A stretch of DNA of 64,000 bases, from NCBI GenBank assembly GCA_021234155.1, contig JAJEKV010000488.1:110051-174050 (forward strand), given 5' to 3'. Shown here piece after piece: positions 1 to 64,000 of the stretch. A program made the position numbers and the translations under genes. Below the pieces are notes generated by a model that did not search any database, was not told the DNA's origin, and saw only the letters and a list, made by a program, of their open reading frames with translations. How positions within the stretch are numbered: the stretch's first letter is position 1; each line of letters starts with the position of its first letter. This DNA is from Isoetes taiwanensis. Taxonomy: Eukaryota; Streptophyta; Lycopodiopsida; Isoetales; Isoetaceae.

Positions 1-664
1 TAATGGGTGCTTTCACGCACTTTGAAATATGTCTTCATAAATCCATGGCGGTACTATTGGATTTGTTGTGTGTGTCGTGGAGAATCAATTTCCTTACACC
101 CGATGATTCCGCACGCGACAACTTGTTCTTGTGGTACAAGAGATTACCTTCCTTCTTAAAAATTTTGAAGGTTTCTCTCTCCTTATGCCATTCTAGCCTC
201 CCTAGAGAGGCTTGCCCATACTTCCTTGAAGTCCACATCCATTGACAAGGATTCTTCAATCTTCTTACCAAAGGGTTGGAGAGCGCCGAAATTGCATTGC
301 AATGCACTTAGTTGTCGAGGGGGATGCCTTGAAAGCATCCGCTACCACGCTGAGCTTGAAGCTTTGCTTGAGACTATATCAAAGTCATACTCTTGAGGAA
401 CTCCATCCACCTTACGCCACAAGCTTATCTTTCTCGGGTCCGGCGAGGGGTCAAGGCCAGGTTTTTGTCAAAGCTTCCTTCAACAATTCAAACCACAGCG
501 GGCTTTCTTGTGCCAATGGTCTACCCAATCTTTCACCTTTTCACGCCCTCATCAAGTCGTTGGCGGGCCGCTATCTTAGCAAAGTTCTTCACGAACTTCC
601 CTGTAGTACTGCTAGGCCAAGGAAACCGACCTCATGCACATTCTTTCGTGCGGCCATTGAATGA
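1..664 (-). pseudogene. RT connection and integrase zinc-binding remnant
   Basis: The minus-strand stretch 307-35 contains FKIFKKEGNLLYHKNKL and then SSGVRKLILHDTHN. This resembles the H2C2 zinc-binding start of Ty3 integrases (xxGLLYxxxxL...LRxxILxExH). Between 664 and 310 are frameshifted remnants of the RT thumb/RNase H linker. The integrase catalytic core would lie outside the window. Confidence 0.6.
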
Positions 665-675
665 TGGCTTCAATC

Positions 676-1290
676 TTAGCGGGATCCGCCGAAATCCCTT
701 CCACCGAGATCACATGACCGGGTATTCCACCCTCTCCGCTGCGAAGTGACACGCCCGACAACTTGGCGCATAACCGGGTGCCTCCTTAATTTCTCAAGCA
801 CTCTCCTTAGGTGTTGCCGCGTGTTCCTCCGGGGATCGCTATACACCAAAATGTCATCAAAGAATACTATCACAAAGGTGTCCAAGAACTCCACGAAGAT
901 GTCGTTCATGAGCCTCATGAACGTTCTTTGAGGCGTTCGATAAGCCAAAAGACATTACCGTGAATTCATAGTGCCCATACGGTCCACGAAGCCGTTTTAT
1001 GAGCGTCTTCTTCCTTTATTCTGATCCGATGATAGCGGCCTTAAGTCGATTTTGAGAAGACCTTTGCCCCTTGGAGCTGGTCCATCAAGTCATCCGATCA
1101 CGGGAAGATACTTGTTCTTGATGGTGTGCTTATTCAAGCGCACGTAATCTATGCACATCCTCAAATTTTGCCATCCTTCTTCTTTACAAAAGAATGGGTG
1201 CTCCAAACGGCGAGGCAGCTAGGTCTAATGAAGCCTAGGTCGAGCAACTCCCCGCAATTGCTTCTTTAGAAAATGGCGACTCTGCGTGGT
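676..1290 (-). pseudogene. reverse transcriptase palm fragment
   Basis: RT of the same Ty3 element. The minus-strand open stretch 948-676 contains RTFMRLMNDIF followed by VIVFFDDILVYS, with the catalytic Asp pair at about 858-853 (F-F-D-D form). The fingers region 1290-950 is not open in one frame. Just past the palm the frame is lost where YLGHVISVEGI is expected: the DNA reads TACCCGGTCATG, where TACCTGGGTCATG would keep the frame. That is a one-base deletion plus T-to-C at a CTG. Confidence 0.88.
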
Positions 1291-1900
1291 CATTACGTAT
1301 GGGGCTTTACTGGCCGGCCGTTCCGGTTCGAGTGCTATCTCACACTCGACTCCCCTATAAGGAGGGAGCTGCTTGATCTCATCTGGAAAGAGATCGTGGA
1401 ACTCCGTGATCAACTCGCCTATTTGCTTGGGCAACTTGCTGAGCCCCTTATCTTCCTTACCTTCTTCTGATTCGGGCTCTTGGATCTCGAGCTTGAAGAT
1501 ATATGCTACCTGCTCACTCTTTATGCATCTGAACGGCTGCTTACTAGACATGCACTGCATAATGGAAACAACTTCTTTACATGTGATCTCTATGATCTTG
1601 CCATTGGGTGCTGCGAGGGTCACCTTCCGCTTTCCACAATCAATGAGGGCTCCTGCTGGACCAAGATACTCCATTCCAATGATTAAATCATACTTTCCAA
1701 TATTCATTACCTCTGCCCCCATCTGAATGTTGATTCCTGGCAAATCAATATCAAAGTTTATCCTTTTGCCATCAGTATGCCTTTACTCCCCGTTTTTGCT
1801 AACACCACGGGTCTTGGCTTGACTTCAATGGCTTGAGCTTCAACATCTCGACCATTCTTGGGGATGCAAAGTTGTGGCTACTTCCCAAATCTATCGGGGA
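1225..1900 (-). pseudogene. retropepsin (aspartic protease) and start of RT
   Basis: Ty3-type protease that cleaves Gag-Pol. The active-site region at 1894-1871 reads IDLGSSHN where the family has D-S/T-G. The middle residue is therefore Leu, a TCG-to-TTG type change expected from deamination of methylated CpG, and it would inactivate the enzyme. The protease end DLIIGMEYL is at about 1690, followed by a spacer and the RT entry PPYRGVECEIALEP. An uninterrupted 172-codon stretch covers 1743-1225, but the active-site segment is in another frame. Confidence 0.85.
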
Positions 1901-2090
1901 TTGTGAATGACTTGGCTTTGGCCATCCCTATTGTGGATATTACCGATATTGATTCTCCGCTTATTCCGTGTCTATTGCGGCAAAGATATGACACTCACCC
2001 GAATATAGTCAGCGGGCTGCCTCGCCATCGTCGTCAGACAAGTGTCCCATCCTCCCAACTCCGCTAGCGCCGCACTCATGACGTAGGGGC

Positions 2091-3176
2091 GCAGTTCGCT
2101 GTCCTATGGCCTGGCTGGAAACACCTGAAGCAAAGCTGCTTTTCTATGCACTCCTGCCTCTTTTTTCCTGGGCATTGCACGCAAAAGGACCGCGTCTTGC
2201 TTTGGAGTAGTTTGACCCCTCACCTTGTCCTTGAAGGACACACCTTTTTCTCCGGCTTGCTTCCCACAGTTGCCACCATATGGGGCTCTAGCTGGACTGG
2301 CTGGCTGCCCTAGGGCTATAACTCCTATTTGCCTTTGCCTTTATCCCGTAATCTTTGCCTACGCCGCTATTACGAGGTCCCGTCCTTTGCAAGCTTATTG
2401 CCTTGGATTCTCGCGATATTGTCTTAGGGTTTATTGCCCTTACAAACTGCGGATCTCATCATTCAGCCCTTCAATATAGCTCTCCCTTTGCATGCTTTTC
2501 ACTCAACTTTGGCACATAAAGTCTTATTCTCATGAATTCCTCTGTATATTTACGACTGATTTGTTTCCTGTTGCAACTCAGAAATCACGCATCATCTTTG
2601 GACTTGTGCTCTCTTGGGGCGTAATGGCGCTTTGAAGGCTTTAGCAAACTTTCACGAACTGCAAGCATCCCTCGCTTAAGCCATGGGCCTTGGCATACCC
2701 TTCCACCAAATACGCTTTGCCCTTGGGTTCAGTTATTTGCCACCCTGCCTTTATCCTTATCCTTCATACCATAAGGCGTTGCCATACTCACTCATCTCAT
2801 CGAGCCAAGCCTCTGCCTCCATGCGACGCTACATTTCCTTTGAGAATTGCTCGAGCTTCTCGGCCTTCCAAGCGTTTCCCAATCACGAGTCTACCTTCTT
2901 TCGGTAGTCCAGAGTTTTCGTCTCCTTGTGTACATCTTCCCTTCCGGTTACGCACTTGTTTAGCTTCTTCCTCGAACTAGAGTGCGAGTCAGAGCTTGAG
3001 TCGGAGGATTCCGTCTTTGGGGACCTCCTTCTTTTGCTCCTTTTCTTGTCCTTTCTCGCTTCCGAAGTTGATGCTTGTGGCAGGCGTTGTCTTCGACCCA
3101 ACTCCAGCAGCGGTCGGAAAGCCTTTATCCGCTCAAGGTCTTTCCTCATCGTGACATTTCCTCCCTCCGGGGTCAT
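2091..3176 (-). pseudogene. gag C-terminal part with CCHC zinc knuckle
   Basis: Nucleocapsid end of gag, the RNA-packaging protein of the retroelement. The upstream part (3176-2883) is Arg/Lys/Ser-rich, with a KDKKRSKRRRSPK stretch followed by an acidic-serine run. The knuckle at 2132-2091 reads CFRCFQPGHRTANC, a perfect C-x2-C-x4-H-x4-C. The two parts are in different frames and the intervening sequence has several stops, so gag is broken. The protease follows directly downstream on the minus strand. Confidence 0.8.
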
Positions 3177-3299
3177 GGCCCCAAATGCTTCATCTGAGGC
3201 TCCTTGGGGTGCCTAGGCGGAGTCTGTTCTTCCCCTCTGATCTCGGAGTTGTTGTTCTGGCTGATCCTGTGCCTCTAGTGCATGCACAAGTAGGTCATG

Positions 3300-3422
3300 G
3301 CTATATGGTTAGTTTTATTTGTTCTGTTGCATTACATATGTTTGTTGGTATAGTTGTGGAACAAAATACATCAACAAAACATTTAAAGTGCAAAAGAAAT
3401 TATATTCATATTATATAATATC
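3300..3422. other. AT-rich boundary between Ty3 gag and module 1
   Basis: AT-rich stretch without coding signal. On the minus strand it would form the 3' end of the module-1 transcription unit, with a TATAATATGAATATAATT-like run and a CAAAACATTT tract. It may hold the gag start or leader of the Ty3 copy, but I see no LTR terminus or PBS in it. Confidence 0.4.
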
Positions 3423-3899
3423 TTAATACAAAACCCCCGTGATCAAGAGTCTAACTATTCTTGAAATCGGCGGTAGGATGGGTTGTCTGAAGGAACTTCT
3501 TAGCGGGCCGTTCACAGAAGCGTCCCAGGTTCCTAAGGACATTGGTTGACGACCATACCGCAAAGCTGTCACCAATTCCTCTACCACTAGCGGTCGGAGG
3601 TGTAAGCGGCGATTCTTGCCGATCTTCCACTGCAGTCGGTAGGCCGCGGCGAAGTCGAAGAAGGTCAAGTGCCATGCTCTCTTAACTAAGACATCATAGT
3701 CGACATTTTGCGGCCCTGACCGAGCATGCACAGCAAAGTTAGAGGAGATGCGATGGCGTGAACCTTCTTCTTTGCCCGGGGTGAATTTGCGGTGTATTAC
3801 GCTATTCTCCCCATCGGCTGCCGAGGGAAGATAGTATCTCGGCGACTTGTCATTGTGTGTCGATGATTCTCCACTTGCTTGGCCTCTAGCTCTATGCAC
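3423..3899 (-). CDS. hypothetical basic protein, 3' part of module 1
   Basis: 158-codon open stretch on the minus strand, rich in Arg and His (starts MHRARGQASGESSTHND; LKWKIGKNRRLHLRPL-like middle). It lies downstream of the 4948-4397 ORF in the same transcriptional direction, so it could be a later exon or a frameshifted continuation. I recognise no domain. Confidence that it is expressed protein is low. Confidence 0.3.
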   Translation of the reverse strand: MHRARGQASGESSTHNDKSPRYYLPSAADGENSVIHRKFTPGKEEGSRHRISSNFAVHARSGPQNVDYDVLVKRAWHLTFFDFAAAYRLQWKIGKNRRLHLRPLVVEELVTALRYGRQPMSLGTWDASVNGPLRSSFRQPILPPISRIVRLLITGVLY

Positions 3900-4396
3900 G
3901 CCGCGTATTAAAATTCGACCTCTACCTCGTCATTTCTTGATAGTCTCGATTTGCCGGTCGACCGCTGATGTCGATCCGCTCCTCTTTTTGGAGGTGGTGT
4001 CGAGGGAGCTTCGGCATCAAGATGCTCGTGGTCTTGCCGCGGATCCCCATCTGTTCTGGAGGTAGAACTCCTCCTCGGTTGGCGACTCTCGGCGCTTCCA
4101 TTATGCCTGATGTTTCAGTAGGCACGGATATGCCGACTCCCACATAGGTTCGGCTTCCCTCGCAAGCGGAAGTGCGAGACTCGGACGATGAAGTCGTCAA
4201 GTGGATTCTTTGCCATAGTTGGTGCAGCAACTCATCAAGCCCGGAACTCCCTCTCCGCATTCGGGGGAGATGCGGATGTTGCCGAGGAGCGGATACTCCT
4301 GGCCGTCAATGATGATGGGGCTAGGCTTGTGATGCCTAGCCCAAGTGGAAGCGACTCACGAGTGCACGGCGGCTCGCTCAAAGTTGGTTAACTTCT

Positions 4397-4948
4397 CTAC
4401 ACTGCCGCCGTTCTTCCTCTGGGTCGAGCTTCATGTACTCTTCCTCGTCCGAATCTTCTTCTTACGTTCTTCCTTCCTGCTCTTCTATCGGTGCGCCAAA
4501 AGCATCGCTCAAGCATCGAGGCTGCTATGGGGTCTACTTCCATGGGAGGAATAGAGGTTCCCCCCATTGGGTTTTCAGCACGGTGGGAAAGGAAAATGGC
4601 TAAGGCGGCGGTGTAGGAAAAATACTTGGTCCTGTCAACTGTCAGGACCATGTAATCTGGCAACCTCTGTGCCTTGTTGGTCAAGTACTTGGCAATGTTT
4701 GGAACATCGCCCAGAGCTGCTTGAAGGGATGGGCGGGGAACAAAATAGCCTGTGCAAGGGGGTAGCTGCACTAGGGAGGCTCCTACCCTAGCTTGGAACT
4801 CGGCTAATACTTGCCTATATGCTGGGGTTGCATGCAGAGTTGCTTGGACATCTATCTCTTTCCTAAAGACTCGGAAGATGTCGTTGACATCAGCCTCGGC
4901 AGCATGGGCACTGGCGCTGTACCATCACTTGAAGTCAGCAGTTGCCAT
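4397..4948 (-). pseudogene. module-1 protein of unknown function with early stop
   Basis: I do not recognise this protein. Reading minus from the ATG at 4948, MATADFK is followed by TGA and then an uninterrupted frame (WYSASAHAAEADVNDIFR, later LPPCTGYFVPRPSLQAALGD and KAQRLPDYMVLTVDRTKY) to about 4397, roughly 184 codons. The frame continues in character on both sides of the stop, so the TGA looks like a single change (point mutation or base-call error). A perfect plant TATA box lies 113-122 bp upstream of the ATG. Soluble, no signal peptide or membrane span. It may be a gag-like ORF of a retroelement; that is inference. Confidence 0.5.
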
Positions 4949-5060
4949 GGATCTAGGGAAGATGAGACTAACAAACGGATGCAAAAGCGCCTCAGGGAGC
5001 TGGAAAATTGCCTAAACGGTCAAGAGCAAACTTGTAGGGTGCTAGGTGAGAAATGGGGAC

Positions 5061-5070
5061 CTATTTATAG
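5061..5070 (-). promoter_or_regulatory. TATA box of module 1
   Basis: The minus strand reads CTATAAATAG, a consensus plant TATA box. It lies about 115 bp upstream of the module-1 ATG at 4948 and downstream (in transcription sense) of two hairpin repeats. Module 2 has the identical 10-mer in the same position relative to its hairpins. Confidence 0.7.
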
Positions 5071-5261
5071 AAAAGTGAAAAACCCTAATTTTTGGATGAC
5101 CTAGAATTTTACTGGGGTTGGGTGATTCTGACCTATTAGGAGGCCCAAATGAGAATTTGAAGACTACTTATGGGGTTTGAGCATGCTAAGATCAGCTAAT
5201 GAACCTATTGCAATAAATTGGAGGTCATTTGGATATGGCATGGTGGAGAAAATGCTGAGAG

Positions 5262-5328
5262 GTCTCACACGTTGCACCCAGACCGATAATGAAAAGTTCA
5301 TTTTCTGCCCTGGCGCGACGTGTGAGAC
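5262..5328. repeat. 67-bp hairpin repeat, copy 1
   Basis: Imperfect palindrome. GTCTCACACGT at the 5' end pairs with ACGTGTGAGAC at the 3' end, then TGCACCCAG opposite TGGCGCG, then an inner GAAAATGAA/TTCATTTTC-type stem. It is one of four copies in 5262-7342. It lies 192 bp upstream (minus sense) of the module-1 TATA box. Confidence 0.85.
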
Positions 5329-5454
5329 ATTGACTCTAATTGGGTTAAACTTGTCCAATTTGGGTGATGTAACTAATTCTATTGGACTCGTCGAAGTTAA
5401 GAATCGATTTTTATTTGGTCAATTTGGAGCGCTTTTGGGCACTTTGGGGGCATG

Positions 5455-5525
5455 GTCTCTACGTTGCGCCCGACGAAAATGAAAAAAGTTCATTTTCGCC
5501 CTGGCGGGCGTGTGAGGTGTGAGAC
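5455..5525. repeat. 67-bp hairpin repeat, copy 2
   Basis: Same palindrome as copy 1, with the 5' arm GTCTCTACGTTGCGCCC and the 3' arm slightly expanded (GTGTGAGGTGTGAGAC). The AAAATGAA...TTCATTTTC core is intact. Confidence 0.8.
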
Positions 5526-5875
5526 ATCCTCTCAAATTTGCTCAAAGTGTCCATTTAAACTAAAACAAAAGCCAGAATTTAATATCTTAACCTAATTAAG
5601 CAAGATTACACATATTACTTAGCCAAAAACTGTTTATATTAACAAAAATTTTCTATTATTTACAAAATCTTAAGGGCGCTCTCCTTGATATGGCTAGCAA
5701 GATGCATGTCTTGCCTCATGAGTCATGAACTGCTTGCCGTCGAATCTTCAAATGCCGTTTTGATTTTTCTTTCTTGCCTCTTCGGGGGCGGCAACATCTG
5801 TCCCGTCACCCTCATATCCGTGTTGTACTCACGGATGACCTCTACCGGACTAGGCGGTGAGGCGGTGCCGGGGGA
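5526..5875. other. AT-rich spacer between modules
   Basis: 5540-5670 is AT-rich (TTAACCTAATTAAGC, TTTACAAAATCTTAAG) and would be the 3' untranslated end of module 2 on the minus strand. 5680-5875 is more GC-rich with only short frames. No conserved domain is seen. Confidence 0.4.
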
Positions 5876-6067
5876 TCAAAACCCGTAGCTGGCCGAAGTG
5901 CCCACGATCTCCCGAGGGCTCTCCTCTCGATCTCCTTCCTCGGTCCTCTTCTTCCCCGGTGGTCTAGGAGGCTTGGGAAGCCTGGTGGCGGCTTGAGTTT
6001 GGCTCGTCCGGTGTCCACCTTCGATAGTCCTCACTCGTGCTCTCGATAATATCGTTATGCGCCCCAC
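5876..6067 (-). CDS. short Arg/Pro-rich ORF, module 2 3' part
   Basis: 63-codon minus-strand frame with RLPKPPRPPGKKRTEEGDRE. It continues the strand and charge pattern of the ORF at 6917-6299 and may be the C-terminal end of that protein after a frameshift. No known domain is recognised. Confidence 0.25.
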   Translation of the reverse strand: MGRITILSRARVRTIEGGHRTSQTQAATRLPKPPRPPGKKRTEEGDREESPREIVGTSASYGF

Positions 6068-6298
6068 TTCACTATGAAGGCGTTGTGCTCCCTTAGCTTC
6101 TTACATTAGACCTTGGGGGTCTATCACGTACGCCTCTTCACAGTGGCAGCGGTGCTTTGACCCTATACCACGTCGGGTATGGTGGGGAAACTACGTACCT
6201 CTTTGGGGCTGCTCCGGGTCGAGATCTTGCACCGCTCCTCATTTTGGGGGTTTTGAAGAGCTTGCACCCTGGGTGTTGGGGGCGTAGTCTTCGCCGAA

Positions 6299-6917
6299 TC
6301 ATTGGAGGAGGCGGGGCTGGTCGGCCTGATGGTTAGTTGATGTGAAACCTTTTACCAGCTTAACATTCACGAAGTTTCCTTTTGCCCACCTTCCGCGACC
6401 TTCGCCTTCCTCTTCTTCCACTCGGGCTGCGTTTGGCTCCTCCTCTTCCCTCTTTCTCTTCTTTTCCGGACGGCTCCTTGGCCGTGCATCTTTATCCATG
6501 CAGCGAGCTCTTCCTCCTCGGCTCGAGCCTCTGGCGGCCCATTCTTCATTTTGCTCCTCTGCCCGATCTTGCTCCTCGTTCTTCTTCCTCATCTCCTCGT
6601 CCACTTCTTCAAGGATCTTACGCATGGCGTCCGGCTGCTCTTCGCCCTAGGACCCTGTTCCCATCGATCGTGTGTGCATCCTCCTCCACCTCTCTGTCCC
6701 CCCCCTTCTTGGTCGTTGATATTCTTTGGGGTGCTTCTCGGGACAACTCTCCCTCACTTGTTGAAGGTTGACCTCCTTGCTGGCGGCGGCCGCCGGGCAT
6801 CTCTTGGAGTAGTATTTGGGAGAGTAACACTGGAGGGGACTCTAGCGGTGCGTTTTGTCCAGGGCCATGTTTGTGGTTCGTCGATCCGATATCGGCCCGA
6901 AAAAATCGTCTTGGCAA
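6299..6917 (-). pseudogene. module-2 Glu/Arg-rich protein of unknown function
   Basis: Two overlapping minus-strand frames (6917-6618 and 6625-6299) give a highly charged protein. The first part is Gly/Gln-rich (LLLQEMPGGRRQQGGQPST). The second starts MRKILEEVDEEMRKKNEEQD and is a strong Glu/Lys/Arg coiled-coil candidate, ending with KGNFVNVKLVKGFTSTNHQ. The 8-nt overlap of the two frames suggests a single ORF with a frameshift. Low-complexity charged proteins of this kind occur as gag-like ORFs of plant retroelements, but I cannot assign a family. Confidence 0.4.
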
Positions 6918-6971
6918 GGGGGCGATTTTCTAAGGAAGAAGCGTGAAAAGTGGGGGAGGGGGTCCTAAGGT

Positions 6972-6981
6972 CTATTTATAG
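6972..6981 (-). promoter_or_regulatory. TATA box of module 2
   Basis: Minus-strand CTATAAATAG, identical to the module-1 box at 5061-5070, and followed (minus) by a CT-rich leader and the 6917 ORF. Hairpin copies 3 and 4 are 80 and 295 bp upstream. Confidence 0.7.
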
Positions 6982-7060
6982 GCGGCCGTTTTAGGTCAAA
7001 TTTCAAACTACCCTTTTGGGTCACCTAAAACTCCTAAATTTAAGCATTTCTAACCTCATG

Positions 7061-7127
7061 GTCTCACACATTGCGCCCAGACTGAAAATGAAAGTTTCAT
7101 TTTTGGTCCTGGCGTGACGTGCGAGAC
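7061..7127. repeat. 67-bp hairpin repeat, copy 3
   Basis: GTCTCACACATTGCGCCCAG pairs with CTGGCGTGACGTGCGAGAC, with an inner AAAATGAAA/TTTCATTTTT stem. Sequence and spacing to the TATA box parallel copy 1. Confidence 0.85.
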
Positions 7128-7275
7128 ATGGTGGATTCTGATGCTAAATTTTATACTTTCTAAGCATGTTTTTAGTGATGTAACATACTAATTCTAGCTA
7201 ATTCCTAGCTTAAAATTCGAATTACCAAGTTATTTTTCTGAAATTCATGACTTTCCAAGGTGTTTTGGGCTCGAT

Positions 7276-7342
7276 GTCCCACACGTTGCGCCCAGCCCGA
7301 AAATGAGATTTTCATTATCTGTCCTGGCCCGACGTGTGAGAC
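7276..7342. repeat. 67-bp hairpin repeat, copy 4
   Basis: GTCCCACACGTTGCGCCCAG pairs with CTGGCCCGACGTGTGAGAC, with an inner GAAAATGAGA/TTTTCATTATC stem. It lies about 195 bp from the PBS at 7538. Confidence 0.85.
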
Positions 7343-7537
7343 CATCCTACTTTTGAAGGTTTTGGCTCACTAATTTTTGTCTTTTTATGTTCTCATTCAC
7401 TTAACTGTTACTAGCTTAGCATATACTACAAAAATGAGAAATTTTTTTTCCCATTTTTCGAGGTTTGAGAATCCTATCAAGTTAGTACTCTTTGGGGCAT
7501 GGTGCGTGCTGCTTTGCTCTTGGTCTCCAAGAACATT

Positions 7538-7548
7538 GCTCGATACCT
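7538..7548 (-). other. primer-binding site, tRNA-iMet type
   Basis: The minus strand reads AGGTATCGAGC next to the LTR end ...GCCGACA. The expected tRNA-iMet PBS is TGGTATCAGAGC, so the first base differs and the A of CAG is missing. Its position just inside an LTR terminus supports the call. Confidence 0.7.
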
Positions 7549-7549
7549 T

Positions 7550-8949
7550 TGTCGGCGTCCCCTACCAGATACGGTGCACTCACAGGTATACAAGCAGGAT
7601 TCATCCCCATACCAGCTCCATGTCGTCTGGGGCCCTCCACATAACAACGCGCAACCGCATGGGTTCCAGTGGGAAGAGTGAAAGGGTCATTTACCCGCAA
7701 ATCTCCCTCGGGGCCTACCTAGGCTTTGTGGAAGCGTAAACATACATGTCAAGTATACAATATCATCACATATCCACCTCGAAGGGTGGTACATCAAATA
7801 TCTGCATAGACAAAGATCAACACAATACATATGGGAAATCCTACCCAAGGCTCGGACTCGAAGGGGGTGGTCCGTGACAAGGGTCTCGAGTTCATTGCGC
7901 AATTCATGGCAATGGATTTGGCTGGCATAAGAACATGGCTTAGGGTTGTCCACTCCATCCGCCCCCTCCTAGCACACTTTGTAGAGTAGGGTGAAAAGTG
8001 TTGGGACGACTATAGCCAGCGGGATGCATAGCCAAAGGGGCTATTCTGGGTTGCATCTCCCCAGTTCCGATGGGGCAGGTAGGGATCTCTCCCTCTAGAG
8101 ATCTACATGCTGACTCAAGGTGACTAGAGGGCCATTGCCCTTATTCGACTTGAACCCACTGGAGAGTGACGTATCACTCCACGGGTGTCGAGCCCATGCC
8201 TTGCCCATGCCCATGCAGCGGTGGCAAGCCATTAGACCTACTCCCACAATGATCCCGGTAGACTTTACACACCGAGGATGGATCGTTCAAGAGAGAACAC
8301 GAACCTCTTTATAAGCCGGCCCGGCCCCTTCACCCACAACCGGGTGGCTGGCTCTTGTGAGGCGAATCTCTGAGTGTGCTAGAGAGGCTACTCTAGGAGC
8401 ATCAACTACTAAGCTTTAGGGTCTCCATCCCCCTTCCCAATACAATGAGTTCACAGAGATACATCATCCATATACATCAGAGAAGAACTAAAGAACTAGA
8501 TCTAATCTACATCATAGAGTTAGGTTCCTTAGTTAGAGTCTGGTATCTGGGAATCTAGATGGTTGCTATGGGGCGATTTAATATGCTAAACCTACTGATA
8601 CAATGACTGGAAGATGGTTTAGGCTATTAAATCGACCAAATACCTAATCCTTGGCTCGGTCCTCCTGCCCTGAATTCGACCATCCTGCTGAACTGCTTGA
8701 AGATGGAACCAACAAGGAAAACTAATGGTGCAATTCGCCGACATGAGTGCGGGAGGCGTTTTGACTCACAGGGGCAAAGCAAAGCAGAGCTTTAAAACCC
8801 TATGGCCCGAAAATGGCAAGTTTAGGGTTTCTCCTACCTAAATAGACAAGGGGTTAGGGCTAGGGTTTCCAATTTTCCCTTTAGGCATGTGGGATAATTG
8901 GGAATGGCCCACTTGCCTTTAATGGCTAGGTGGCATAAATGTATCCACA
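7550..8949 (-). mobile_element. 5' LTR (about 1.4 kb) of a minus-strand retrotransposon
   Basis: On the minus strand it begins TGTGGATACATTT at 8949 and ends GGGGACGCCGACA at 7550, followed by the PBS. It shares segments with the LTR at 56881-58202: both start TGTGGA, both have TTGTATTGGGAAGGGG, and both end ACA before a TGGTATCGAGC-type PBS. Contents between are non-coding. The matching 3' LTR is not in the window, and whether modules 1 and 2 or the Ty3 fragment are its internal region is unresolved. Confidence 0.7.
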
Positions 8950-8970
8950 TGGAAAGGTGTGCACCTTAAT

Positions 8971-9045
8971 AAATGTGCACATTGGTAAATGTGCACATTG
9001 GTAAATGTGCACATTGGTAAATGTGCACATTAATAAATGCACATA
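8971..9045. repeat. 16-bp tandem repeat, about 4.5 units
   Basis: The unit AAATGTGCACATTGGT is repeated head to tail, with the last unit degenerate (ATTAAT). Each unit contains the palindrome TGTGCACA. It lies immediately outside the LTR terminus. Confidence 0.9.
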
Positions 9046-9061
9046 CCTTGCAAGTTGCCCC

Positions 9062-9280
9062 CTAGGGGCCACCCGCCTGGCTACACGCCGGGCGCATTAC
9101 CGCGTCGGTCGGAGTGGCGTGTGTCGCTGCGCGTGGCAGGCGATGCGATACGCCCCGGGACCGTGATATCTGGCTTTGGAACGTCCGAATTGAACTTGCT
9201 TGGTGGCAGCTTGGAAATCCCTGTGAACTGCTTCCATGGCCTCCATGTAGGCTTGAACGCCATTCATGAAGGTTTCTTGT
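9062..9280 (-). pseudogene. 3' fragment of retrotransposon third ORF, cut by CACTA insertion
   Basis: The minus-strand frame entering from base 9280 reads FMNGVQAYMEAMEAVHRD and then FQAATKQVQFG, a helical, coiled-coil-like segment. When the CACTA element (9281-19343) and one TGT duplicate are ignored, the frame continues from the segment ending LKLQDSQ at 19344. It is the downstream end of the extra ORF of the Ty3 element whose pol is at 27890-30905. It ends near the 16-bp repeats with no LTR of its own. Confidence 0.6.
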
Positions 9281-9404
9281 CACTACAAGAGGATAGCCGT
9301 TTTTCATCACTTTAATATCACCTAAATTTTCAAAGATTACTAAGTGATATAAATAATGATATTCAAGGTATACTGATGCTACCAATGACAAGATTCTATC
9401 ATCT

Positions 9405-9880
9405 ATAGCATCATCATCAATGTCATAAATATGGTCAACAATTATATCAATACTAATTAATGACAATATATGTGCTACTAATAGCATCATGAATAGTAGC
9501 ACATATTGCATCAACTTTACCATCATTTATTACTCCAATGGTGTTAATGACAATATAAGTGTTATAGCTTATGCCAGTTACAATATCACACATAGCTTCA
9601 TCTATAGTATCACATATTGACACTATTATATCAGTGCTAGCGTCATGAATAATATCACATATTGCATCAACTTTACCATCATTTATTACTCCAATGGTGT
9701 TACTGACAATATAAGTGTTATAGTTTATGCCAATTACAATATCACACATAGCTTCATCTATAGCATCACAGATTGACAATATTATTTCAGTCCTAGCATC
9801 ATGATTAGTATCACATATTGCATCAACTTTACCATTATTTATTACTCCAATGGTGTTAATGACCCCATACACACCCTATT
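9405..9880. repeat. 156-bp subterminal tandem repeat of the CACTA element
   Basis: About 2.8 units with 156-bp spacing, marked by CATCATTTATTACTCC at 9521, 9677 and (variant) 9833. Because 156 is divisible by 3, a minus-strand frame stays open through all units (a 52-residue repeat), but this looks like a by-product of unit length. The last unit stops at an insertion junction near 9861; a further partial unit appears at 14921-15058. Confidence 0.9.
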
Positions 9881-10369
9881 ATTATATATAAACATTGTAT
9901 TAATTATTAATATTGTACATTCAACCATTGTACATGGCATTCTATATATTAAGAAATTGAACCATTGAATAAACCCCCCCCTTGGTTGTTTTTGCCGATA
10001 TTCGCCTTGAGGCGCGTCCATCGGTTGGCTCGGGACCGTTGGATGTCGGTTTTGGCGATCTTGGCCATCGCTAAGCGCGACGAGTTTTTTAGCAGGTTTT
10101 AGTTAACTGTTAGTTACGAATACAAAGGAAAACCAAAGGTTGTGAAGCGCATTGTATGTATGTATGGGCGTATATGTTTGGAGCTCCTCGCCAACCGATT
10201 GGGCGCTCGCTTGGCGAATATGTAGCATAATAACGGGGGTTTTTTTGTGTTTTTGTATGCTTTTCACTAAGGTTTTCCTATGATTTTTGATGTATTCAAA
10301 TGGATGTACTAATCATTACATTTAGAGTGCACCATTTCTGAGCCATTGATTTTAGCATTTTTTTTTTCC

Positions 10370-10600
10370 AATGGTCAATAACCAATGGCTCACAACAAAA
10401 GCCCCTTTTTTGTGCGTGTGGTGCATAATGGTCAACAACTAATGGCTCACAACAAAAGCCCTTTTTTTGTGCGTGTGGTGCATAATGGTCAACAACCAAC
10501 GGCTCACAACAAAAGCCCTTTCTTTGTGCGTGTGGTGCATAATGGTCAACAACCAATGGCTCACAACAAAAGCCCTCTTTTTGTGGGCTTGAAGGGCGCA
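10370..10600. repeat. 57-bp tandem repeat, 4 units
   Basis: The unit contains ATGGCTCACAACAAAAGCCC and then TTTTTTGTGCGTGTGGTGCA, starting at 10385, 10442, 10499 (variant) and 10556. The length is a multiple of 3, so both strands stay open (MAHNKSPFFVRVVHNGQQ on plus). I regard it as a minisatellite rather than a gene, since no start context, domain or continuation is seen. Confidence 0.9.
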
Positions 10601-11259
10601 TGTAGTGCGATTTCGCCCGGCAACACATTTCTTATCATAACTTCTGATCCAGAACTCTGTTTGAGATGATTTTTATTGCGTTGGAAAGCTCTTTCCGAGA
10701 TCTTTTTGATGGTCTATGATATGGATATGTTTGGTTAAATTATCTATGCTAAAACAGCAATTTCTCGGCCGGATTTGGTAGGCTTTCACATCCTACTAGC
10801 TGATTAATACAGGATTGCGCTATTGGATATTGTTTTATGGCTCATTCTGAATGCAGCTTGCAAAAAACTACCATGCATTTTTAGATTTTGAGGCAGTTAT
10901 TAAGCAAATTCCAAGGCTTTTAGATCCTTGTGCTAACAAGCGTTTAAAAGTTTTCCACTTTGGTTTTCACCACAAGCATCCATGGAGGCCAAAGGCTCTT
11001 TGTTAAATTCAGGTTGAAAAATGTTTGTGTATGGGTGTTGCAAACTTTATGACTTTCAGAATAATGGGATCAATCCGCTCTATCTTTATGGTAACTTTTA
11101 CTTATGTTCTATTTGTTTTATTGTGATGAAATTCAAAAGCTCACGGTGATGAAAGCCTCAAATGAATTCTAGTTTTTTTACGGTTTGAATTCTAAATTTT
11201 TGTCTTTGGGGGGGCGTCCTAAGGCCCGAAGGGGCCAAAAACTTTTTGCAACACAAACC

Positions 11260-11627
11260 ATTAACATCCAACATATAAAAAATTAAATCCCCCCAAACAC
11301 ATAACAACCAACACATAACAACCATTGACATTAACAAGATTCTTAAAAAAATACTATAAGATTTCAAGCGGAATACTATATGGTGTTGATTTTATGCGTG
11401 CAAAATACAATTATAAGGGCTCTCGCTGCCCTACATCACCCCGAGTGTGAATATGCACCCAAACCAAAGGGGTTTAAGGGGATTTTAATTTAAATGTGTT
11501 GGATCCAATGGTTGTGTTAATTAATGTCAATGGTTGTTATGTGTTGGTTGTTAATGTCAATGGTTGTTATGTGTTGGTTGTTATGTGTTTGGGGGATTTA
11601 ATTTTTATATGTTGGATGTTAATGGTT
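11260..11627. repeat. 83-bp inverted repeat enclosing a dispersed ~170-bp segment
   Basis: The arm 11260-11343 (CATTAACATCCAACATAT, then AAATCCCCCCAAACAC, then the AACAACCAACACATAAC core) recurs inverted at 11545-11627. The enclosed segment (AAAATACTATAAG ... ACCCAAACCAAAGGGGTTTA) also occurs at 32530-32700, outside the CACTA element. It is therefore a mobile or dispersed sequence of its own. Confidence 0.8.
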
Positions 11628-11774
11628 TGTGAATATCCAAAAACAAGCTGGGGGGGTCAAGGGTGTTTATTCAATGGTTCAATTTCTTAATATATAGGCG
11701 CCATGTACAATGGTTGAATGTACAATATTAATAATTAATACAATGTTTATATATAATAGGGTGTGTATGGGGTC

Positions 11775-13130
11775 CAAATTTTTTGGCCTTCGGGCCTAAG
11801 GAAGGAAGGAAGGGTGTTCTAAGAAGCATATGCATAAGAAAACAATCTCTATGCATATTTTTTTTGTGCTAACCATAATAAATGAAACTAGATATGAAGC
11901 CTCTATGCCAAATTGTGAAACAAACAAAAGAAAAATAACATTGCAACTATAGGAACAAGTCCCAAACAAGGGAGGCATTCAAGATCATGTCACGGTCTTT
12001 ATTTATTACATTTGTTTAATTTGGACATTCATCATTGCGAAGCATTTGGGTACCAATAACTATTTCATAGGGGTTGGGGTAGCCCACTGTGAGTGCACAA
12101 AAAATGGGACATAATGGCAAGACCCACTTGTCACATTCACCAAGAGGCGGATTCCACAAAATTGGCACGGGTACATGCAAACAATGAAGCTTAGGCATTT
12201 CTATATGCCTCACTAAACCATATAATTGCATCTTGAAAAGAACTAGAAAGCGTTCAAAAGTGGATATACACATAGACTATCCGTTTACATATATTTTACA
12301 AGTTACAAGCCCATATTTCATTCCCACCGGACATGAAGTTTGCAATTGTACAATTCCATCATTTGAGCAAAAGGAGATATAACTCAGCATCACATTGATT
12401 TGAAATGCGAATGTCATAAAGCAGCCAAATATTTAGACTAAAACACCCATGTAATGCCGAAATACTAATGTGCATAATGGTTTACATCTCACCACTAACT
12501 TCATTTAACTTCACCCTCTCCAATATGTGCGATGTATATGCGGTAGGCATTTTGCATTTTCTTGACGTGTTGCCAAACGTTATCATACTCTGCTCATCAA
12601 TGCGTCTTCATTTTCATTATTGCTATCTCATTCTAGAATGGGACTCGCGATGAAACCAACAAACCTTTCGACTTAGACTTAGACTTGCTTCTCATTCATC
12701 TCGTGATTTTCTACAATGGTGGATAGTGGGTAGCCGCACACATGCGAACTACCCATAAAAATAAAGGGAAAATCAATTATATCATTTGACCCCAACAAAT
12801 TACAATGCTAATAGATAGATAGATAGTAGTTTTATAGAGACTAGGCTAGTGTACTGCCGAAAGCTTATCTTAGGGATTAAAAAACCCCGCCCTTTCGGGT
12901 TTTGAGGAAAACCCTAGTGATAAGCCTTCGCAAGAAGGGGCTGGACAAGCGTAAGGCATAAAATCGCTCCCAAAACCCACGAATGGAAAAGTCGAAAACA
13001 GATGCCGCTTCGCTAACACGTACGCACATCACCAACAAAACAACAAGACAAAAACAAACCTCAGTGGAGTGGAGGGCTGATTACAGCGTGCCACGCGATA
13101 AAAATACAATAACAAAAAGAAGGGGGGAGG
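11775..13130. other. Non-coding stretch within nested insertion
   Basis: Short frames only (for example minus 12273-12016 and plus 12468-12653) with no domain I recognise. 11785-11812 is an inverted copy of 11207-11243 (CCTAAGGCCCGAAGG core). A short GATA run lies near 12811-12827. 12880-12905 has a small CCCCGCCCTTTCGGGTTTTG hairpin. No gene is supported. Confidence 0.4.
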
Positions 13131-13134
13131 GTGG

Positions 13135-13652
13135 GTTCAAAGAGAATAAGGTAATCTGGAGAGAGAAGAGGAAAGCGCCGAGAAGTGAAGCGTAAACGCC
13201 TAAAATAGCGAACTCCCAACCGGAAGCGGGCATGCGCCGCCGCATGCAAAAACATGCATGCTCGTCCCATTCTAGAATGGCGATCCGATGTCGGATGGAT
13301 CGATGGGATTCTAGAATGGGACTCATGAGAAACCAACAAAACCCAGAATACCAAAGGACTTCCTTAACAAACTAGGATCGGGGACGAAGGTCACGGGATG
13401 AAGGCTAAAGGCGAAAGGACGGCATGAAAGAAATGCCAAATTGGCCAAAACCGGCAGGAAGAAGCCCTCCCCCTGCAGGGGAAACAATTCAAAGAGAATA
13501 AGGTCTTGTTGAGAGAAGAGGAAGCGCCGATGAGAAGTCGCGTAAACGCGCGCCTAAAATAGCGAACTCCCAACGAGCGGGCATCGGTACGCATGCATGC
13601 AAAACATGCATGCTCGTCCCATTCTAGAATGGCGATCCAATGTCTCGGATCG
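13135..13652. repeat. ~180-bp direct repeat pair
   Basis: 13135-13315 and 13487-13652 share TTCAAAGAGAATAAGG, CCTAAAATAGCGAACTCCCA and TGCTCGTCCCATTCTAGAAT in order. Differences are concentrated at CG/CHG-rich spots. Between them lies 170 bp of unrelated sequence. A piece of the unit (ATTCTAGAATGGGACTC) also occurs at 12633. Confidence 0.85.
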
Positions 13653-14920
13653 ATGGGATTTGTTGTAGTCATGGAAAGGAGTATGGCGACCCATTTCCAT
13701 GTTTACAAATATGAAAATCTAAATATGTAAGATGACCTATAGCATAGAATGTTACCCGAGCAAAATGGCATGATTCTCCACATATTTTGCCATGAAGTGC
13801 TTCTTCCTCTCCGTTTCCAATTCCTCTCTATGGCTTTGGCTTTTTGCTTCTCTCTATTTGGTAAAGTCCGGGGGACTTAACCATTCCTCATCTTTATCAA
13901 CATCATCATCGGCCATCTGTCAATAACCATCAATTACCAAATACCCAAGATTACCACATATAGAACTCTTGCCCTTTTCCTTTTTAATAGGAACCTCTCA
14001 ACAACAAAGTAGTATTTTAGCTTCTAACCCTTAAACTATTTCAGCTTCCCCATACAAAACCGGCAGAGTCTTTGCTTCCTTCTCATTCATCTAGCCGCTT
14101 TCGGCAGAAGAAAGGGTTGGCTTCTAGAGCACCGCTAATTTGGCTAGAATCGGAAGAAAAGGCGTGTTTTTACACCTAGCAAAGACTGCGGTGCTCCTTC
14201 GCAGATTCCACGGCTCGGTGGCTGATTTGTGGTTGCTTCCTCCGATATCTTGACCAAAGTGATAAGAAGAAAAAACTTATCTTTACGGACAAGAATTAGG
14301 AACCCGAAAGTGGGTGCTCAACTAGCCGAGGAGCCCCAAATTCTCAAGAATGGCATGGATTTGGACTCGGTCGATTTTGGCTCATCTCTCTCTGCTGCGG
14401 CGGTCTTGATCCAAGGCCCAAACGTTCAAACCTTTCTTTTTCGCTCATTCATCCCGCTATTTTGCCATGTCTCGATAAAGCAGGCCTTATATGGTCGCAT
14501 CGGATCTTCTAAAACAGGCCTTATATGGCTGCAACCTCCGAATAATGATATGATCTTTAGAACCCTTCATCCCGTTACTCTTCTCTGCTCCATCCTTTAC
14601 TCTTCTACGCTCCATCCTTCTTCCTCCGGCTACAAGGGCATGTGCGCGACGCATAAAATCTACGCAAGAAATGGCAACCCTAAAAGCGGGTGTCTCGATG
14701 TTTGCATGTGAAGCACACCGAGATAATACCATAAATGTATAGAAAAAAATACGCACATGGGTCAACCCATAGTAAGAAACCATCATAAGAGAATAAATGT
14801 TCTGCGCGCTCTATAAATACATACTCTATACGAACAACTAGATACATGCCCCAAATCATATAAGAACCATTGTGAAAAAGCCGTATAAATATATGTTTTG
14901 CGCGACGAACCATTTTTTGT
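13653..14920. other. Unassigned stretch with one 160-codon frame
   Basis: The plus frame 14229-14711 (starts MVASSDILTKVIRRKNL) is the longest open stretch, but it has no recognisable domain, no codon-usage support I can judge and no TATA context. It may be a captured host fragment. The right edge at about 14920 is where the CACTA subterminal repeat resumes, so this stretch is the distal part of a ~5-kb insertion. Confidence 0.3.
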
Positions 14921-15058
14921 GATATTAAGTATTATAGCTAATGCCAGTTACAGTATCACCCGTAGCTTCATCTATATTATCACATATTAACAATATTATA
15001 TCAGTGCTAACGTATCACATATTGCATTAACATTACCATCATTTATTACTCCAATCCT
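14921..15058. repeat. Detached partial unit of the 156-bp CACTA repeat
   Basis: ATTATAGCTAATGCCAGTTA, then TAGCTTCATCTATATTATC, then CATCATTTATTACTCCAATC parallel the unit at 9541-9690. It appears to continue the unit interrupted near 9861, implying that 9862-14920 is inserted material. Confidence 0.8.
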
Positions 15059-15229
15059 ATATTATAATGTTTTAGTGCGTGCATGTCTTGAATCAAGCCC
15101 TAAATTGGGCGGCCCGAATTTAACCTAAAAGTCGGGCGGTCTAGATAGGTTTTTTTTTCATGCCATTCCTCGAAACCCTAAGGTTCCCACTTACGGTTCC
15201 TCCCCTTTATGCCTTTCTACGTCTGCGCT

Positions 15230-15600
15230 ATCGCCATGGCAAGCAAAGCTCTTTCAGCAAACACATTCTTGCTCTATATGCAAAACCATGGAGCTCTAGC
15301 TATGGGGATTATGTGGCGGTTCTTCTCCTTTGCATGCATTTTGACTTTGCATGACTTTGGCTCATGCATGCTGGCTTGATGTATGCCTTGCGGCCTTGTA
15401 ATATAAAAGAGCAACCATTGTGCATATGGCGATTATGTGGCGCTTCTTTACCCTTGCATGCATTTTCAGTTTGCATGCCTTTGGCTCATGCATGCCGATT
15501 TCACTTTGCATGCCTTTGGCTCATGCATGTCGGCTTGATGCATGTCTTATGCGGCCAGTAATATAAAAAGCCATTGTGCATATCCCCAATGCATATCCAA
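15230..15600. repeat. GCATGC-rich direct repeats
   Basis: About 140-bp units sharing GGGGATTATGTGGCG/GGCGATTATGTGGCG, TTTGGCTCATGCATG and GCGGCC..GTAATATAAAA at 15300-15415 and 15430-15570. A short internal unit, TTTGCATGCCTTTGGCTCA, is repeated within the second. CATGCATG (RY-type) motifs are dense. Non-coding. Confidence 0.7.
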
Positions 15601-16840
15601 AAGCAAGGAGTCTAGCGACAAATGCAATTTTAATTAGGAAGATGGGTAAGATTTAGAAGAGTAGATTCATTGGGGAGTAAGTTGTACTCAATGTTCTCTA
15701 TTTGCATCACATGAACTCCATTCCAAAGTGAACTCAAGGCGAAAAGACAACACCCCAGCTGAGACGATGCTTTTTCTTATCCGTGGCTTGGTAAAAACCT
15801 TATGTGCAAGTAATAGAAATAGGACGTGGCATAACAAATGATGAGTATACAGACTTAGGGCATTAACTTGTATAAGTTGATCTTTTTGAAAGGGCAACAG
15901 GGGAATACCCATGGGGAGGTGGAAAAGCAAAATTGAAGTAGTGTATGGTGCATGCTTGTATGCAGGCGGATAGAAAAATCTAACTCCATATTATGTCTAA
16001 GATAAGATGGAACATGGGGCAGATATGGTCTGCAAGGCTTGCAATTGCTTGTAGTACAAACTAGGATTTAAGCAAAAGTTAAAAATTTAAAGCGTGAAAA
16101 ATAACCTAGGCACCAAGTGCTAGATAGTTAAGAAATATTTGAATTGAGGGATTTAAAAACATTCGTTTGGAGCCCACTAGTAATTTGTTAACCGTGAACA
16201 AGTTAAAATACTTGGCCGGCATAGGAACCACTAACTATGGCATATAGTTTTTGCAAATTGGAAGCATTTCAAAATGCTGAAATCTGCATAAGGCCATGGT
16301 CGAACATTTGGCAAAGCTCAAGATTGTGGCAAGTAACTACAACACTCTGGTCAGTGTTATCGAGGTATGTAAAATCTATAATTATACGTAACAAATGTTG
16401 AAATCCAGGCTGAGAAAGCAATATGGGGTATAAATGTAGCAAAAGGAAGAAAACCTAGCATTAATATTGACCACATGAACATTTCCCTTAAAAAAGTATT
16501 TTTAGGGTTCATCGAATGCTTTTTTCTGCTCTTGTTAACCTAATACAGCTCCGACTGTGCACGGATGGAACCGACGCCACAAAGAAGACCTGGCTAAAAG
16601 TGGAGACAAATAAACTTACATTTAGCTCGATTTGTACAGAGCCAAATAAAGCAAAAACCAGAAAGCAAAAAGAATGGACAACCCATCATATTTGAGGGGT
16701 TGGCAAGAGGTTTTCGGCACATTTCGGATCTCTCCAAGCGCCTCAATGACACCACCTGAGGGAAGCCAAAACAAGAGCTGAACAATACTTTGTTCATAAA
16801 AATAGGCCATTTTTCAGGTTTACGTTCATAAAAAATAAAA
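15601..16840. other. Non-coding interior of the CACTA element
   Basis: Only short frames, with no domain or RNA gene recognised. Base composition is moderate and could include intron-like captured sequence, but no splice-linked exons can be traced. Confidence 0.3.
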
Positions 16841-16847
16841 ATAGATT

Positions 16848-17205
16848 CAGATAGCCGCTTGCGGCTTGGAAACCCTATTTCGATTTTGCTCTAAAAGATG
16901 GCGCGGGGCTCTGCTTGCTTCTGATATGACTATTCATAAGCTACTTTGATCGAAATAAGGCTAGGGATATATGCTGATCAGGGACTTTTTTTCAGACTTG
17001 TTTTCAGGACTCTGATCGAAATAGGTTCAGATAGCCGCTTATGGCTTGGAAATCGCTTTTCGATTTTGCTCTAGGACCAAAAAAAGGATGGAGCGGGGCT
17101 CTGCTTGCTTCTGATCTGACTATTCATAAGCTTCTCTGATTGAAATAAGGCCAGGGATATGTATTGATCAGGGACTTGTTTTCAGGCTAAAGATCCGAAT
17201 AATGT
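16848..17205. repeat. 180-bp tandem duplication
   Basis: TTCAGATAGCCGCTT at 16848 and 17028 starts two copies. Both contain TTTCGATTTTGCTCTA, GGGGCTCTGCTTGCTTCTGA and GACTATTCATAAGCT. The copies differ by about 10%, including small indels. Confidence 0.9.
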
Positions 17206-18600
17206 ACTTCTCATATTGCCGCCCACAGGATACGTGTTTGGTGTTGCAAAGCATTTCGTTTCTATGTGTGGTGCTTCTGGGCTCTGATGCATACTTTGAA
17301 GATTTATCCTAGTATGCTGGTAAGGAAAGGAGAGCAAGGGTTTTATATCTATTTTTGGAATCCTTTCTAGTACATTTCGCATCTCTATTTTGCTGATATA
17401 GCGCTACAGATCCAGGCTTAATGGTGCGAAGCTCATATTGCAATTGTATGAAAATGGAGCATCAAAGATGCATATCAGATACTTTCCAACACTAGCTTGG
17501 AGTACGCACAAAATCAGGTCAGAACGTATTCCTGAATATTTAGATTGCAAATGCTTGCAGTATCCAGATTTGTTTAGCAACAAAAAAATGTCGATTTTAG
17601 GGGGAAAAAACTCATGTTTTTACGGCCATTCTATGATGTAAATTATGAGCCAAGCTCTTTCTGATTTGATGGTTATTATTTGTATATGTGATTAATCTGG
17701 AGTTGCTCTATGGTATACGATATTATGGCAGATTGGCAGCTTATTTGTCTTGGTAGTCAGCCTGTTCTAGTAGTGCACTTCTAGTGGCGCAGTTAGATTT
17801 TTGCAGCCAGGGCCAAGCTAAGATAGAATATTTAATCTGCTTTAAGCTATTTTACATGCCTAGTTGCTGGTTGTTGTGCATAAAGTGGTGACTTTTGTTG
17901 CACTGATATATGCTTTTTAGATAGATAGATAGATAGATAGATAGATATATGCTTTTTAGAGTTGTCTGTAGGATTTGCTAAGTGGTTGTGGCATTGCTAG
18001 GCTTTGCTAAGTGGTTGTGGCATTGCTAGGCTCCATTTTTTGCATGAAAGAATCGCTGATGTGTAATGCTAGTAGCTCTAAAATGATTTGTCAATTGATC
18101 ACACTCTCTATTTTATTTTTGTCTTTAAGATTGACCATAATGTTCTTGATGTTGGCAGGGGGTTGTCTATCAAATGTTGCAGGTGCAATGAATAGAAAGG
18201 GGCTTACCGAAGAGGGACTGCTCCTTTGTGCATTTACCCCTGTGTACTTTGATATTGCTTGCGTCAATATCATCCTTCTGGTGTAGGCTACTTGTTCAAT
18301 AGGTACATCAAAAAGCATGAAATGCTAAAGACTTAACATTAATAATTATGACTAACCTATGGGTTTTGTGTATTTCTGAAATTCAGATTCAGGAATATAA
18401 AACATCAGAATATTTTTTAAGAACAAGGATATCGCAACAAGGAAGTTGTTACTGATCACTTGACCACATTATTTTTGTTGGCATTGTAAAATTGTTACAT
18501 GTAATTGTGATTACATTTAAATAAAAGAGTTCTTATTTTACAGATGTTCATATTTCTTCATAACTTGTAGCTTAAAATCATGTTAAACTTAAGTAGCATT
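17206..18600. other. Non-coding CACTA interior with GATA microsatellite
   Basis: 17919-17946 is a (ATAG) run of about 7 units flanked by ATATATGCTTTTTAG duplicates. The rest has only short frames, for example plus 18011-18286, with no domain recognised. Confidence 0.5.
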
Positions 18601-18689
18601 ACGTGCTAAGTGTAAATTAATAACGCAGACAAAGTGCAAATCGAAACAGAATTCAATATTGCAGACAAAATGCAAATCCAAAATAAACC

Positions 18690-19330
18690 TCTCGCAAAAA
18701 GAAGAATGTGATGAAAAGCTTGGCGAATAAGATGACGATTTTTTTGATGAAAATTGTGACAATTTTTTTGACAAAAACTATAACAAAAAAACCCTCATTC
18801 TTTTGTAGTGACGTGATATTATATGTGGCATTCTCAATGATGCTACATGTGATACTAATCATGTCAGAAAAGATAATACAAATGATGATGCCGTGTTGCC
18901 ATTATAAGTGATTTAATTATAGCAATATAGTTGACAATATTATAGCGCGGGTGTTGACATTATGAATGATCTAATTATAGCAGTACATGTGATCCTATAG
19001 CTGACACTATTATAGCACTACAAAGACAAAATACATGATTTAATTATAGCAGTACATGTGATTCTATAGCGACACTGTTATAGCACCATAAGGACAAAAT
19101 GCATGATACTATAACTGTAGCTATAGATGATGCTACAAATGATACTATTATACCATCACAATGCCATAAAATATGATACTACAACTGTTGCTATTGGTGA
19201 TGCTACAAGGGACGATATAGATGGCGCAATTTCATCAACAGCTTCCGTCATTTATTGTGTCAAAATTTAAAAAAATTGAAACTGCAATTTTAAGCAAATA
19301 AATAATGAAACCAGTGACTTAGATTGCTTA
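18690..19330. repeat. Right subterminal repeats of the CACTA element
   Basis: Repeated short motifs such as AATTATAGCAGTACATGTGAT, TATAGCACTA/TATAGCACCA and GATGCTACAA are spaced 40-110 bp apart. They resemble in style (not exactly) the left block. In CACTA elements such repeats bind the transposase; their role here is inferred from family knowledge. Confidence 0.75.
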
Positions 19331-19343
19331 TTCTCTTGTAGTG

Positions 19344-19994
19344 TGTGAGTCCTGAAGCTTAAGGACAACGGCTTGGACATCCTGCTGGTATTGATACAGG
19401 GCCTGTCGAGAAGGTGGAGGTGCGGGGCCCTGTTGGTGATTGGTCTGTGATCGCCCGAGAAACATGATGAGAATTGGTGGGCATGGATTCCGTGGAGGAA
19501 GAGAAGACAGAAATAGGCTTTTCTTGATGTTGAACATGACCAGGAGAAAGAGGAGGGCGTGAAGTTTCAGCCTGGTGGGTTTTAGGAAGGGAATGGAAGG
19601 TTTGGTGAGTGGATGCATGAGAAGTAGAGGGGGACCCTGGACTGGTGATAGGTATATAATGACGGATGATGGCTGGAGGTGAGCACTGATTGTCAAAGCC
19701 GGAAGAAGGAAATTTGCTTGTGAGGATCGATCAATTTCATGGAGAAGTCCGAGGAACAAAATTTGTGGCCAATCAATAGGATGAGTGGAGTGGACGGCCA
19801 TAATGACAATGTTGTAAAACTGTTTATTGATATGGGTATTCTTGATGGAATACCCATAGAATTTTCGCCACAGAAACTTTACAAAAGTATCGTGGGTCTT
19901 TGCAATGTTTGTGAGTCGATGGGTGTTGGCTTGATAAGGAGCCGCGGCCATATCTTGAGAGACATCCTGGTCCTGTAAGGCAGCCCAAGATAAA
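19344..19994 (-). pseudogene. Middle fragment of retrotransposon third ORF
   Basis: Minus-strand frame of about 207 codons between the LTR element and the CACTA. It holds KTHDTFVKFLWRKFYGYSIK near the start, a Pro-rich middle, and the helical end QYQQDVQAVVLKLQDS. The homologous segment of the intact-order element is at 48194-48826 (HETFVKFLWRNS, YQDQQDAQAAALKLQES). Its frame joins in phase with 26628 upstream (across the LTR element, one ATAAA removed) and with 9280 downstream. Function unknown. Confidence 0.75.
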
Positions 19995-22543
19995 TGTGAC
20001 GAGCCTGCCGAGTTGACCCTCCGGGCAACTCGGGATCTTGTCTACTTAAGGCTAGATTTGTGTACATGTGAATTCAGGTGAAGAATTAAATCTTCCTTTG
20101 CAATTAAAATCCACAGTTTAGGCTCAACAAGCAATCCCGGTTCATGCATTCAACATATTCACAAGCTTAATATATTCCAAGTTCTAATTTGGACAAATCA
20201 ATAGCGTAAATATTTACAATGTGTTATCAATATCCATATACAACAACACTTTGGCGAATCAACGCCGCTAGCTCTAGAACTCAAGCACGATTCGGCTACA
20301 TTGCCACCATCAACTTGACCGCCACCTTGCGGGTTCACGCGCACATGCACTCATGGGGTTAGTCCTCGTGACTAAGTGGGATCCCATACGCTGCTTTGCA
20401 TACATGGAAACACTCGGCCATCTTGGATAACAAGAACATAGTCAATTCAAACACAAGATTCTATGGTGCGAGTGCTAGACAATGACAAATAAGAAAATCA
20501 TAAGCATCGGGAGCAAAAATATAAAGTCAAAGTACCAAACAACATAGCAAGCTCGGGGATGGGAAGCTCACCCGCCTACAAGGGGCTCTATTAGAAGAGA
20601 AATGCCCGGCCAGCTCACATTCCGAGCCCGTTGGCCAGGAGTTGGTGGGGTGAACCTGGTATCGCGATACCCTTCCCGGCCCACGCCCGTGGAGGACCTC
20701 TTACCATGGAGTCCTGGGGAGGTGGCGATGCAACCTCTCCAGGGAAAGCTACTTTTGCTCGGGAGGAGGCCACGCCCGTGTCCCAGATAGATACAAAGAA
20801 CACGAGATGACATGAGAATGAGGAGCTACCTGTGCCACTCAACCGGAAGTCCGGAGCCAGGAGGTTCCAAGTACATACATAATATCAAGAACAAGTGGAA
20901 CAATTCAAAGACCATAACATGTGTGTTCATTAGAGAATTAGATCATACTCTTAGTTAGCTCCGCCGAGGGTTGCCCATACAACCCTAACCATGCCGATGT
21001 AGCTAAATCGATGATGAAAACCATAATGACTACTCAAAAGTTGATGTAGCGTGCTCAAAACCACCTGTAAGGTCGATGCAAGACTCACTTCGCCATATTA
21101 TTTACTTAGGCTCCCTTAGATATGGTTTCAAGGTTTTAATATTTAAAGTTCCACTTCTTAGCTAATGAATTTATTGAAACAAGTAATGCGGAGTCTCGTA
21201 ATTACATGCATACAGCCTTAAAATCGGCAGGGTCTTATGACCGCAACTGCTTGTAACTTCTGCCAACTAGTCCCTAGGCTACTCCAGTCTCCAGGAGCCA
21301 AGAATATCCCACTTTTAGGAGGTCTCAAATTATTACTCTTTAATTACACTTATTCTTTATTACATGTTTTTCTGAAGCAATACGATTTCTTACATATATT
21401 CCCATCACCTGCAACTTGCCAGGACTTACTTGGTGGCTTGATTCCATCATCTTATACTTCCCATATTTCCTTTCTTATATCCATGTATCCTAAAAATAAC
21501 AACTCGTTATGAGCAACAATTAGCAAATTCAAATATAGACAATTAACAAACAAAGAAGACCACAAAAGTTACAGCAGAGAAACCAAGAGAAACCAAGAGA
21601 AGACTCAGCCACTTTTGGCTATGATTTTGGGCATCGATCCTCTATATCAATGACCCACAGAGAAATCGGCCTGTTCCAGCCCCAAATCCGCTGATCCAAG
21701 TGGTTTCCAATCAAAAAAACATCCAGCAGCAACCAATAGATTGGGCTTCTGAAACAGATCCGGCAGCCCCCAATCTTGATCAAATCCTCCATAATCAGGT
21801 TTGTTATTGCTGCTAAAGCCTATCTTGATAGACCCATAAGAGATTCACATCATTCTATGGCAATTCTAAGTCATTCTGGGCTGTTTTGGGTGCTACTGTC
21901 ACCATCCAACAACTACTTCCAGCTCTAATTTCAGCCAAACAACTATTGCTTCTCCAATTTCGGCCCTTTAACAACCCAAATCGATGTGTTCCAGGTCATT
22001 TCCAAGAGTCTCAAGAAGATCCAGTTCCACATGTGACGATTTTGTTGCGATTTTGCTGCAGAATATAACCCTTCGTGCAGCCCATAGTTTTCCAATTAGG
22101 ATTAATTCAGGCCTCCTTTAAGCCTTATCCTAATACTTCTCATATCCACAAACCTCTCAATCACAACTCTTGTCATATGCAATTTGACTCTTAGCAGCCT
22201 ATGCAAGCCTCTATGCAAGCCTCAATTGAATCCTAAAAATTAGAATTCAAACCCCACCTGGAAAGGAAGAACAATTTGACGCCGTCTATGCAAGCTCTTG
22301 CCTCCAGATAGCCTCCTCCGGCTCCTCTGCAACTCAAATCCCTTCTGGAGCTCCTCTCTTGCAAAAACTCCTCACGTACCACCAACAAAAGCCCTCTTCT
22401 ACAATTTTTCTTTTTTTATAGTTTGCTTATGTGGATATTAGATATATGCCATGCATATATCCCAATGCATATATCCCAATCTATTAGACATATGCTTTAT
22501 GTGCAATACCAATGCTGGAGTCTTAGGGCCTAGGATCGTTACA
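19995..22543 (-). repeat. 3' LTR of the 6.6-kb element
   Basis: On the minus strand it starts TGTAACGATCCTAGGCCC at 22543 and ends ...GTCACA at 19995. The AT-rich half (21130-22540) is almost identical to the other LTR, including a fortuitous identical 91-codon frame. The GC-rich half (20550-20900) differs by many small indels. Confidence 0.95.
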
Positions 22544-22556
22544 ATCTCCCCTTCTA
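22544..22556 (-). other. Polypurine tract
   Basis: The minus strand reads TAGAAGGGGAGAT immediately before the 3' LTR start TGTAACG. This is the expected position and composition for plus-strand priming. Confidence 0.85.
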
Positions 22557-22559
22557 AAA

Positions 22560-24030
22560 TTCAACCCATGTCCTCATGGGTCGATCCTAGGAGCTGTCAT
22601 ACTTACTGACAATTTGCACTAGCAATCTAAAGCAAGATACACATACTGCTACAACAATGAGACAAAAGCAAAACCATCATGACCCTTACGGAATCACGAC
22701 GGCTTCTTGCGCTCTATCACGTGGAGCTTCTCATAATACACAACCATTTGGTGTTGCGGAAGATCCATCAACGCGGTAGCTCTAACTTCACCACTCTACC
22801 GCCTTCGCTCAATGATTCTATCGTCTCATACCCCATCTTTTCGTCAAAAGTGGCACTCCCTTTGATTCGGCGAGGTTCTCCACGGCCTCTGCCTCTACCT
22901 CAGATTGGATATCGATTGGATCGCTCCGGTCCCATGGCACTTCTATCTAATTTGTGAATCCATGGGCATTGAGGAGCTACGATCCTTCAATCTCTCATTT
23001 AAATCACGGGCAATTGTTTCTTGTGTGCATATTTGCCCTACAAGCGGAAACAACGCCCCTCTTCAAAATAATGTTATGGCCGCCTTTCCTCGATTTTGAG
23101 CCGTGGGGTAACTTACTACCTTCAATGGGCTGCTACTTGCCCGGTTCCTCATATTGTTGCTCAACCTCCCGCGGATGGACTAGCGGATGGCTCCCCTCCT
23201 AAATGATCGCGTCTTGGCCATACGAGCTCTCAAGCGGCCAAGAGGAAGGTGCACATAAATCTCTTTCTTTGGGTTTCTAATGTAGCTTTCTCACGCCAAC
23301 ATCTCTCGGCTTTTGGCAATCCGAACAACCTCCTCAAGGTCCTTATAAGCAACTCGACGACATGAGACTCTTGATATCCACATGAAGGCCCTTCACAAAT
23401 CTAGAACCGGCTTGACTTTATCCATAGCGGGACAATGAGGCTGCAACCTTCTAAACCTTTCATTATAATCACGCATCTTGTCTTAAAAATCATACACAAT
23501 CGAAGAACTCGTTCATCTTCTCAACCTTGTACCACGGAGGTGTGAAATGACCCTCAAAAGCGGTCTTAAAATCAGCCCATGTAGCCCATCTTTGGAGTCT
23601 TTCCCGGATCAATCGGGCATGTCTCCCACCAAACTCTTGCGAAACCTCCTAACATCACTCGAAAGCAAGCAAAGCCTTCACGCGAATCCACGCGGCTTTG
23701 ATCAAATCAAAATAAAATTCTACCCCACGGAGCCGGGCATCGGCATCATCCCTGTTGTGTTCTCACCATGAACACTTCTCTTTGGTGTCCTTTAACACCT
23801 TATCAATGGCTTTCTCGGCCTCACTCTTCATTCGCGATGCACTCTGCCGCAAGGCTTCTTGTCAATAGCTTGCGGGGATACTAGTTACATCCGAGCTCCA
23901 TCGGCTCCATCTCCCCTCGCACTACTAGCACCACCAAAGATCCATGATCTCTTACTAGTCGCACATAGACAATGGAAACATTAACAACCCACTTCAAGAG
24001 CATGAACCATTCTCAACTCCCACTAAGATC
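22560..24030 (-). pseudogene. Degenerate gag with zinc knuckle
   Basis: Retroelement capsid/nucleocapsid. A minus-strand frame in 23640-23480 reads RLIRERLQRWATWADFKTAF and EGHFTPPWYKVEKMNEFF, a typical retrotrans_gag pattern. A shifted frame then gives DYNERFRRLQPHCPAMDKVK at about 23470-23410. The knuckle at 23054-23010 reads CFRC-RANM-H-TRNN-C if one extra T is discounted. Several frameshifts and stops make it non-functional as read. The 22560-23000 part has no recognised domain, and no pol follows. Confidence 0.75.
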
Positions 24031-24036
24031 CAACAT

Positions 24037-24047
24037 GCTCGATACCA
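24037..24047 (-). other. Primer-binding site, tRNA-iMet type
   Basis: The minus strand reads TGGTATCGAGC. It matches TGGTATCAGAGC except for one missing A, the same omission as at 58204 and 7538. Confidence 0.85.
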
Positions 24048-24049
24048 AT

Positions 24050-26622
24050 TGTGGATTTAGCTGCTTGGAGTTGACCCTCCGAACAACTCGGGATCTTGTC
24101 TACTTAAGGCTAGATTTGTGTACATGTGAATTGGTGAAGAATTAAATCTTCCTTTGCAATTAAAATCCACAGTTTAGGCTCAACAAGCAATCCTGGTTCA
24201 TGCATTCAACATATTCACAAGCTTAATATATTCCAAGTTCTAACTGGACAAATCAATAGCGTAAATATTTACAATGTGTTATCAATATCCATATACAACA
24301 ACACTGAGCGAATCGTAAATCGCTAGCTCTAGAACTCAAGCACGATTCCCGGCTACATTGCCACCATCAACTTGACCGCCACCTTGCGGGTTCACTGCAC
24401 ATGCACTCACTGGGGTTAGTCCTCGTGACTAAGTGGGGATCCCATAGCTGCTGCTGCATACATGGAAACACTCGGCCATCTTGGATAACAAGAACATAGT
24501 CAATTCAAACACAAGATTCTATGGTGCAGTGCTAGACAATGACAAATAAGAAAATCATAAGCATCAGGAGCAAAATATAAAGTCAAAGTACCAAAACAAC
24601 ATAGCAAGCTCGGGATTAGGGAAGCTCGGCCACCTACAAGCAGCTCATTTAGAGAGAAATGCCCGCCACTCACATTCCGAGCCCCCGTTGGCATGAGTTG
24701 GTGGGGGTGAACCTCGTAGCAAGATACCCTTCCCACCCCACGCCCGGCCCATTTGGAGGACCTCTTACCATGGAGTCACAGGAGGTGACGACAACCTCAC
24801 CGGAAGCTACGCCTGAGGAGGAGGCCACGCCAGGTCACAGAAAGCATAGATACAAAGAACACGGATGACATGAGAATGTAGGAGCTACCCAAAAGCCACC
24901 TAACCGGAAGTCAGGCCCCGAGGTTCCAAGTACATACATAATATCAAGAACAACAAATTGGAACAATTCAAAGACCATAACATGTGTGTTCATTAGAGAA
25001 TTTACTATAAATGTGCATAGATCATACTCTTAGCTCTTGTCGAGGTTGCCCATACAACCTAACCATGCCGATGTAGCTAAATCGATGATGAAAACCATAA
25101 TGACTACTCAAAAGTTGATGTAGCGTGCTCAAACCACCTTCAGTAAGGTCGACATAAAAGACTCACTTCGCCATATTATTTACTTAGGCTCCCTTAGATA
25201 TGGTTTCAAGGTTTTAATATTTAAAGTTCCACTTCTTAGCTAATGAATTTATTGAAACAAGTAATGCGGAGTCTCGTAATTACATGCATACAGCTTTAAA
25301 ATCGGCAGGGTCTTATGACCGCAACTGCTTGTAACTTCTGCCAACTAGTCCCTAGGCTACTCCAGTCTCCAGGAGCCAAGAATATCCCACTTTTAGGAGG
25401 TCTCAAATTATTACTCTTTAATTACACTTATTCTTTATTACATGTTTTTCTGAAGCAATACGATTTCTTACATATATTCCCATCACCTGCAACTTGCCAG
25501 GACTTACTTGGTGGCTTGATTCCATCATCTTATACTTCCCATATTTCCTTTCTTATATCCATGTATCCTAAAAATAACAACTCGTTATGAGCAACAATTA
25601 GCAAATTCAAATATAGACAATTAACAAACAAAGAAGACCACAAAAGTTACAGCAGAGAAACCAAGAGAAACCAAGAGAAGACTCAGCCACTTTTGGCTAT
25701 GATTTTGGGCATCGATCCTCTCTATATCAATGACCCACAGAGAAATCGGCCTGTTCCAGCTCCAAATCTGCTGATCCAAGTGGTTTCCAATCAAAAAAAC
25801 ATCCAGCAGCAACCAATAGATTGGGCTTCTGAAACAGATCCGGCAGCCCCCAATCTTGATCAAATCCTCCATAATCAGGTTCGTTATTGCTGCTAAAGCC
25901 TATCTTGATAGACCCATAAGAGATTCACATCATTCTATGGCAATTCTAAGTCATTCTAGGCTGTTTTTGGGTGCTACTGTCACCATCCAACAACTACTTC
26001 CAGCTCTAATGTCAGCCAAACAACTATTGCTTCTCCAATTTCGGCCCTTTAACAACCCAAATCGATGTGTTCCAGGTCATTTCCAAGAGTCTCAAGAAGA
26101 TCCAGTTCCACATCTGACGATTTTGTTGCGATTTTGTTGCAGAATATAACCCTTCGTGCAGCCCATAGTTTTCCAATTAGGATTAATTCAGGCCTCCTTT
26201 AATCCTTATCCTAATACTTCTCATATCCACAAACCTCTCAATCACAGCTCTTGTCATATGCAATTTGACTCTTAGCAGCCTATGCAAGCCTCTATGCAAG
26301 CCTCAATTGAATCCTAAAAATTAGAATTTAAACCCCACCTGGAAAGGAAGAACAATTTGACGCCGTCTATGCAAGCTCTTGCCTCCAGATAGCCTCCTCC
26401 GGCTCCTCTGCAACTCAAATCCTTCTGAGCTCCTCTCTTGCAAAAACTCCTCACGTACCACCAACAAAAGCCCTCTTCTACAATTTTTTTCTTTTTATAG
26501 TTTGCTTATGTGGATATTAGATATATGCCATGCATATATCCCAATGCATATATCCCAATCTATTAGACATATGCTTTATGTGCAATACCAATGCTGGAGT
26601 CTTAGGGCCTAGGATCGTTACA
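24050..26622 (-). repeat. 5' LTR of the 6.6-kb element
   Basis: Pairs with 19995-22543. It ends in ATCCACA at 24050, two bases from the PBS. Together with the matched TSD this fixes both boundaries. Confidence 0.95.
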
Positions 26623-27219
26623 ATAAAGAAGGTCTGTGAAGAGGAATTTTGAATATCTGAGAAAGCAGAACTGGAGTAAGCAAAATGGTGGTCTAATCGA
26701 CCGTGGTGGGCGATCCTTCCGGGTGTTGATCATATGAGCGCACAAACCGCCCGCGATTGCCGGGATTTGGTGCAGGAGGTCCCGCTTTGGAGAATTCATA
26801 AAGCCCATGGCGCCCCGCCATCGCAGACGACTTGGACACGCTTAGGGCATCTCGAAAGGTGGGTGTTGAGAAAGTCACAGACTCAAAAGAGCCGGATCCC
26901 ATGGGAGAAGCTTGAAGTTGAGGGAATTTGGGTGTAGCGACCATGGCGTAAGAGCGCCCGAAAGTAAGCGGAAGAGCGGACGCGGAGAAGCCGAGGATGG
27001 AGAGCGTAAGATCTAAAACGAAGAAGGATGAAAAGTTTTTAGGGCACACATCTGTGGCGAAGGGGCGTGTTGTCAAGAACCGTGGATTGTGCCAGGTGGC
27101 AACAGATCCGAAGGAGACGATTAAGAGGCAAAAATGTGGCTAAGTCCCCACAGTTAAGGGAGAAGCGATGAACGGTGGAGATGAGACGTAAAGGAACGAT
27201 CGGATGTGACAGCTGGCGA
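26623..27219 (-). pseudogene. 5' fragment of retrotransposon third ORF
   Basis: The minus-strand ATG at 26944 starts MVATPKFPQLQASPMGSGSF. Downstream, in another frame, are PAPNPG and TTILLTPVLLSQIFKIPLH. The homologue at 49139 starts MAAPRFSTLQASAP and has FDGTTISLTQHLISEVFHIP. The '...I.LT..LISE.F.IP' segment resembles plant-mobile-type domains found as accessory ORFs after pol in Tat/Athila-like Ty3 elements; that assignment is by resemblance only. The frame is cut by the LTR element at 26622. Confidence 0.65.
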
Positions 27220-27889
27220 AGGTACAAACATTAATGTCCGACGGGCGTGAAAGGAAGGAATGTCATTTAACACTGGCAACTCGAAGTGGGATATCATAAA
27301 AAAGAAGTGTCAGAAGGTACCATGGCTAGATATGCGGCGGGAGAAAAGATTCTGGATTTAGAAGGAGTCTTGCATTGCAACCACGTTAGCAATGTGCGGA
27401 TTGGTCCACGTCAACAGAGTTCCAAGCGGTTGGGCTATATAAGATGAGGAGTGGTCGAAGCTGAGACACCAGTTCGAGACCATGGACGATTTAATGCACT
27501 ATGCCCCCGGTGTCGGGGAATGGATCACCAGAAAATGAACGCGATGGACCGGAAATGCCGCAAACGCGGCATCCGGATGGGGCCGGTGGGTGTAAATGCA
27601 ATGGAGCACCCTCGACCCCAAGACCACTCCTATCGAGGTGGTAATTCATCTGCGCTGGGAGCCAGAGCACTGCCGCTATCTGGTGCTCTGCATCACCTCT
27701 GCTCCAAACCTGGAGTAGAGGGTCTTTTAACTTAGGATTTTGTAAATAGGGCTCTGCCCATAGCGGATATATATGGGCAATGCCCACCTTTTGTATTTCG
27801 CCACTAATATAATATAAATATGCCGCTTTAGTCACTATCTGTGGAGTCGGAATTTTGTTGTTGATCATGTGTACGAACACTTGTATCTT
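27220..27889. other. Spacer between pol and third ORF
   Basis: Non-coding, homologous in order to 49430-50100: GAAGTGGGATATCATAAAA, GTCAGAAGGTACCAT, GATTGGTCCACG, the TATA box, the CCTCTGCTCC hairpin, then GCCCATAGCGG. Conserved blocks and retained spacing suggest a regulatory or antisense-transcript region. Confidence 0.6.
27435..27443 (+). promoter_or_regulatory. Antisense TATA box between pol and third ORF (copy 1)
   Basis: GGCTATATAAG on the plus strand, opposite to the element's coding direction. It is conserved at 49644-49653 in the second copy, within an otherwise well-diverged spacer. It is followed by a conserved inverted repeat (CCTCTGCTCC...GGAGTAGAGG, 27697-27722). Confidence 0.55.
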
Positions 27890-27899
27890 CTGTATGAAA

Positions 27900-29072
27900 T
27901 TGTTTTAGGCGAAAACCATTAATTCGGTGTAGGTAATGGAGTGCCATCTAACTCGGCCCGACTTGAAAACACCGGGTTGAACAACTTGAATAATTTGGTA
28001 AGGACCAAGCCACTTTTTTAATTATAACTTTCCCGGAAAAATTTTTGTAACGAGAATCATAAAGCAAAACCAAATCACCTTCTTTAAAAGTTTTGGTCTT
28101 CAGATGTTTGTCATGCAAGGATTTCCAGAATCGCTAGCCATGAAGAACCGAATATAAGCATCTCGCCTAAGTTCATCCAACGTTTCAAGTTGGTAAACTC
28201 GTTCTTGAAGAGCTGCGGTGGATTACATGTGGTAGCAAGCTGGAAACGGCGAAGTGTCGGAAGAACATATTCAAACGGCATCAAAGCTTCTTGACCATCA
28301 ACCAACTTAAAAGGAGTATGACCCAAGAGCAATCTTGAAAACAACAGCTTATAAGCCCAAAGAAAAGAGGGTAACTTTTTCTTGCCAATCCGTTATGAGA
28401 GGCATCTGATTTTCTTCAAAATAGTGATGAGAGTCTTGTTGGTGCTTTCACCAAACCATTCCCTTTGAGGATAGTAAGGTGTGCTTTTTGGCGGTGATGT
28501 ATGTGCGATAATCCGTGACTCCTTTGAGGGTGTGATTAACAAAGTGAACTCCACAATCAACGACAAGTTCCGCGGGGACAGCCAAAAATGGCGTGATGAT
28601 GTGTGTGTGTTAACCTTGGCGGGTTTTGTCGCAGATTGTCTGGAAGTGCACAAGCCTCAGCCTATTTGGTAGCTTAATCGGTGATGACCCGGAGAATGTG
28701 CGGCACGGGTGTGTCTCGGCGGGAGGATCCATGGGCCCCACAAAGTCCATTCCCATTTGGCCGAAAAGGAAGTGGCGTATTTTACCCGGCGCCAATCCGG
28801 AGCGCTTCACGGCCGCGGGCCGACCCACACACCACATTTATCACAATGGCGGGCGGTGGCGTGGCATCCTTGAAGAGCATGGGCCGTAAATAGCCGGGAG
28901 AAGGATTTTGGCGTGCCATGGTGTCACCGTGGAAATGACTACCACCAAGCCCCTCATGGGCTTGTCGAACGATATCGGGCACTTTATGAGGAAGAACACA
29001 AATACCGAGGACCATATCCTTGCCGCGCTTTGTACAGATGGCCCACAACCATGGTGTAGTCACGGACCTCAT
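27900..29072 (-). pseudogene. Integrase, copy 1
   Basis: Inserts the element's cDNA. It has a zinc-binding region (CVLPHKVPDIVRQAHEGLGG, 29000-28930), a core MGMDFVGPMDPP with the first catalytic Asp (about 28760), WFGESTNKTL with the Glu (about 28450) and a C-terminal tail (TPFKLVDGQEALMPFEYVLP, 28310-28250). The pieces are in different frames. Copy 2 at 50140-51407 is the parallel gene. Confidence 0.88.
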
Positions 29073-29760
29073 GGAGAAACCGACGCTGACGGATCGAAGT
29101 TTGTCGAGAAGGATCTTCGAGGGAAGAGCACCCAGTGAGAAGAAGATACCGAAAAGTTATGGAACCAATGGGCGCGGGCTGATCAAAAACAATTGTGGCG
29201 TTAGGAAAGGCATCCGAGACACCCGTGGAGGGATCATCGCAGAATGCGTGAGAGATAATATGGGACAACATGAGATTTGCCACCTTTATGAACGATTTCA
29301 AAGGAGCAAATTTTTGCAGAAGAAGGGCCCAACGAGCAATCCTCGCCTGCGGCGTGGACTTGTTGATCAAATAGAGAAGAGCCCCGATGATCAACAAAGA
29401 ACTTGATCCGACCGCCAACAAATAATGACGGAAGCATTGGACACAAAAAATTAAACCCAAGGCCTCCCTTTCTGGCAAAGAGTAGTTGCGCCAAAGAAGA
29501 TTGAGTTTTCTGCTGGCATAACGGTTGGGTTTATCTGTATGCGCATCATATGCTTGAGAGAGAACAACACCAATAGCAAATGCGGAGCATCGACATGAAC
29601 ATGGAAGGGCTTGTCCCATTGAGGCGGAACAAGCACGGGGCCCGAAAAGCAAGAGCTTCAATGTTGGAAAGCAAAGATCCGCCGGGAATTCTAAGCCCTG
29701 TGGATTCACCACCCGTGAGTTTATGAATGGGATCAGCAATAGCTGCAAGTCCAGGAATGA
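28984..29760 (-). pseudogene. RNase H domain, copy 1
   Basis: A 254-codon open stretch on the minus strand. FAIGVVLSQAYDAHTDKPNR, YSLPEREALGLIFCVQCFRH and APLKSFIKVANLMLSHIISH correspond to the Ty3 RNase H/connection region, and an alternate frame carries PFHVHVD. It continues into the integrase linker. It is the longest intact piece of this pol copy. Confidence 0.88.
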
Positions 29761-29799
29761 AGGTGGAATAGTAATTTACCTTGCCCAGGAAAGAATGTG

Positions 29800-30893
29800 T
29801 CTCTTTCCTGGGCAAGGTGACGTGATACCTTCTTTACTGACCACATGTCCTAACAGAACACCAGAGGTGACGCAGAAGGTGCATTTCTCAGGATTTAGAC
29901 TAATACCGACTCATCACATTTCCGAAAAGACGAGCTCTAACTTGTCCAGTGGATCATCCATGGAACCGTAGGGCTGAAAAGTCATCTTGAAAGATCTCGA
30001 GAAAGGGTTTCTCCTTCATATAATCGCGGAAAAACCGAGAGCATGATGCGCTGAAACGTGGATGGAGAGTTGGATAAACCAAAAGGAACCACCTTGTAGG
30101 CAAAAGTGCCCCACGGGGTGGTAAAGGTAGTCTTGAGTTGATCTGCCTCTTTGATTGAAATTTGATTGTAGCCTGAAAAACCATCCATGAAGGAGTACAT
30201 TTCATGACTAGCAACCTCTTCCAACCACGTCCGTGGAAGGAAGCGGGGAAGTGATCACGCCCGCGGGCTCTGATTGAGTTTGCGATAGTCCACGCAGACG
30301 CTGGATCTTACCGCTGTGTTTGAGAGCAATGACGATGGGGCTCACCCATTCTAATGTTTGACCTCATAAATCAAGCCGGCAGCTAGGAGTTTATCAATTT
30401 CGGCCTTGACACGGTCCTGCATGGGGTTGAGCCGTAGATCGTCGTTGCTAGACAGGACATGCATCCGGGTTTGGTAGGAATAGTGAGTTCCCCCAATTCT
30501 TTGTTGATACCCTCAAGATCTTTATAGCTCCGGGCAAAAAATGTGTTTGAATTTTTTTGAAGCAGTGAGGGGCGGCGCCGATAGGTGGTCGGGGAGATTT
30601 GCGGCAAAGAAGGGACGGGCTGATTATTGCCTACGTCCACAATCTCCACCTCCGGAGTCTGAATGTGTGGAACAACTTCCGTGTCTTGAACAACATGAGC
30701 AGGAGGTTGAAACATGACGGGATGAGCTGCATTTTGTGTGGTGAAGAAAAGGTTCTTCGAAGCGCCATCTAGTTGGGGGTTGCTTCATGACAAAGATGGA
30801 CATCCACCGTTTCGAGGAAGGAATGCGATTGGTAAGGGAAAAATGGTCAAGTCTTTGGATGCGATTGCAAGGAGCCAAGTAAGGGTCGAGCAT
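29800..30893 (-). pseudogene. Reverse transcriptase, copy 1
   Basis: An N-terminal stretch contains INKELGELTIPTKPG. The palm reads MYSFMDGFSGYNQISIKEAD, then TTPWGTFAYKVVPFGLSNSP and FLEIFQDDFSA, with the catalytic FQDD at about 29990-29979. The thumb FLGKVNYYSTFIPGLAAIAD lies at about 29800-29740. Frames shift between palm and thumb. F-x-DD-F is typical of non-chromovirus Ty3 elements with a '...DDF.VYG' motif. Confidence 0.9.
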
Positions 30894-30905
30894 CGCAGCC
30901 CAAAT

Positions 30906-32460
30906 CCATATTCTAGTCTAGCTTGGACCATAAACAAAAAATACAAAAATACATGTGACATCCTAAGGCTAGGAGGTATCCAGCCTACAAAGTGTGCATG
31001 TATGGCTAAAGTTTTGCCCAACCTGATGTGTGGTGAGTTGGTATAGGCCTAGTAATGCCAAAATAAATGTGCATTTGGTCGGGGTTCAAACCCGGCCGTG
31101 TATGTTTAGCTTTGGGAGTTGGTTCTTCGGGTTATAATGATGTTGATCCCCGACGTGGTAGAACTTAAAAGCCTATACATGTCCTTCACTTTGGCCCCTT
31201 GACCGGTAGTGGGATATTCTAGCTAGTCGTGTACAAGATGAAATTCTAGTGACAAGACTAGTCTAGCTTGGACCATAAACAAAAAATACAAAAATATATG
31301 TGACATCCTAAGGCTAGGAGGTATCCAGCCTACAAAGTGTGCATGTATGGCTAAAGTTTTGCCCAACGGATGTGTGGTGAGTTGGTATAGGCCTAGTAAT
31401 GCCAAAATAAATGTGCATTTGGTCAGGGGTTCAAACCTGGCCAGTGTATGTTTAGCTTTGGGAGTTGGTTACTGGGGTTATACGATGCTGATCCCCGACG
31501 TGGTAGAACTTAAAAGCCTATACATGTCCTTCACTTTGGCCCCTTGACGGTGGTGGGATATTCTAGCTAGTCGCGGTACAAGATGATATTCTAGTGACAA
31601 GACCAGTCTAGCTTGGACCATAAAACAAAAAATACAAAAATACATGTGACATCCTAAGGCTAGGAGGTATCCGCCTACAAAGTGTGCATGTATGGCTAAA
31701 GTTTTGCCCAACGGATGTGTGGTGAGTTGGTATAGGCCTAGTAATGTCAAAAATAAATGTGCATTTGGTCAGGGGTTCAAACCTGGTCAGTGTATGTTTA
31801 GCTTTGGGAGTTGGTTACTGGGGTTATATGATGCTGATCCCCGACGTGGTAGAACTTAAAAGCCTATACATGTCCTCCACTTTGGCCCCTTGACCGGTGG
31901 TGGGATATTCTAGCTAGTTAGGTGTACAAGATGATATTCTAGTGACAAGACTAGTCTAGCTTTGGACCATAAACAAAAAATACAAAAATACATGTGACAT
32001 CCTAAGGCTAGGAGGTATCCTGCCTACAAAGTGTGCATGTATGGCTAAAATTTTGCCCAACGGATGTGTGGTGAGTTGGTATAGGCCTAGTAATGTCAAA
32101 ATAAATGTGCATTTGGTCGTGGGTTCAAACCCCGCCGTGTATGTTTAGCTCGGGAGTTGGTTACTTGGGGTTATACGATGATGATCCCCGACATGGTAGA
32201 ACTTAAAAGCCTATACATGTCCTCCACTTTGGCCCCTTGACCGGTGGTGGGATATTCTAGCTAGTCGTGTACAAGATGATATTCTAGTGACAAGACTAGT
32301 CTAGCTTGGACCATAAACAAAAAATACAAAAATACATGTGACATCCTAAGGCTAGGAGGTATTCTGCCTACAAAGTGTGCATGTATGGCTAAAGTTTTGC
32401 CCAACGGATGTGTGGTGAGTGGTAGAACTTAAAAGCCTATACATGTCCTCCAAGATCTGG
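30906..32460. repeat. 345-bp tandem satellite, ~4.5 units
   Basis: The anchor GCTTGGACCATAAAC starts units at about 30921, 31266, 31611, 31959 (one extra T) and 32304, giving periods of 345, 345, 348 and 345. A sixth unit is truncated near 32440. Each unit contains a GAGTTGGTATAGGCC segment and, ~50 bp on, GGTTCAAACC, resembling Pol III A and B boxes of tRNA-derived SINEs. A further 80 bp of unit sequence is at 34966-35046. Confidence 0.95.
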
Positions 32461-32760
32461 ACCGTACATAGCGATCCTCGTTTGTGGGGTATGCATGTAC
32501 AAATTTTTGTATACTATATATTAAGGTTTGCAAAATACTATAAGGTTTGAGAGAATGTACTTAATGGTGTTAATTTTGTACATGTATTGTAAATATGTTT
32601 TTGGGGCTCTCGCCCCACGAACATGGGTGGTGAATATGCACCCAAACCAAAGGGGTTTAAGGGGATTTTAATTTAAATGTGTTAAATGCAATGGTTTGTG
32701 TTAATAATGTTAATGGTAGTTGTGTGTTGATTGTTATATTAAAAAAAATTTTATCTTCAG
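32461..32760. repeat. Dispersed segment shared with 11340-11510
   Basis: Shares AAAATACTATAAGGTTT, the GGGCTCTCGCCCCAC/CTGCCCTAC region, then CACCCAAACCAAAGGGGTTT and GATTTTAATTTAAATGTGTT with the loop of the inverted repeat in the CACTA insertion. A mobile or dispersed element of unknown class. Confidence 0.75.
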
Positions 32761-34965
32761 GGCCCTAACTAAAGCAAGCATAGGTAAGTGCCAAGAAATA
32801 TACATTATAAAGGTTGTTTATGTAAGTACATAAGTGCGAAAAAATAAACAACTGTAAGAATATGGTGATTTGCTATGCAAAATCTGACCATCAAATAGTA
32901 AGAACAAAGAACAAAAGGATATGTAGAGAATGCATGGATATAAATATCTTATTTCAAAGACCACAATCTCATAGAGGCAACATCACCATTAAATATTGAG
33001 AACAAAGAACATGTAGCAAAATGTATATGATACATAAAAACATTGAACTTAAGCAACCGCCCAATGAATTTCAAATATCCCATTTCATTAAATATCCTAT
33101 TTCAACATGACAAGTATCATGTATTCAAAGATGTGAAGGTTAGTCATTACATAAATAGTTAAATAGATTCACCTTTCATGTGGGGCATTAGAGAGGCTAA
33201 AATGCTTTGGGCTTGTGAAGCCTTTATCTCAAATGCATTACCCCTCAGATTTCATGAAATCTCTCCTTCAAACAACTTTATTTTCTTTAAAAGCATCTTC
33301 TAGCATTTTGCATTACCATATATTACAAAAGGCAAGCAATTCAAGCCGTCCAAAGGACATTGTTTCAACTAGTAGTAGAAGAAAGGAAAAACACGGGATG
33401 AACAGATCTTGCTCTAGCATTCTCGCTGCAAATAAAGGCCACCACCGGAGAAACCGCCGAGGAATGAAAACCAAACAACCGGTGCAAATACAAATAACCT
33501 AATTTCGATGATAATAATCGGTCAAAAGAAGATGGCACCCAAAGGACCCTGCGGACCTTTTTACAGGATTGCAAATAGGGAGAAGGAAAAGATATTGAGC
33601 TTTTAAAAGAAAGGCCTTTCATTTTCACTTCCACCGAATTCTACTCGGACCCAGATGTGTGGCTTCTTAAGTAAGAAATCCCTTCATTGCCACAAATTTC
33701 CAGCGGACAGAAAGCCTTCTCTCGTACCGCTCCATCGCCACGACATTATGAGAGAGTAATAAAGAGTTCCGGGAGAGGAATTACAAGCAAATAGCAGAGC
33801 CCTCGAAGAACTTGCGTAAGAAACTCCCTGCTGCAACAAAACTCCTGTTGTAAACAAACGCCAGGTTGAGACAGGGCGGCCTCCATTAGCAGTCCACAAA
33901 ACCTCTCGCCTCGAAGGATTATCCGCCTGCTCATGTGCAAAATTACGAGAGCACATACCCATTGCCTGAATTCATATCCTCCTCGTTTTGGTTAACTTTT
34001 GAAACCACCGGTTTATGACAAAGCGTAAGGCGTAACCTTAATAAAATCAACGATTAAAATAAAATTGCTTTTTGGTCGGGCGGATTCCGCACCGAATCAT
34101 TGCCTGCATAACGATGACCAAACTTTTGACCATATGGTGACATCAACCGCCAATATGAAACATAGCTACCTGTTTCTCAAAGCAGATAAGGTCGACGTAA
34201 ACATCCGATTCAAATGGTGCTAAGCCTCCCAAGGACAACTAGAGAGAAGAGACATTGGATCAACATTTAGCATGTGAAAAATTAATAATATAAATTCACC
34301 TACCTCAAGGTCACAAAGATGAAACCTGGTCCCAAATCATCCCTCCCACACTAACAAGCCGCGTGCTTTGTTTCCATGGAACGTTACCCACCGCTAAGGG
34401 AGACGCCGATTTTCACAAATGGTGTGCAAGGAAAGAGCTCGGGCCCCATCAAATATTGTCACATCAGCAACAAAACGCCCACCCAGCTTTGGTATTAAAT
34501 GCATTAGCTCTCCTGTGGACAAAAAACGGCAGGCTACCACCACAAGTGCTAGAACCAAAGACTCGCCACCAAGACCAGGACCAAACCAGCTCCCGGGCGG
34601 GGCAAGATCTACCAAAAGGACCTTGACAAATTGCCCAAATGACGGCCATATAGGGCAGGAGGCCCGCAGACAGCCCAAAATCTGCATCACTTGATCGATT
34701 AGCTACCCAGAACCCTAAAGTTGAACCCTAAAGTTCAATGCCTCGTTGTTTGCATGGACTTCATAAAATTAAATTAAGTAAGTTTTAAGGAACAAAACAT
34801 GCAAGGCAAAACCATTGCAAAACCATAGATAAAATGCCATTCAAATATATGAATCCGAGGTGCACTCTAGATATATCGGATTAGTATACCTCGCGCAATA
34901 CGCCCATGAAATCATATAAAACCATGCCAAAAAGCTTATAAAATCACAAAACCCCCGTTATAATG
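32761..34965. other. Stretch without recognisable genes
   Basis: Frames up to 98 codons occur on both strands (for example 33365-33634 and 33684-33962 minus, 34363-34694 plus and minus) but none shows a domain, consistent strand bias or splice linkage. 32770-33180 is AT-rich. I cannot assign a function. Confidence 0.4.
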
Positions 34966-35046
34966 TTAGATATTCTAGCTAGTCGGTACAAGATGATATT
35001 CTAGTGACAAGACTAGTCTAGCTTGGACCATAAACAAAAAAATACA
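34966..35046. repeat. Isolated piece of the 345-bp satellite
   Basis: Contains ATATTCTAGCTAGTCGGTAC, then ATTCTAGTGACAAGACTAGT and GCTTGGACCATAAAC, then joins the Ty3 pol copy directly after AAAAAATACATGG. Confidence 0.9.
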
Positions 35047-37256
35047 TGGAGAAACCGACGTTGGCGGGATCGAAGTTTGTCCGGGAGAAAGGGGGATCTT
35101 TGGAGGGAAGAGCACCGGTGAGAAGATACCGCTGAAAGTTATGGAACCAATGGGGCGTGGCCGTGAAAAAAATAGTTTAAAAGGCAGGAAAGGCATCTGA
35201 GACACCCGTGGAGGGATCATCAATGTGAATGCGTGAGAGATAGTCTGGGACAACATGAGATTTGCCACCTTTATGAACGATTTCAAAAGGAGCGAATTTT
35301 GCGGAAGAAGGACCCAACGAGCAATCCCCGCCTGCGGGCGTGGACTTGTTGATCAAATAGAGAAGAGCCCCGATGATCAACACGTAACTTGATCCGACCG
35401 CCCAACAGATAATGATGGAAGCGTTGGACACAAAAAATTAAACCCAAGGCCTCCCTTTCTAAGTGGTGAGTAGTTGAGCTCAAGAAGATTGAGTTTTCTG
35501 GCTGGCATAACGGTTGGGTTTATCCGTAAATGGCCATATGCTTGAGAGAGAATAGCACCAATAGCAAACGCGAGACATCGACATGAACATGGAAGGGCTT
35601 GTCCCATTGAGGCGGAACAAGCACGGGCCCGAAAAGCAAGAGCTTCAACCGCTGGAAAGCAAAGATCCGCCTAGGAATTCCAAGCCCGTGTGGATTCATC
35701 ACCCGTGAGTTTATGAATGGGATGAAGAATAGCCGCAAGTCCAGGAATGAAGGTGGAATAGTAATTTACCTTGCCCAGGAAAGAACGTGTCTCTTTGATA
35801 TTAGATGGTGCTTGAGCCTTAAGCACACAACTGATTTTAGCAGGATCAGTGGTGATACCTTCTTTACTGACCACATGTCCTAACAAAACACCTGCAGGTG
35901 ACGCAGAAGGTGCATTTCTCGTGATTTAGACTAATATCGGACTCATCACATTTCTGAAAAGACGAGCTCTAACTTGTCCAGTGGATCATCCATGGAACCA
36001 GAGGCTGAAAAGTCATCTTGAAAGATCCGGAGAAAGGGTTTCTCCTTCATATAATCGTGAAAACCGAGAGCATGATGCGTTGAAACATGGATGGAGAGTT
36101 GGATAAACCAAAAGGAACCACCTTGTAGGCAAAAAGTGCTTACAGGGGTGGTAAAGGTAGTCTTGAGTTGATTTGCCTCTTTGATTGAAATTTGATTGTA
36201 GCCTGAAAAACCATCCATGAAGGAGTACATTTCATGACCCAAAGAACCTCTTCCAACCGGGGTCCGTGAAGGGAAGCGGGGAAGTGATCACGCCCGTGGC
36301 CCGGGATTGAGTTTGGCGATAGTCCACGCAGACGCCGGATCTTACCGCTGTGTTTGAGAGCAATGACGATGGGGCTCACCCATTCAGAATGTTTGACCTC
36401 ATAAACAAGCCGGCAGCTAGGAGTTTATCAATTTCGCCTTGACACGGTCCACGGTAATTGGGGCCGCTGCTAGAAAGAGGACGGCATCCGGGTTTGGTAG
36501 GAATAGTGAGTTCCCCCAATTCTTTGTTGATACCCCGAAGATCTTTATAGCTCCAAGCAAAAATGTGTTTGAATTTTTTGAACAGCGTGAGGGCGCGTGC
36601 GCGATAGGTGGTCGGGAGATTTGCAGCAAGGCGGACGGGCTGATTATTGCCTACATCCACAATCTCCACCTCCAGATTCTGAATGTGTGGAACAACTTCC
36701 GTGTCTTGAACAACATGAGCAGGAGGTTGAAACATGACGGGATGAGCTGCATTTTGTGTGGTGAAGAAAAGCGGTTGCTGAACGTCATCTAGCAGGGGTT
36801 GCTTCATGACAGCATGGACATCCACCGTTTCAGGAGGAAGTACAATGTCGGAAAAATGGTCAAGTCTTTGGATGTGATTGCAAGGAGCCAGGTAAGGGTC
36901 GAGCAGCGCAGCCCAAATCCATATTCTAGTCTAGAATCCTGATCCAGAGTCATCTCACCCCAAGGATCAACATATTCAGGGTAGGATGAAAGAGGCAGAC
37001 TCGCAGGTGGAGCCTGAACATGATAGATATTCTGGGCTTCTTCAGAATCGGTGTCTGAGAGAGAAGGTTCGGCATGTTCAACAGAGATGATCTTGCCGGT
37101 TTCCAAATCCATGGTAGCATTGAGATGACCATCTGTAATGACGAGCTGGTCCGTAGCCCAATAATGAATACTTTTTGCCTTACGGAGAAAAGGTCTGCCG
37201 ACCAACATTTCATAATCACCGGGATCTTCGCCGGCTTTCCAAACACCAAATTCTAG
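35047..37256 (-). mobile_element. Ty3 pol region, copy 3 (protease end to RNase H), truncated both sides
   Basis: Protease C-terminal part (37249-36950: MLVGRPFLRKAKSIHYWATD and the following ITDGHLNATMDLETG), linker to RT (36825-36376), RT (36379-35946, with MYSFMDGFSGYNQISIKEAN and IFQDDFSA), thumb (35886-35671, LGHVVSKEGITTDPAKI and FLGKVNYYSTFIPG) and part of RNase H (35738-34975). The left edge is a satellite fragment; the right edge ends abruptly in unassigned DNA. It is very similar to copy 1 but overlaps it in domain content, so it is a separate copy. Confidence 0.9.
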
Positions 37257-38063
37257 AGGGAATCTATTGGAATTGAAGATAGGAGATTGTATTCTCGTGT
37301 ATCTCCATCGATAGAAACTTGCATGTGCCTCAATTCATACAAATTGGAATCAACGCATATGCAATGTCTAGGGCATTGTACATAGGTGATTTAAGCAATA
37401 TATGTCTCCAATGCATGGCTCAATATCAACAAATGTATCTATAAGGACTTCTTCATATATCGATACAGATATGGAGCACAAAGATAAACCTCTTTTAGAC
37501 TATGCATGTTGATGTATCCCGGATCTAGCAACTTAATATAGAATCACCTTTCAAAAAGTAATATTTAGAATGTATGGCAACTATTAATAGTTACTTCTTT
37601 AATGTTGCTCCCGCATCTTTGGAGAATTCCAATGAAAATAAATGTAACAAAAATTTGTTCGTCCAATACCAATTCATTTTAGTCCCCGAAAATATTAGAC
37701 TGGTTTAGCAGAAAAAAAAGATATGATAATGCAGTCCCTAAATTGCATGATGTTTATTTAATGATAACGTCACTGACATCTATTTTACATCTATCCTAGA
37801 GAATAATTACCTAGAGATTTCATAAAAACACACCGATAAAAGCATTATGATAGCTGTATAAAAAGAAAATGCAAATATGGTTAATGAGGCAAATAAAAAT
37901 TTTAATGCAATTGTGAGTAGACTAGCAAACAAAGGGATATTAGGAGGAGATTGAGTTGTTCCCAAAAGTCAATCTTCCTTCGAATATAATATACTACTAT
38001 ATACTATGTCCAAGGAAAGTGAAGATGTTAGGAGAATCTCGTCGTGTGTTAAGAAATGTATCA
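37257..38063. other. AT-rich stretch without features
   Basis: No frame above 60 codons, no repeats matching elsewhere in the window, and no RNA gene seen. Confidence 0.4.
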
Positions 38064-38100
38064 GACTAAGCGCAGGTATAAAATCACTAGCGGGGTACAA
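38064..38100 (+). repeat. Left terminal inverted repeat of the 7.2-kb transposon
   Basis: GACTAAGCGCAGG, then TATAAAATCACTAGCGGGGT and ACAAAAA. The inner ATAAAATCACT and GGGGT blocks match the right end. Confidence 0.7.
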
Positions 38101-38189
38101 AAAAAACGCTGAAAAGCAAAGCAAAAAAGCAAAGCAAAAGCAAACTTTTTAGGTTCACATTTTGTTAGTTCTAATCAATTTTACGCCAT

Positions 38190-41093
38190 AACTACTTCGG
38201 GCGATGGCTTATGAAGCTTTTCGACGAAGGAATGGTACCGCAGAAATGGATTAAAATGGTTGGAGGATCAAATTATCGACGAGGATTGGGAATCGGCCTC
38301 GAATCATGGCTTCACCGACTCTGGGGTAAAATTAAGAAATTTTATGTGAAGCCTCATTTAAAAGAACTGCTAGATTTTCTTATCTCGAGCTTTATCCTCA
38401 TGGTCTGGCTTAACAATGAGCTCGGGGAAGAAATTTGCCTTTGCATTTACTTGGGAGAATTGTAGTCGAAAGCGGCTCTTAACCCTGGACGAACACAAGA
38501 TAAACTGGGTTTCATTTAAAGAACAAGTTGACAGTACCCAAGGAAGCTAGTTAAGCTCGAACCAAAACATTCCCGGTCAAACCTCTCTCCAGCAAAGAAG
38601 AAGAACCACACCAAATCCCACACCATTGAAGCCAAGTAATGCACAAGTTTACTCTCGTGCAAGTGCCGTTCCTTTGCTAAACAGAGGTAGCTTAATGTTT
38701 AATGTTAGGGTCTTGGATGAAGAAGTGAATAGGTTGGAGGGTGAATTTGAATTGTGCAAGAAAGATCCGCAGACATTGCAAGCAAGATCACCCTAAACGA
38801 ACATGTGAATGAGAGAGATATTGCCGGGATCGAAGCAAGCGGTGAGAAGACATAAGCAAAGGTTGCGGTGAGATCAATTTTTGGAATCCAAAGTAGAAAA
38901 GTCTGATTCTCGATAAGAAAAGAATTGAGGACTTGATGCGGGACTTGATGCAGGAGAAATTCTATTGAGGAAATTAGAGAGCCTTATTGAAAAGGTGGAT
39001 GATCATCAAGTTGAGAAGAAGAATGAATTGGAAGCATTACATGGAGTGCTAGAAAGGACTCCGCTTCAAATGGAAGAATTACAGGCTAATTGCTATAACT
39101 TGAGTAGTGTAAATGCCTCCCCAGATTCAGTTCAAGTTATTGCAAAGCAAAGTTGCCATTGTGTTATGAAATACCATGTTACGCATGTGGATTAGCTTTC
39201 CAAGATGACTACAAGATTAGTGCAAGTGCTACCATGCCAACATGCTTATCATTTAATTTTGTACCGCTTCTTGTAGAGAATAAAAATGCCTGGATTGTTC
39301 TATGGATGTCCCAATGAAATTCTTTGAAGAACTTGGCTTAGAGACCAATGCAAATGAAGGAGAAGAAAAGAAGAACAAAAGAAATGTAAGAATCATCTAA
39401 GAAAGTAAGTATTATTTATTTGCTTTTTGCTTTATTTGTGAAAATTGCTTTTGTTGAAAAGTTTTGGTCATGTTATTTGCGGGGAAAAGTTACCAACAAA
39501 AGGAAACATGATGACTATGTGGATTTAGATGAATTTGGTGAATTTGCCGATGTGAATGAAGATGCCGGGTGATTCTCGACCGTGCATATGAAGGTATTTT
39601 TAGAAAATATTCCAAGTTCTTCGAGGGAAGGAGCTTCTTTGGGAATTAAGAGCAAGGTTGAGAAGAGCTACAATCAATATCAAGGAAACTAGCCTTGAAC
39701 CTCAGCAGACTATTCTTCCCCGATCCTGTGAATCCAACTCAGATATTCACATCAATGCCGTGGAACGCATAACTCTGCATTGTGGATCAGCCAGATTTGG
39801 ACAAATTGGTGGTCACATTGCGCATGATGCCAAATGAATTACCAGCAGTTGGATGAGCAAGACAAAGAAGCTGATCGGAGGAGGATGGAAGAGAAGTTCA
39901 AGAGGATGCAACAAAGAATACAAGAATTCCAGGAAGCGTCTTTGCAGGCAAAGACAAAAAGAAGAAAGCAATCAAACCTATTCCCAAAGTAGTTTGAGAA
40001 GGTGCAAGTTACAAAAAAGGTGACAAACGACCCAATAGAAAGAATATTAGATGCCTATAATGGGAAGGGCTAAACTTTGAACCTCGTAAACCACTCAGTA
40101 TTTGACATTGTCATATTTTCAATTTGTAAGATTTCAATTAAAATAAAATCTTTTCTAAATATTAGAATCAGTAAACTTTTCATTAAAATAAAATGTTTTC
40201 ATTGAATATGTGAATCAGAATCTTTTCATAGTTGACAATGTCATATCTTAGTTTGTGTCTAAAGTGTTTTTAAAATGTATCTCTTGTTTGTAGGGAGGCA
40301 CAAAAGACAAACCGTTGGTCCTTGATTTGAATGGTGTGCTTATGAAGAGTTGGCATAAGCATGACAAACAGAACACCAATACCGCAAATCAAGAAACGTG
40401 TACACAACCAACAAAGTGCTGGTTTGCAGACCAGGTTTGCATAATTTCATGGACTGGGCCCTAGAACATTTTGAAATTGCTATTTGGTCCAGTATGAACC
40501 GCTACAACATCATTGAGTGCCTGCAGCAGATGTTGCCTGCAGATTATCTTATTAAGTTCAAGTTCATTTGGGAAGGAGCACAATGTTTGAAATTGCCTTA
40601 TCCACACATTCACCCAATCCGCATTAAGCGGTCTATTTGAAGCCACTTTCTTATGTCATTGAAGCATATCCCGAAATGAAGAATGTCTTGTTGGTGGATG
40701 ATTCTCTCAGATAAATCTTTTTTTTTTTTCACCAGTGTACCATTCTTTAATAGTTAGCTCATTTCAGTTTGATGAGGGCACAGAATGGTTTGAAAAGATG
40801 AAGGATGTATTGTTTGGTTGGGCTGAAAGTCCTGAGCCTACAAAATTTGTGAAAGAACATCTTGCCCCAGAAATTGTCAAACAAGAAGACTTTGATATTT
40901 TGGATTTGTGTTCCAAGCATGTGCAGGAGAATCCAAGATGGGCTATTCTCAGAAACAAAAGGCGATTTGCCATGATGGAACCTCCGGTAAGCAATTTATT
41001 TTTTTGCTTGATTTGTTTGATTTGTTTGGCTTGCCATATCTTCTTACCTTAACTGGAGTTCTGCTCTTGCAGGTTCCTGGAAGACAGTTGTGA
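38190..41093 (+). pseudogene. NIF/FCP1-type HAD phosphatase-like gene
   Basis: HAD-fold, plant SCP1/NIF-like protein. The best exon begins after an AG at 40293: KPLVLDLNGVLMKSWHK is motif I, with the second Asp replaced by Asn (DLN instead of DxD). It is followed, after a +1 shift near 40398, by RPGLHNFMDWALEHFEIAIW and SSMNRYNIIECLQQMLPADY. After another shift near 40640 comes PLSYVIEAYPEMKNVLLVDD, the acidic VDDS motif. Exon 40768-40986 (FDEGTEWFEKMKDVLFGWAE) joins through a GT-AG intron to a last exon (VPGRQL, stop at 41093). The donor after VDDSLR reads AT instead of GT. The part upstream of 40290 is less clear, with Lys/Glu-rich coiled-coil pieces (38965-39195, 39830-39990). Nucleophile loss plus two shifts suggest no phosphatase activity as read. 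Confidence 0.75.
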
Positions 41094-41483
41094 GGCAATG
41101 GATGTTAAGGAATGTCAAGAAAAGTGTAAGATGTGAAAAAATACAGCTGGCAACCATAAAATTTTCTTCCTGGTTGCCACATTTTGAATGCACATCATTG
41201 TGCAATGTAATGTTAGATGTGAATATACCTGGCATACATAAATTTTTTTCCCCTGGTTGCCAGATTTTGAATGCACATCATTGTGCACTCTATTGTAAAC
41301 TGCTGTAACAATATCAATATGAATGTCAATGTTTTGTACTATGCACTTGTGAACTGAAACCCAAATCAGAGAGCATTGAACTCATTCCTGAACAGTAAAG
41401 ATGACATGATTTTTCCGCGGTGTCTCTTCTCCTAACATGTACATGTTGCCACCAATATCATTCATGTCCAAACTTAACATGCC

Positions 41484-44400
41484 TTACCAAGTGGTCAGAA
41501 TTGAAGCCACTGGCTTGTCCACCAGCAATTGAAAAGTTAGAGTGTCTAATTGCTGATAGTAGTGGCCTGATACTATAACCTCTCCAACATTGTATACATT
41601 CCCCCACTCATCAACATAAGAATCCAGCAATGTTTGCTTTGTCTCAGTACACTGCAGTAAGTAAAAGTCGACACCCTCATCATTATTTTCTTCTGCAGGT
41701 ACAGCAAAGTTATCCCCAACTTCTAAGATGTCACTGAGGTAATCAAGCTCACCCTCATCATCATCATCTTCTTCTTCCTCCTCCTCATTGGATAATTTGT
41801 AAATGAGATTCACCTGGTTGTACTTCTTTTGGTTTTAATACACCTTCTTTCCAGCCTCCTATCCTTCTCTTGTTAATGCAATTATCCCAATCTCCATGAA
41901 AACATGCTTGGCAAAAAAAACAAGGCGTATCCGTACTCACTTTTGTTGATCCTTCCTATCTGCCCTAATGCTATGTAACTTTGAGCTCCCATTCAAAGTT
42001 TTCCATTCCTTCTTTTCAGACTTATCTATGTCCTTAGCTTCAATATTCCAAAAGTACCTGGAAAGCATTGACTCAAAGCAAGTTAATGCAAAAGCAAAGC
42101 AAAGCAAATTCAGAAAGCAAATGCAAGAGCAAATTGTTAGCAAAGATAATCAAAGCAGAAATCAAAAGTAATGAGACATCCACCTGGAATTGAATGAAAG
42201 CCAACATAAATGCAGAAAGCAAATGCAGAGCAAATTTAATGAATGCAGAAAGCAAATGCAAAGCCAATTCAAAGCAAAGTTAGTCAAAGCATTAATCAAA
42301 GCAAAAGCAAAAAGCAAAAGCAAAAAGCAAAAGCATCAAAGCAATTCCATCAGAGCAAAGATAATCAAAGAAGAAATCAAAAGTAATGAGACAACCACCT
42401 GGAATTGAATGAAAGCCAAGATAAATGCAGAAAGCAAATGCAGAGCAAATTTAATGAATGCAGAAAGCATATGCAAGGCCAATTCAAAGCAAAGTTAGTC
42501 AAAGCAAAAGCAAAAAGCAAAGCATCAAAGCAATTCCATCAAAGCAAAACACTAGGCCAGCCTACGGAAAATACCTTTTTTTTCATTGGCACAAGGATGG
42601 TTTTCAATGTACCATTTTAGGAATTCCACCGCATCCTTAGCACACATTGCCTTCCAGAATCATACTTCAGTTGCTCCTTTGCTAGAATTAATTTCAAAAC
42701 AGCTCAGCTCCATCATGTTCTCCTTTACCATGAGAACTTGCAAAAACACCATAAATATTCCAGAGTAGGATTGTTCACAAAATTTCTACCTATGTACCGT
42801 ATGGGTCCGCACCTTTGAATTGAGATGTGCAACCATCACTCCAAAAACATGGTTTTCGTACTCTATATTCATTTGTTTCAGCCATGTGCATGGACTTTCA
42901 AAGTGGTTGACAAACTCGGTTGAATGCTCCTTGCAATCAGAAATGTAAAAATGTGTCTCCTTAATTATTCTTCGATCCTGTACCAACTTGTTTCTCGATC
43001 CGAACAAGATCATTGTGTTCCTAAATTCTTCCTCTTCCTTTTTCAGGATGTCTATAGGTAATGTGAACAAGAATAGTAATTTGGTCGGTATGCCAATGGC
43101 ATGATTGTACTTCCTTCTGAATTTTGAGGCTATAGTTCTCAAGAAAATCAATTATCGATACAATAGTATTCTTTGGAAAGTTGGCTAGCATTGCTTAAAT
43201 TGCTTTGCTCGCCAATGTCTTAGTGTAATTATGTGGAACAAATTGCACAAGTGTCTTGTTGGCATACTGAATAAACTCTTGTACCGGAGCAGATTTGTAT
43301 GCTAATCTTGTGACTTTAGTTGGTTTTTTTTCCCTCTTACGAATTGAACTCTCCTTCAAATTACAGGGCTCTTGCTGCAATATGAAGACAATTTGGTGAT
43401 GTTAGGTCCTAAACAAGTTTCAGAAAAAGTAAATAACACTAAAACAAATTAATATACCTTCTCAAACTGTTTCCACTCAACAGAAATGTCTTTCATTGTC
43501 TTTTTCCTTTGGATGATTGCAATCTGAAAGCTACAACGTTAGCTCATTTCCAAAAATAGATATACATGAATGTTAAATGTACCTTTTCAAACCACAAGAT
43601 TTACAAGCAACCATCGCATGGGAATGCTTGTGCCATTCTTCTAAGGGATCTTGCTTTTCACATACAAGTTCCTCCACAACTCACTAGTAGACTTGTAAGT
43701 CATCAATTTAGCTTTGCATTCATCTCCTTCTCCACACACACAATCGCAATTGCAGAACAATTTTCATGAACACCTTAGGGTCTGTTTTTTATTCTCGCTC
43801 AATGTTTGAAGAACAAATTCCAAAATGGATGTGATATCGACAAAGACAAGTTTCCCTCTCATGAAGTCTTCTAACAAATGAAGGCTTCAGCCTCTCAAAT
43901 GTTTGTTGTGCAATGTTGATATGTGGATATTGTTGCTTTGAAAGCCATATAGAACTGGAGCTTGCATAACATGTAAAATTCATTTGTAATGCATAAAGCA
44001 AAATCATGAAAGTAATGAAACAATGAAGCAAATCAATCATAATAAGTAATTAATCAAAGATACTTTGGAGACATTGCGTAATGCAAATTTATAAAGCAAT
44101 AGGGATTTAAACAATGCAGATAGCAAATTCATACATAAAACATGTGAAGCATAAATTGTTCAACTTCAACATGAAAAGTTTTATCAAACACTACAAATTA
44201 ACAAACTGACTGAAACATTCCAGATATAAATACCGAGACCTCAAGCAAAATGGATTGATGGTCAACTTTATTGCCATTTTCTGCCTTAAACTTCCTCACA
44301 TGTTTTTGTATGGAGAAACTCTTGTGTTTTCAGTAGTCCGAAACCTTGGATAACCTTTTTTCACTTCATCAACGATGTAATCGACCTTTTCTTCCTCAAA

Positions 44401-44960
44401 ACATAGACCAGGACCCGATTCCCTTCGCCATTACTCTTCTTCTATAGGGTCGCACAAATAGATTTTCTAGGCACTTCACAGCACCGCTAATGCTGAGAAT
44501 GATTAAGTTTATTCGTGTGGATGTAACCATTTGTAAAGTTGACCTTTTGCTGCCGTAATGTCAATCTTTCCGGGTTCGCTTTGTGCAATTTGCATAGTTT
44601 TCCTTCACATTAGCAATCACTTTTTGCATAACCTTTGTCTCTCTTTTGTCCAACGCTTACTTGTAAAGGTACATTTGGTTTTATCTTTCTTACAAATCTG
44701 TCCACAATAGCAGCCTTATCTAAAGCATTGGCATGTTTTGTCAGATCCTCAAAATAATCATGCATATCCTTTGAAATCTCCTGAATTCTTCTCACACTGA
44801 GGCTTAATTCTTTGAATTAGCAAAGCTTCCATCAATTCCTTTTTGCTTTCCTTGATTCCCTCTTTTCTCGGCAGCATCAATTTCCACGAAAAAATCGTCT
44901 CTTCTCATCTTCATCCATTCAAATTATGAATATGAGAAACTCCAATCGCTGATTCTCCAC
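41484..44960 (-). CDS. Multi-exon DDE-like transposase of the 7.2-kb transposon
   Basis: About nine exons on the minus strand, in family order. N-terminus: RRDDFFVEIDAAEKR, then DLTKHANALDKAAIVDRFVR (44940-44655) and EEEKVDYIVDEVKKGYPRFR (~44400). FERLKPSFVRRLHERETCLC (~43860). Cys-rich CDCVCGEGDECKAKLMTYKS and WHKHSHAMVACKSCGLKRY (43755-43575). KDISVEWKQFEK (43490). NTIVSIIDFLENYSLKIQKE, CHWHTDQITILVHITYRH and IIKETHFYISD (43190-42940). WSDGCTSQFKG (42843-42811). SHGKGEHDGAGAVLK (~42710). FWNIEAKDIDK...SSKLHSI (42065-41950). CQACFHGDWDNC (~41900). Then the acidic linker and DILEVGDNFAVPAEE (41810-41690). Candidate catalytic Asp residues are in DFxEN, SDG and DGAG. Two or three frame slips occur (one at a TTTTT run before WSDG, one at a CCAGG). 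I recognise the family from plant genomes but know no accepted name. Confidence 0.85.
42061..42560. repeat. AGCAAA-rich low-complexity introns with 215-bp tandem duplication
   Basis: Dense AAAGCAAA/AGCAAATGC words. ATGAGACATCCACCTGGAAT at 42171 and ATGAGACAACCACCTGGAAT at 42386 define a 215-bp duplication carrying GAATGAAAGCCAA and GCAGAAAGCAAATGCAG. It lies between transposase exons, so it is presumably intronic. The same AGCAAA words occur at both ends of the transposon (38112-38145, 45178-45200). Confidence 0.85.
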
Positions 44961-45214
44961 CGTAACCAAATTTAAGAGAATGGCAAGAGAGGACAGTTCC
45001 GCCAACCTCGCCTCCTTCAATTTCGCAATTACACTCCATCATTCTCCCGCCAAAGCCAACCGTAACTGATTCCCCAATAATCGGACAGCCATGTCATCGA
45101 TCCGTAGGAGTGATCGAGTTTGGGGGGAATTCACAGTTCGCTGTGTGCTGAGAAGAACGAGCAAAGCAATTCGATAAAGCAAAAGCAAAGCAAAGCAAGC
45201 AGACGTCCGGACAC

Positions 45215-45263
45215 TACTTTTTCAACCCCACGAAAGTGATTTTATGCCCCTTTAATCTTAGTC
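45215..45263 (-). repeat. Right terminal inverted repeat of the 7.2-kb transposon
   Basis: The minus strand reads GACTAAGATTAAAGGGG, then CATAAAATCACTTTCGTGGG, then GTTGAAAAAGTAGTG. The differences from the left end are a 3-bp gap and scattered changes. Confidence 0.7.
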
Positions 45264-45653
45264 AATAAGAAGGAAGAGCCGATTTTGTCGAACAAATAGA
45301 TATGTTGTTTCAATCGCCGCTTACCATACGACAATGGCATGTTTGGAAGATCCTTGCCAGAGATATTCTATTCGTCCAATTCTACCTGGATATCCTGCTT
45401 ACGCAAGACCCTTTCTATCTACACACTTTGATGGCATGCAAGCAATGAATGATAAGCCTTCTGCAAACATTGGTGGGGTCATTCAAAACAATGTATGTAT
45501 TTCTTATATACCAATTGAGATGTAGAACATTGTAAGAAACACTTAAAAGTCGGGGCCTTTCACAATTGAAGATAAAGGATGGTATTGTCATCGACCTCTA
45601 TTGATAAAAACCCTGTATGTTTGGGGTCCGGGGTTCGAACTCGAAGACCCTCC
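45264..45653. other. Short spacer between the TIR transposon and the Ty3 element
   Basis: A 63-codon plus frame (45334-45525, with RPILPGYPAYARPFLSTHFD) has no recognised domain. 45610-45653 includes GGGGTTCGAACTCGAAGACC, which resembles a tRNA T-arm/B box and aligns loosely with sequence inside the opposite LTR, so the LTR may extend to 45614. Confidence 0.4.
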
Positions 45654-46189
45654 TGTGGAGGACCCGTGGATCTATCAGAGAGTCCGGGGACTATGTCACG
45701 CTGGATTTGGCCGAAAAGAGAAGAAAAAGAAGAGAATAGAACAAATGAAAGAAAGATGATAAGCTTCCTTGATATCAATGATGAAAATACATGAGCTCTC
45801 GCAATAGAGAGAAAACTGAAAGGAGACAAGACTCAAAACTCATCTAAAAACTTATGAGCTAACTCTACTCATATATATAGTACAATGGCCTTGGGCCCAA
45901 TATAGACACTCGACCGATCTCGGTGCCGACTCCTCGAAGGAGGCCTGATTTGCAGTGAATGTTGGCGGTGCCTCTTGAAGTGCCTAGAATCACTGACGCT
46001 GACGCTGGCGGTGTGACAAGATCACTTGTCTGGGGCCGGCTCTTTGAGCTGAGCCAAAGGCTTTGATCAGCGTGGCTTTGCTTAGTCTTCAGGGAGGCTT
46101 GGATGTGGGCAGTGGGGGTTGACTGAGGATCTTTGAGCTTGACCGTGCGACGATGATGAATAGTCCCGGCATCAGAGGCACAGACAACA
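45654..46189 (-). repeat. 3' LTR of the 11-kb Ty3 element
   Basis: On minus it starts TGTTGTCTGTGCC at 46189. Shared with the 5' LTR: GGCCTTGGGCCCAATATAGA, TACTCATATATATAGTACAA (a possible TATA region on either strand), GATAAGCTTCCTTGATATCA. The left boundary is set at CCACA/TGTGG 45654 but homology continues weakly to ~45614. Confidence 0.88.
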
Positions 46190-46202
46190 CTCCCCACCAA
46201 AC
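46190..46202 (-). other. Polypurine tract of the 11-kb Ty3 element
   Basis: The minus strand reads TTTGGTGGGGAG directly before the 3' LTR start TGTTGTC. Confidence 0.7.
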
Positions 46203-47299
46203 GACACTTTGAGTGAAGAAAAGGAGGAAGCGTTTGAGGGCGGGGAAGCCATCAACAGTGATCCTCACGGGGGAGTGAGGATCGGCCCATTATGATAATC
46301 GGGCTGATGAGATCTTGGCGTGATTGAAGAGCTTGAGGTGTGTCTTGGCCAAGGGCGGGGATCAGCATCATCAAGAAAACGAGCGCGTACCATGTCTTCA
46401 AGTGCAGCGCGGGCGCCCAAGAAATGTACCGACACTCCATGAGGAGACAATTATCAAGGCCAAAAAATCGACACCGGCATTTGGATTACGGTGAAAAATG
46501 GGACGCCGCCGACGAAGGAGCTGAGCAAAATGCATTTGAGGGCAGCGCAAAATCCCGCTTTGAAGATGGATGAAGGATGGTGAGGTGGAGGCATTCCGCA
46601 AGAAGGTGTTGAGACCATGAAGCGCATCCGCTGGCTGTTGCCAACCACGCTCATTAGCAATGTAGATCAATTTGTGGTGTTGTCGCAGTAGCACCTTCTT
46701 CCCAATGTGATCGGCGAACAAAACGTGGATCCCACTTGGGAGATCCGTCGAGATCCGAGGTGGTGTCCAGCCCCATGACCATCCATGACCTTGGTCCAAA
46801 AAAGGAAGGTCCTAATCAAGGGGAACCGGGGCGTGGAGGTACACCCTGTGAAGCATAGGGAGAAGGAACCATGCCCGTGGGCGGGTTCTTGCGATCTCCA
46901 CGAATTGATCGACAAGATCCGGATCAAGTGCCCGACGGCGATCCCAAAGAGAAGCAGAGTTGAGTTGGACAGAGGGCTATCCCATCCCTGGGGACCGCCT
47001 TGCTATCCAATTGAGCCTCATGAATCGATTGTAACCAATGAGGTGCTGCATATAGACTTGTGCATAGGGAAGATCTTGGGATGTCCTAGATACTTCCTTA
47101 TTTGTTGCTGCGGCGCTTCGCTTACGAGAGATAAATGACGGCAAGCTTCGGGCATGTACTCTCGATGAAAAGTTTTGGTCCGAAAGCAGGATCCGCAAGA
47201 TATGGATTGTTATCCCTGAAGCACCCATTGCGCAGATGGGGTCACCCTCGAACAAATGGGGCGTGGCCCATTGCCAAAATTTTCCGTATCACCCGGATA
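46203..47299 (-). other. 3' part of the 11-kb element before the polypurine tract
   Basis: Open minus stretches such as 46799-46398 (SGIHVLFADHIGKKVLLRQH and on, 133 codons) may be a continuation of the third ORF after frameshifts. No domain is recognised. Confidence 0.35.
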
Positions 47300-49139
47300 G
47301 AAATCATGAAAAATATAAGCCATGGGCTGAACCACGGAAAGTGAGAAAGTCGGGATCAAAGCCTGCGGTGTATGAGATCAAAGACAACAAGGGCACAACA
47401 CAACCCTTTGTCTTCAATGGAGAGTTCGCCAACCGAGAAAAATCAGCGACCGCCATTGGGATATCCCATGGCCCACCATTGCGCCACTTTGAAAGGAAGA
47501 GGTGGCGCCGAGCAACCACATAATCATGATAGCAAAGGGAGGGAGCTGGGAAGTCCACCGCATTCATATTGAAGAATTGAAGTCTGCGCGTCAAGTTTGG
47601 TTTGAGCCTCATCAGCAGACTGAATAGCTTGCTGCAGCTGTTGTTCGAGATCACGGATCCGATTTTCCTTTTCAAGTAGGAGGCGTGACTGGTCACGGAC
47701 CCGCTTCTGAGAAGGATTGACCTGGGAGGAAGATTTCCCGGTGTATTGAGACGAAGCACGGCAATCTCCGCGTCATCGAGTATTTTCTGTTTCTGCACCT
47801 CTGTAAGCTGATCTTGAAGAGAGGTGATCCGAGAGAGGTCGTGTAGAAAAGCTTCGAGTCAAGGAGGCAACTTGAGCATCTCTGGCTGAAAGATTTTGAA
47901 CTTGAGTCACGGAAGTTTTCACACGATGCCCCGGTACAAGGCATTGAGTTTAGCAATATCTTCATCCTTGGTACTCAGGAGAGCAGCTTTGGACTTGTTG
48001 TGCTCCAAGAGAGTCTGAATTTCTGTCTGGAGCTGAGCCTGCTGATCTGCGAGTTGGCTGACTTGAGCTTGTGTACTCTTGAGATCCCGCATGAGCACGT
48101 AAGAGAGCTTCATGCTTGTCTTGGAAGCCTCCAAAGTTGCAACTTGGCGATTGCGGCTTGAAGGTCTTTAATTATCTGCATGATCTGAGGCCTCTAGTGC
48201 CAAGGAACCAGCTCATAAAGAGCATCTTGGGATTCCTGTAACTTAAGTGCGGCAGCTTGAGCATCCTGCTGATCTTGATACAACAAGCCCGGCGAGGTGT
48301 TGTGGTGGTGGAATTGGTGTTGCACTGGTGTGGGAGGTTTGTGAAAAATGGTGTGAAGTGGATGGTGTAAGCGGAGGAAGAGACAGTGACATGAGTGTGG
48401 TGTGGTCATGACCAGGGAAGATGAAGTGATGTGCCAACTTGGTGATTATTTGGAAGGGGCCGAAAGGGAAGTATGAGAATTTGGTGGTGTGGGAGGAAGT
48501 AATGACGGATGAGGGCTTGAAAGTGCCCTCCCACGCAAACTTCAGAAATGGAAGTGGTACCGGCGGTCCATTTCTTGGAGAAGACGATAGAACATCATTT
48601 GGGGCCAATCTATGTGGTGCTTGGGTGTGTAGTGATGGGACCAGGTTATAGAAAGGCTTATTGATATGGGTGTTCTTGATAGAATACCCAAGGAATTTCG
48701 CCACAAAAATTTTACAAAGGTCTCATGAGGCTTGTCGATATTGGTGGACGATGGACATTGGCGTGATAAGCGGGTGCACCAAACTTCTGTGACATCAATA
48801 TCCACGTATAGCAGACCATGATACACAAAGGAGTGTGCAAGGGAATATGAAATACCTCAGAAATCAAGTGTTGAGTCAATGAAATAGTGGTGCCATCGAA
48901 TTACGTGGTGTACCCTCTTGGTACATTAACAATATTGGCGATGAAGCGCAACTGGGCAGGATTTGGAGCCGGAAGTTCCATTTGAGAAAATTCGTAAAAT
49001 TTGGTGTCGTTCAGTGACATCTTTATTGGGGCCAACAAGGGCAAAGTGGAAAGTGGGGGCCAAGAAGGATCTGGGGATGCAAAAAGGGGCGGATCCTTGG
49101 GGCGGAAGCTTGAAGTGTAGAAAATCTTGGGGCAGCCAT
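47300..49139 (-). pseudogene. Third ORF of the 11-kb element: mobile-domain-like plus coiled coil
   Basis: ATG at 49139 (MAAPRFSTLQASAP). Frame-shifted pieces then give PRGYTT and FDGTTISLTQHLISEVFHIP (~48900), HETFVKFLWRN (~48720), HIDWPQMMFYRLLQEMDR (~48600) and a Pro/Ser-rich stretch. A long helical part follows: YQDQQDAQAAALKLQESQ (48290-48230), KSTQAQVSQLADQQAQLQTE (~48060) and RDLEQQLQQAIQ (~47640). Position after integrase is that of accessory/env-like ORFs in plant Ty3 elements, but no signal peptide or membrane span is seen, so it is not env-like. Function unknown. Confidence 0.65.
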
Positions 49140-49429
49140 GAGAATGATTTCTGAGCGAAGAGAGATGCCAAAGGCGAAGACGAAAGTCGAAACCTGACGG
49201 AGGATGAAGGCGCAGAGGGAACTAAAAAAGGTTTGTTTAGGGCGCATAATTTGGAGGTGAAGAGGTATGAAGAGTCGAAACAGGAACCGTTGATGATGCA
49301 GTGTCAAGAGATGCGAAGAAGGGGATTGAGAGGCAAAATTTGGCTAAGTCCCCAAAAACGTAAAGGGAGAAGCAATGGGCCGGTGAGGATGAGGCGTGAA
49401 AAGAAAGATCGGATGTGACAGATGGCAAA

Positions 49430-50100
49430 AGACACCCATTAATGTTCGACGGCGTGGAAAGAAGGAATGGCATTCAATGCGGCAACTTTCGAAGTGGGAT
49501 ATCATAAAAGGAAATGTCAGAAGGTACCATTGCTAGATATGCGGGCGGAGAATAGATTCTCCTTTTAGAAACAGCCTTTTGCATTGCAACCCGTTGGCGA
49601 TTTTGTGTGATTGGTCCACGTTGACAAGGAGGTCCTCGATTGGCTATATAAAGGCGAACCGAGAGAAAGCGAAGGCATCCGATGGCGCTTCAGTATAGGT
49701 TGGCCGCTGGTTTGAGCGAAGATTGCACCATCAAAAACGAAACTGTCGGAGTGGATCACTTGTAAGATGAAGCTATGCGGATCTCGGCTGCCACTTTACA
49801 ACCGTGGCATTAGCATGGGCGGCTGGTGTGCGGGATGGCTGAACATCCCGACCAAGACCAACGGGATGGAGGTGGTTCTGCACCTTATTTGGGATCGGGC
49901 GAGAACCTCTACCATCTCCCTCCGCATCACCTCTGCTCCGAACCCGGAGTAGAGGTTTTTCCTCTTAGGACTTAGTAGATAGGGCTCGAGCCCGTTTTTT
50001 GTATATAGGGCAGTGCCCATAGCGGAAATGGGCTGGGCGCCCACATTTTGTAAAAATTCTCCACTATAATATAATCTACCGCTTTTCTAGTCACTTTACG
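49430..50100. other. Spacer between integrase and third ORF of the 11-kb element
   Basis: Non-coding, homologous to 27220-27889. Contains the plus-strand TATA box at 49644-49653 and the conserved inverted repeat CCTCTGCTCCGAAC/CCCGGAGTAGAGG at 49931-49956 followed by T5. Confidence 0.6.
49644..49653 (+). promoter_or_regulatory. Antisense TATA box (copy 2)
   Basis: GGCTATATAAAGG on plus, same place as 27435-27443 in the other copy. It would drive transcription toward the pol 3' end, antisense to the element. Confidence 0.55.
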
Positions 50101-50137
50101 TGGTGTTTGATTAAGGCGGCTGCTCGTGTTGGGATGT

Positions 50138-51407
50138 TCACTTTACGTGTCTTTGAAATGTTTTGAGGCGAAAACCATTAACTAATGTAGGTAATGGAGT
50201 GCCATCTAATTCAGCTAGTTGGAAAACACTTGGTCTAACCACTTGAACAATTTGATAAGGGCCAAACCAACGAAACTTGAGTTTACCCGGAAAATTTTTG
50301 TACACGGAATCATAAAGAAGAACCAAATCTCCTTGTTTGAATGTTTTGTCTTCAAGCGTTTGTCATGTAAAGATTTTTTGCAACTGTTGTCCATGAAGAA
50401 CACGAATATAAGCATCCTGCGAAGTTCATCCAAGCTGTTCTAATTGATAGACCCGTTCTTTGAGCGTTTGCTGAAGTGGATTATGAGCGTGAGCTTGATT
50501 GAAACCGAGTGTTGGAAGAATGAATTCAAAGGGCATGAGAGCTTCGACCATAAACCAATTTAAAGGAGTGTGACCCGTAGCAATCTTGAAACAAGTATTG
50601 TAGGCCCAAAGAAGCTGTAGGAAGTTTTGTGCGCCAATGCGGGAAGCGTCACAAATTTTCTTGAGAATGGTGACGAGTTTTTGTTGGTGCTTTCGGCCAA
50701 CCCATTGCCTTGAGGATAGTAAGGTGTGCTCTTGTGATGATGTATCAAAGAGATAATCGTCGGCTCTTTGATAGTATGATTGATGAAATGAACACCCACG
50801 ATCAGCGACCAGCTCCGTAAGGGGGTAGAATCAGCGTGATGATTTGTTGATAGAGGACTCGGGCCGCTTGCAAGCAGTGTTGTGCGGAAGTGCACAAGCT
50901 TCCGCCCATTTGGTGGCGTGGTCGGTGAGAACCCGGGATGTATCGGACGCGAGTGTGCGCGCCCGGAGGGTCTATAGGTCCCACAAAGTCCATTCCCCAT
51001 TTCTTTGAAGGGAAGTGGGCGTGGCGGCCGGCGTCAAGGGAAGAGCGTCCGCGGGCGTTGGGGCGTCCCACCCGGCCGGGCAAAGCGTCACGCGTCTTGG
51101 CGTGAAGCGTGAGCATCTTTGAAGAGCGTGGGCCAATAATACCCGGCAAGAAGAATTTTGCGTGCCGTGGTGTCACCATGAAATGACCACCACCGAGCCC
51201 TTGATGAGCTTTCGAACAATGCGGAACTTCATGAGGGAGAACCACGGCGTCGAAGGATGGTGTCCTTACCTTTTTTGTAGAGATGTCGGCAACCATGGTG
51301 TAGTCACGGACCTCGGAGAAATTGATGGCGACGGGATTGTCGCTGGCGAGAGAGCGCCTCATCTTCGGTGGAAGAGCACTGTGAGGAGAATGCTTGCTGA
51401 AAATCAT
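50138..51407 (-). pseudogene. Integrase of the 11-kb element
   Basis: Zinc-binding part VVLPHEVPHCSKAHQGLGGG (51220-51160), core KKWGMDFVGPIDPP (first Asp, ~50990), YPQGNGLAESTNK (Glu, ~50690). C-terminal end: YDSVYKNFPGKLKFRWFGPY and LVNGFRLKTFQRHVK, stop at 50138. This end lacks a chromodomain. Frameshifts separate the core and C-terminal parts. Confidence 0.88.
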
Positions 51408-51800
51408 GGAACCAATGTGGTGTTGCCGTGACTAAAAAAAGTTGAGCATCGGGGAAGGCGTCACGAGACTCTGTTGCGGGATCATCGTGTGGATGCGTGA
51501 AAGATAATCGGAACAACATGAGATTTGCCGACCTTATGAGCGATTTCAAAAGGAGCAAATTCTTGGAGAAGAAGGACCTAACGAGCAATGCGACCCGTGG
51601 GGCGTGGATTTGTTGATCAAATAGAGAAGTGCTTGGTGGTCCACAAAGAACTTGATTTGGCCCAAAAGGTAATGGAGGAGGCGTTGGACCTGAGAAAATG
51701 AGACCCAAAGCTTCACGCTTCCGTAAGCGAGAATAGTTTGCCTTCGGCGGGGAATTGAGTTTTAATTTTGGCATAGCGATTTGGTTTTATCGATTAATGC
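51304..51800 (-). pseudogene. RNase H of the 11-kb element
   Basis: A 156-codon minus frame with KREALGLIFSGPTPPPL, HAPRVALLVRSFFSKNLLLL and SLIRSANLMLFRLSF, matching the copy 1 order (LPEREALGLIF, KSFIKVANLMLSH). Confidence 0.8.
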
Positions 51801-51999
51801 GCATCATATTCTTGAGAAAAACGGCTCAATAGCAAACCCGAGACATCGACATGAGCGTGAAAGGGCTTGTCCCATTGAGGAGGAACAAGTACCGGTGCAC
51901 GAGTAAGCAAAAGCTTCCGGCTGTTGGAAAGCGGCTTCCTTTGGGAATTCAAGCCCGGTGGATTAAATCACCCGTGAGTTTATGAATGGGATCTGCAAT

Positions 52000-53186
52000 G
52001 TTTGCCCGATCCGGTATGAAGGTGGAGTAATAATTGACCTTTCCTAGGAAAAGCGTGTCTCTTTGATATTGGCTGGTGCTTGAGCTTTTAGCACCTGGCG
52101 ATTTTGGCGGGGATCGGTGGTGATTCCTTTGGCGACAACATGGCCTATGAGAACACGAAGTGGCGCTTAAAAGGTGCATTTCGGGGATTGAGACTAATCT
52201 TGGGACTCATCACATTTTGAAAGGCGAGTTCAATTTATCCAAATGGTCAGCCATGGGCTGTAGGCGGAGAAGTCATCTTGAAAAATTTGCAAGAAGGGAT
52301 TTTCCTTCATGAAATCATGAAAAGCGGAGAGCATGATCGTTGAAATGTTGAAGGAGAGTTGGATAATCCAAAAGGAACCACCTTGTAGGCAAAAGTGCCC
52401 GGGGTGGTGAAAGTGGTCTTGAGTTGATCAGATTCTTTGATGGAGATTTGATTGTAGCCAGGAAGAAACCATCCATAAAGGAGTACATCTCATGTCCGGC
52501 CACTTCTTCGAGGCAGTGCGTGAAGGAAGTGGAAAATGATCACTCAGAGTGGCTGATTGAGTTTAGATAGTCTACACAGGACGCGGATCTTACCATTGTG
52601 CTTAAGGGCAATGGCGATAGGGCTCACCCATTGAGAATGTTTGACCTCATAGATCAAACTGCGGCAAGGAGTTTGTCAATTTCGCCTTGAGCGATCCGCG
52701 GTAATTAGGGTTGAGCACATCTTTGTCGTTGCTACAGCGGTCGTGCATCGATTTGGTAGGAATGGTGAGTTCCCCAAGCTTTTGTTGATTCCCATGAGAT
52801 CTTTGTAACTCGGTGAAAATGTGTTTGAATTTTTTGAGCAGCGTGGACGGCCCCTGATACGATAAGGAGCGGAAGGTTTCGCGACAATCTGGACGAGGTT
52901 GATTGTTGCCAACATCCACAATTTCGACTTGGAGTGCGAATATGGGGTATGACCCGATATCTGGACAATGTGTCACGGGGAGGTTGGAGCATAACCGGAT
53001 CGTGGCACTGCGTGGTAAAAAAGAGAGGTTGCTTTCGGTGTCATCTAGCAGTGGTTGCTTCATGGCGGCGTGTACATCAGGGGAGTTCTTTGGAGTGTCC
53101 GATATCGAAAAGTGATCAGCGTTGGATTGATTGCAAGGAGCCAGGTAGGGGTCAAGCAAAGGCAGCCACAGCCTGGTCACGATCAA
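52000..53186 (-). pseudogene. Reverse transcriptase of the 11-kb element
   Basis: The linker and fingers are in 53186-52647 (FKKFKHIF, INKSLGNSPFLP-type). The palm MYSFMDGF with the YNQI equivalent is at 52500-52400. The thumb LGKVNYYSTFIPDRANIADP is at ~52060-52000. The catalytic FxDD segment near 52280 is out of frame. Less intact than copies 1 and 3. Confidence 0.82.
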
Positions 53187-53310
53187 GAGTCATTTCTCCC
53201 CAAGGATCGGCATATTGGGGTAGGATAGCCAGGCGACGCCAGGGTAGCTTTGAACTTGATAAATATTACGGCGTCTTGAATCGATTAATGCGAGAGAGGG
53301 TTCCGCATTG

Positions 53311-53732
53311 TCAGCGGAAATGATCCGGCCTGTTTGCAAGTCCATTGTGGCATTGAGATGACCATCTGTGATGACTAAGCTGGTCCGTGGCCCGATAATG
53401 GATACTCTTTGCTGGGCGGAGAAAGGGTCTTCCCACCCGGCATTTCATAGTCACACGGATCTTCACCGGACTTTCCAAACTCAAATTCCATGGGAAGCGG
53501 AGATCACCAATGTTGATGTGTAGAATAGGTGTGGCGCCTTGAGGTCTCGTGATATGGCCATTAGCCAATTTGATGTCATATGGGGCACGCGAAAGAGTTG
53601 TGTGATGCCCATTTGTTTGCGGAGTTTGTCGGTGATGAGATTGAGTGCACTACCTCCATCGATTTGAACATGGTTGACTTGCTGATTTCCCACCGTTGCA
53701 TGGACCGTGGGTGTAGAGGTATACAGCCCCAA
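53311..53732 (-). pseudogene. Retropepsin of the 11-kb element
   Basis: VGNQQVNHVQIDGGSALNLI carries the active-site D-G-G form (Asp at ~53659). It is followed in the next frame by VGRPFLRPAKSIHY and the flap/end region, the same order as copy 3. A frameshift lies between the active site and the C-terminal half. Confidence 0.85.
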
Positions 53733-54181
53733 CTAAAATAGTTGGGAGTGGTAGCCGGTCCTCCTTGAGCGGGACAGAGTTTTAAAATGGTTGCCAAGCT
53801 TAAAGGAATTTTGATCTTGGCAAGCTCCTCTTGGAGTTCGAGAGGTACATGAGAAAAAGGATCTGCTTGGTTCCAGTGCGGGAGTCGCGTGGCGGGGAGG
53901 CGGCAACTTCTTTGGAAGTAAGTCAACCTCGGCTGCAATATTGGGATATGTACGAGGCGTGGAGGTTGAGATGTTGAAGGTGGATCGTGTCTTTGTTGAG
54001 CTCGAGTGGTGGCATGAACATTTGCCAATGTCACGACCTTGTTTGCTTGCATGAGATTCAAAATGCTTTGGCGAACTTTGGGCATGACATTTGGCATGAG
54101 CTTTTCTAAGTCAGGTGCAAAGTGAACCTTTTTTCGTCCTCATGAGGAAGGGTGTCAAGCTGCAAAAGGCAGGTTCGTGTC

Positions 54182-56011
54182 CTACGAATAATAGTCAAGG
54201 GGCGTGATGCCTTGGTGCGGCGTGAAACTAGACCAACCCAATTTGTGGTATGCGGGGAGGATTAAGTGCTGAAAAATTTCCTCTTGGGCTTGTTGATCGG
54301 TGAGGTTGATTTCTTTGGAGCTGGTTGATAAGCGTGATTCTTTGGCGCTCCAGGGGGGGGCTTCTTGAGAAGCGGTGCGGGCCTTGTTTGCCATTAGCAA
54401 GCGAGTTGGTAAGCCGTGGCGGACCGATGTGGTCTGATTTGTGCCGGGGCTGGACCTGAACTTGTGGAAGTTGAGGGCACGCCGCCGTGGTGGTGGTATG
54501 ACCCCATTCTTGGCGGTGATAGCGAGCTTTAGAAGGATCAAAAGGAGGGCGTTGGTTGGATCCCGTGGTTGGTCACATTCTTGATGATAGAGTTGCGTGG
54601 GCTGCACTTTTGAAGAGGTGGCTAGCGATAGTGCGTTGGGGACTGAGGTGTGGTTTGTACTTGATAAACCATTTTGTTGCGGAGCGGTGTGGGATGAGTC
54701 GCGAGAGTGCACTCTTCCGTGGCATGATTGCACATGTTGCATCGCTTGCAAATGGAGGGCCATTGGTGGAGTTGCACTCATTGGCCAAATGGCCTTGATA
54801 TTTTGCAAATATGGCACGGTTTGAAGCTACTTGGCTGTGGATTAAGCGTGTTGATTTGTTGAGCGGCCGTTTGTGGGAACCATGGCGGGTGGAATGAGCA
54901 GGAGCTCTTGAAGAACCCGCTACGGGGAGAAACATTGGCGGAGTGATTGACAAAGGTCGATAGCTTTGCTCCAAAGTTTTTGGGCGCGGTATTGATCATG
55001 AAGTCGAATAGCGGGGAGGAAGTCCTTGGAGAAACGGACCAAAATCGGCTCTGTGTAGGGTACTCCTTGAGCTTCTTGGCGAGAATGTGAAGTCGATCCA
55101 TAAAATCGAGGCGGAACTCCGTGGGCTCTTGTTGAAGTTCATTGAGTTGCTTGAGATGAAGTTGATCATCATCCGTGGTCCGTAATGAGGCGAAAAGCGG
55201 TCGCATTTCGGACCGATCTTGTTTCAATGGCTTTTGTTGGACATGAGCCATTGATGAGGAAAACCGCGGTGTGGTGGAAAAGATGTGAAATTTCAGTTGA
55301 GTTTGCGTGCCCATTTAGGACAGCTAGAGCCTCAAATTCTTCCATGTGGGCACTGAGCACTTTGGTCCTAACGGTTTGCCTTCGTGTTGCCAAAGGTGGG
55401 ATAAGTCGGTTTTAGTCACGAAAGGTAGATGTGAAAGTCTTTGGGCTGGGCGGGGAACGGGATAGTGAGGATATTGAGGTTGAAGGTGGATTTGGCATTG
55501 TGCGACGGACCACGATGAAGGGGTGGCTAGCGGTTAGGAAACTGAAGCCCGAACGTGGTTTTGAGATCTGTAAGGTTGTAAACAGGAAGAGCGATGGGAA
55601 AGCGTAGGGAAAGGATATTCGGGGCGCAGCGCCAAAGACATGTGGATAGCAGGTGCCCACTCGGGGAGATGATGGTTCTGCGAAGGAAGTGGCGTATGGC
55701 TGAAGAATGATGGATGTAGGCATGTTGAGGGGGTATGAAAATACGGTTGAGAAGGTTGAGCGGATAAGGCTCCCGATAATGATGAGGGGACTGAGGTTGT
55801 GAGCAATGTTTGCAGCTTGGGGCGGGGCTGGGCCAGGAGCCCCGGACGAGGGGGGTGGGTGGCCTTGGTGAGCCCTAGGCAGAAGATGGCCTCCCTCTAT
55901 GTCATAAGCAGATCCATACATGTATGAAACGGTTTCCAGCCGATGATGCTCAAAAGCGAGATACCGTGCGAGAAAAGGAGTTCTTAAAGGCGTGAAATTG
56001 CGGACGGACAT
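54182..56011 (-). pseudogene. gag with two CCHC zinc knuckles
   Basis: Starts MSVRNFTPLRTPFLARYLAF at 56011, about 90 nt inside the LTR, with a Pro/Ser-rich N-terminal 199 codons. A shifted frame has TRRQTVRTKVLSAHMEEFEA and QLNELQQEPTEFRLDFMDRL, a gag-like capsid segment (~55380-55070). Two knuckles follow near 54820-54700: CHIC-KYQG-H-LANE-C (reconstructed across a slip) and CKRC-NMCN-H-ATEE-C. The tail (54700-54180) is Gln/Ser-rich. At least three frameshifts. Confidence 0.8.
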
Positions 56012-56097
56012 GGCGGCAGAAGAAAGTAGGGAAAATCAGACCAGCGGTGGCGGCGGTGTTTAAGTGCAGGTTCGGGGAACTCTGGAAAAGCGACCCC

Positions 56098-56629
56098 TGT
56101 GAGGACCCGTGGATCTAACCGGAGAGTCGAGGGGACTATATCCGCGGGATTTCTTTGAAAAAGAAAAAGAAAAGAAACGAGAACAAATGAAAGAAAGATG
56201 ATAAGCTTCCTTGATATCAATGATGAAAATACATGAGCTCTCGCAATAGAGAGAAGCTGAAAGGAGACAAGACTCAAAACTCATCTAAAACTTATGAGCT
56301 AACTCTACTCATATATATAGTACAATGGCCTTGGGCCCAATATAGACACTCGTGATCTCGGTGCGACTCACGGAAGGAGGCCTGTTCTGAGGAAAGTTGG
56401 CGGTGCCTCTTGAAGTGCCTAGAATCTTGGCCCGGGTGGCCTGTGCGGTGGTGTGGGCCGTCACTTATGCGGCTGGCGCCTCTTGTTGACCGCAAAAGGC
56501 TTTGACTGCGTGGCTGCTTAGTCTTACGTGGAGGCTTGGATGTCGACCCGTGGTTGGTGAGGATCTTTGAGCTTGACACAGTCGGCGTATGCATGAATAG
56601 TCATTACCTGGGAGAGCCTGGGACTAACA
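56098..56629 (-). repeat. 5' LTR of the 11-kb Ty3 element
   Basis: On minus it starts TGTTAGTCCCAGG at 56629. It pairs with 45654-46189; the AT-rich centre is nearly identical, while the GC-rich flanks differ by many indels. The expected PBS next to its inner end is not recognisable. Confidence 0.88.
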
Positions 56630-56880
56630 TTCAACATCTGAAAATCGAGGCTTCGTATCAGGTCCGGCCCGGCATCAAAACGATGAAAAATAAGCTTCAA
56701 AATCGGTAGGATAAATGCGCTCCTCCTCTAGCTTCAATTCAAGAATGCACGAAAAAAAAACATGCTTGAGAAAATGCATACGAAAGAAAGAACAATTAAT
56801 TCTAGAGGCTCACATTAATTTTAGGTTATTATGAATAGGGCATTATGGTATATCAAAAATATCATAAATAATAATAGATT
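56630..56880. other. AT-rich spacer
   Basis: Short non-coding stretch between two retroelement ends. No features seen. Confidence 0.4.
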
Positions 56881-58202
56881 TGTGGAAACCTCCCCAAGTT
56901 AACATTGTTGGAAACCTCCCCAGGTTAGTTTTCCTGGAAACCTCCCCAAGTTAGCGGTATTGGAAACCTCCCCAGGCTTTACAGGAAAGCTGGGGAGGTT
57001 TCCAAGTGAGAAAATTTGGGAGGTTTCCATTTCTTGGGACCCTAACCCAATTGGTATATAATTTGGCTCGGATGGGTTAGTATTAAGTAACTAGAGTAGA
57101 GCCATCCTAGAACCCTTATTCAACATCTTGAACCCTAATCAAGGAACCCTAACTATAAGTTAGATATGTATGATTGGGTAAGATGTTCTTATTTATGATT
57201 ATCATGATACGATGTTATGTGATGTTGGTTGATCATGTTTGCTCCTCTTGTATTGGGAAGGGGTAGAGAACTAGTAGCCATTACGTAGTATGCTCCTAGT
57301 TAGATCCCTTAGTTCCTATTATATGCGACATGTGCATAGGAACCTTAGGGCTATTGAGGCTATGATGTTACTCAGCACTACACAAGCGGGGCTAGAGCAA
57401 TCTGGATGGGGGATCCTGGCGGCGTGGCTTGGGGATCCCATAGCGGGCTAGGCTTATGGCGGTCACTTTGTGTGGGCGGGCATGGGTCCAGGCACCTCAC
57501 AGGGGCAATGGTGCCGCCACTGCTTCTCTGCAGGTTGCAAGTGCGGCTTGGCTCTGTTTGGGGGGTTAAGTCAGTGCGAATCGTGTAACCGCCCAGCGAT
57601 TCTCTAGCCCATGGAACCTCTAGACCACGGGGAGGAGATGCAACCCTTCTGCCTCATCGGACGAGGGGAGATGCAACTTTGGGTAGTCCCGATGGGTGGT
57701 GCCATGGGATTGCGTATCTGGAAGGCTAGAGTCATGCGAGCCCGATCTAGCTCGTGCACCAAAGTATGCACGGGGGGCCGGATGGAGTGGTCAACCCTAG
57801 CCATTGTCTATAGCCAGCCCGCCCGTTGTTATGACTTTCGATGCGCTCTATCTTGAGGCCCTAGCGGTCAGTCATCCTCCTCCTTATGTCCGGAGCCATG
57901 GATAGGAGCTCTCATGTTTTATAGCATATGATTATCTTCCTTGTAGTTGTGGATATGTGGATGGGCTACCCTTGAGGTAGCATGATGTATTGTTGTTGCT
58001 AGTTACGGCGTTGTTTATGCTTCATTTGTGATAGGAGCCCATGGGGGAAAGAGCCGCATAAGACACCGCCGTGTCCCCCTTCCCGCACTAGAGTCATCTC
58101 GAGTCTGCGGGATAGGCGGAGAGCCCCGTCTTGGTCGAGGGCTGGGTGGGGGATTTCTGCGGGTGTATGGTAGGGCCGTATATTTCCCTTGGGGGCGTCA
58201 CA
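56881..58202 (+). mobile_element. 5' LTR (1.32 kb) of a plus-strand retrotransposon, otherwise missing
   Basis: Starts TGTGGAAACCTCC at 56881 and ends GGGGGCGTCACA, with a PBS one base later. It has U3 repeats (next entry), TATATAATTTGG near 57053 as a likely core promoter, and GC-rich U5 with short frames only. It is related to 7550-8949. No gag follows; an H3-like locus begins 550 bp downstream, so the element is truncated or replaced. Confidence 0.8.
56883..57030. repeat. GGAAACCTCCCC array in LTR U3
   Basis: Four direct copies of GGAAACCTCCCC at 56883, 56910, 56936 and 56962 (26-bp period), then two inverted copies (GGGGAGGTTTCC at 56992 and GGGAGGTTTCC at 57018). They lie just upstream of the TATA region, as enhancer-like repeats often do in LTRs. 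Confidence 0.9.
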
Positions 58203-58203
58203 A

Positions 58204-58214
58204 TGGTATCGAGC
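58204..58214 (+). other. Primer-binding site, tRNA-iMet type
   Basis: TGGTATCGAGC, one base inside the LTR end. One A is missing relative to TGGTATCAGAGC. Confidence 0.85.
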
Positions 58215-58769
58215 AATGTTCTTGGTTGACCAAGAACTTATGACCATGTCCATGTCCTGAAAGTAGTCTAACAGGACCTAATAGGGTGTGAAATGAAAAA
58301 TTTCCACCATAGATGCTCGAAAATAGGGGAAAAAATTTTCTCCTATGTAGGGGGTCCATAAGATTAGGTAAGTTGTTAGATGAGGAAATAAATTTGAAGT
58401 GAAAATTATGCATCAGCATCAAATTTCACCTAATATGGGTCGAAGAATCATGCCAATCTGAGACCCGGGTGGAAAAATAGTGCAAATTCATAATTAACAC
58501 TTCGAACTATTAGGAAAAATTGAGGAAATTATCATTATATCACATTATTAAGTATATATATTAATAATTAAGTGTATACTAATAATTAAGTATATGGGAG
58601 TAATTAATAAGGGGGGCTAATTATTAGACCTATTAATGGTAGGGGAATATTCCCTAGAGCATCCTTTTTTTTTAAATATCTTCTTGCCACCTCATTTCCC
58701 CCTAAACCTTGCCTACCACCCTCTCTCTCTTGATCAGCCTTACGTCATCAGTTTCCCTATCCGTAAGAT
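58215..58769. other. Non-coding leader upstream of the H3-like locus
   Basis: 58480-58620 is very AT-rich (ATTAATAATTAAGTGTATAC). 58700-58760 is CT-rich (CCCTCTCTCTCTTGATCAG) with a TTACGTCATCAG bZIP-like ACGTCA site at 58740-58751. A promoter role is possible but unproven. Confidence 0.4.
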
Positions 58770-59936
58770 ATGGCAAGGAGCAAACAAACTTATAGGAAGA
58801 CTGGCCCAAGGAGCTCTCTTTCGATGGCGGCGGCGTGGCGAAGGCGGACATGGGGGCGATTTCAAGAGCACCTCCGTAGAAGGAAGGCGAGGAGTTGTCT
58901 TCTTCAACGGATGAGACCTTCCATGCATCGCGGGGAGGAGCCCTTGAAGCGGCTTGTCGTCGGTCGAGACCCAACAGGCCAAGCGAGACTATTCGCGTCG
59001 GCACTCTCTCGGCCAGGGAGGGGAGCCGGGGAGGAGGAGCCGTAGCCGGGAGGGAGAGACCCACGAGGAGGCAGCCCGGCAGCAGCCAGACCCAGCCCGG
59101 CCACCCAGCCGGGACCCGGCCAAAGCGGCCCTTCTTCAAGCAAAGAAGAAGGAGAAAAGAGTGGCCAGGTGGCCGGAGGAAAGCGGCAGAGAAAAGAAAA
59201 GAGGAAGCGAGAAGGGAAAAGGAGAGGAGGAAGAAGGCTGAGAAGGACAAGCCACGGTGCTGTCCCCATCGAGAGGACCTGCGCCCAGCGAGGAGAGGCC
59301 CGAAGAAGAGGAAAGAAGGGGAGATGGGGCGAAGAAGGAGAGGGAATGAAGAGGCATGGCCGGGGCGTTGGGGAACGCCCGGACCCCGATGCCGCCCACC
59401 CCTACCTAAGTGGCTCAAGCCACCTAAGGTAGTGAAGAAACAAAGGTGGTGGCGCATTAGCCCCTCCCGCCCGGAGATGGGAGTTCTGGCGCATAATGAA
59501 GGTGTACGGGAGTACCTCCGTCATTTGGGCCGGTATAATGATTGAATGCGCAAGCGAGCGTGGAGAAGTTCGTGAAGGGAGGCGGCGAAGAAACCGGTAG
59601 AAAGCCGCCGCCACCCGGGGCGGGCCAAGACCCACCCACGGGCCTAACTCCGTGCTTTCGGGTGTTTAGGGAGATTAGGCACTTTCAGCGGTGTACTAAT
59701 CTCCTAATAAGGAAAGCCATTGAGCGCCTTCTTGAAGTGATCGCGAGGAGTTCGGACCGGACTATAGGATCACACCCCTAACCACGGGCCTGTAGGAGGC
59801 AGCGGCGGGCTGATTCAGCTCTTGAGGAGAAATCTTTTCGCCATCCATAGCGGGTAACCGATTATGCCCAAGGACTGCACTTGGTGGCGGAGAATCCGCA
59901 TAAGGAGAGACCACGAGGCCTCGGTTTTGTAATTAC
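58770..59936 (+). pseudogene. Histone H3 family gene, probably CENH3-like, frame-disrupted
   Basis: The N-terminus MARSKQTYRKTGPRSS matches the H3/CENH3 tail start (MARTK-). The histone fold appears in two frames. At 59647-59760, FREIRHFQRCTNLLIRK is followed by AIERLLEVIARS; EIRHFQ..TNLLI is closer to plant CENH3 than to canonical EIRKYQKSTELLI. After a frame slip, at 59810-59895, LIQLLRRNLFAIHS then a stop, then PIMPKDCTWWRRIR correspond to H3 [24 protein letters not shown]..LARRI. Between tail and fold is a very basic Lys/Arg/Glu-rich stretch (58895-59545) that could be an expanded tail or intron. H3 packages DNA; CENH3 marks centromeres. As read the fold is broken at two places, some possibly sequencing indels. 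Confidence 0.8.
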
Positions 59937-61329
59937 CTTAATAATTAAGTTTTTGATTGTAATTGACTTTTTATTATATATATACAAGTCCCTTGTTATT
60001 TAAGATGCAATGCGAGAATGAAATGTGTATTATGCGAATAAATTTTCCTTAGATTTATTTTTTGGTGGGATTGTTCAAGGTTAGGATCGGTTATGTTAGT
60101 TAGAATGAATATCTACAAATTGCGTTAACATCATGTAGGAGCAGATCATGATTTAGAGATCTTGGGCACCCTATAAAATTTTTCTCTTAGAGATGTTCTC
60201 ATTTTGCCATGAAGATTTCTTTTTCCGACTTCGTTTAAATTTAGTGGACTGTTACTAAAGAGACTTATTTTTGGGCCAAATATTTGACTTTGCATGTAAT
60301 AGTAATGGATGGTTGTGAATGTCAAGAAGATGTCTATAAGGAAGAGTAATTTGATATAATTATCTCGATACAAAGGGGCAAATGTTCAAATTACATATGG
60401 ATTTCCATAAGATATTATTTATCACGGTATCTCATGAGATGCACGCAATTAATACATTGGTACATGAGGCCTACATGTTACACTTGAACTTTGAGAAGTA
60501 TATTTGCAATTCTTGAAATTGTATAATAGTTTGTCATGCTACGAAATAATATTAGAAAACTACACAAAGTGACCCCTACAAAGCGTACACATAGAAAACT
60601 AGGTGTAGTTAAGAAACATGAAGATTTATATCTATGACTTATAGTGGCGGGTTTCCAAAGACATTAAAACAATCGAGGAAAGATTTGCCTTTGAAACATG
60701 TGAAAGGCACTTAGTTGACTAGATGAAGCATTGTGTTACGCTTTCGGGGAATAAGACTTGGCTTGGTGAAGTATTATGGAGATTAGTCGAATACCCAATA
60801 AGATGTTTTATTCTGAGTTGGCTAATAGAATCTTTGCTATCAAATATGTATCTTCAACAAAGATCACAACTACACATTCTCCATGTAACAATGGCCCTTG
60901 TAATATTCTTTTGTTTCCTATTTTACTATAAACTTCGGGCCTTGCTAAATTTTGAATGCCTCATTAGGCATAATTGGATATTTTATTTACTCAAGTATCA
61001 TAGTGCACTAATTGCATATTTTATTTTTATACAACCATTAGTGTGTTTGTGTATTTTCATAGGATTATGTGTAGTATATATGTCGACAGCGTCATCATTA
61101 AATAAGAATCATATAGTTTAAGAACCATATTTATAGTATAATATATATTATTTTTTATATTAGGCGATCAAATATCCTCGGTGAGAGCAATTAATCTTGC
61201 ATGGAGATGAGCGGAGGTAGGCCCGATGGCGGCGGCAAGAAGTTTTTCTAATACATGTCGATTATGAACATTTGCTTTAAGCCCGGTCGTTTTTATTTGT
61301 AGGTTGCTTTAGTAGATTTTTTTATCTCT
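59937..61329. other. AT-rich stretch without supported genes
   Basis: A hydrophobic 132-codon plus frame (60723-61121) occurs in very AT-rich sequence and looks fortuitous. AATAAATT near 60038 could serve as a poly(A) signal for the H3-like locus. Confidence 0.35.
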
Positions 61330-62093
61330 GCTATGCACTTCTCATTTTTCTTATTTCGGGGAGCTCCATCATGTTCCTTTCTTGATTGTTATGTGATAGT
61401 TGTAGGACCAAATGGGAAAAGAACATCAAGTTTTTGTGGCATCTGCGGGGCCAAAATTGTTTTTGGCCAAGGATGGGAAGCTTTCTTATTTGATAATCTT
61501 TTAAGTAGATGGTGATGTTATTTTTTGTGTAATATCGGAGGATAGCAGGATATTTGCAAAAAAGTGCGATGGCGACAATCGGACCAAAGCCCTTGGAATT
61601 TGGCGGGTAGAGGATGGAAAAGCACGGCGGGGAAGTTGTTAATGCTCGACAAAGACATGTAGCAAAAGAACCGAGAAGACTCTGTTAATGTATCGGATAA
61701 TGAACGGACATTAAGAAACCTTTTAAAGTTCCCTTTGCTCAAAGCGTATTTATTCATCGAGTTGGTGAGTAAAAATTTCCCCTTTGATTAGTTTTCCTTA
61801 GGAAATTCTTAGCTCTCTATTTTTTGTGTGGGAGATTGAAGGAGGAAGATGGTTGGCGAATGCCTCCAAAGGGGTTCTGCAATCCTTGTTCATGGACCGG
61901 ATGGTATTGACACTAATTTGAAAGCAAAAACCGAGTCGATATTGTTTGAGTCATAATTGGGACACGCTAGTCGACCACTATTCTCTTAAAGTTGGTGATA
62001 TATTGGAATTCCAAATTAGGTGGCTGAGCTTGAATGGACAATGAACATCTATCGTGGTGGAGCCACGGCATGACGGAAGAAGTTCGAATATGT
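61330..62093 (+). pseudogene. B3-domain (REM-like) transcription factor remnant, two domains
   Basis: B3 domains are plant-specific DNA-binding folds. First domain: VIVVGPNGKRTSS, then GAKIVFGQGWEAFLFDNLL (61390-61500), continued after a frame slip by GDVIFCVISEDSRIFAKK (61511-61565). Second domain: RGSAILVHGPDG (61870-61910), then VDHYSLKVGDILEFQI-like coding after a slip (61970-62020), ending GRSSNM near 62093. GPNGK/GPDG followed by FVxDxSLxVGDxLxFxx is the B3 signature. Intervening frames and stops indicate a decayed gene or one with introns plus errors. It is the clearest host-gene trace besides H3. Confidence 0.75.
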
Positions 62094-63350
62094 AATTTTT
62101 ATATAGCAGAGATATTTTGTTGTCTCTGTGAATTTTCCATTTACAACTATTAGCATGACTATATACTAGCTGTTCATACTTTGTAATCCACGAGGAAGTA
62201 ATATATTTTACTACTTATCTTTTTGAAGAAACGGTCTAATTTTTTGTGTATACTGCATGATTTTTGATGCAACTTATTTTGGAAATCAATAAAATTATTC
62301 AATTTGTTGGTGGTCAAAATTCTGACACATAAGATAGCATAAGCAATCTAAGGTCGAATTTTTACTCTTGTGGAATTTGTCTTCCATGAACTTTGCATGG
62401 TGTGCTTGTGATCTTCCCAATTTGGTTTTTGCCAAAGTGCGGTTTGTTATATAGGTATTCAAATATAGAAGAAGAAGAAAGGAACACAACCTTCACAAAC
62501 ATATTGTATTCCATGTAAAGCAAGACAAACTCTACAGGCATATTGTGATTGCTTGGGTCATTTCTATCATGAGTTCCTATCTCTGTTACATCATTGTCAG
62601 AAACACTTTTACCCCATCGCTTTTATTCTATTTTCTTGTGAGAAGTGCCATCTGCGAGATCCTCTTTCTTTTGTTTGAATGTGAGAAATCATATCACCCC
62701 CTTGCCGATTCATTCTTAGGAATGATGTGTTCTGGACTTTAACATTGGTTTTAGCGACATGTGGTGGTAGAATGGCATCTATTTTCCAGATGCCATATGT
62801 ATTGTATGTGACTTTCTTTGGTCTTTGCTTTTTTTTTTATGAAGTAGTTAAGGAACAATTCATTGTTCATCTACCTTTGTGTAGTCCACAAGTGCAATGG
62901 TGTTGTTGTGTGACATTTGCATCTTTGCTTCGCCTCTGTATTTTTGCTTTAAGGTTGTAGATGTTAAAGTGTACATCTATAATTTTGGAATACTCTTTTT
63001 GTTGAAGGTAAGAATATGGCGATTATATAGTTCTTGATGAGACTCAAGTAGTGAATAGTGCATCAGTGAAAAGAAGGATGCATATAATATTATTCATTGC
63101 GGCGGTGTTAAGAAATGGTTGCTGTTGCTTTCTTCTATGCTTAAGCAGTCATTGTTATTTGCAAAAAGATCAATCTATTTATAATATTTTTTCAAAATAC
63201 AAAAGATGAACATTTCCCACAAAAGAGGAGCACATATGCATTTGTTAAGAAACTAGCTAGAGGCGATCCTATATAACCTTTAAATACTATAACTTATCAT
63301 AAGTACACTTAGAATTCCCTGTGGTTTCATAACAGTAAGTTTTAGCTTTC
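62094..63350. other. AT-rich stretch without supported genes
   Basis: Only short hydrophobic frames (62545-62742, 62727-62960) from T-rich sequence. No domain or RNA gene recognised. Confidence 0.4.
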
Positions 63351-63428
63351 ATTGACAGAACCATCATTTAAGATGATCCATTGGCTGCAGCTACTACCTC
63401 AGATTCATTATTTCGTTGCGATACAAAA

Positions 63429-63467
63429 TTTGATGTTGATGGTACAAAATTTGATGTTGATGGTACA
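63429..63467. repeat. 18-bp tandem duplication
   Basis: AAATTTGATGTTGATGGTAC occurs twice in succession. Confidence 0.85.
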
Positions 63468-63594
63468 ACTGTTGCTTGTGCTGGCGTCCTTCCTTGTGCT
63501 AGGTACTGTACAATCATCCAATATTAGTTTACATACAATTTGTAGGCAGCATAATGAGATTCTGATGCTTACTTCAATTTGATTTCGTGGCTTG

Positions 63595-63782
63595 AACAAT
63601 AGTACTTTAATTCTTCCCTGTGTCCACCCTGCAATTGGGTTGAACAATGCAGCTGGGCCAAAGGATCCATAGGGAAGATATCGGTGAAGCATTGAGTGAA
63701 TTGTACTCCCAGGCTGGTCTGTGTGCACGTCTTCTAGCAAACTTGATATGGTGGCGCTCGGGGGAGTGGTTGTCGGGAGCAA
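63595..63782 (-). CDS. Possible exon of an unknown protein
   Basis: The minus frame from 63782 reads LPTTTPPSATISSLLEDVHT, then QPGSTIHSMLHRYLPYGSFG and PAALFNPIAGWTQG. Composition looks protein-like (balanced, no repeats) up to about 63620; the rest of the frame (to 63408) includes a small 18-bp duplication and looks non-coding. I do not recognise it. Confidence 0.3.
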
Positions 63783-64000
63783 GAGTATGAGAAAGAATGC
63801 TGTAAATGTTTATGTTAATCCTTGGACTAAAGTATCTTAGAGAATATACAATAAGTTAAGTTAACAATTATCCTTAGCTAGACCATTGGTGGATATTATT
63901 ATCTAATATAAGATAGGACAAGTTATAAATCATAAGCTAATCTTAGAACCTTAGAAAAGATAGTAAACTATTATTATAGCTAAAGGAAAGATATGCATCT
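63783..64000. other. AT-rich end of window
   Basis: No features seen. Confidence 0.4.

Follow-up and report, generated by a model that had tools for sequence, protein, structure and literature searches.

At this locus, within the 64-kb window (the whole stretch of DNA that was analyzed), a NIF/HAD phosphatase-like gene on the plus strand converges on a DDE-like transposase gene on the minus strand, which raises the question of whether the two belong to a single mobile element and what a phosphatase-like protein would do there. A first-pass annotation had proposed a terminal inverted repeat (TIR) transposon from 38064 to 45263. Twenty further copies of the region, retrieved from the same genome (1.66 Gb), served for comparison (Table 1). 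Homology to the window element had its left limit at 38075/38076 in all 20 copies and its right limit at 45245-45252 in 19; in the remaining copy (L009), it stopped at 45217. These limits bear out the element and both of its genes but remove the outermost 10 and 14 bp of the proposed interval: the words GACTAAG and CTTAGTC (38064 and 45263), the former initially read as a terminus, lie outside the homology limits of the fetched copies and were rejected as flank. Read across the copies, the element ends are GGGTATAAAATCACT...AGTGATTTTATACCC, and exact 4-bp target duplications adjoin these termini in 15 of the 20, whereas duplications of 5 to 8 bp were found in none. The window copy itself lacks a target duplication and has frame breaks in both genes. 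Within its family, the NIF region is present in 20/20 copies and the DDE core in 18/20, and copies L016 and L021 carry internal deletions; genome-wide, the NIF region has at least 40 copies. The window element is one old copy of a DNA transposon that is repeated in the genome and encodes both genes. It has the marks of a TIR cut-and-paste element, namely, TIRs shared among copies, a target duplication of fixed length (4 bp), and a DDD/E transposase with an RNase H fold, the last modeled on homologues and not on the window copy.

Table 1. Features of the element, in window positions
Feature	Positions	Strand	Description	Basis
Whole element	38074..45249	.	7176 bp, decayed	Homology limits of 20 genomic copies
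Left terminal inverted repeat	38074..38097	+	Most retrieved copies read GGGTATAAAATCACTAGTCGGGT; window copy differs in first base	
Left subterminal AAAGC array	38113..38141	+		AAAGC density
Left gene, N-terminal part	38204..39340	+	N-terminal region, coiled coil, RING-like finger (~39165-39330); limits approximate	
Left gene, middle part	39490..40075	+	Acidic linker and AT-hook-like PRKRAGRPAKKKK (copies L009, L014); limits approximate	
Left gene, C-terminal part	40303..41090	+	NIF/HAD phosphatase-like domain, motif I LDLNG; intron ~40987-41072	
Transposase gene	41440..44930	-	Several exons, decayed; limits approximate	Family protein matches, open frames in copies
Transposase intron, AAAGC filled	42058..42574	-	GT...AG	Splice sites read
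RNase H-like DDD/E catalytic core	42700..43350	-	DFLENY ... SDGCTSQFK ... HGKGEHDG	Window frames, alignment, homologue models and fold comparison
Transposase intron	43375..43457	-	GAGAAG/GTATATT...TTGCAG/CAAGAG	
Right subterminal AAAGC array	45163..45196	+	Same orientation as left array	
Right terminal inverted repeat	45226..45249	-		Genomic copies

Judged from the window alone, the TIR exceeds chance only moderately. With a chained-word score, the value obtained for 301-nt end windows was reached by 0/1000 shuffles and 7/4922 real slice pairs, and that for wider windows was reached by 19/1000; with plain local alignment, the same three comparisons gave 12/1000, 99/4922, and 115/1000, and an earlier run gave 20/200. 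Another early scoring scheme was dropped as nondiscriminating, the observed value lying near the shuffle mean. A pattern search for the element ends in the window returned 2 matches, a result equaled in 14/100 shuffles. This moderate significance could be cited for a chance adjacency of two unrelated decayed genes between coincidental repeats, but that reading is refuted by the left end, right end, and 4-bp duplications found in the genomic copies. The reality of the TIR is settled because those copies share their ends; the exact 23-mer of the left repeat occurs at 47 places in the genome, and its reversed control occurs at none. Only three stretches of the window contain at least 4 AAAGC words per 100 bp, and all lie inside the element; 30 such words fall within 42060-42560, in a transposase intron. 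The two subterminal arrays are possible transposase binding sites. Rfam and tRNA scans found nothing in the window.

The orientation first proposed for the transposase was confirmed by 124/124 family proteins, gathered by homology to the window transposase, which match the minus strand at 41.4-44.1 kb (E<1e-5). A tblastn match at 32847-33068 (E 1.6e-4, from 1/124 queries) was taken as chance. N-terminal and C-terminal frames of the gene are open in copies L011 and L026. We collected 345 homologues, and the 120 listed include sequences from moss, liverwort, conifers, and metagenomes. The homologues have a Cys-rich N-terminal region and a beta-rich C-terminal region; the third acidic residue is the Asp of HGKGxxDG, and the median D2-D3 spacing is 41. 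None of the 76 members scanned matched a Pfam family at E<=0.01, rve and other transposase families included. When the modeled core of the homologues was compared across the fold families listed by VIA-align, it was closest to retroviral integrases; at E<=0.001, plain Foldseek gave no PDB match and a BFVD search gave no match. Pattern searches yielded 54, 31, and 66 stretches in viral contigs and 51 and 89 in prokaryote genomes, none of which was confirmed as this transposase.

The partner gene encodes, in order, a coiled coil, a RING-like finger, an AT-hook-like stretch, and the NIF/HAD domain; the first three had not been foreseen in the first-pass annotation. Its N-terminal frames, broken in the window copy, are open in copies L014, L013, L023, and L027. 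The L013 frame displays RING-like ligands (C-x2-C ... C-x-H-x2-H-x2-C ... C-x2-C); the zf-RING_2 match reached 18.4 bits (E 0.0027) against a cut-off of 27.3, other loci gave 12-17 bits, and RING models stayed under the cut-off in every locus scanned. The middle part has no Pfam match, and the PRKRAGRPAKKKK stretch within it is what we take, by eye, to be AT-hook-like. The NIF domain (PF03031; curated cut-off, 21.8 bits) scored 24.5 bits on one unbroken frame of the window and 48.7 on a hand-joined copy, which upholds the convergent HAD/NIF assignment, and L010, L036, and L037 scored 54.0, 46.7, and 45.4 bits; the L029 frame and the J31 piece fell short of the cut-off. When the hand-joined NIF sequence of the window served as a protein query, 42 candidates came up but none reached E<=1e-5; the probable cause is decay of the query, together with the reliance of the search on exact words. 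Matches of partner and transposase pieces to Not3, HrpB2, BRE1, and others in hmmscan were below the cut-off and were discarded.

Active HAD phosphatases carry a DxDx motif I. The Asp-to-Asn change pointed out earlier in the window (LDLNG) is also present in the open frames of L010 and L013, and across five families the motif reads DLN, DVN, DVN, EIN, and ELD (the last two by eye), none of which is DxD. Because the domain lacks the DxD of phosphatase chemistry, binding of a phosphorylated partner would be more likely than dephosphorylation, and motif I thus favors the binding role suggested in the first-pass annotation. Retained phosphatase activity, relying on unusual chemistry at motif I, might be argued from the first Asp, kept in the window family, L036, and L037, and from the retained C-terminal (D/E)DS motif. 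We consider this improbable, since in the same three the second Asp has become Asn and, by eye, J31 has Glu-x-Asp and J29 has Glu-x-Asn.

The pairing of the two genes recurs both within the window's family and outside it. Six loci from other families of the same transposase were read, of at least 71 listed; a first look over this genome gave 12608 candidates for open transposase frames. At three of the six, sequence search detected a NIF homologue converging on an open frame of a divergent transposase, and at one of these three the pair is enclosed by GGGT termini of its own and flanked by a 4-bp duplication. A fourth locus has a RING/NIF-like gene recognized by eye. The divergent transposases are 39-42% identical to P0007. 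A terminus search succeeded in J29 and found nothing in J31, where tblastn gave no match for NIF or RING; the NIF frame of L029, without a Pfam match, was identified by tblastn alone. In J30, the ~10.9 kb on the side where NIF would be expected contains none, and the 7.1-kb L035 sequence, which begins with N, has no partner gene in the remainder. Comparison of two loci shows purifying selection on both genes (omega, 0.24 for NIF and 0.11 for the transposase). Among variants shared within the window's family, codon bias was nonsignificant (relative to expectation, N/S was 0.67 for NIF, p 0.17, and 0.78 for the DDE core, p 0.37). The coiled-coil row of that test was invalid, with 23 stops in the majority frame.

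The second protein is conserved and is carried by a repeated element, and it therefore looks like a working transposon part and not stray cargo. NIF proteins are in general host proteins, and the NIF gene retains a spliceosomal intron, so that its capture as genomic DNA is conceivable. Nevertheless, we regard a passenger gene captured once from the host as very unlikely, given that a NIF gene with a RING region recurs next to divergent transposases in the same convergent arrangement and that selection between the two loci has preserved both genes. We think it probable that the window element belongs to a lineage of two-gene TIR transposons of the autonomous type, which move by cut and paste and encode a putative noncatalytic RING-NIF cofactor. 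In this model, the transposase would bind the element ends, perhaps via the same-orientation AAAGC arrays, cut with a 4-bp stagger, and then insert the element. The second protein would dimerize through its coiled coil and serve as a transposition cofactor, and it may be a protein pair if separate genes encode the RING and NIF parts. The NIF domain would hold a phosphorylated partner, with the polymerase II tail the most obvious candidate by analogy with the FCP1/SCP families, and the RING-like part may attach ubiquitin to that partner or to the transposase.

A second role deserves real weight, even though we would put it at well under an even chance: the RING-NIF protein may be an anti-silencing factor that has no part in cutting or joining and keeps the element expressed, like the Vandal MULE regulator or TET/JBP enzymes. 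The combination of RING, AT-hook-like, and phospho-binder-like parts suits chromatin or transcription targeting, the gene is selected between two loci, and transposons with such second proteins are known (PMC12730594, in excerpt). The present evidence does not set this role apart from that of a direct transposition cofactor.

Several known systems resemble the element in part. Sola2 is similar in its 4-bp target duplications and TIR length, a comparison made from descriptions of the elements: Sola2-type Dictyostelium elements have TIRs of 12-13 bp and 4-bp AWWT duplications, and the excerpted text mentions no NIF or RING partner (PMC3627910). Sola has been grouped in a clade with RNase H1, separate from integrases (excerpt of PMC3985635). 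Retroviral integrases and the IS21 transposase IstA share the core fold of the homologue models, a likeness of fold and not sequence homology, but the transposase differs from them in its HGKGxxDG Asp, its D2-D3 median, its Cys-rich N terminus and beta-rich C terminus, and the absence of rve. The C/DxxH motif placed between the second D and the last acidic residue in the MuDR/hAT/Kolobok/P/Dada group (PMC10045372, in excerpt) was found in 3/64 members having all three Asp residues and in 4/76 without that filter. For the CMCT group (CACTA, Mirage, Chapaev, and Transib), C(2)C and H(3-4)H are described in that interval (PMC12730594, in excerpt); CxxC was found in only 3/64 members, though H-x(3,4)-H was found in 48/64, and the CMCT Pfam families Transposase_21, DUF1258, and DUF1280 were absent among the 76 members (E<=0.01). 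TET/JBP-carrying fungal transposons, Vandal MULEs with a silencing regulator, and SET-carrying HarbingerS/MuDR elements have a second regulatory or modifying gene (same excerpt) and so share the two-gene plan, but both the second gene and the transposase differ. KolobokP, another DDD/E transposon, likewise carries an additional enzyme-like gene, in its case for a His-Me nuclease, and has long terminal direct repeats (excerpt of PMC9587614).

The partner shares its NIF/HAD domain (PF03031) with the FCP1/SCP/Dullard phosphatases and UBLCP1; its match to TIGR02251 is 24 bits, far under the cut-off of 139, and that to UBLCP1 in the PDB is weak (E 0.09-0.25). Unlike these proteins, it is transposon borne, has a motif I without DxD, and carries the domain downstream of a coiled coil and a RING-like finger. 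Among the matches listed from open-licence PMC literature, none reports a NIF/FCP1/HAD-transposon pairing or this transposase family.

More tentatively, and with more doubt than confidence, the transposases may form a superfamily-level land-plant DDD/E lineage long paired with a coiled-coil/RING/pseudo-phosphatase cofactor that would read a phosphorylated partner, such as the polymerase II tail, and couple transposition to transcription or ubiquitin signaling. DNA transposons with conserved second proteins shed light on the control of transposases and on the ways in which elements evade silencing; if selection has kept a RING and inactive-phosphatase partner in divergent families, that partner would represent a helper of a new kind, tying transposition to phospho- or ubiquitin signaling. 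The transposase is abundant and its long open frames are common in this genome, and since none of the 76 relatives matches Pfam, such elements may go unclassified or pass as host genes in plant annotations.

The element in the window is one decayed copy of a DNA transposon that is repeated in the genome, a two-gene TIR element that makes 4-bp target duplications. As the first-pass annotation had proposed, it carries a NIF/HAD gene on one strand and, convergent with it on the opposite strand, a transposase gene; Pfam NIF was matched above its cut-off in the window by one unbroken frame and by joined pieces, and both genes were present in genomic copies. GT-AG introns were readable in both genes, and the intron in the NIF gene ruled out a retrocopy.

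Coordinates of partner-gene features in the window
Feature	Start	End
Left (partner) gene	38204	
NIF-gene intron		41072

The NIF segment is present in at least 40 copies in this 1.66-Gb genome (66 candidates, 40 scored), the 39 besides that in the window being 90 to 96% identical. Element ends were compared in 20 of the 39. Homology with the window began at 38075/38076 in all 20 and ended at 45245 to 45252 in 19, L009 stopping at 45217. The termini are GGGTATAAAATCACT...AGTGATTTTATACCC; the GACTAAG sequence earlier taken as the terminus lies outside these limits. The exact left 23-mer occurred 47 times in the genome (reversed control, 0). Identity between copies, including the window copy, was 93 to 97% (median, 95.2%). 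The NIF region was shared by 20/20 copies and the DDE core by 18/20. Alignment of the ends revealed exact 4-bp flanking repeats (TTTG, AGGT, TCAT, ATAT, TAAT, and others) in 15 of the 20 copies, and repeats of 2 bp in two, of 3 bp in three, and of 5 to 8 bp in none. The exact duplication was absent from L009, L012, L016, L024, L028, and the window copy, with L012 and L024 being near misses. Transposition would proceed by cut and paste with a 4-bp stagger.

Several copies carried internal deletions (window coordinates): 42357-42670 was missing from L017, 39308-39850 from L028, and 41323-41971 from L009. Deletions from ~42.2/42.5 to 44.15 kb in L016 and L021 removed most of the transposase and kept both ends and the partner gene. 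L021 retains an exact duplication (TAAT) and so could have transposed as a non-autonomous element.

AAAGC reached at least 4 occurrences per 100 bp in only three stretches of the 64-kb window, just inside each element end and in a transposase intron, all in one orientation. This intron (42058-42574) is made of AAAGC repeats, oriented as in the subterminal arrays, and contains a 171-nt internal duplication (92%).

Open frames of the partner gene, taken from less decayed genomic copies, gave the order N-terminal region, coiled coil, RING-like segment, AT-hook-like segment (PRKRAGRPAKKKK, which we take to be such), and NIF domain, in one protein or two. The RING-like segment (CSACG...LPCQHAYHLIC...CLDC) is spaced like a RING-H2 finger and scored 18.4 bits against zf-RING_2, below the 27.3 cut-off (E = 0.0027). 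The NIF domain scored 54.0 bits, and its motif I is LVLDLNG. Across five families motif I reads DLN, DVN, DVN, EIN, and ELD (the last two by eye), and DxD is absent from all five. In HAD proteins, a motif I without DxD makes ordinary phosphatase chemistry less likely and points to phospho-binding. The binding role suggested earlier from the Asp-to-Asn change is therefore favored for the NIF domain. The partner protein or proteins could serve as a transposition cofactor.

The partner gene also recurs beside divergent transposases. The family of this transposase has expanded enormously in this genome: a family protein used as the query (P0007) returned 12,608 first-look candidates, of which 70 were scored, and open frames of at least 600 aa without a stop occurred at at least nine loci among the 71 rows listed, so recently active families may exist. 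Flanks were inspected at six of the listed loci. By tblastn, three of them had a NIF homologue in convergent orientation to the transposase, J29 (E = 8e-9), L036 (1e-21), and L037 (4e-21), and the coiled-coil/RING query matched the same loci (7e-6, 2e-6, and 7e-9, respectively). L036 (46.7 bits) and L037 (45.4 bits) passed the Pfam NIF cut-off; the L029 frame of J29 had no Pfam match. At J31, tblastn detected neither part; by eye, a coiled coil ending RING-like lay in the expected strand and order (BRE1, 26.5 bits, cut-off 27.9; zf-rbx1, 21.9, cut-off 31), with a motif-I-like KKLLIFELDGVLMKLF that Pfam NIF did not match. Neither part was found in ~10.9 kb at J30 or in the remainder of L035 (7.1 kb), of which the first 1.3 kb or more is N. 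Recurrence beyond the window family held at three loci by tblastn and a fourth by eye, and not at J30 or the partly N-filled L035. When J29 was searched for termini flanked by a 4-bp repeat, one candidate emerged: GGGTCCAAGCACA..., whose repeat is TGGC. It spans 3148-14455 of the joined stretch C23:250000-266500 and contains both genes. In J31 the same search yielded no candidate.

Between L036/L038 and L037/L039, omega was 0.11 for the transposase (607 codons; bootstrap, 0.08 to 0.15), 0.24 for NIF (214 codons; 0.15 to 0.38), and 0.35 for the coiled-coil/RING part (134 codons; 0.19 to 0.57), reaching 1 in 0/1,000 bootstraps. Values below 1 for both genes indicate that both were kept working along the lineages separating this one pair of loci. 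Joint selection, a check proposed earlier, was seen in this comparison; the test inside the window's own family was not significant.

TIR transposons with an accessory gene are a known element type, with precedents in PMC12730594 and PMC9587614. Searches of the open-licence literature on the transposase family and on NIF/FCP1/HAD partners of transposons listed no name for the former and no report of the latter. The transposase may be a Sola lineage: the 4-bp duplication of its element agrees with that of Sola2 (PMC3627910).

A weak tblastn match to the transposase N-terminal region at window 32847-33068 (E = 1.6e-4, 1 of 124 queries) is probably due to chance. Window 28984-29775 is part of a retroelement, with a frame for the RNase H of a reverse transcriptase (RT_RNaseH, 56.1 bits). 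At L030:336-1579, a second transposase-like frame pair (LQLDNCAGQNKNRW ... HTHEDVDALFG), presumably of a different plant DDE family, adjoins a transposase of the window element's family. In its predicted form, the liverwort relative P0121 (Calypogeia fissa) is without the first catalytic motif, and its N-terminal region is coiled-coil-like.
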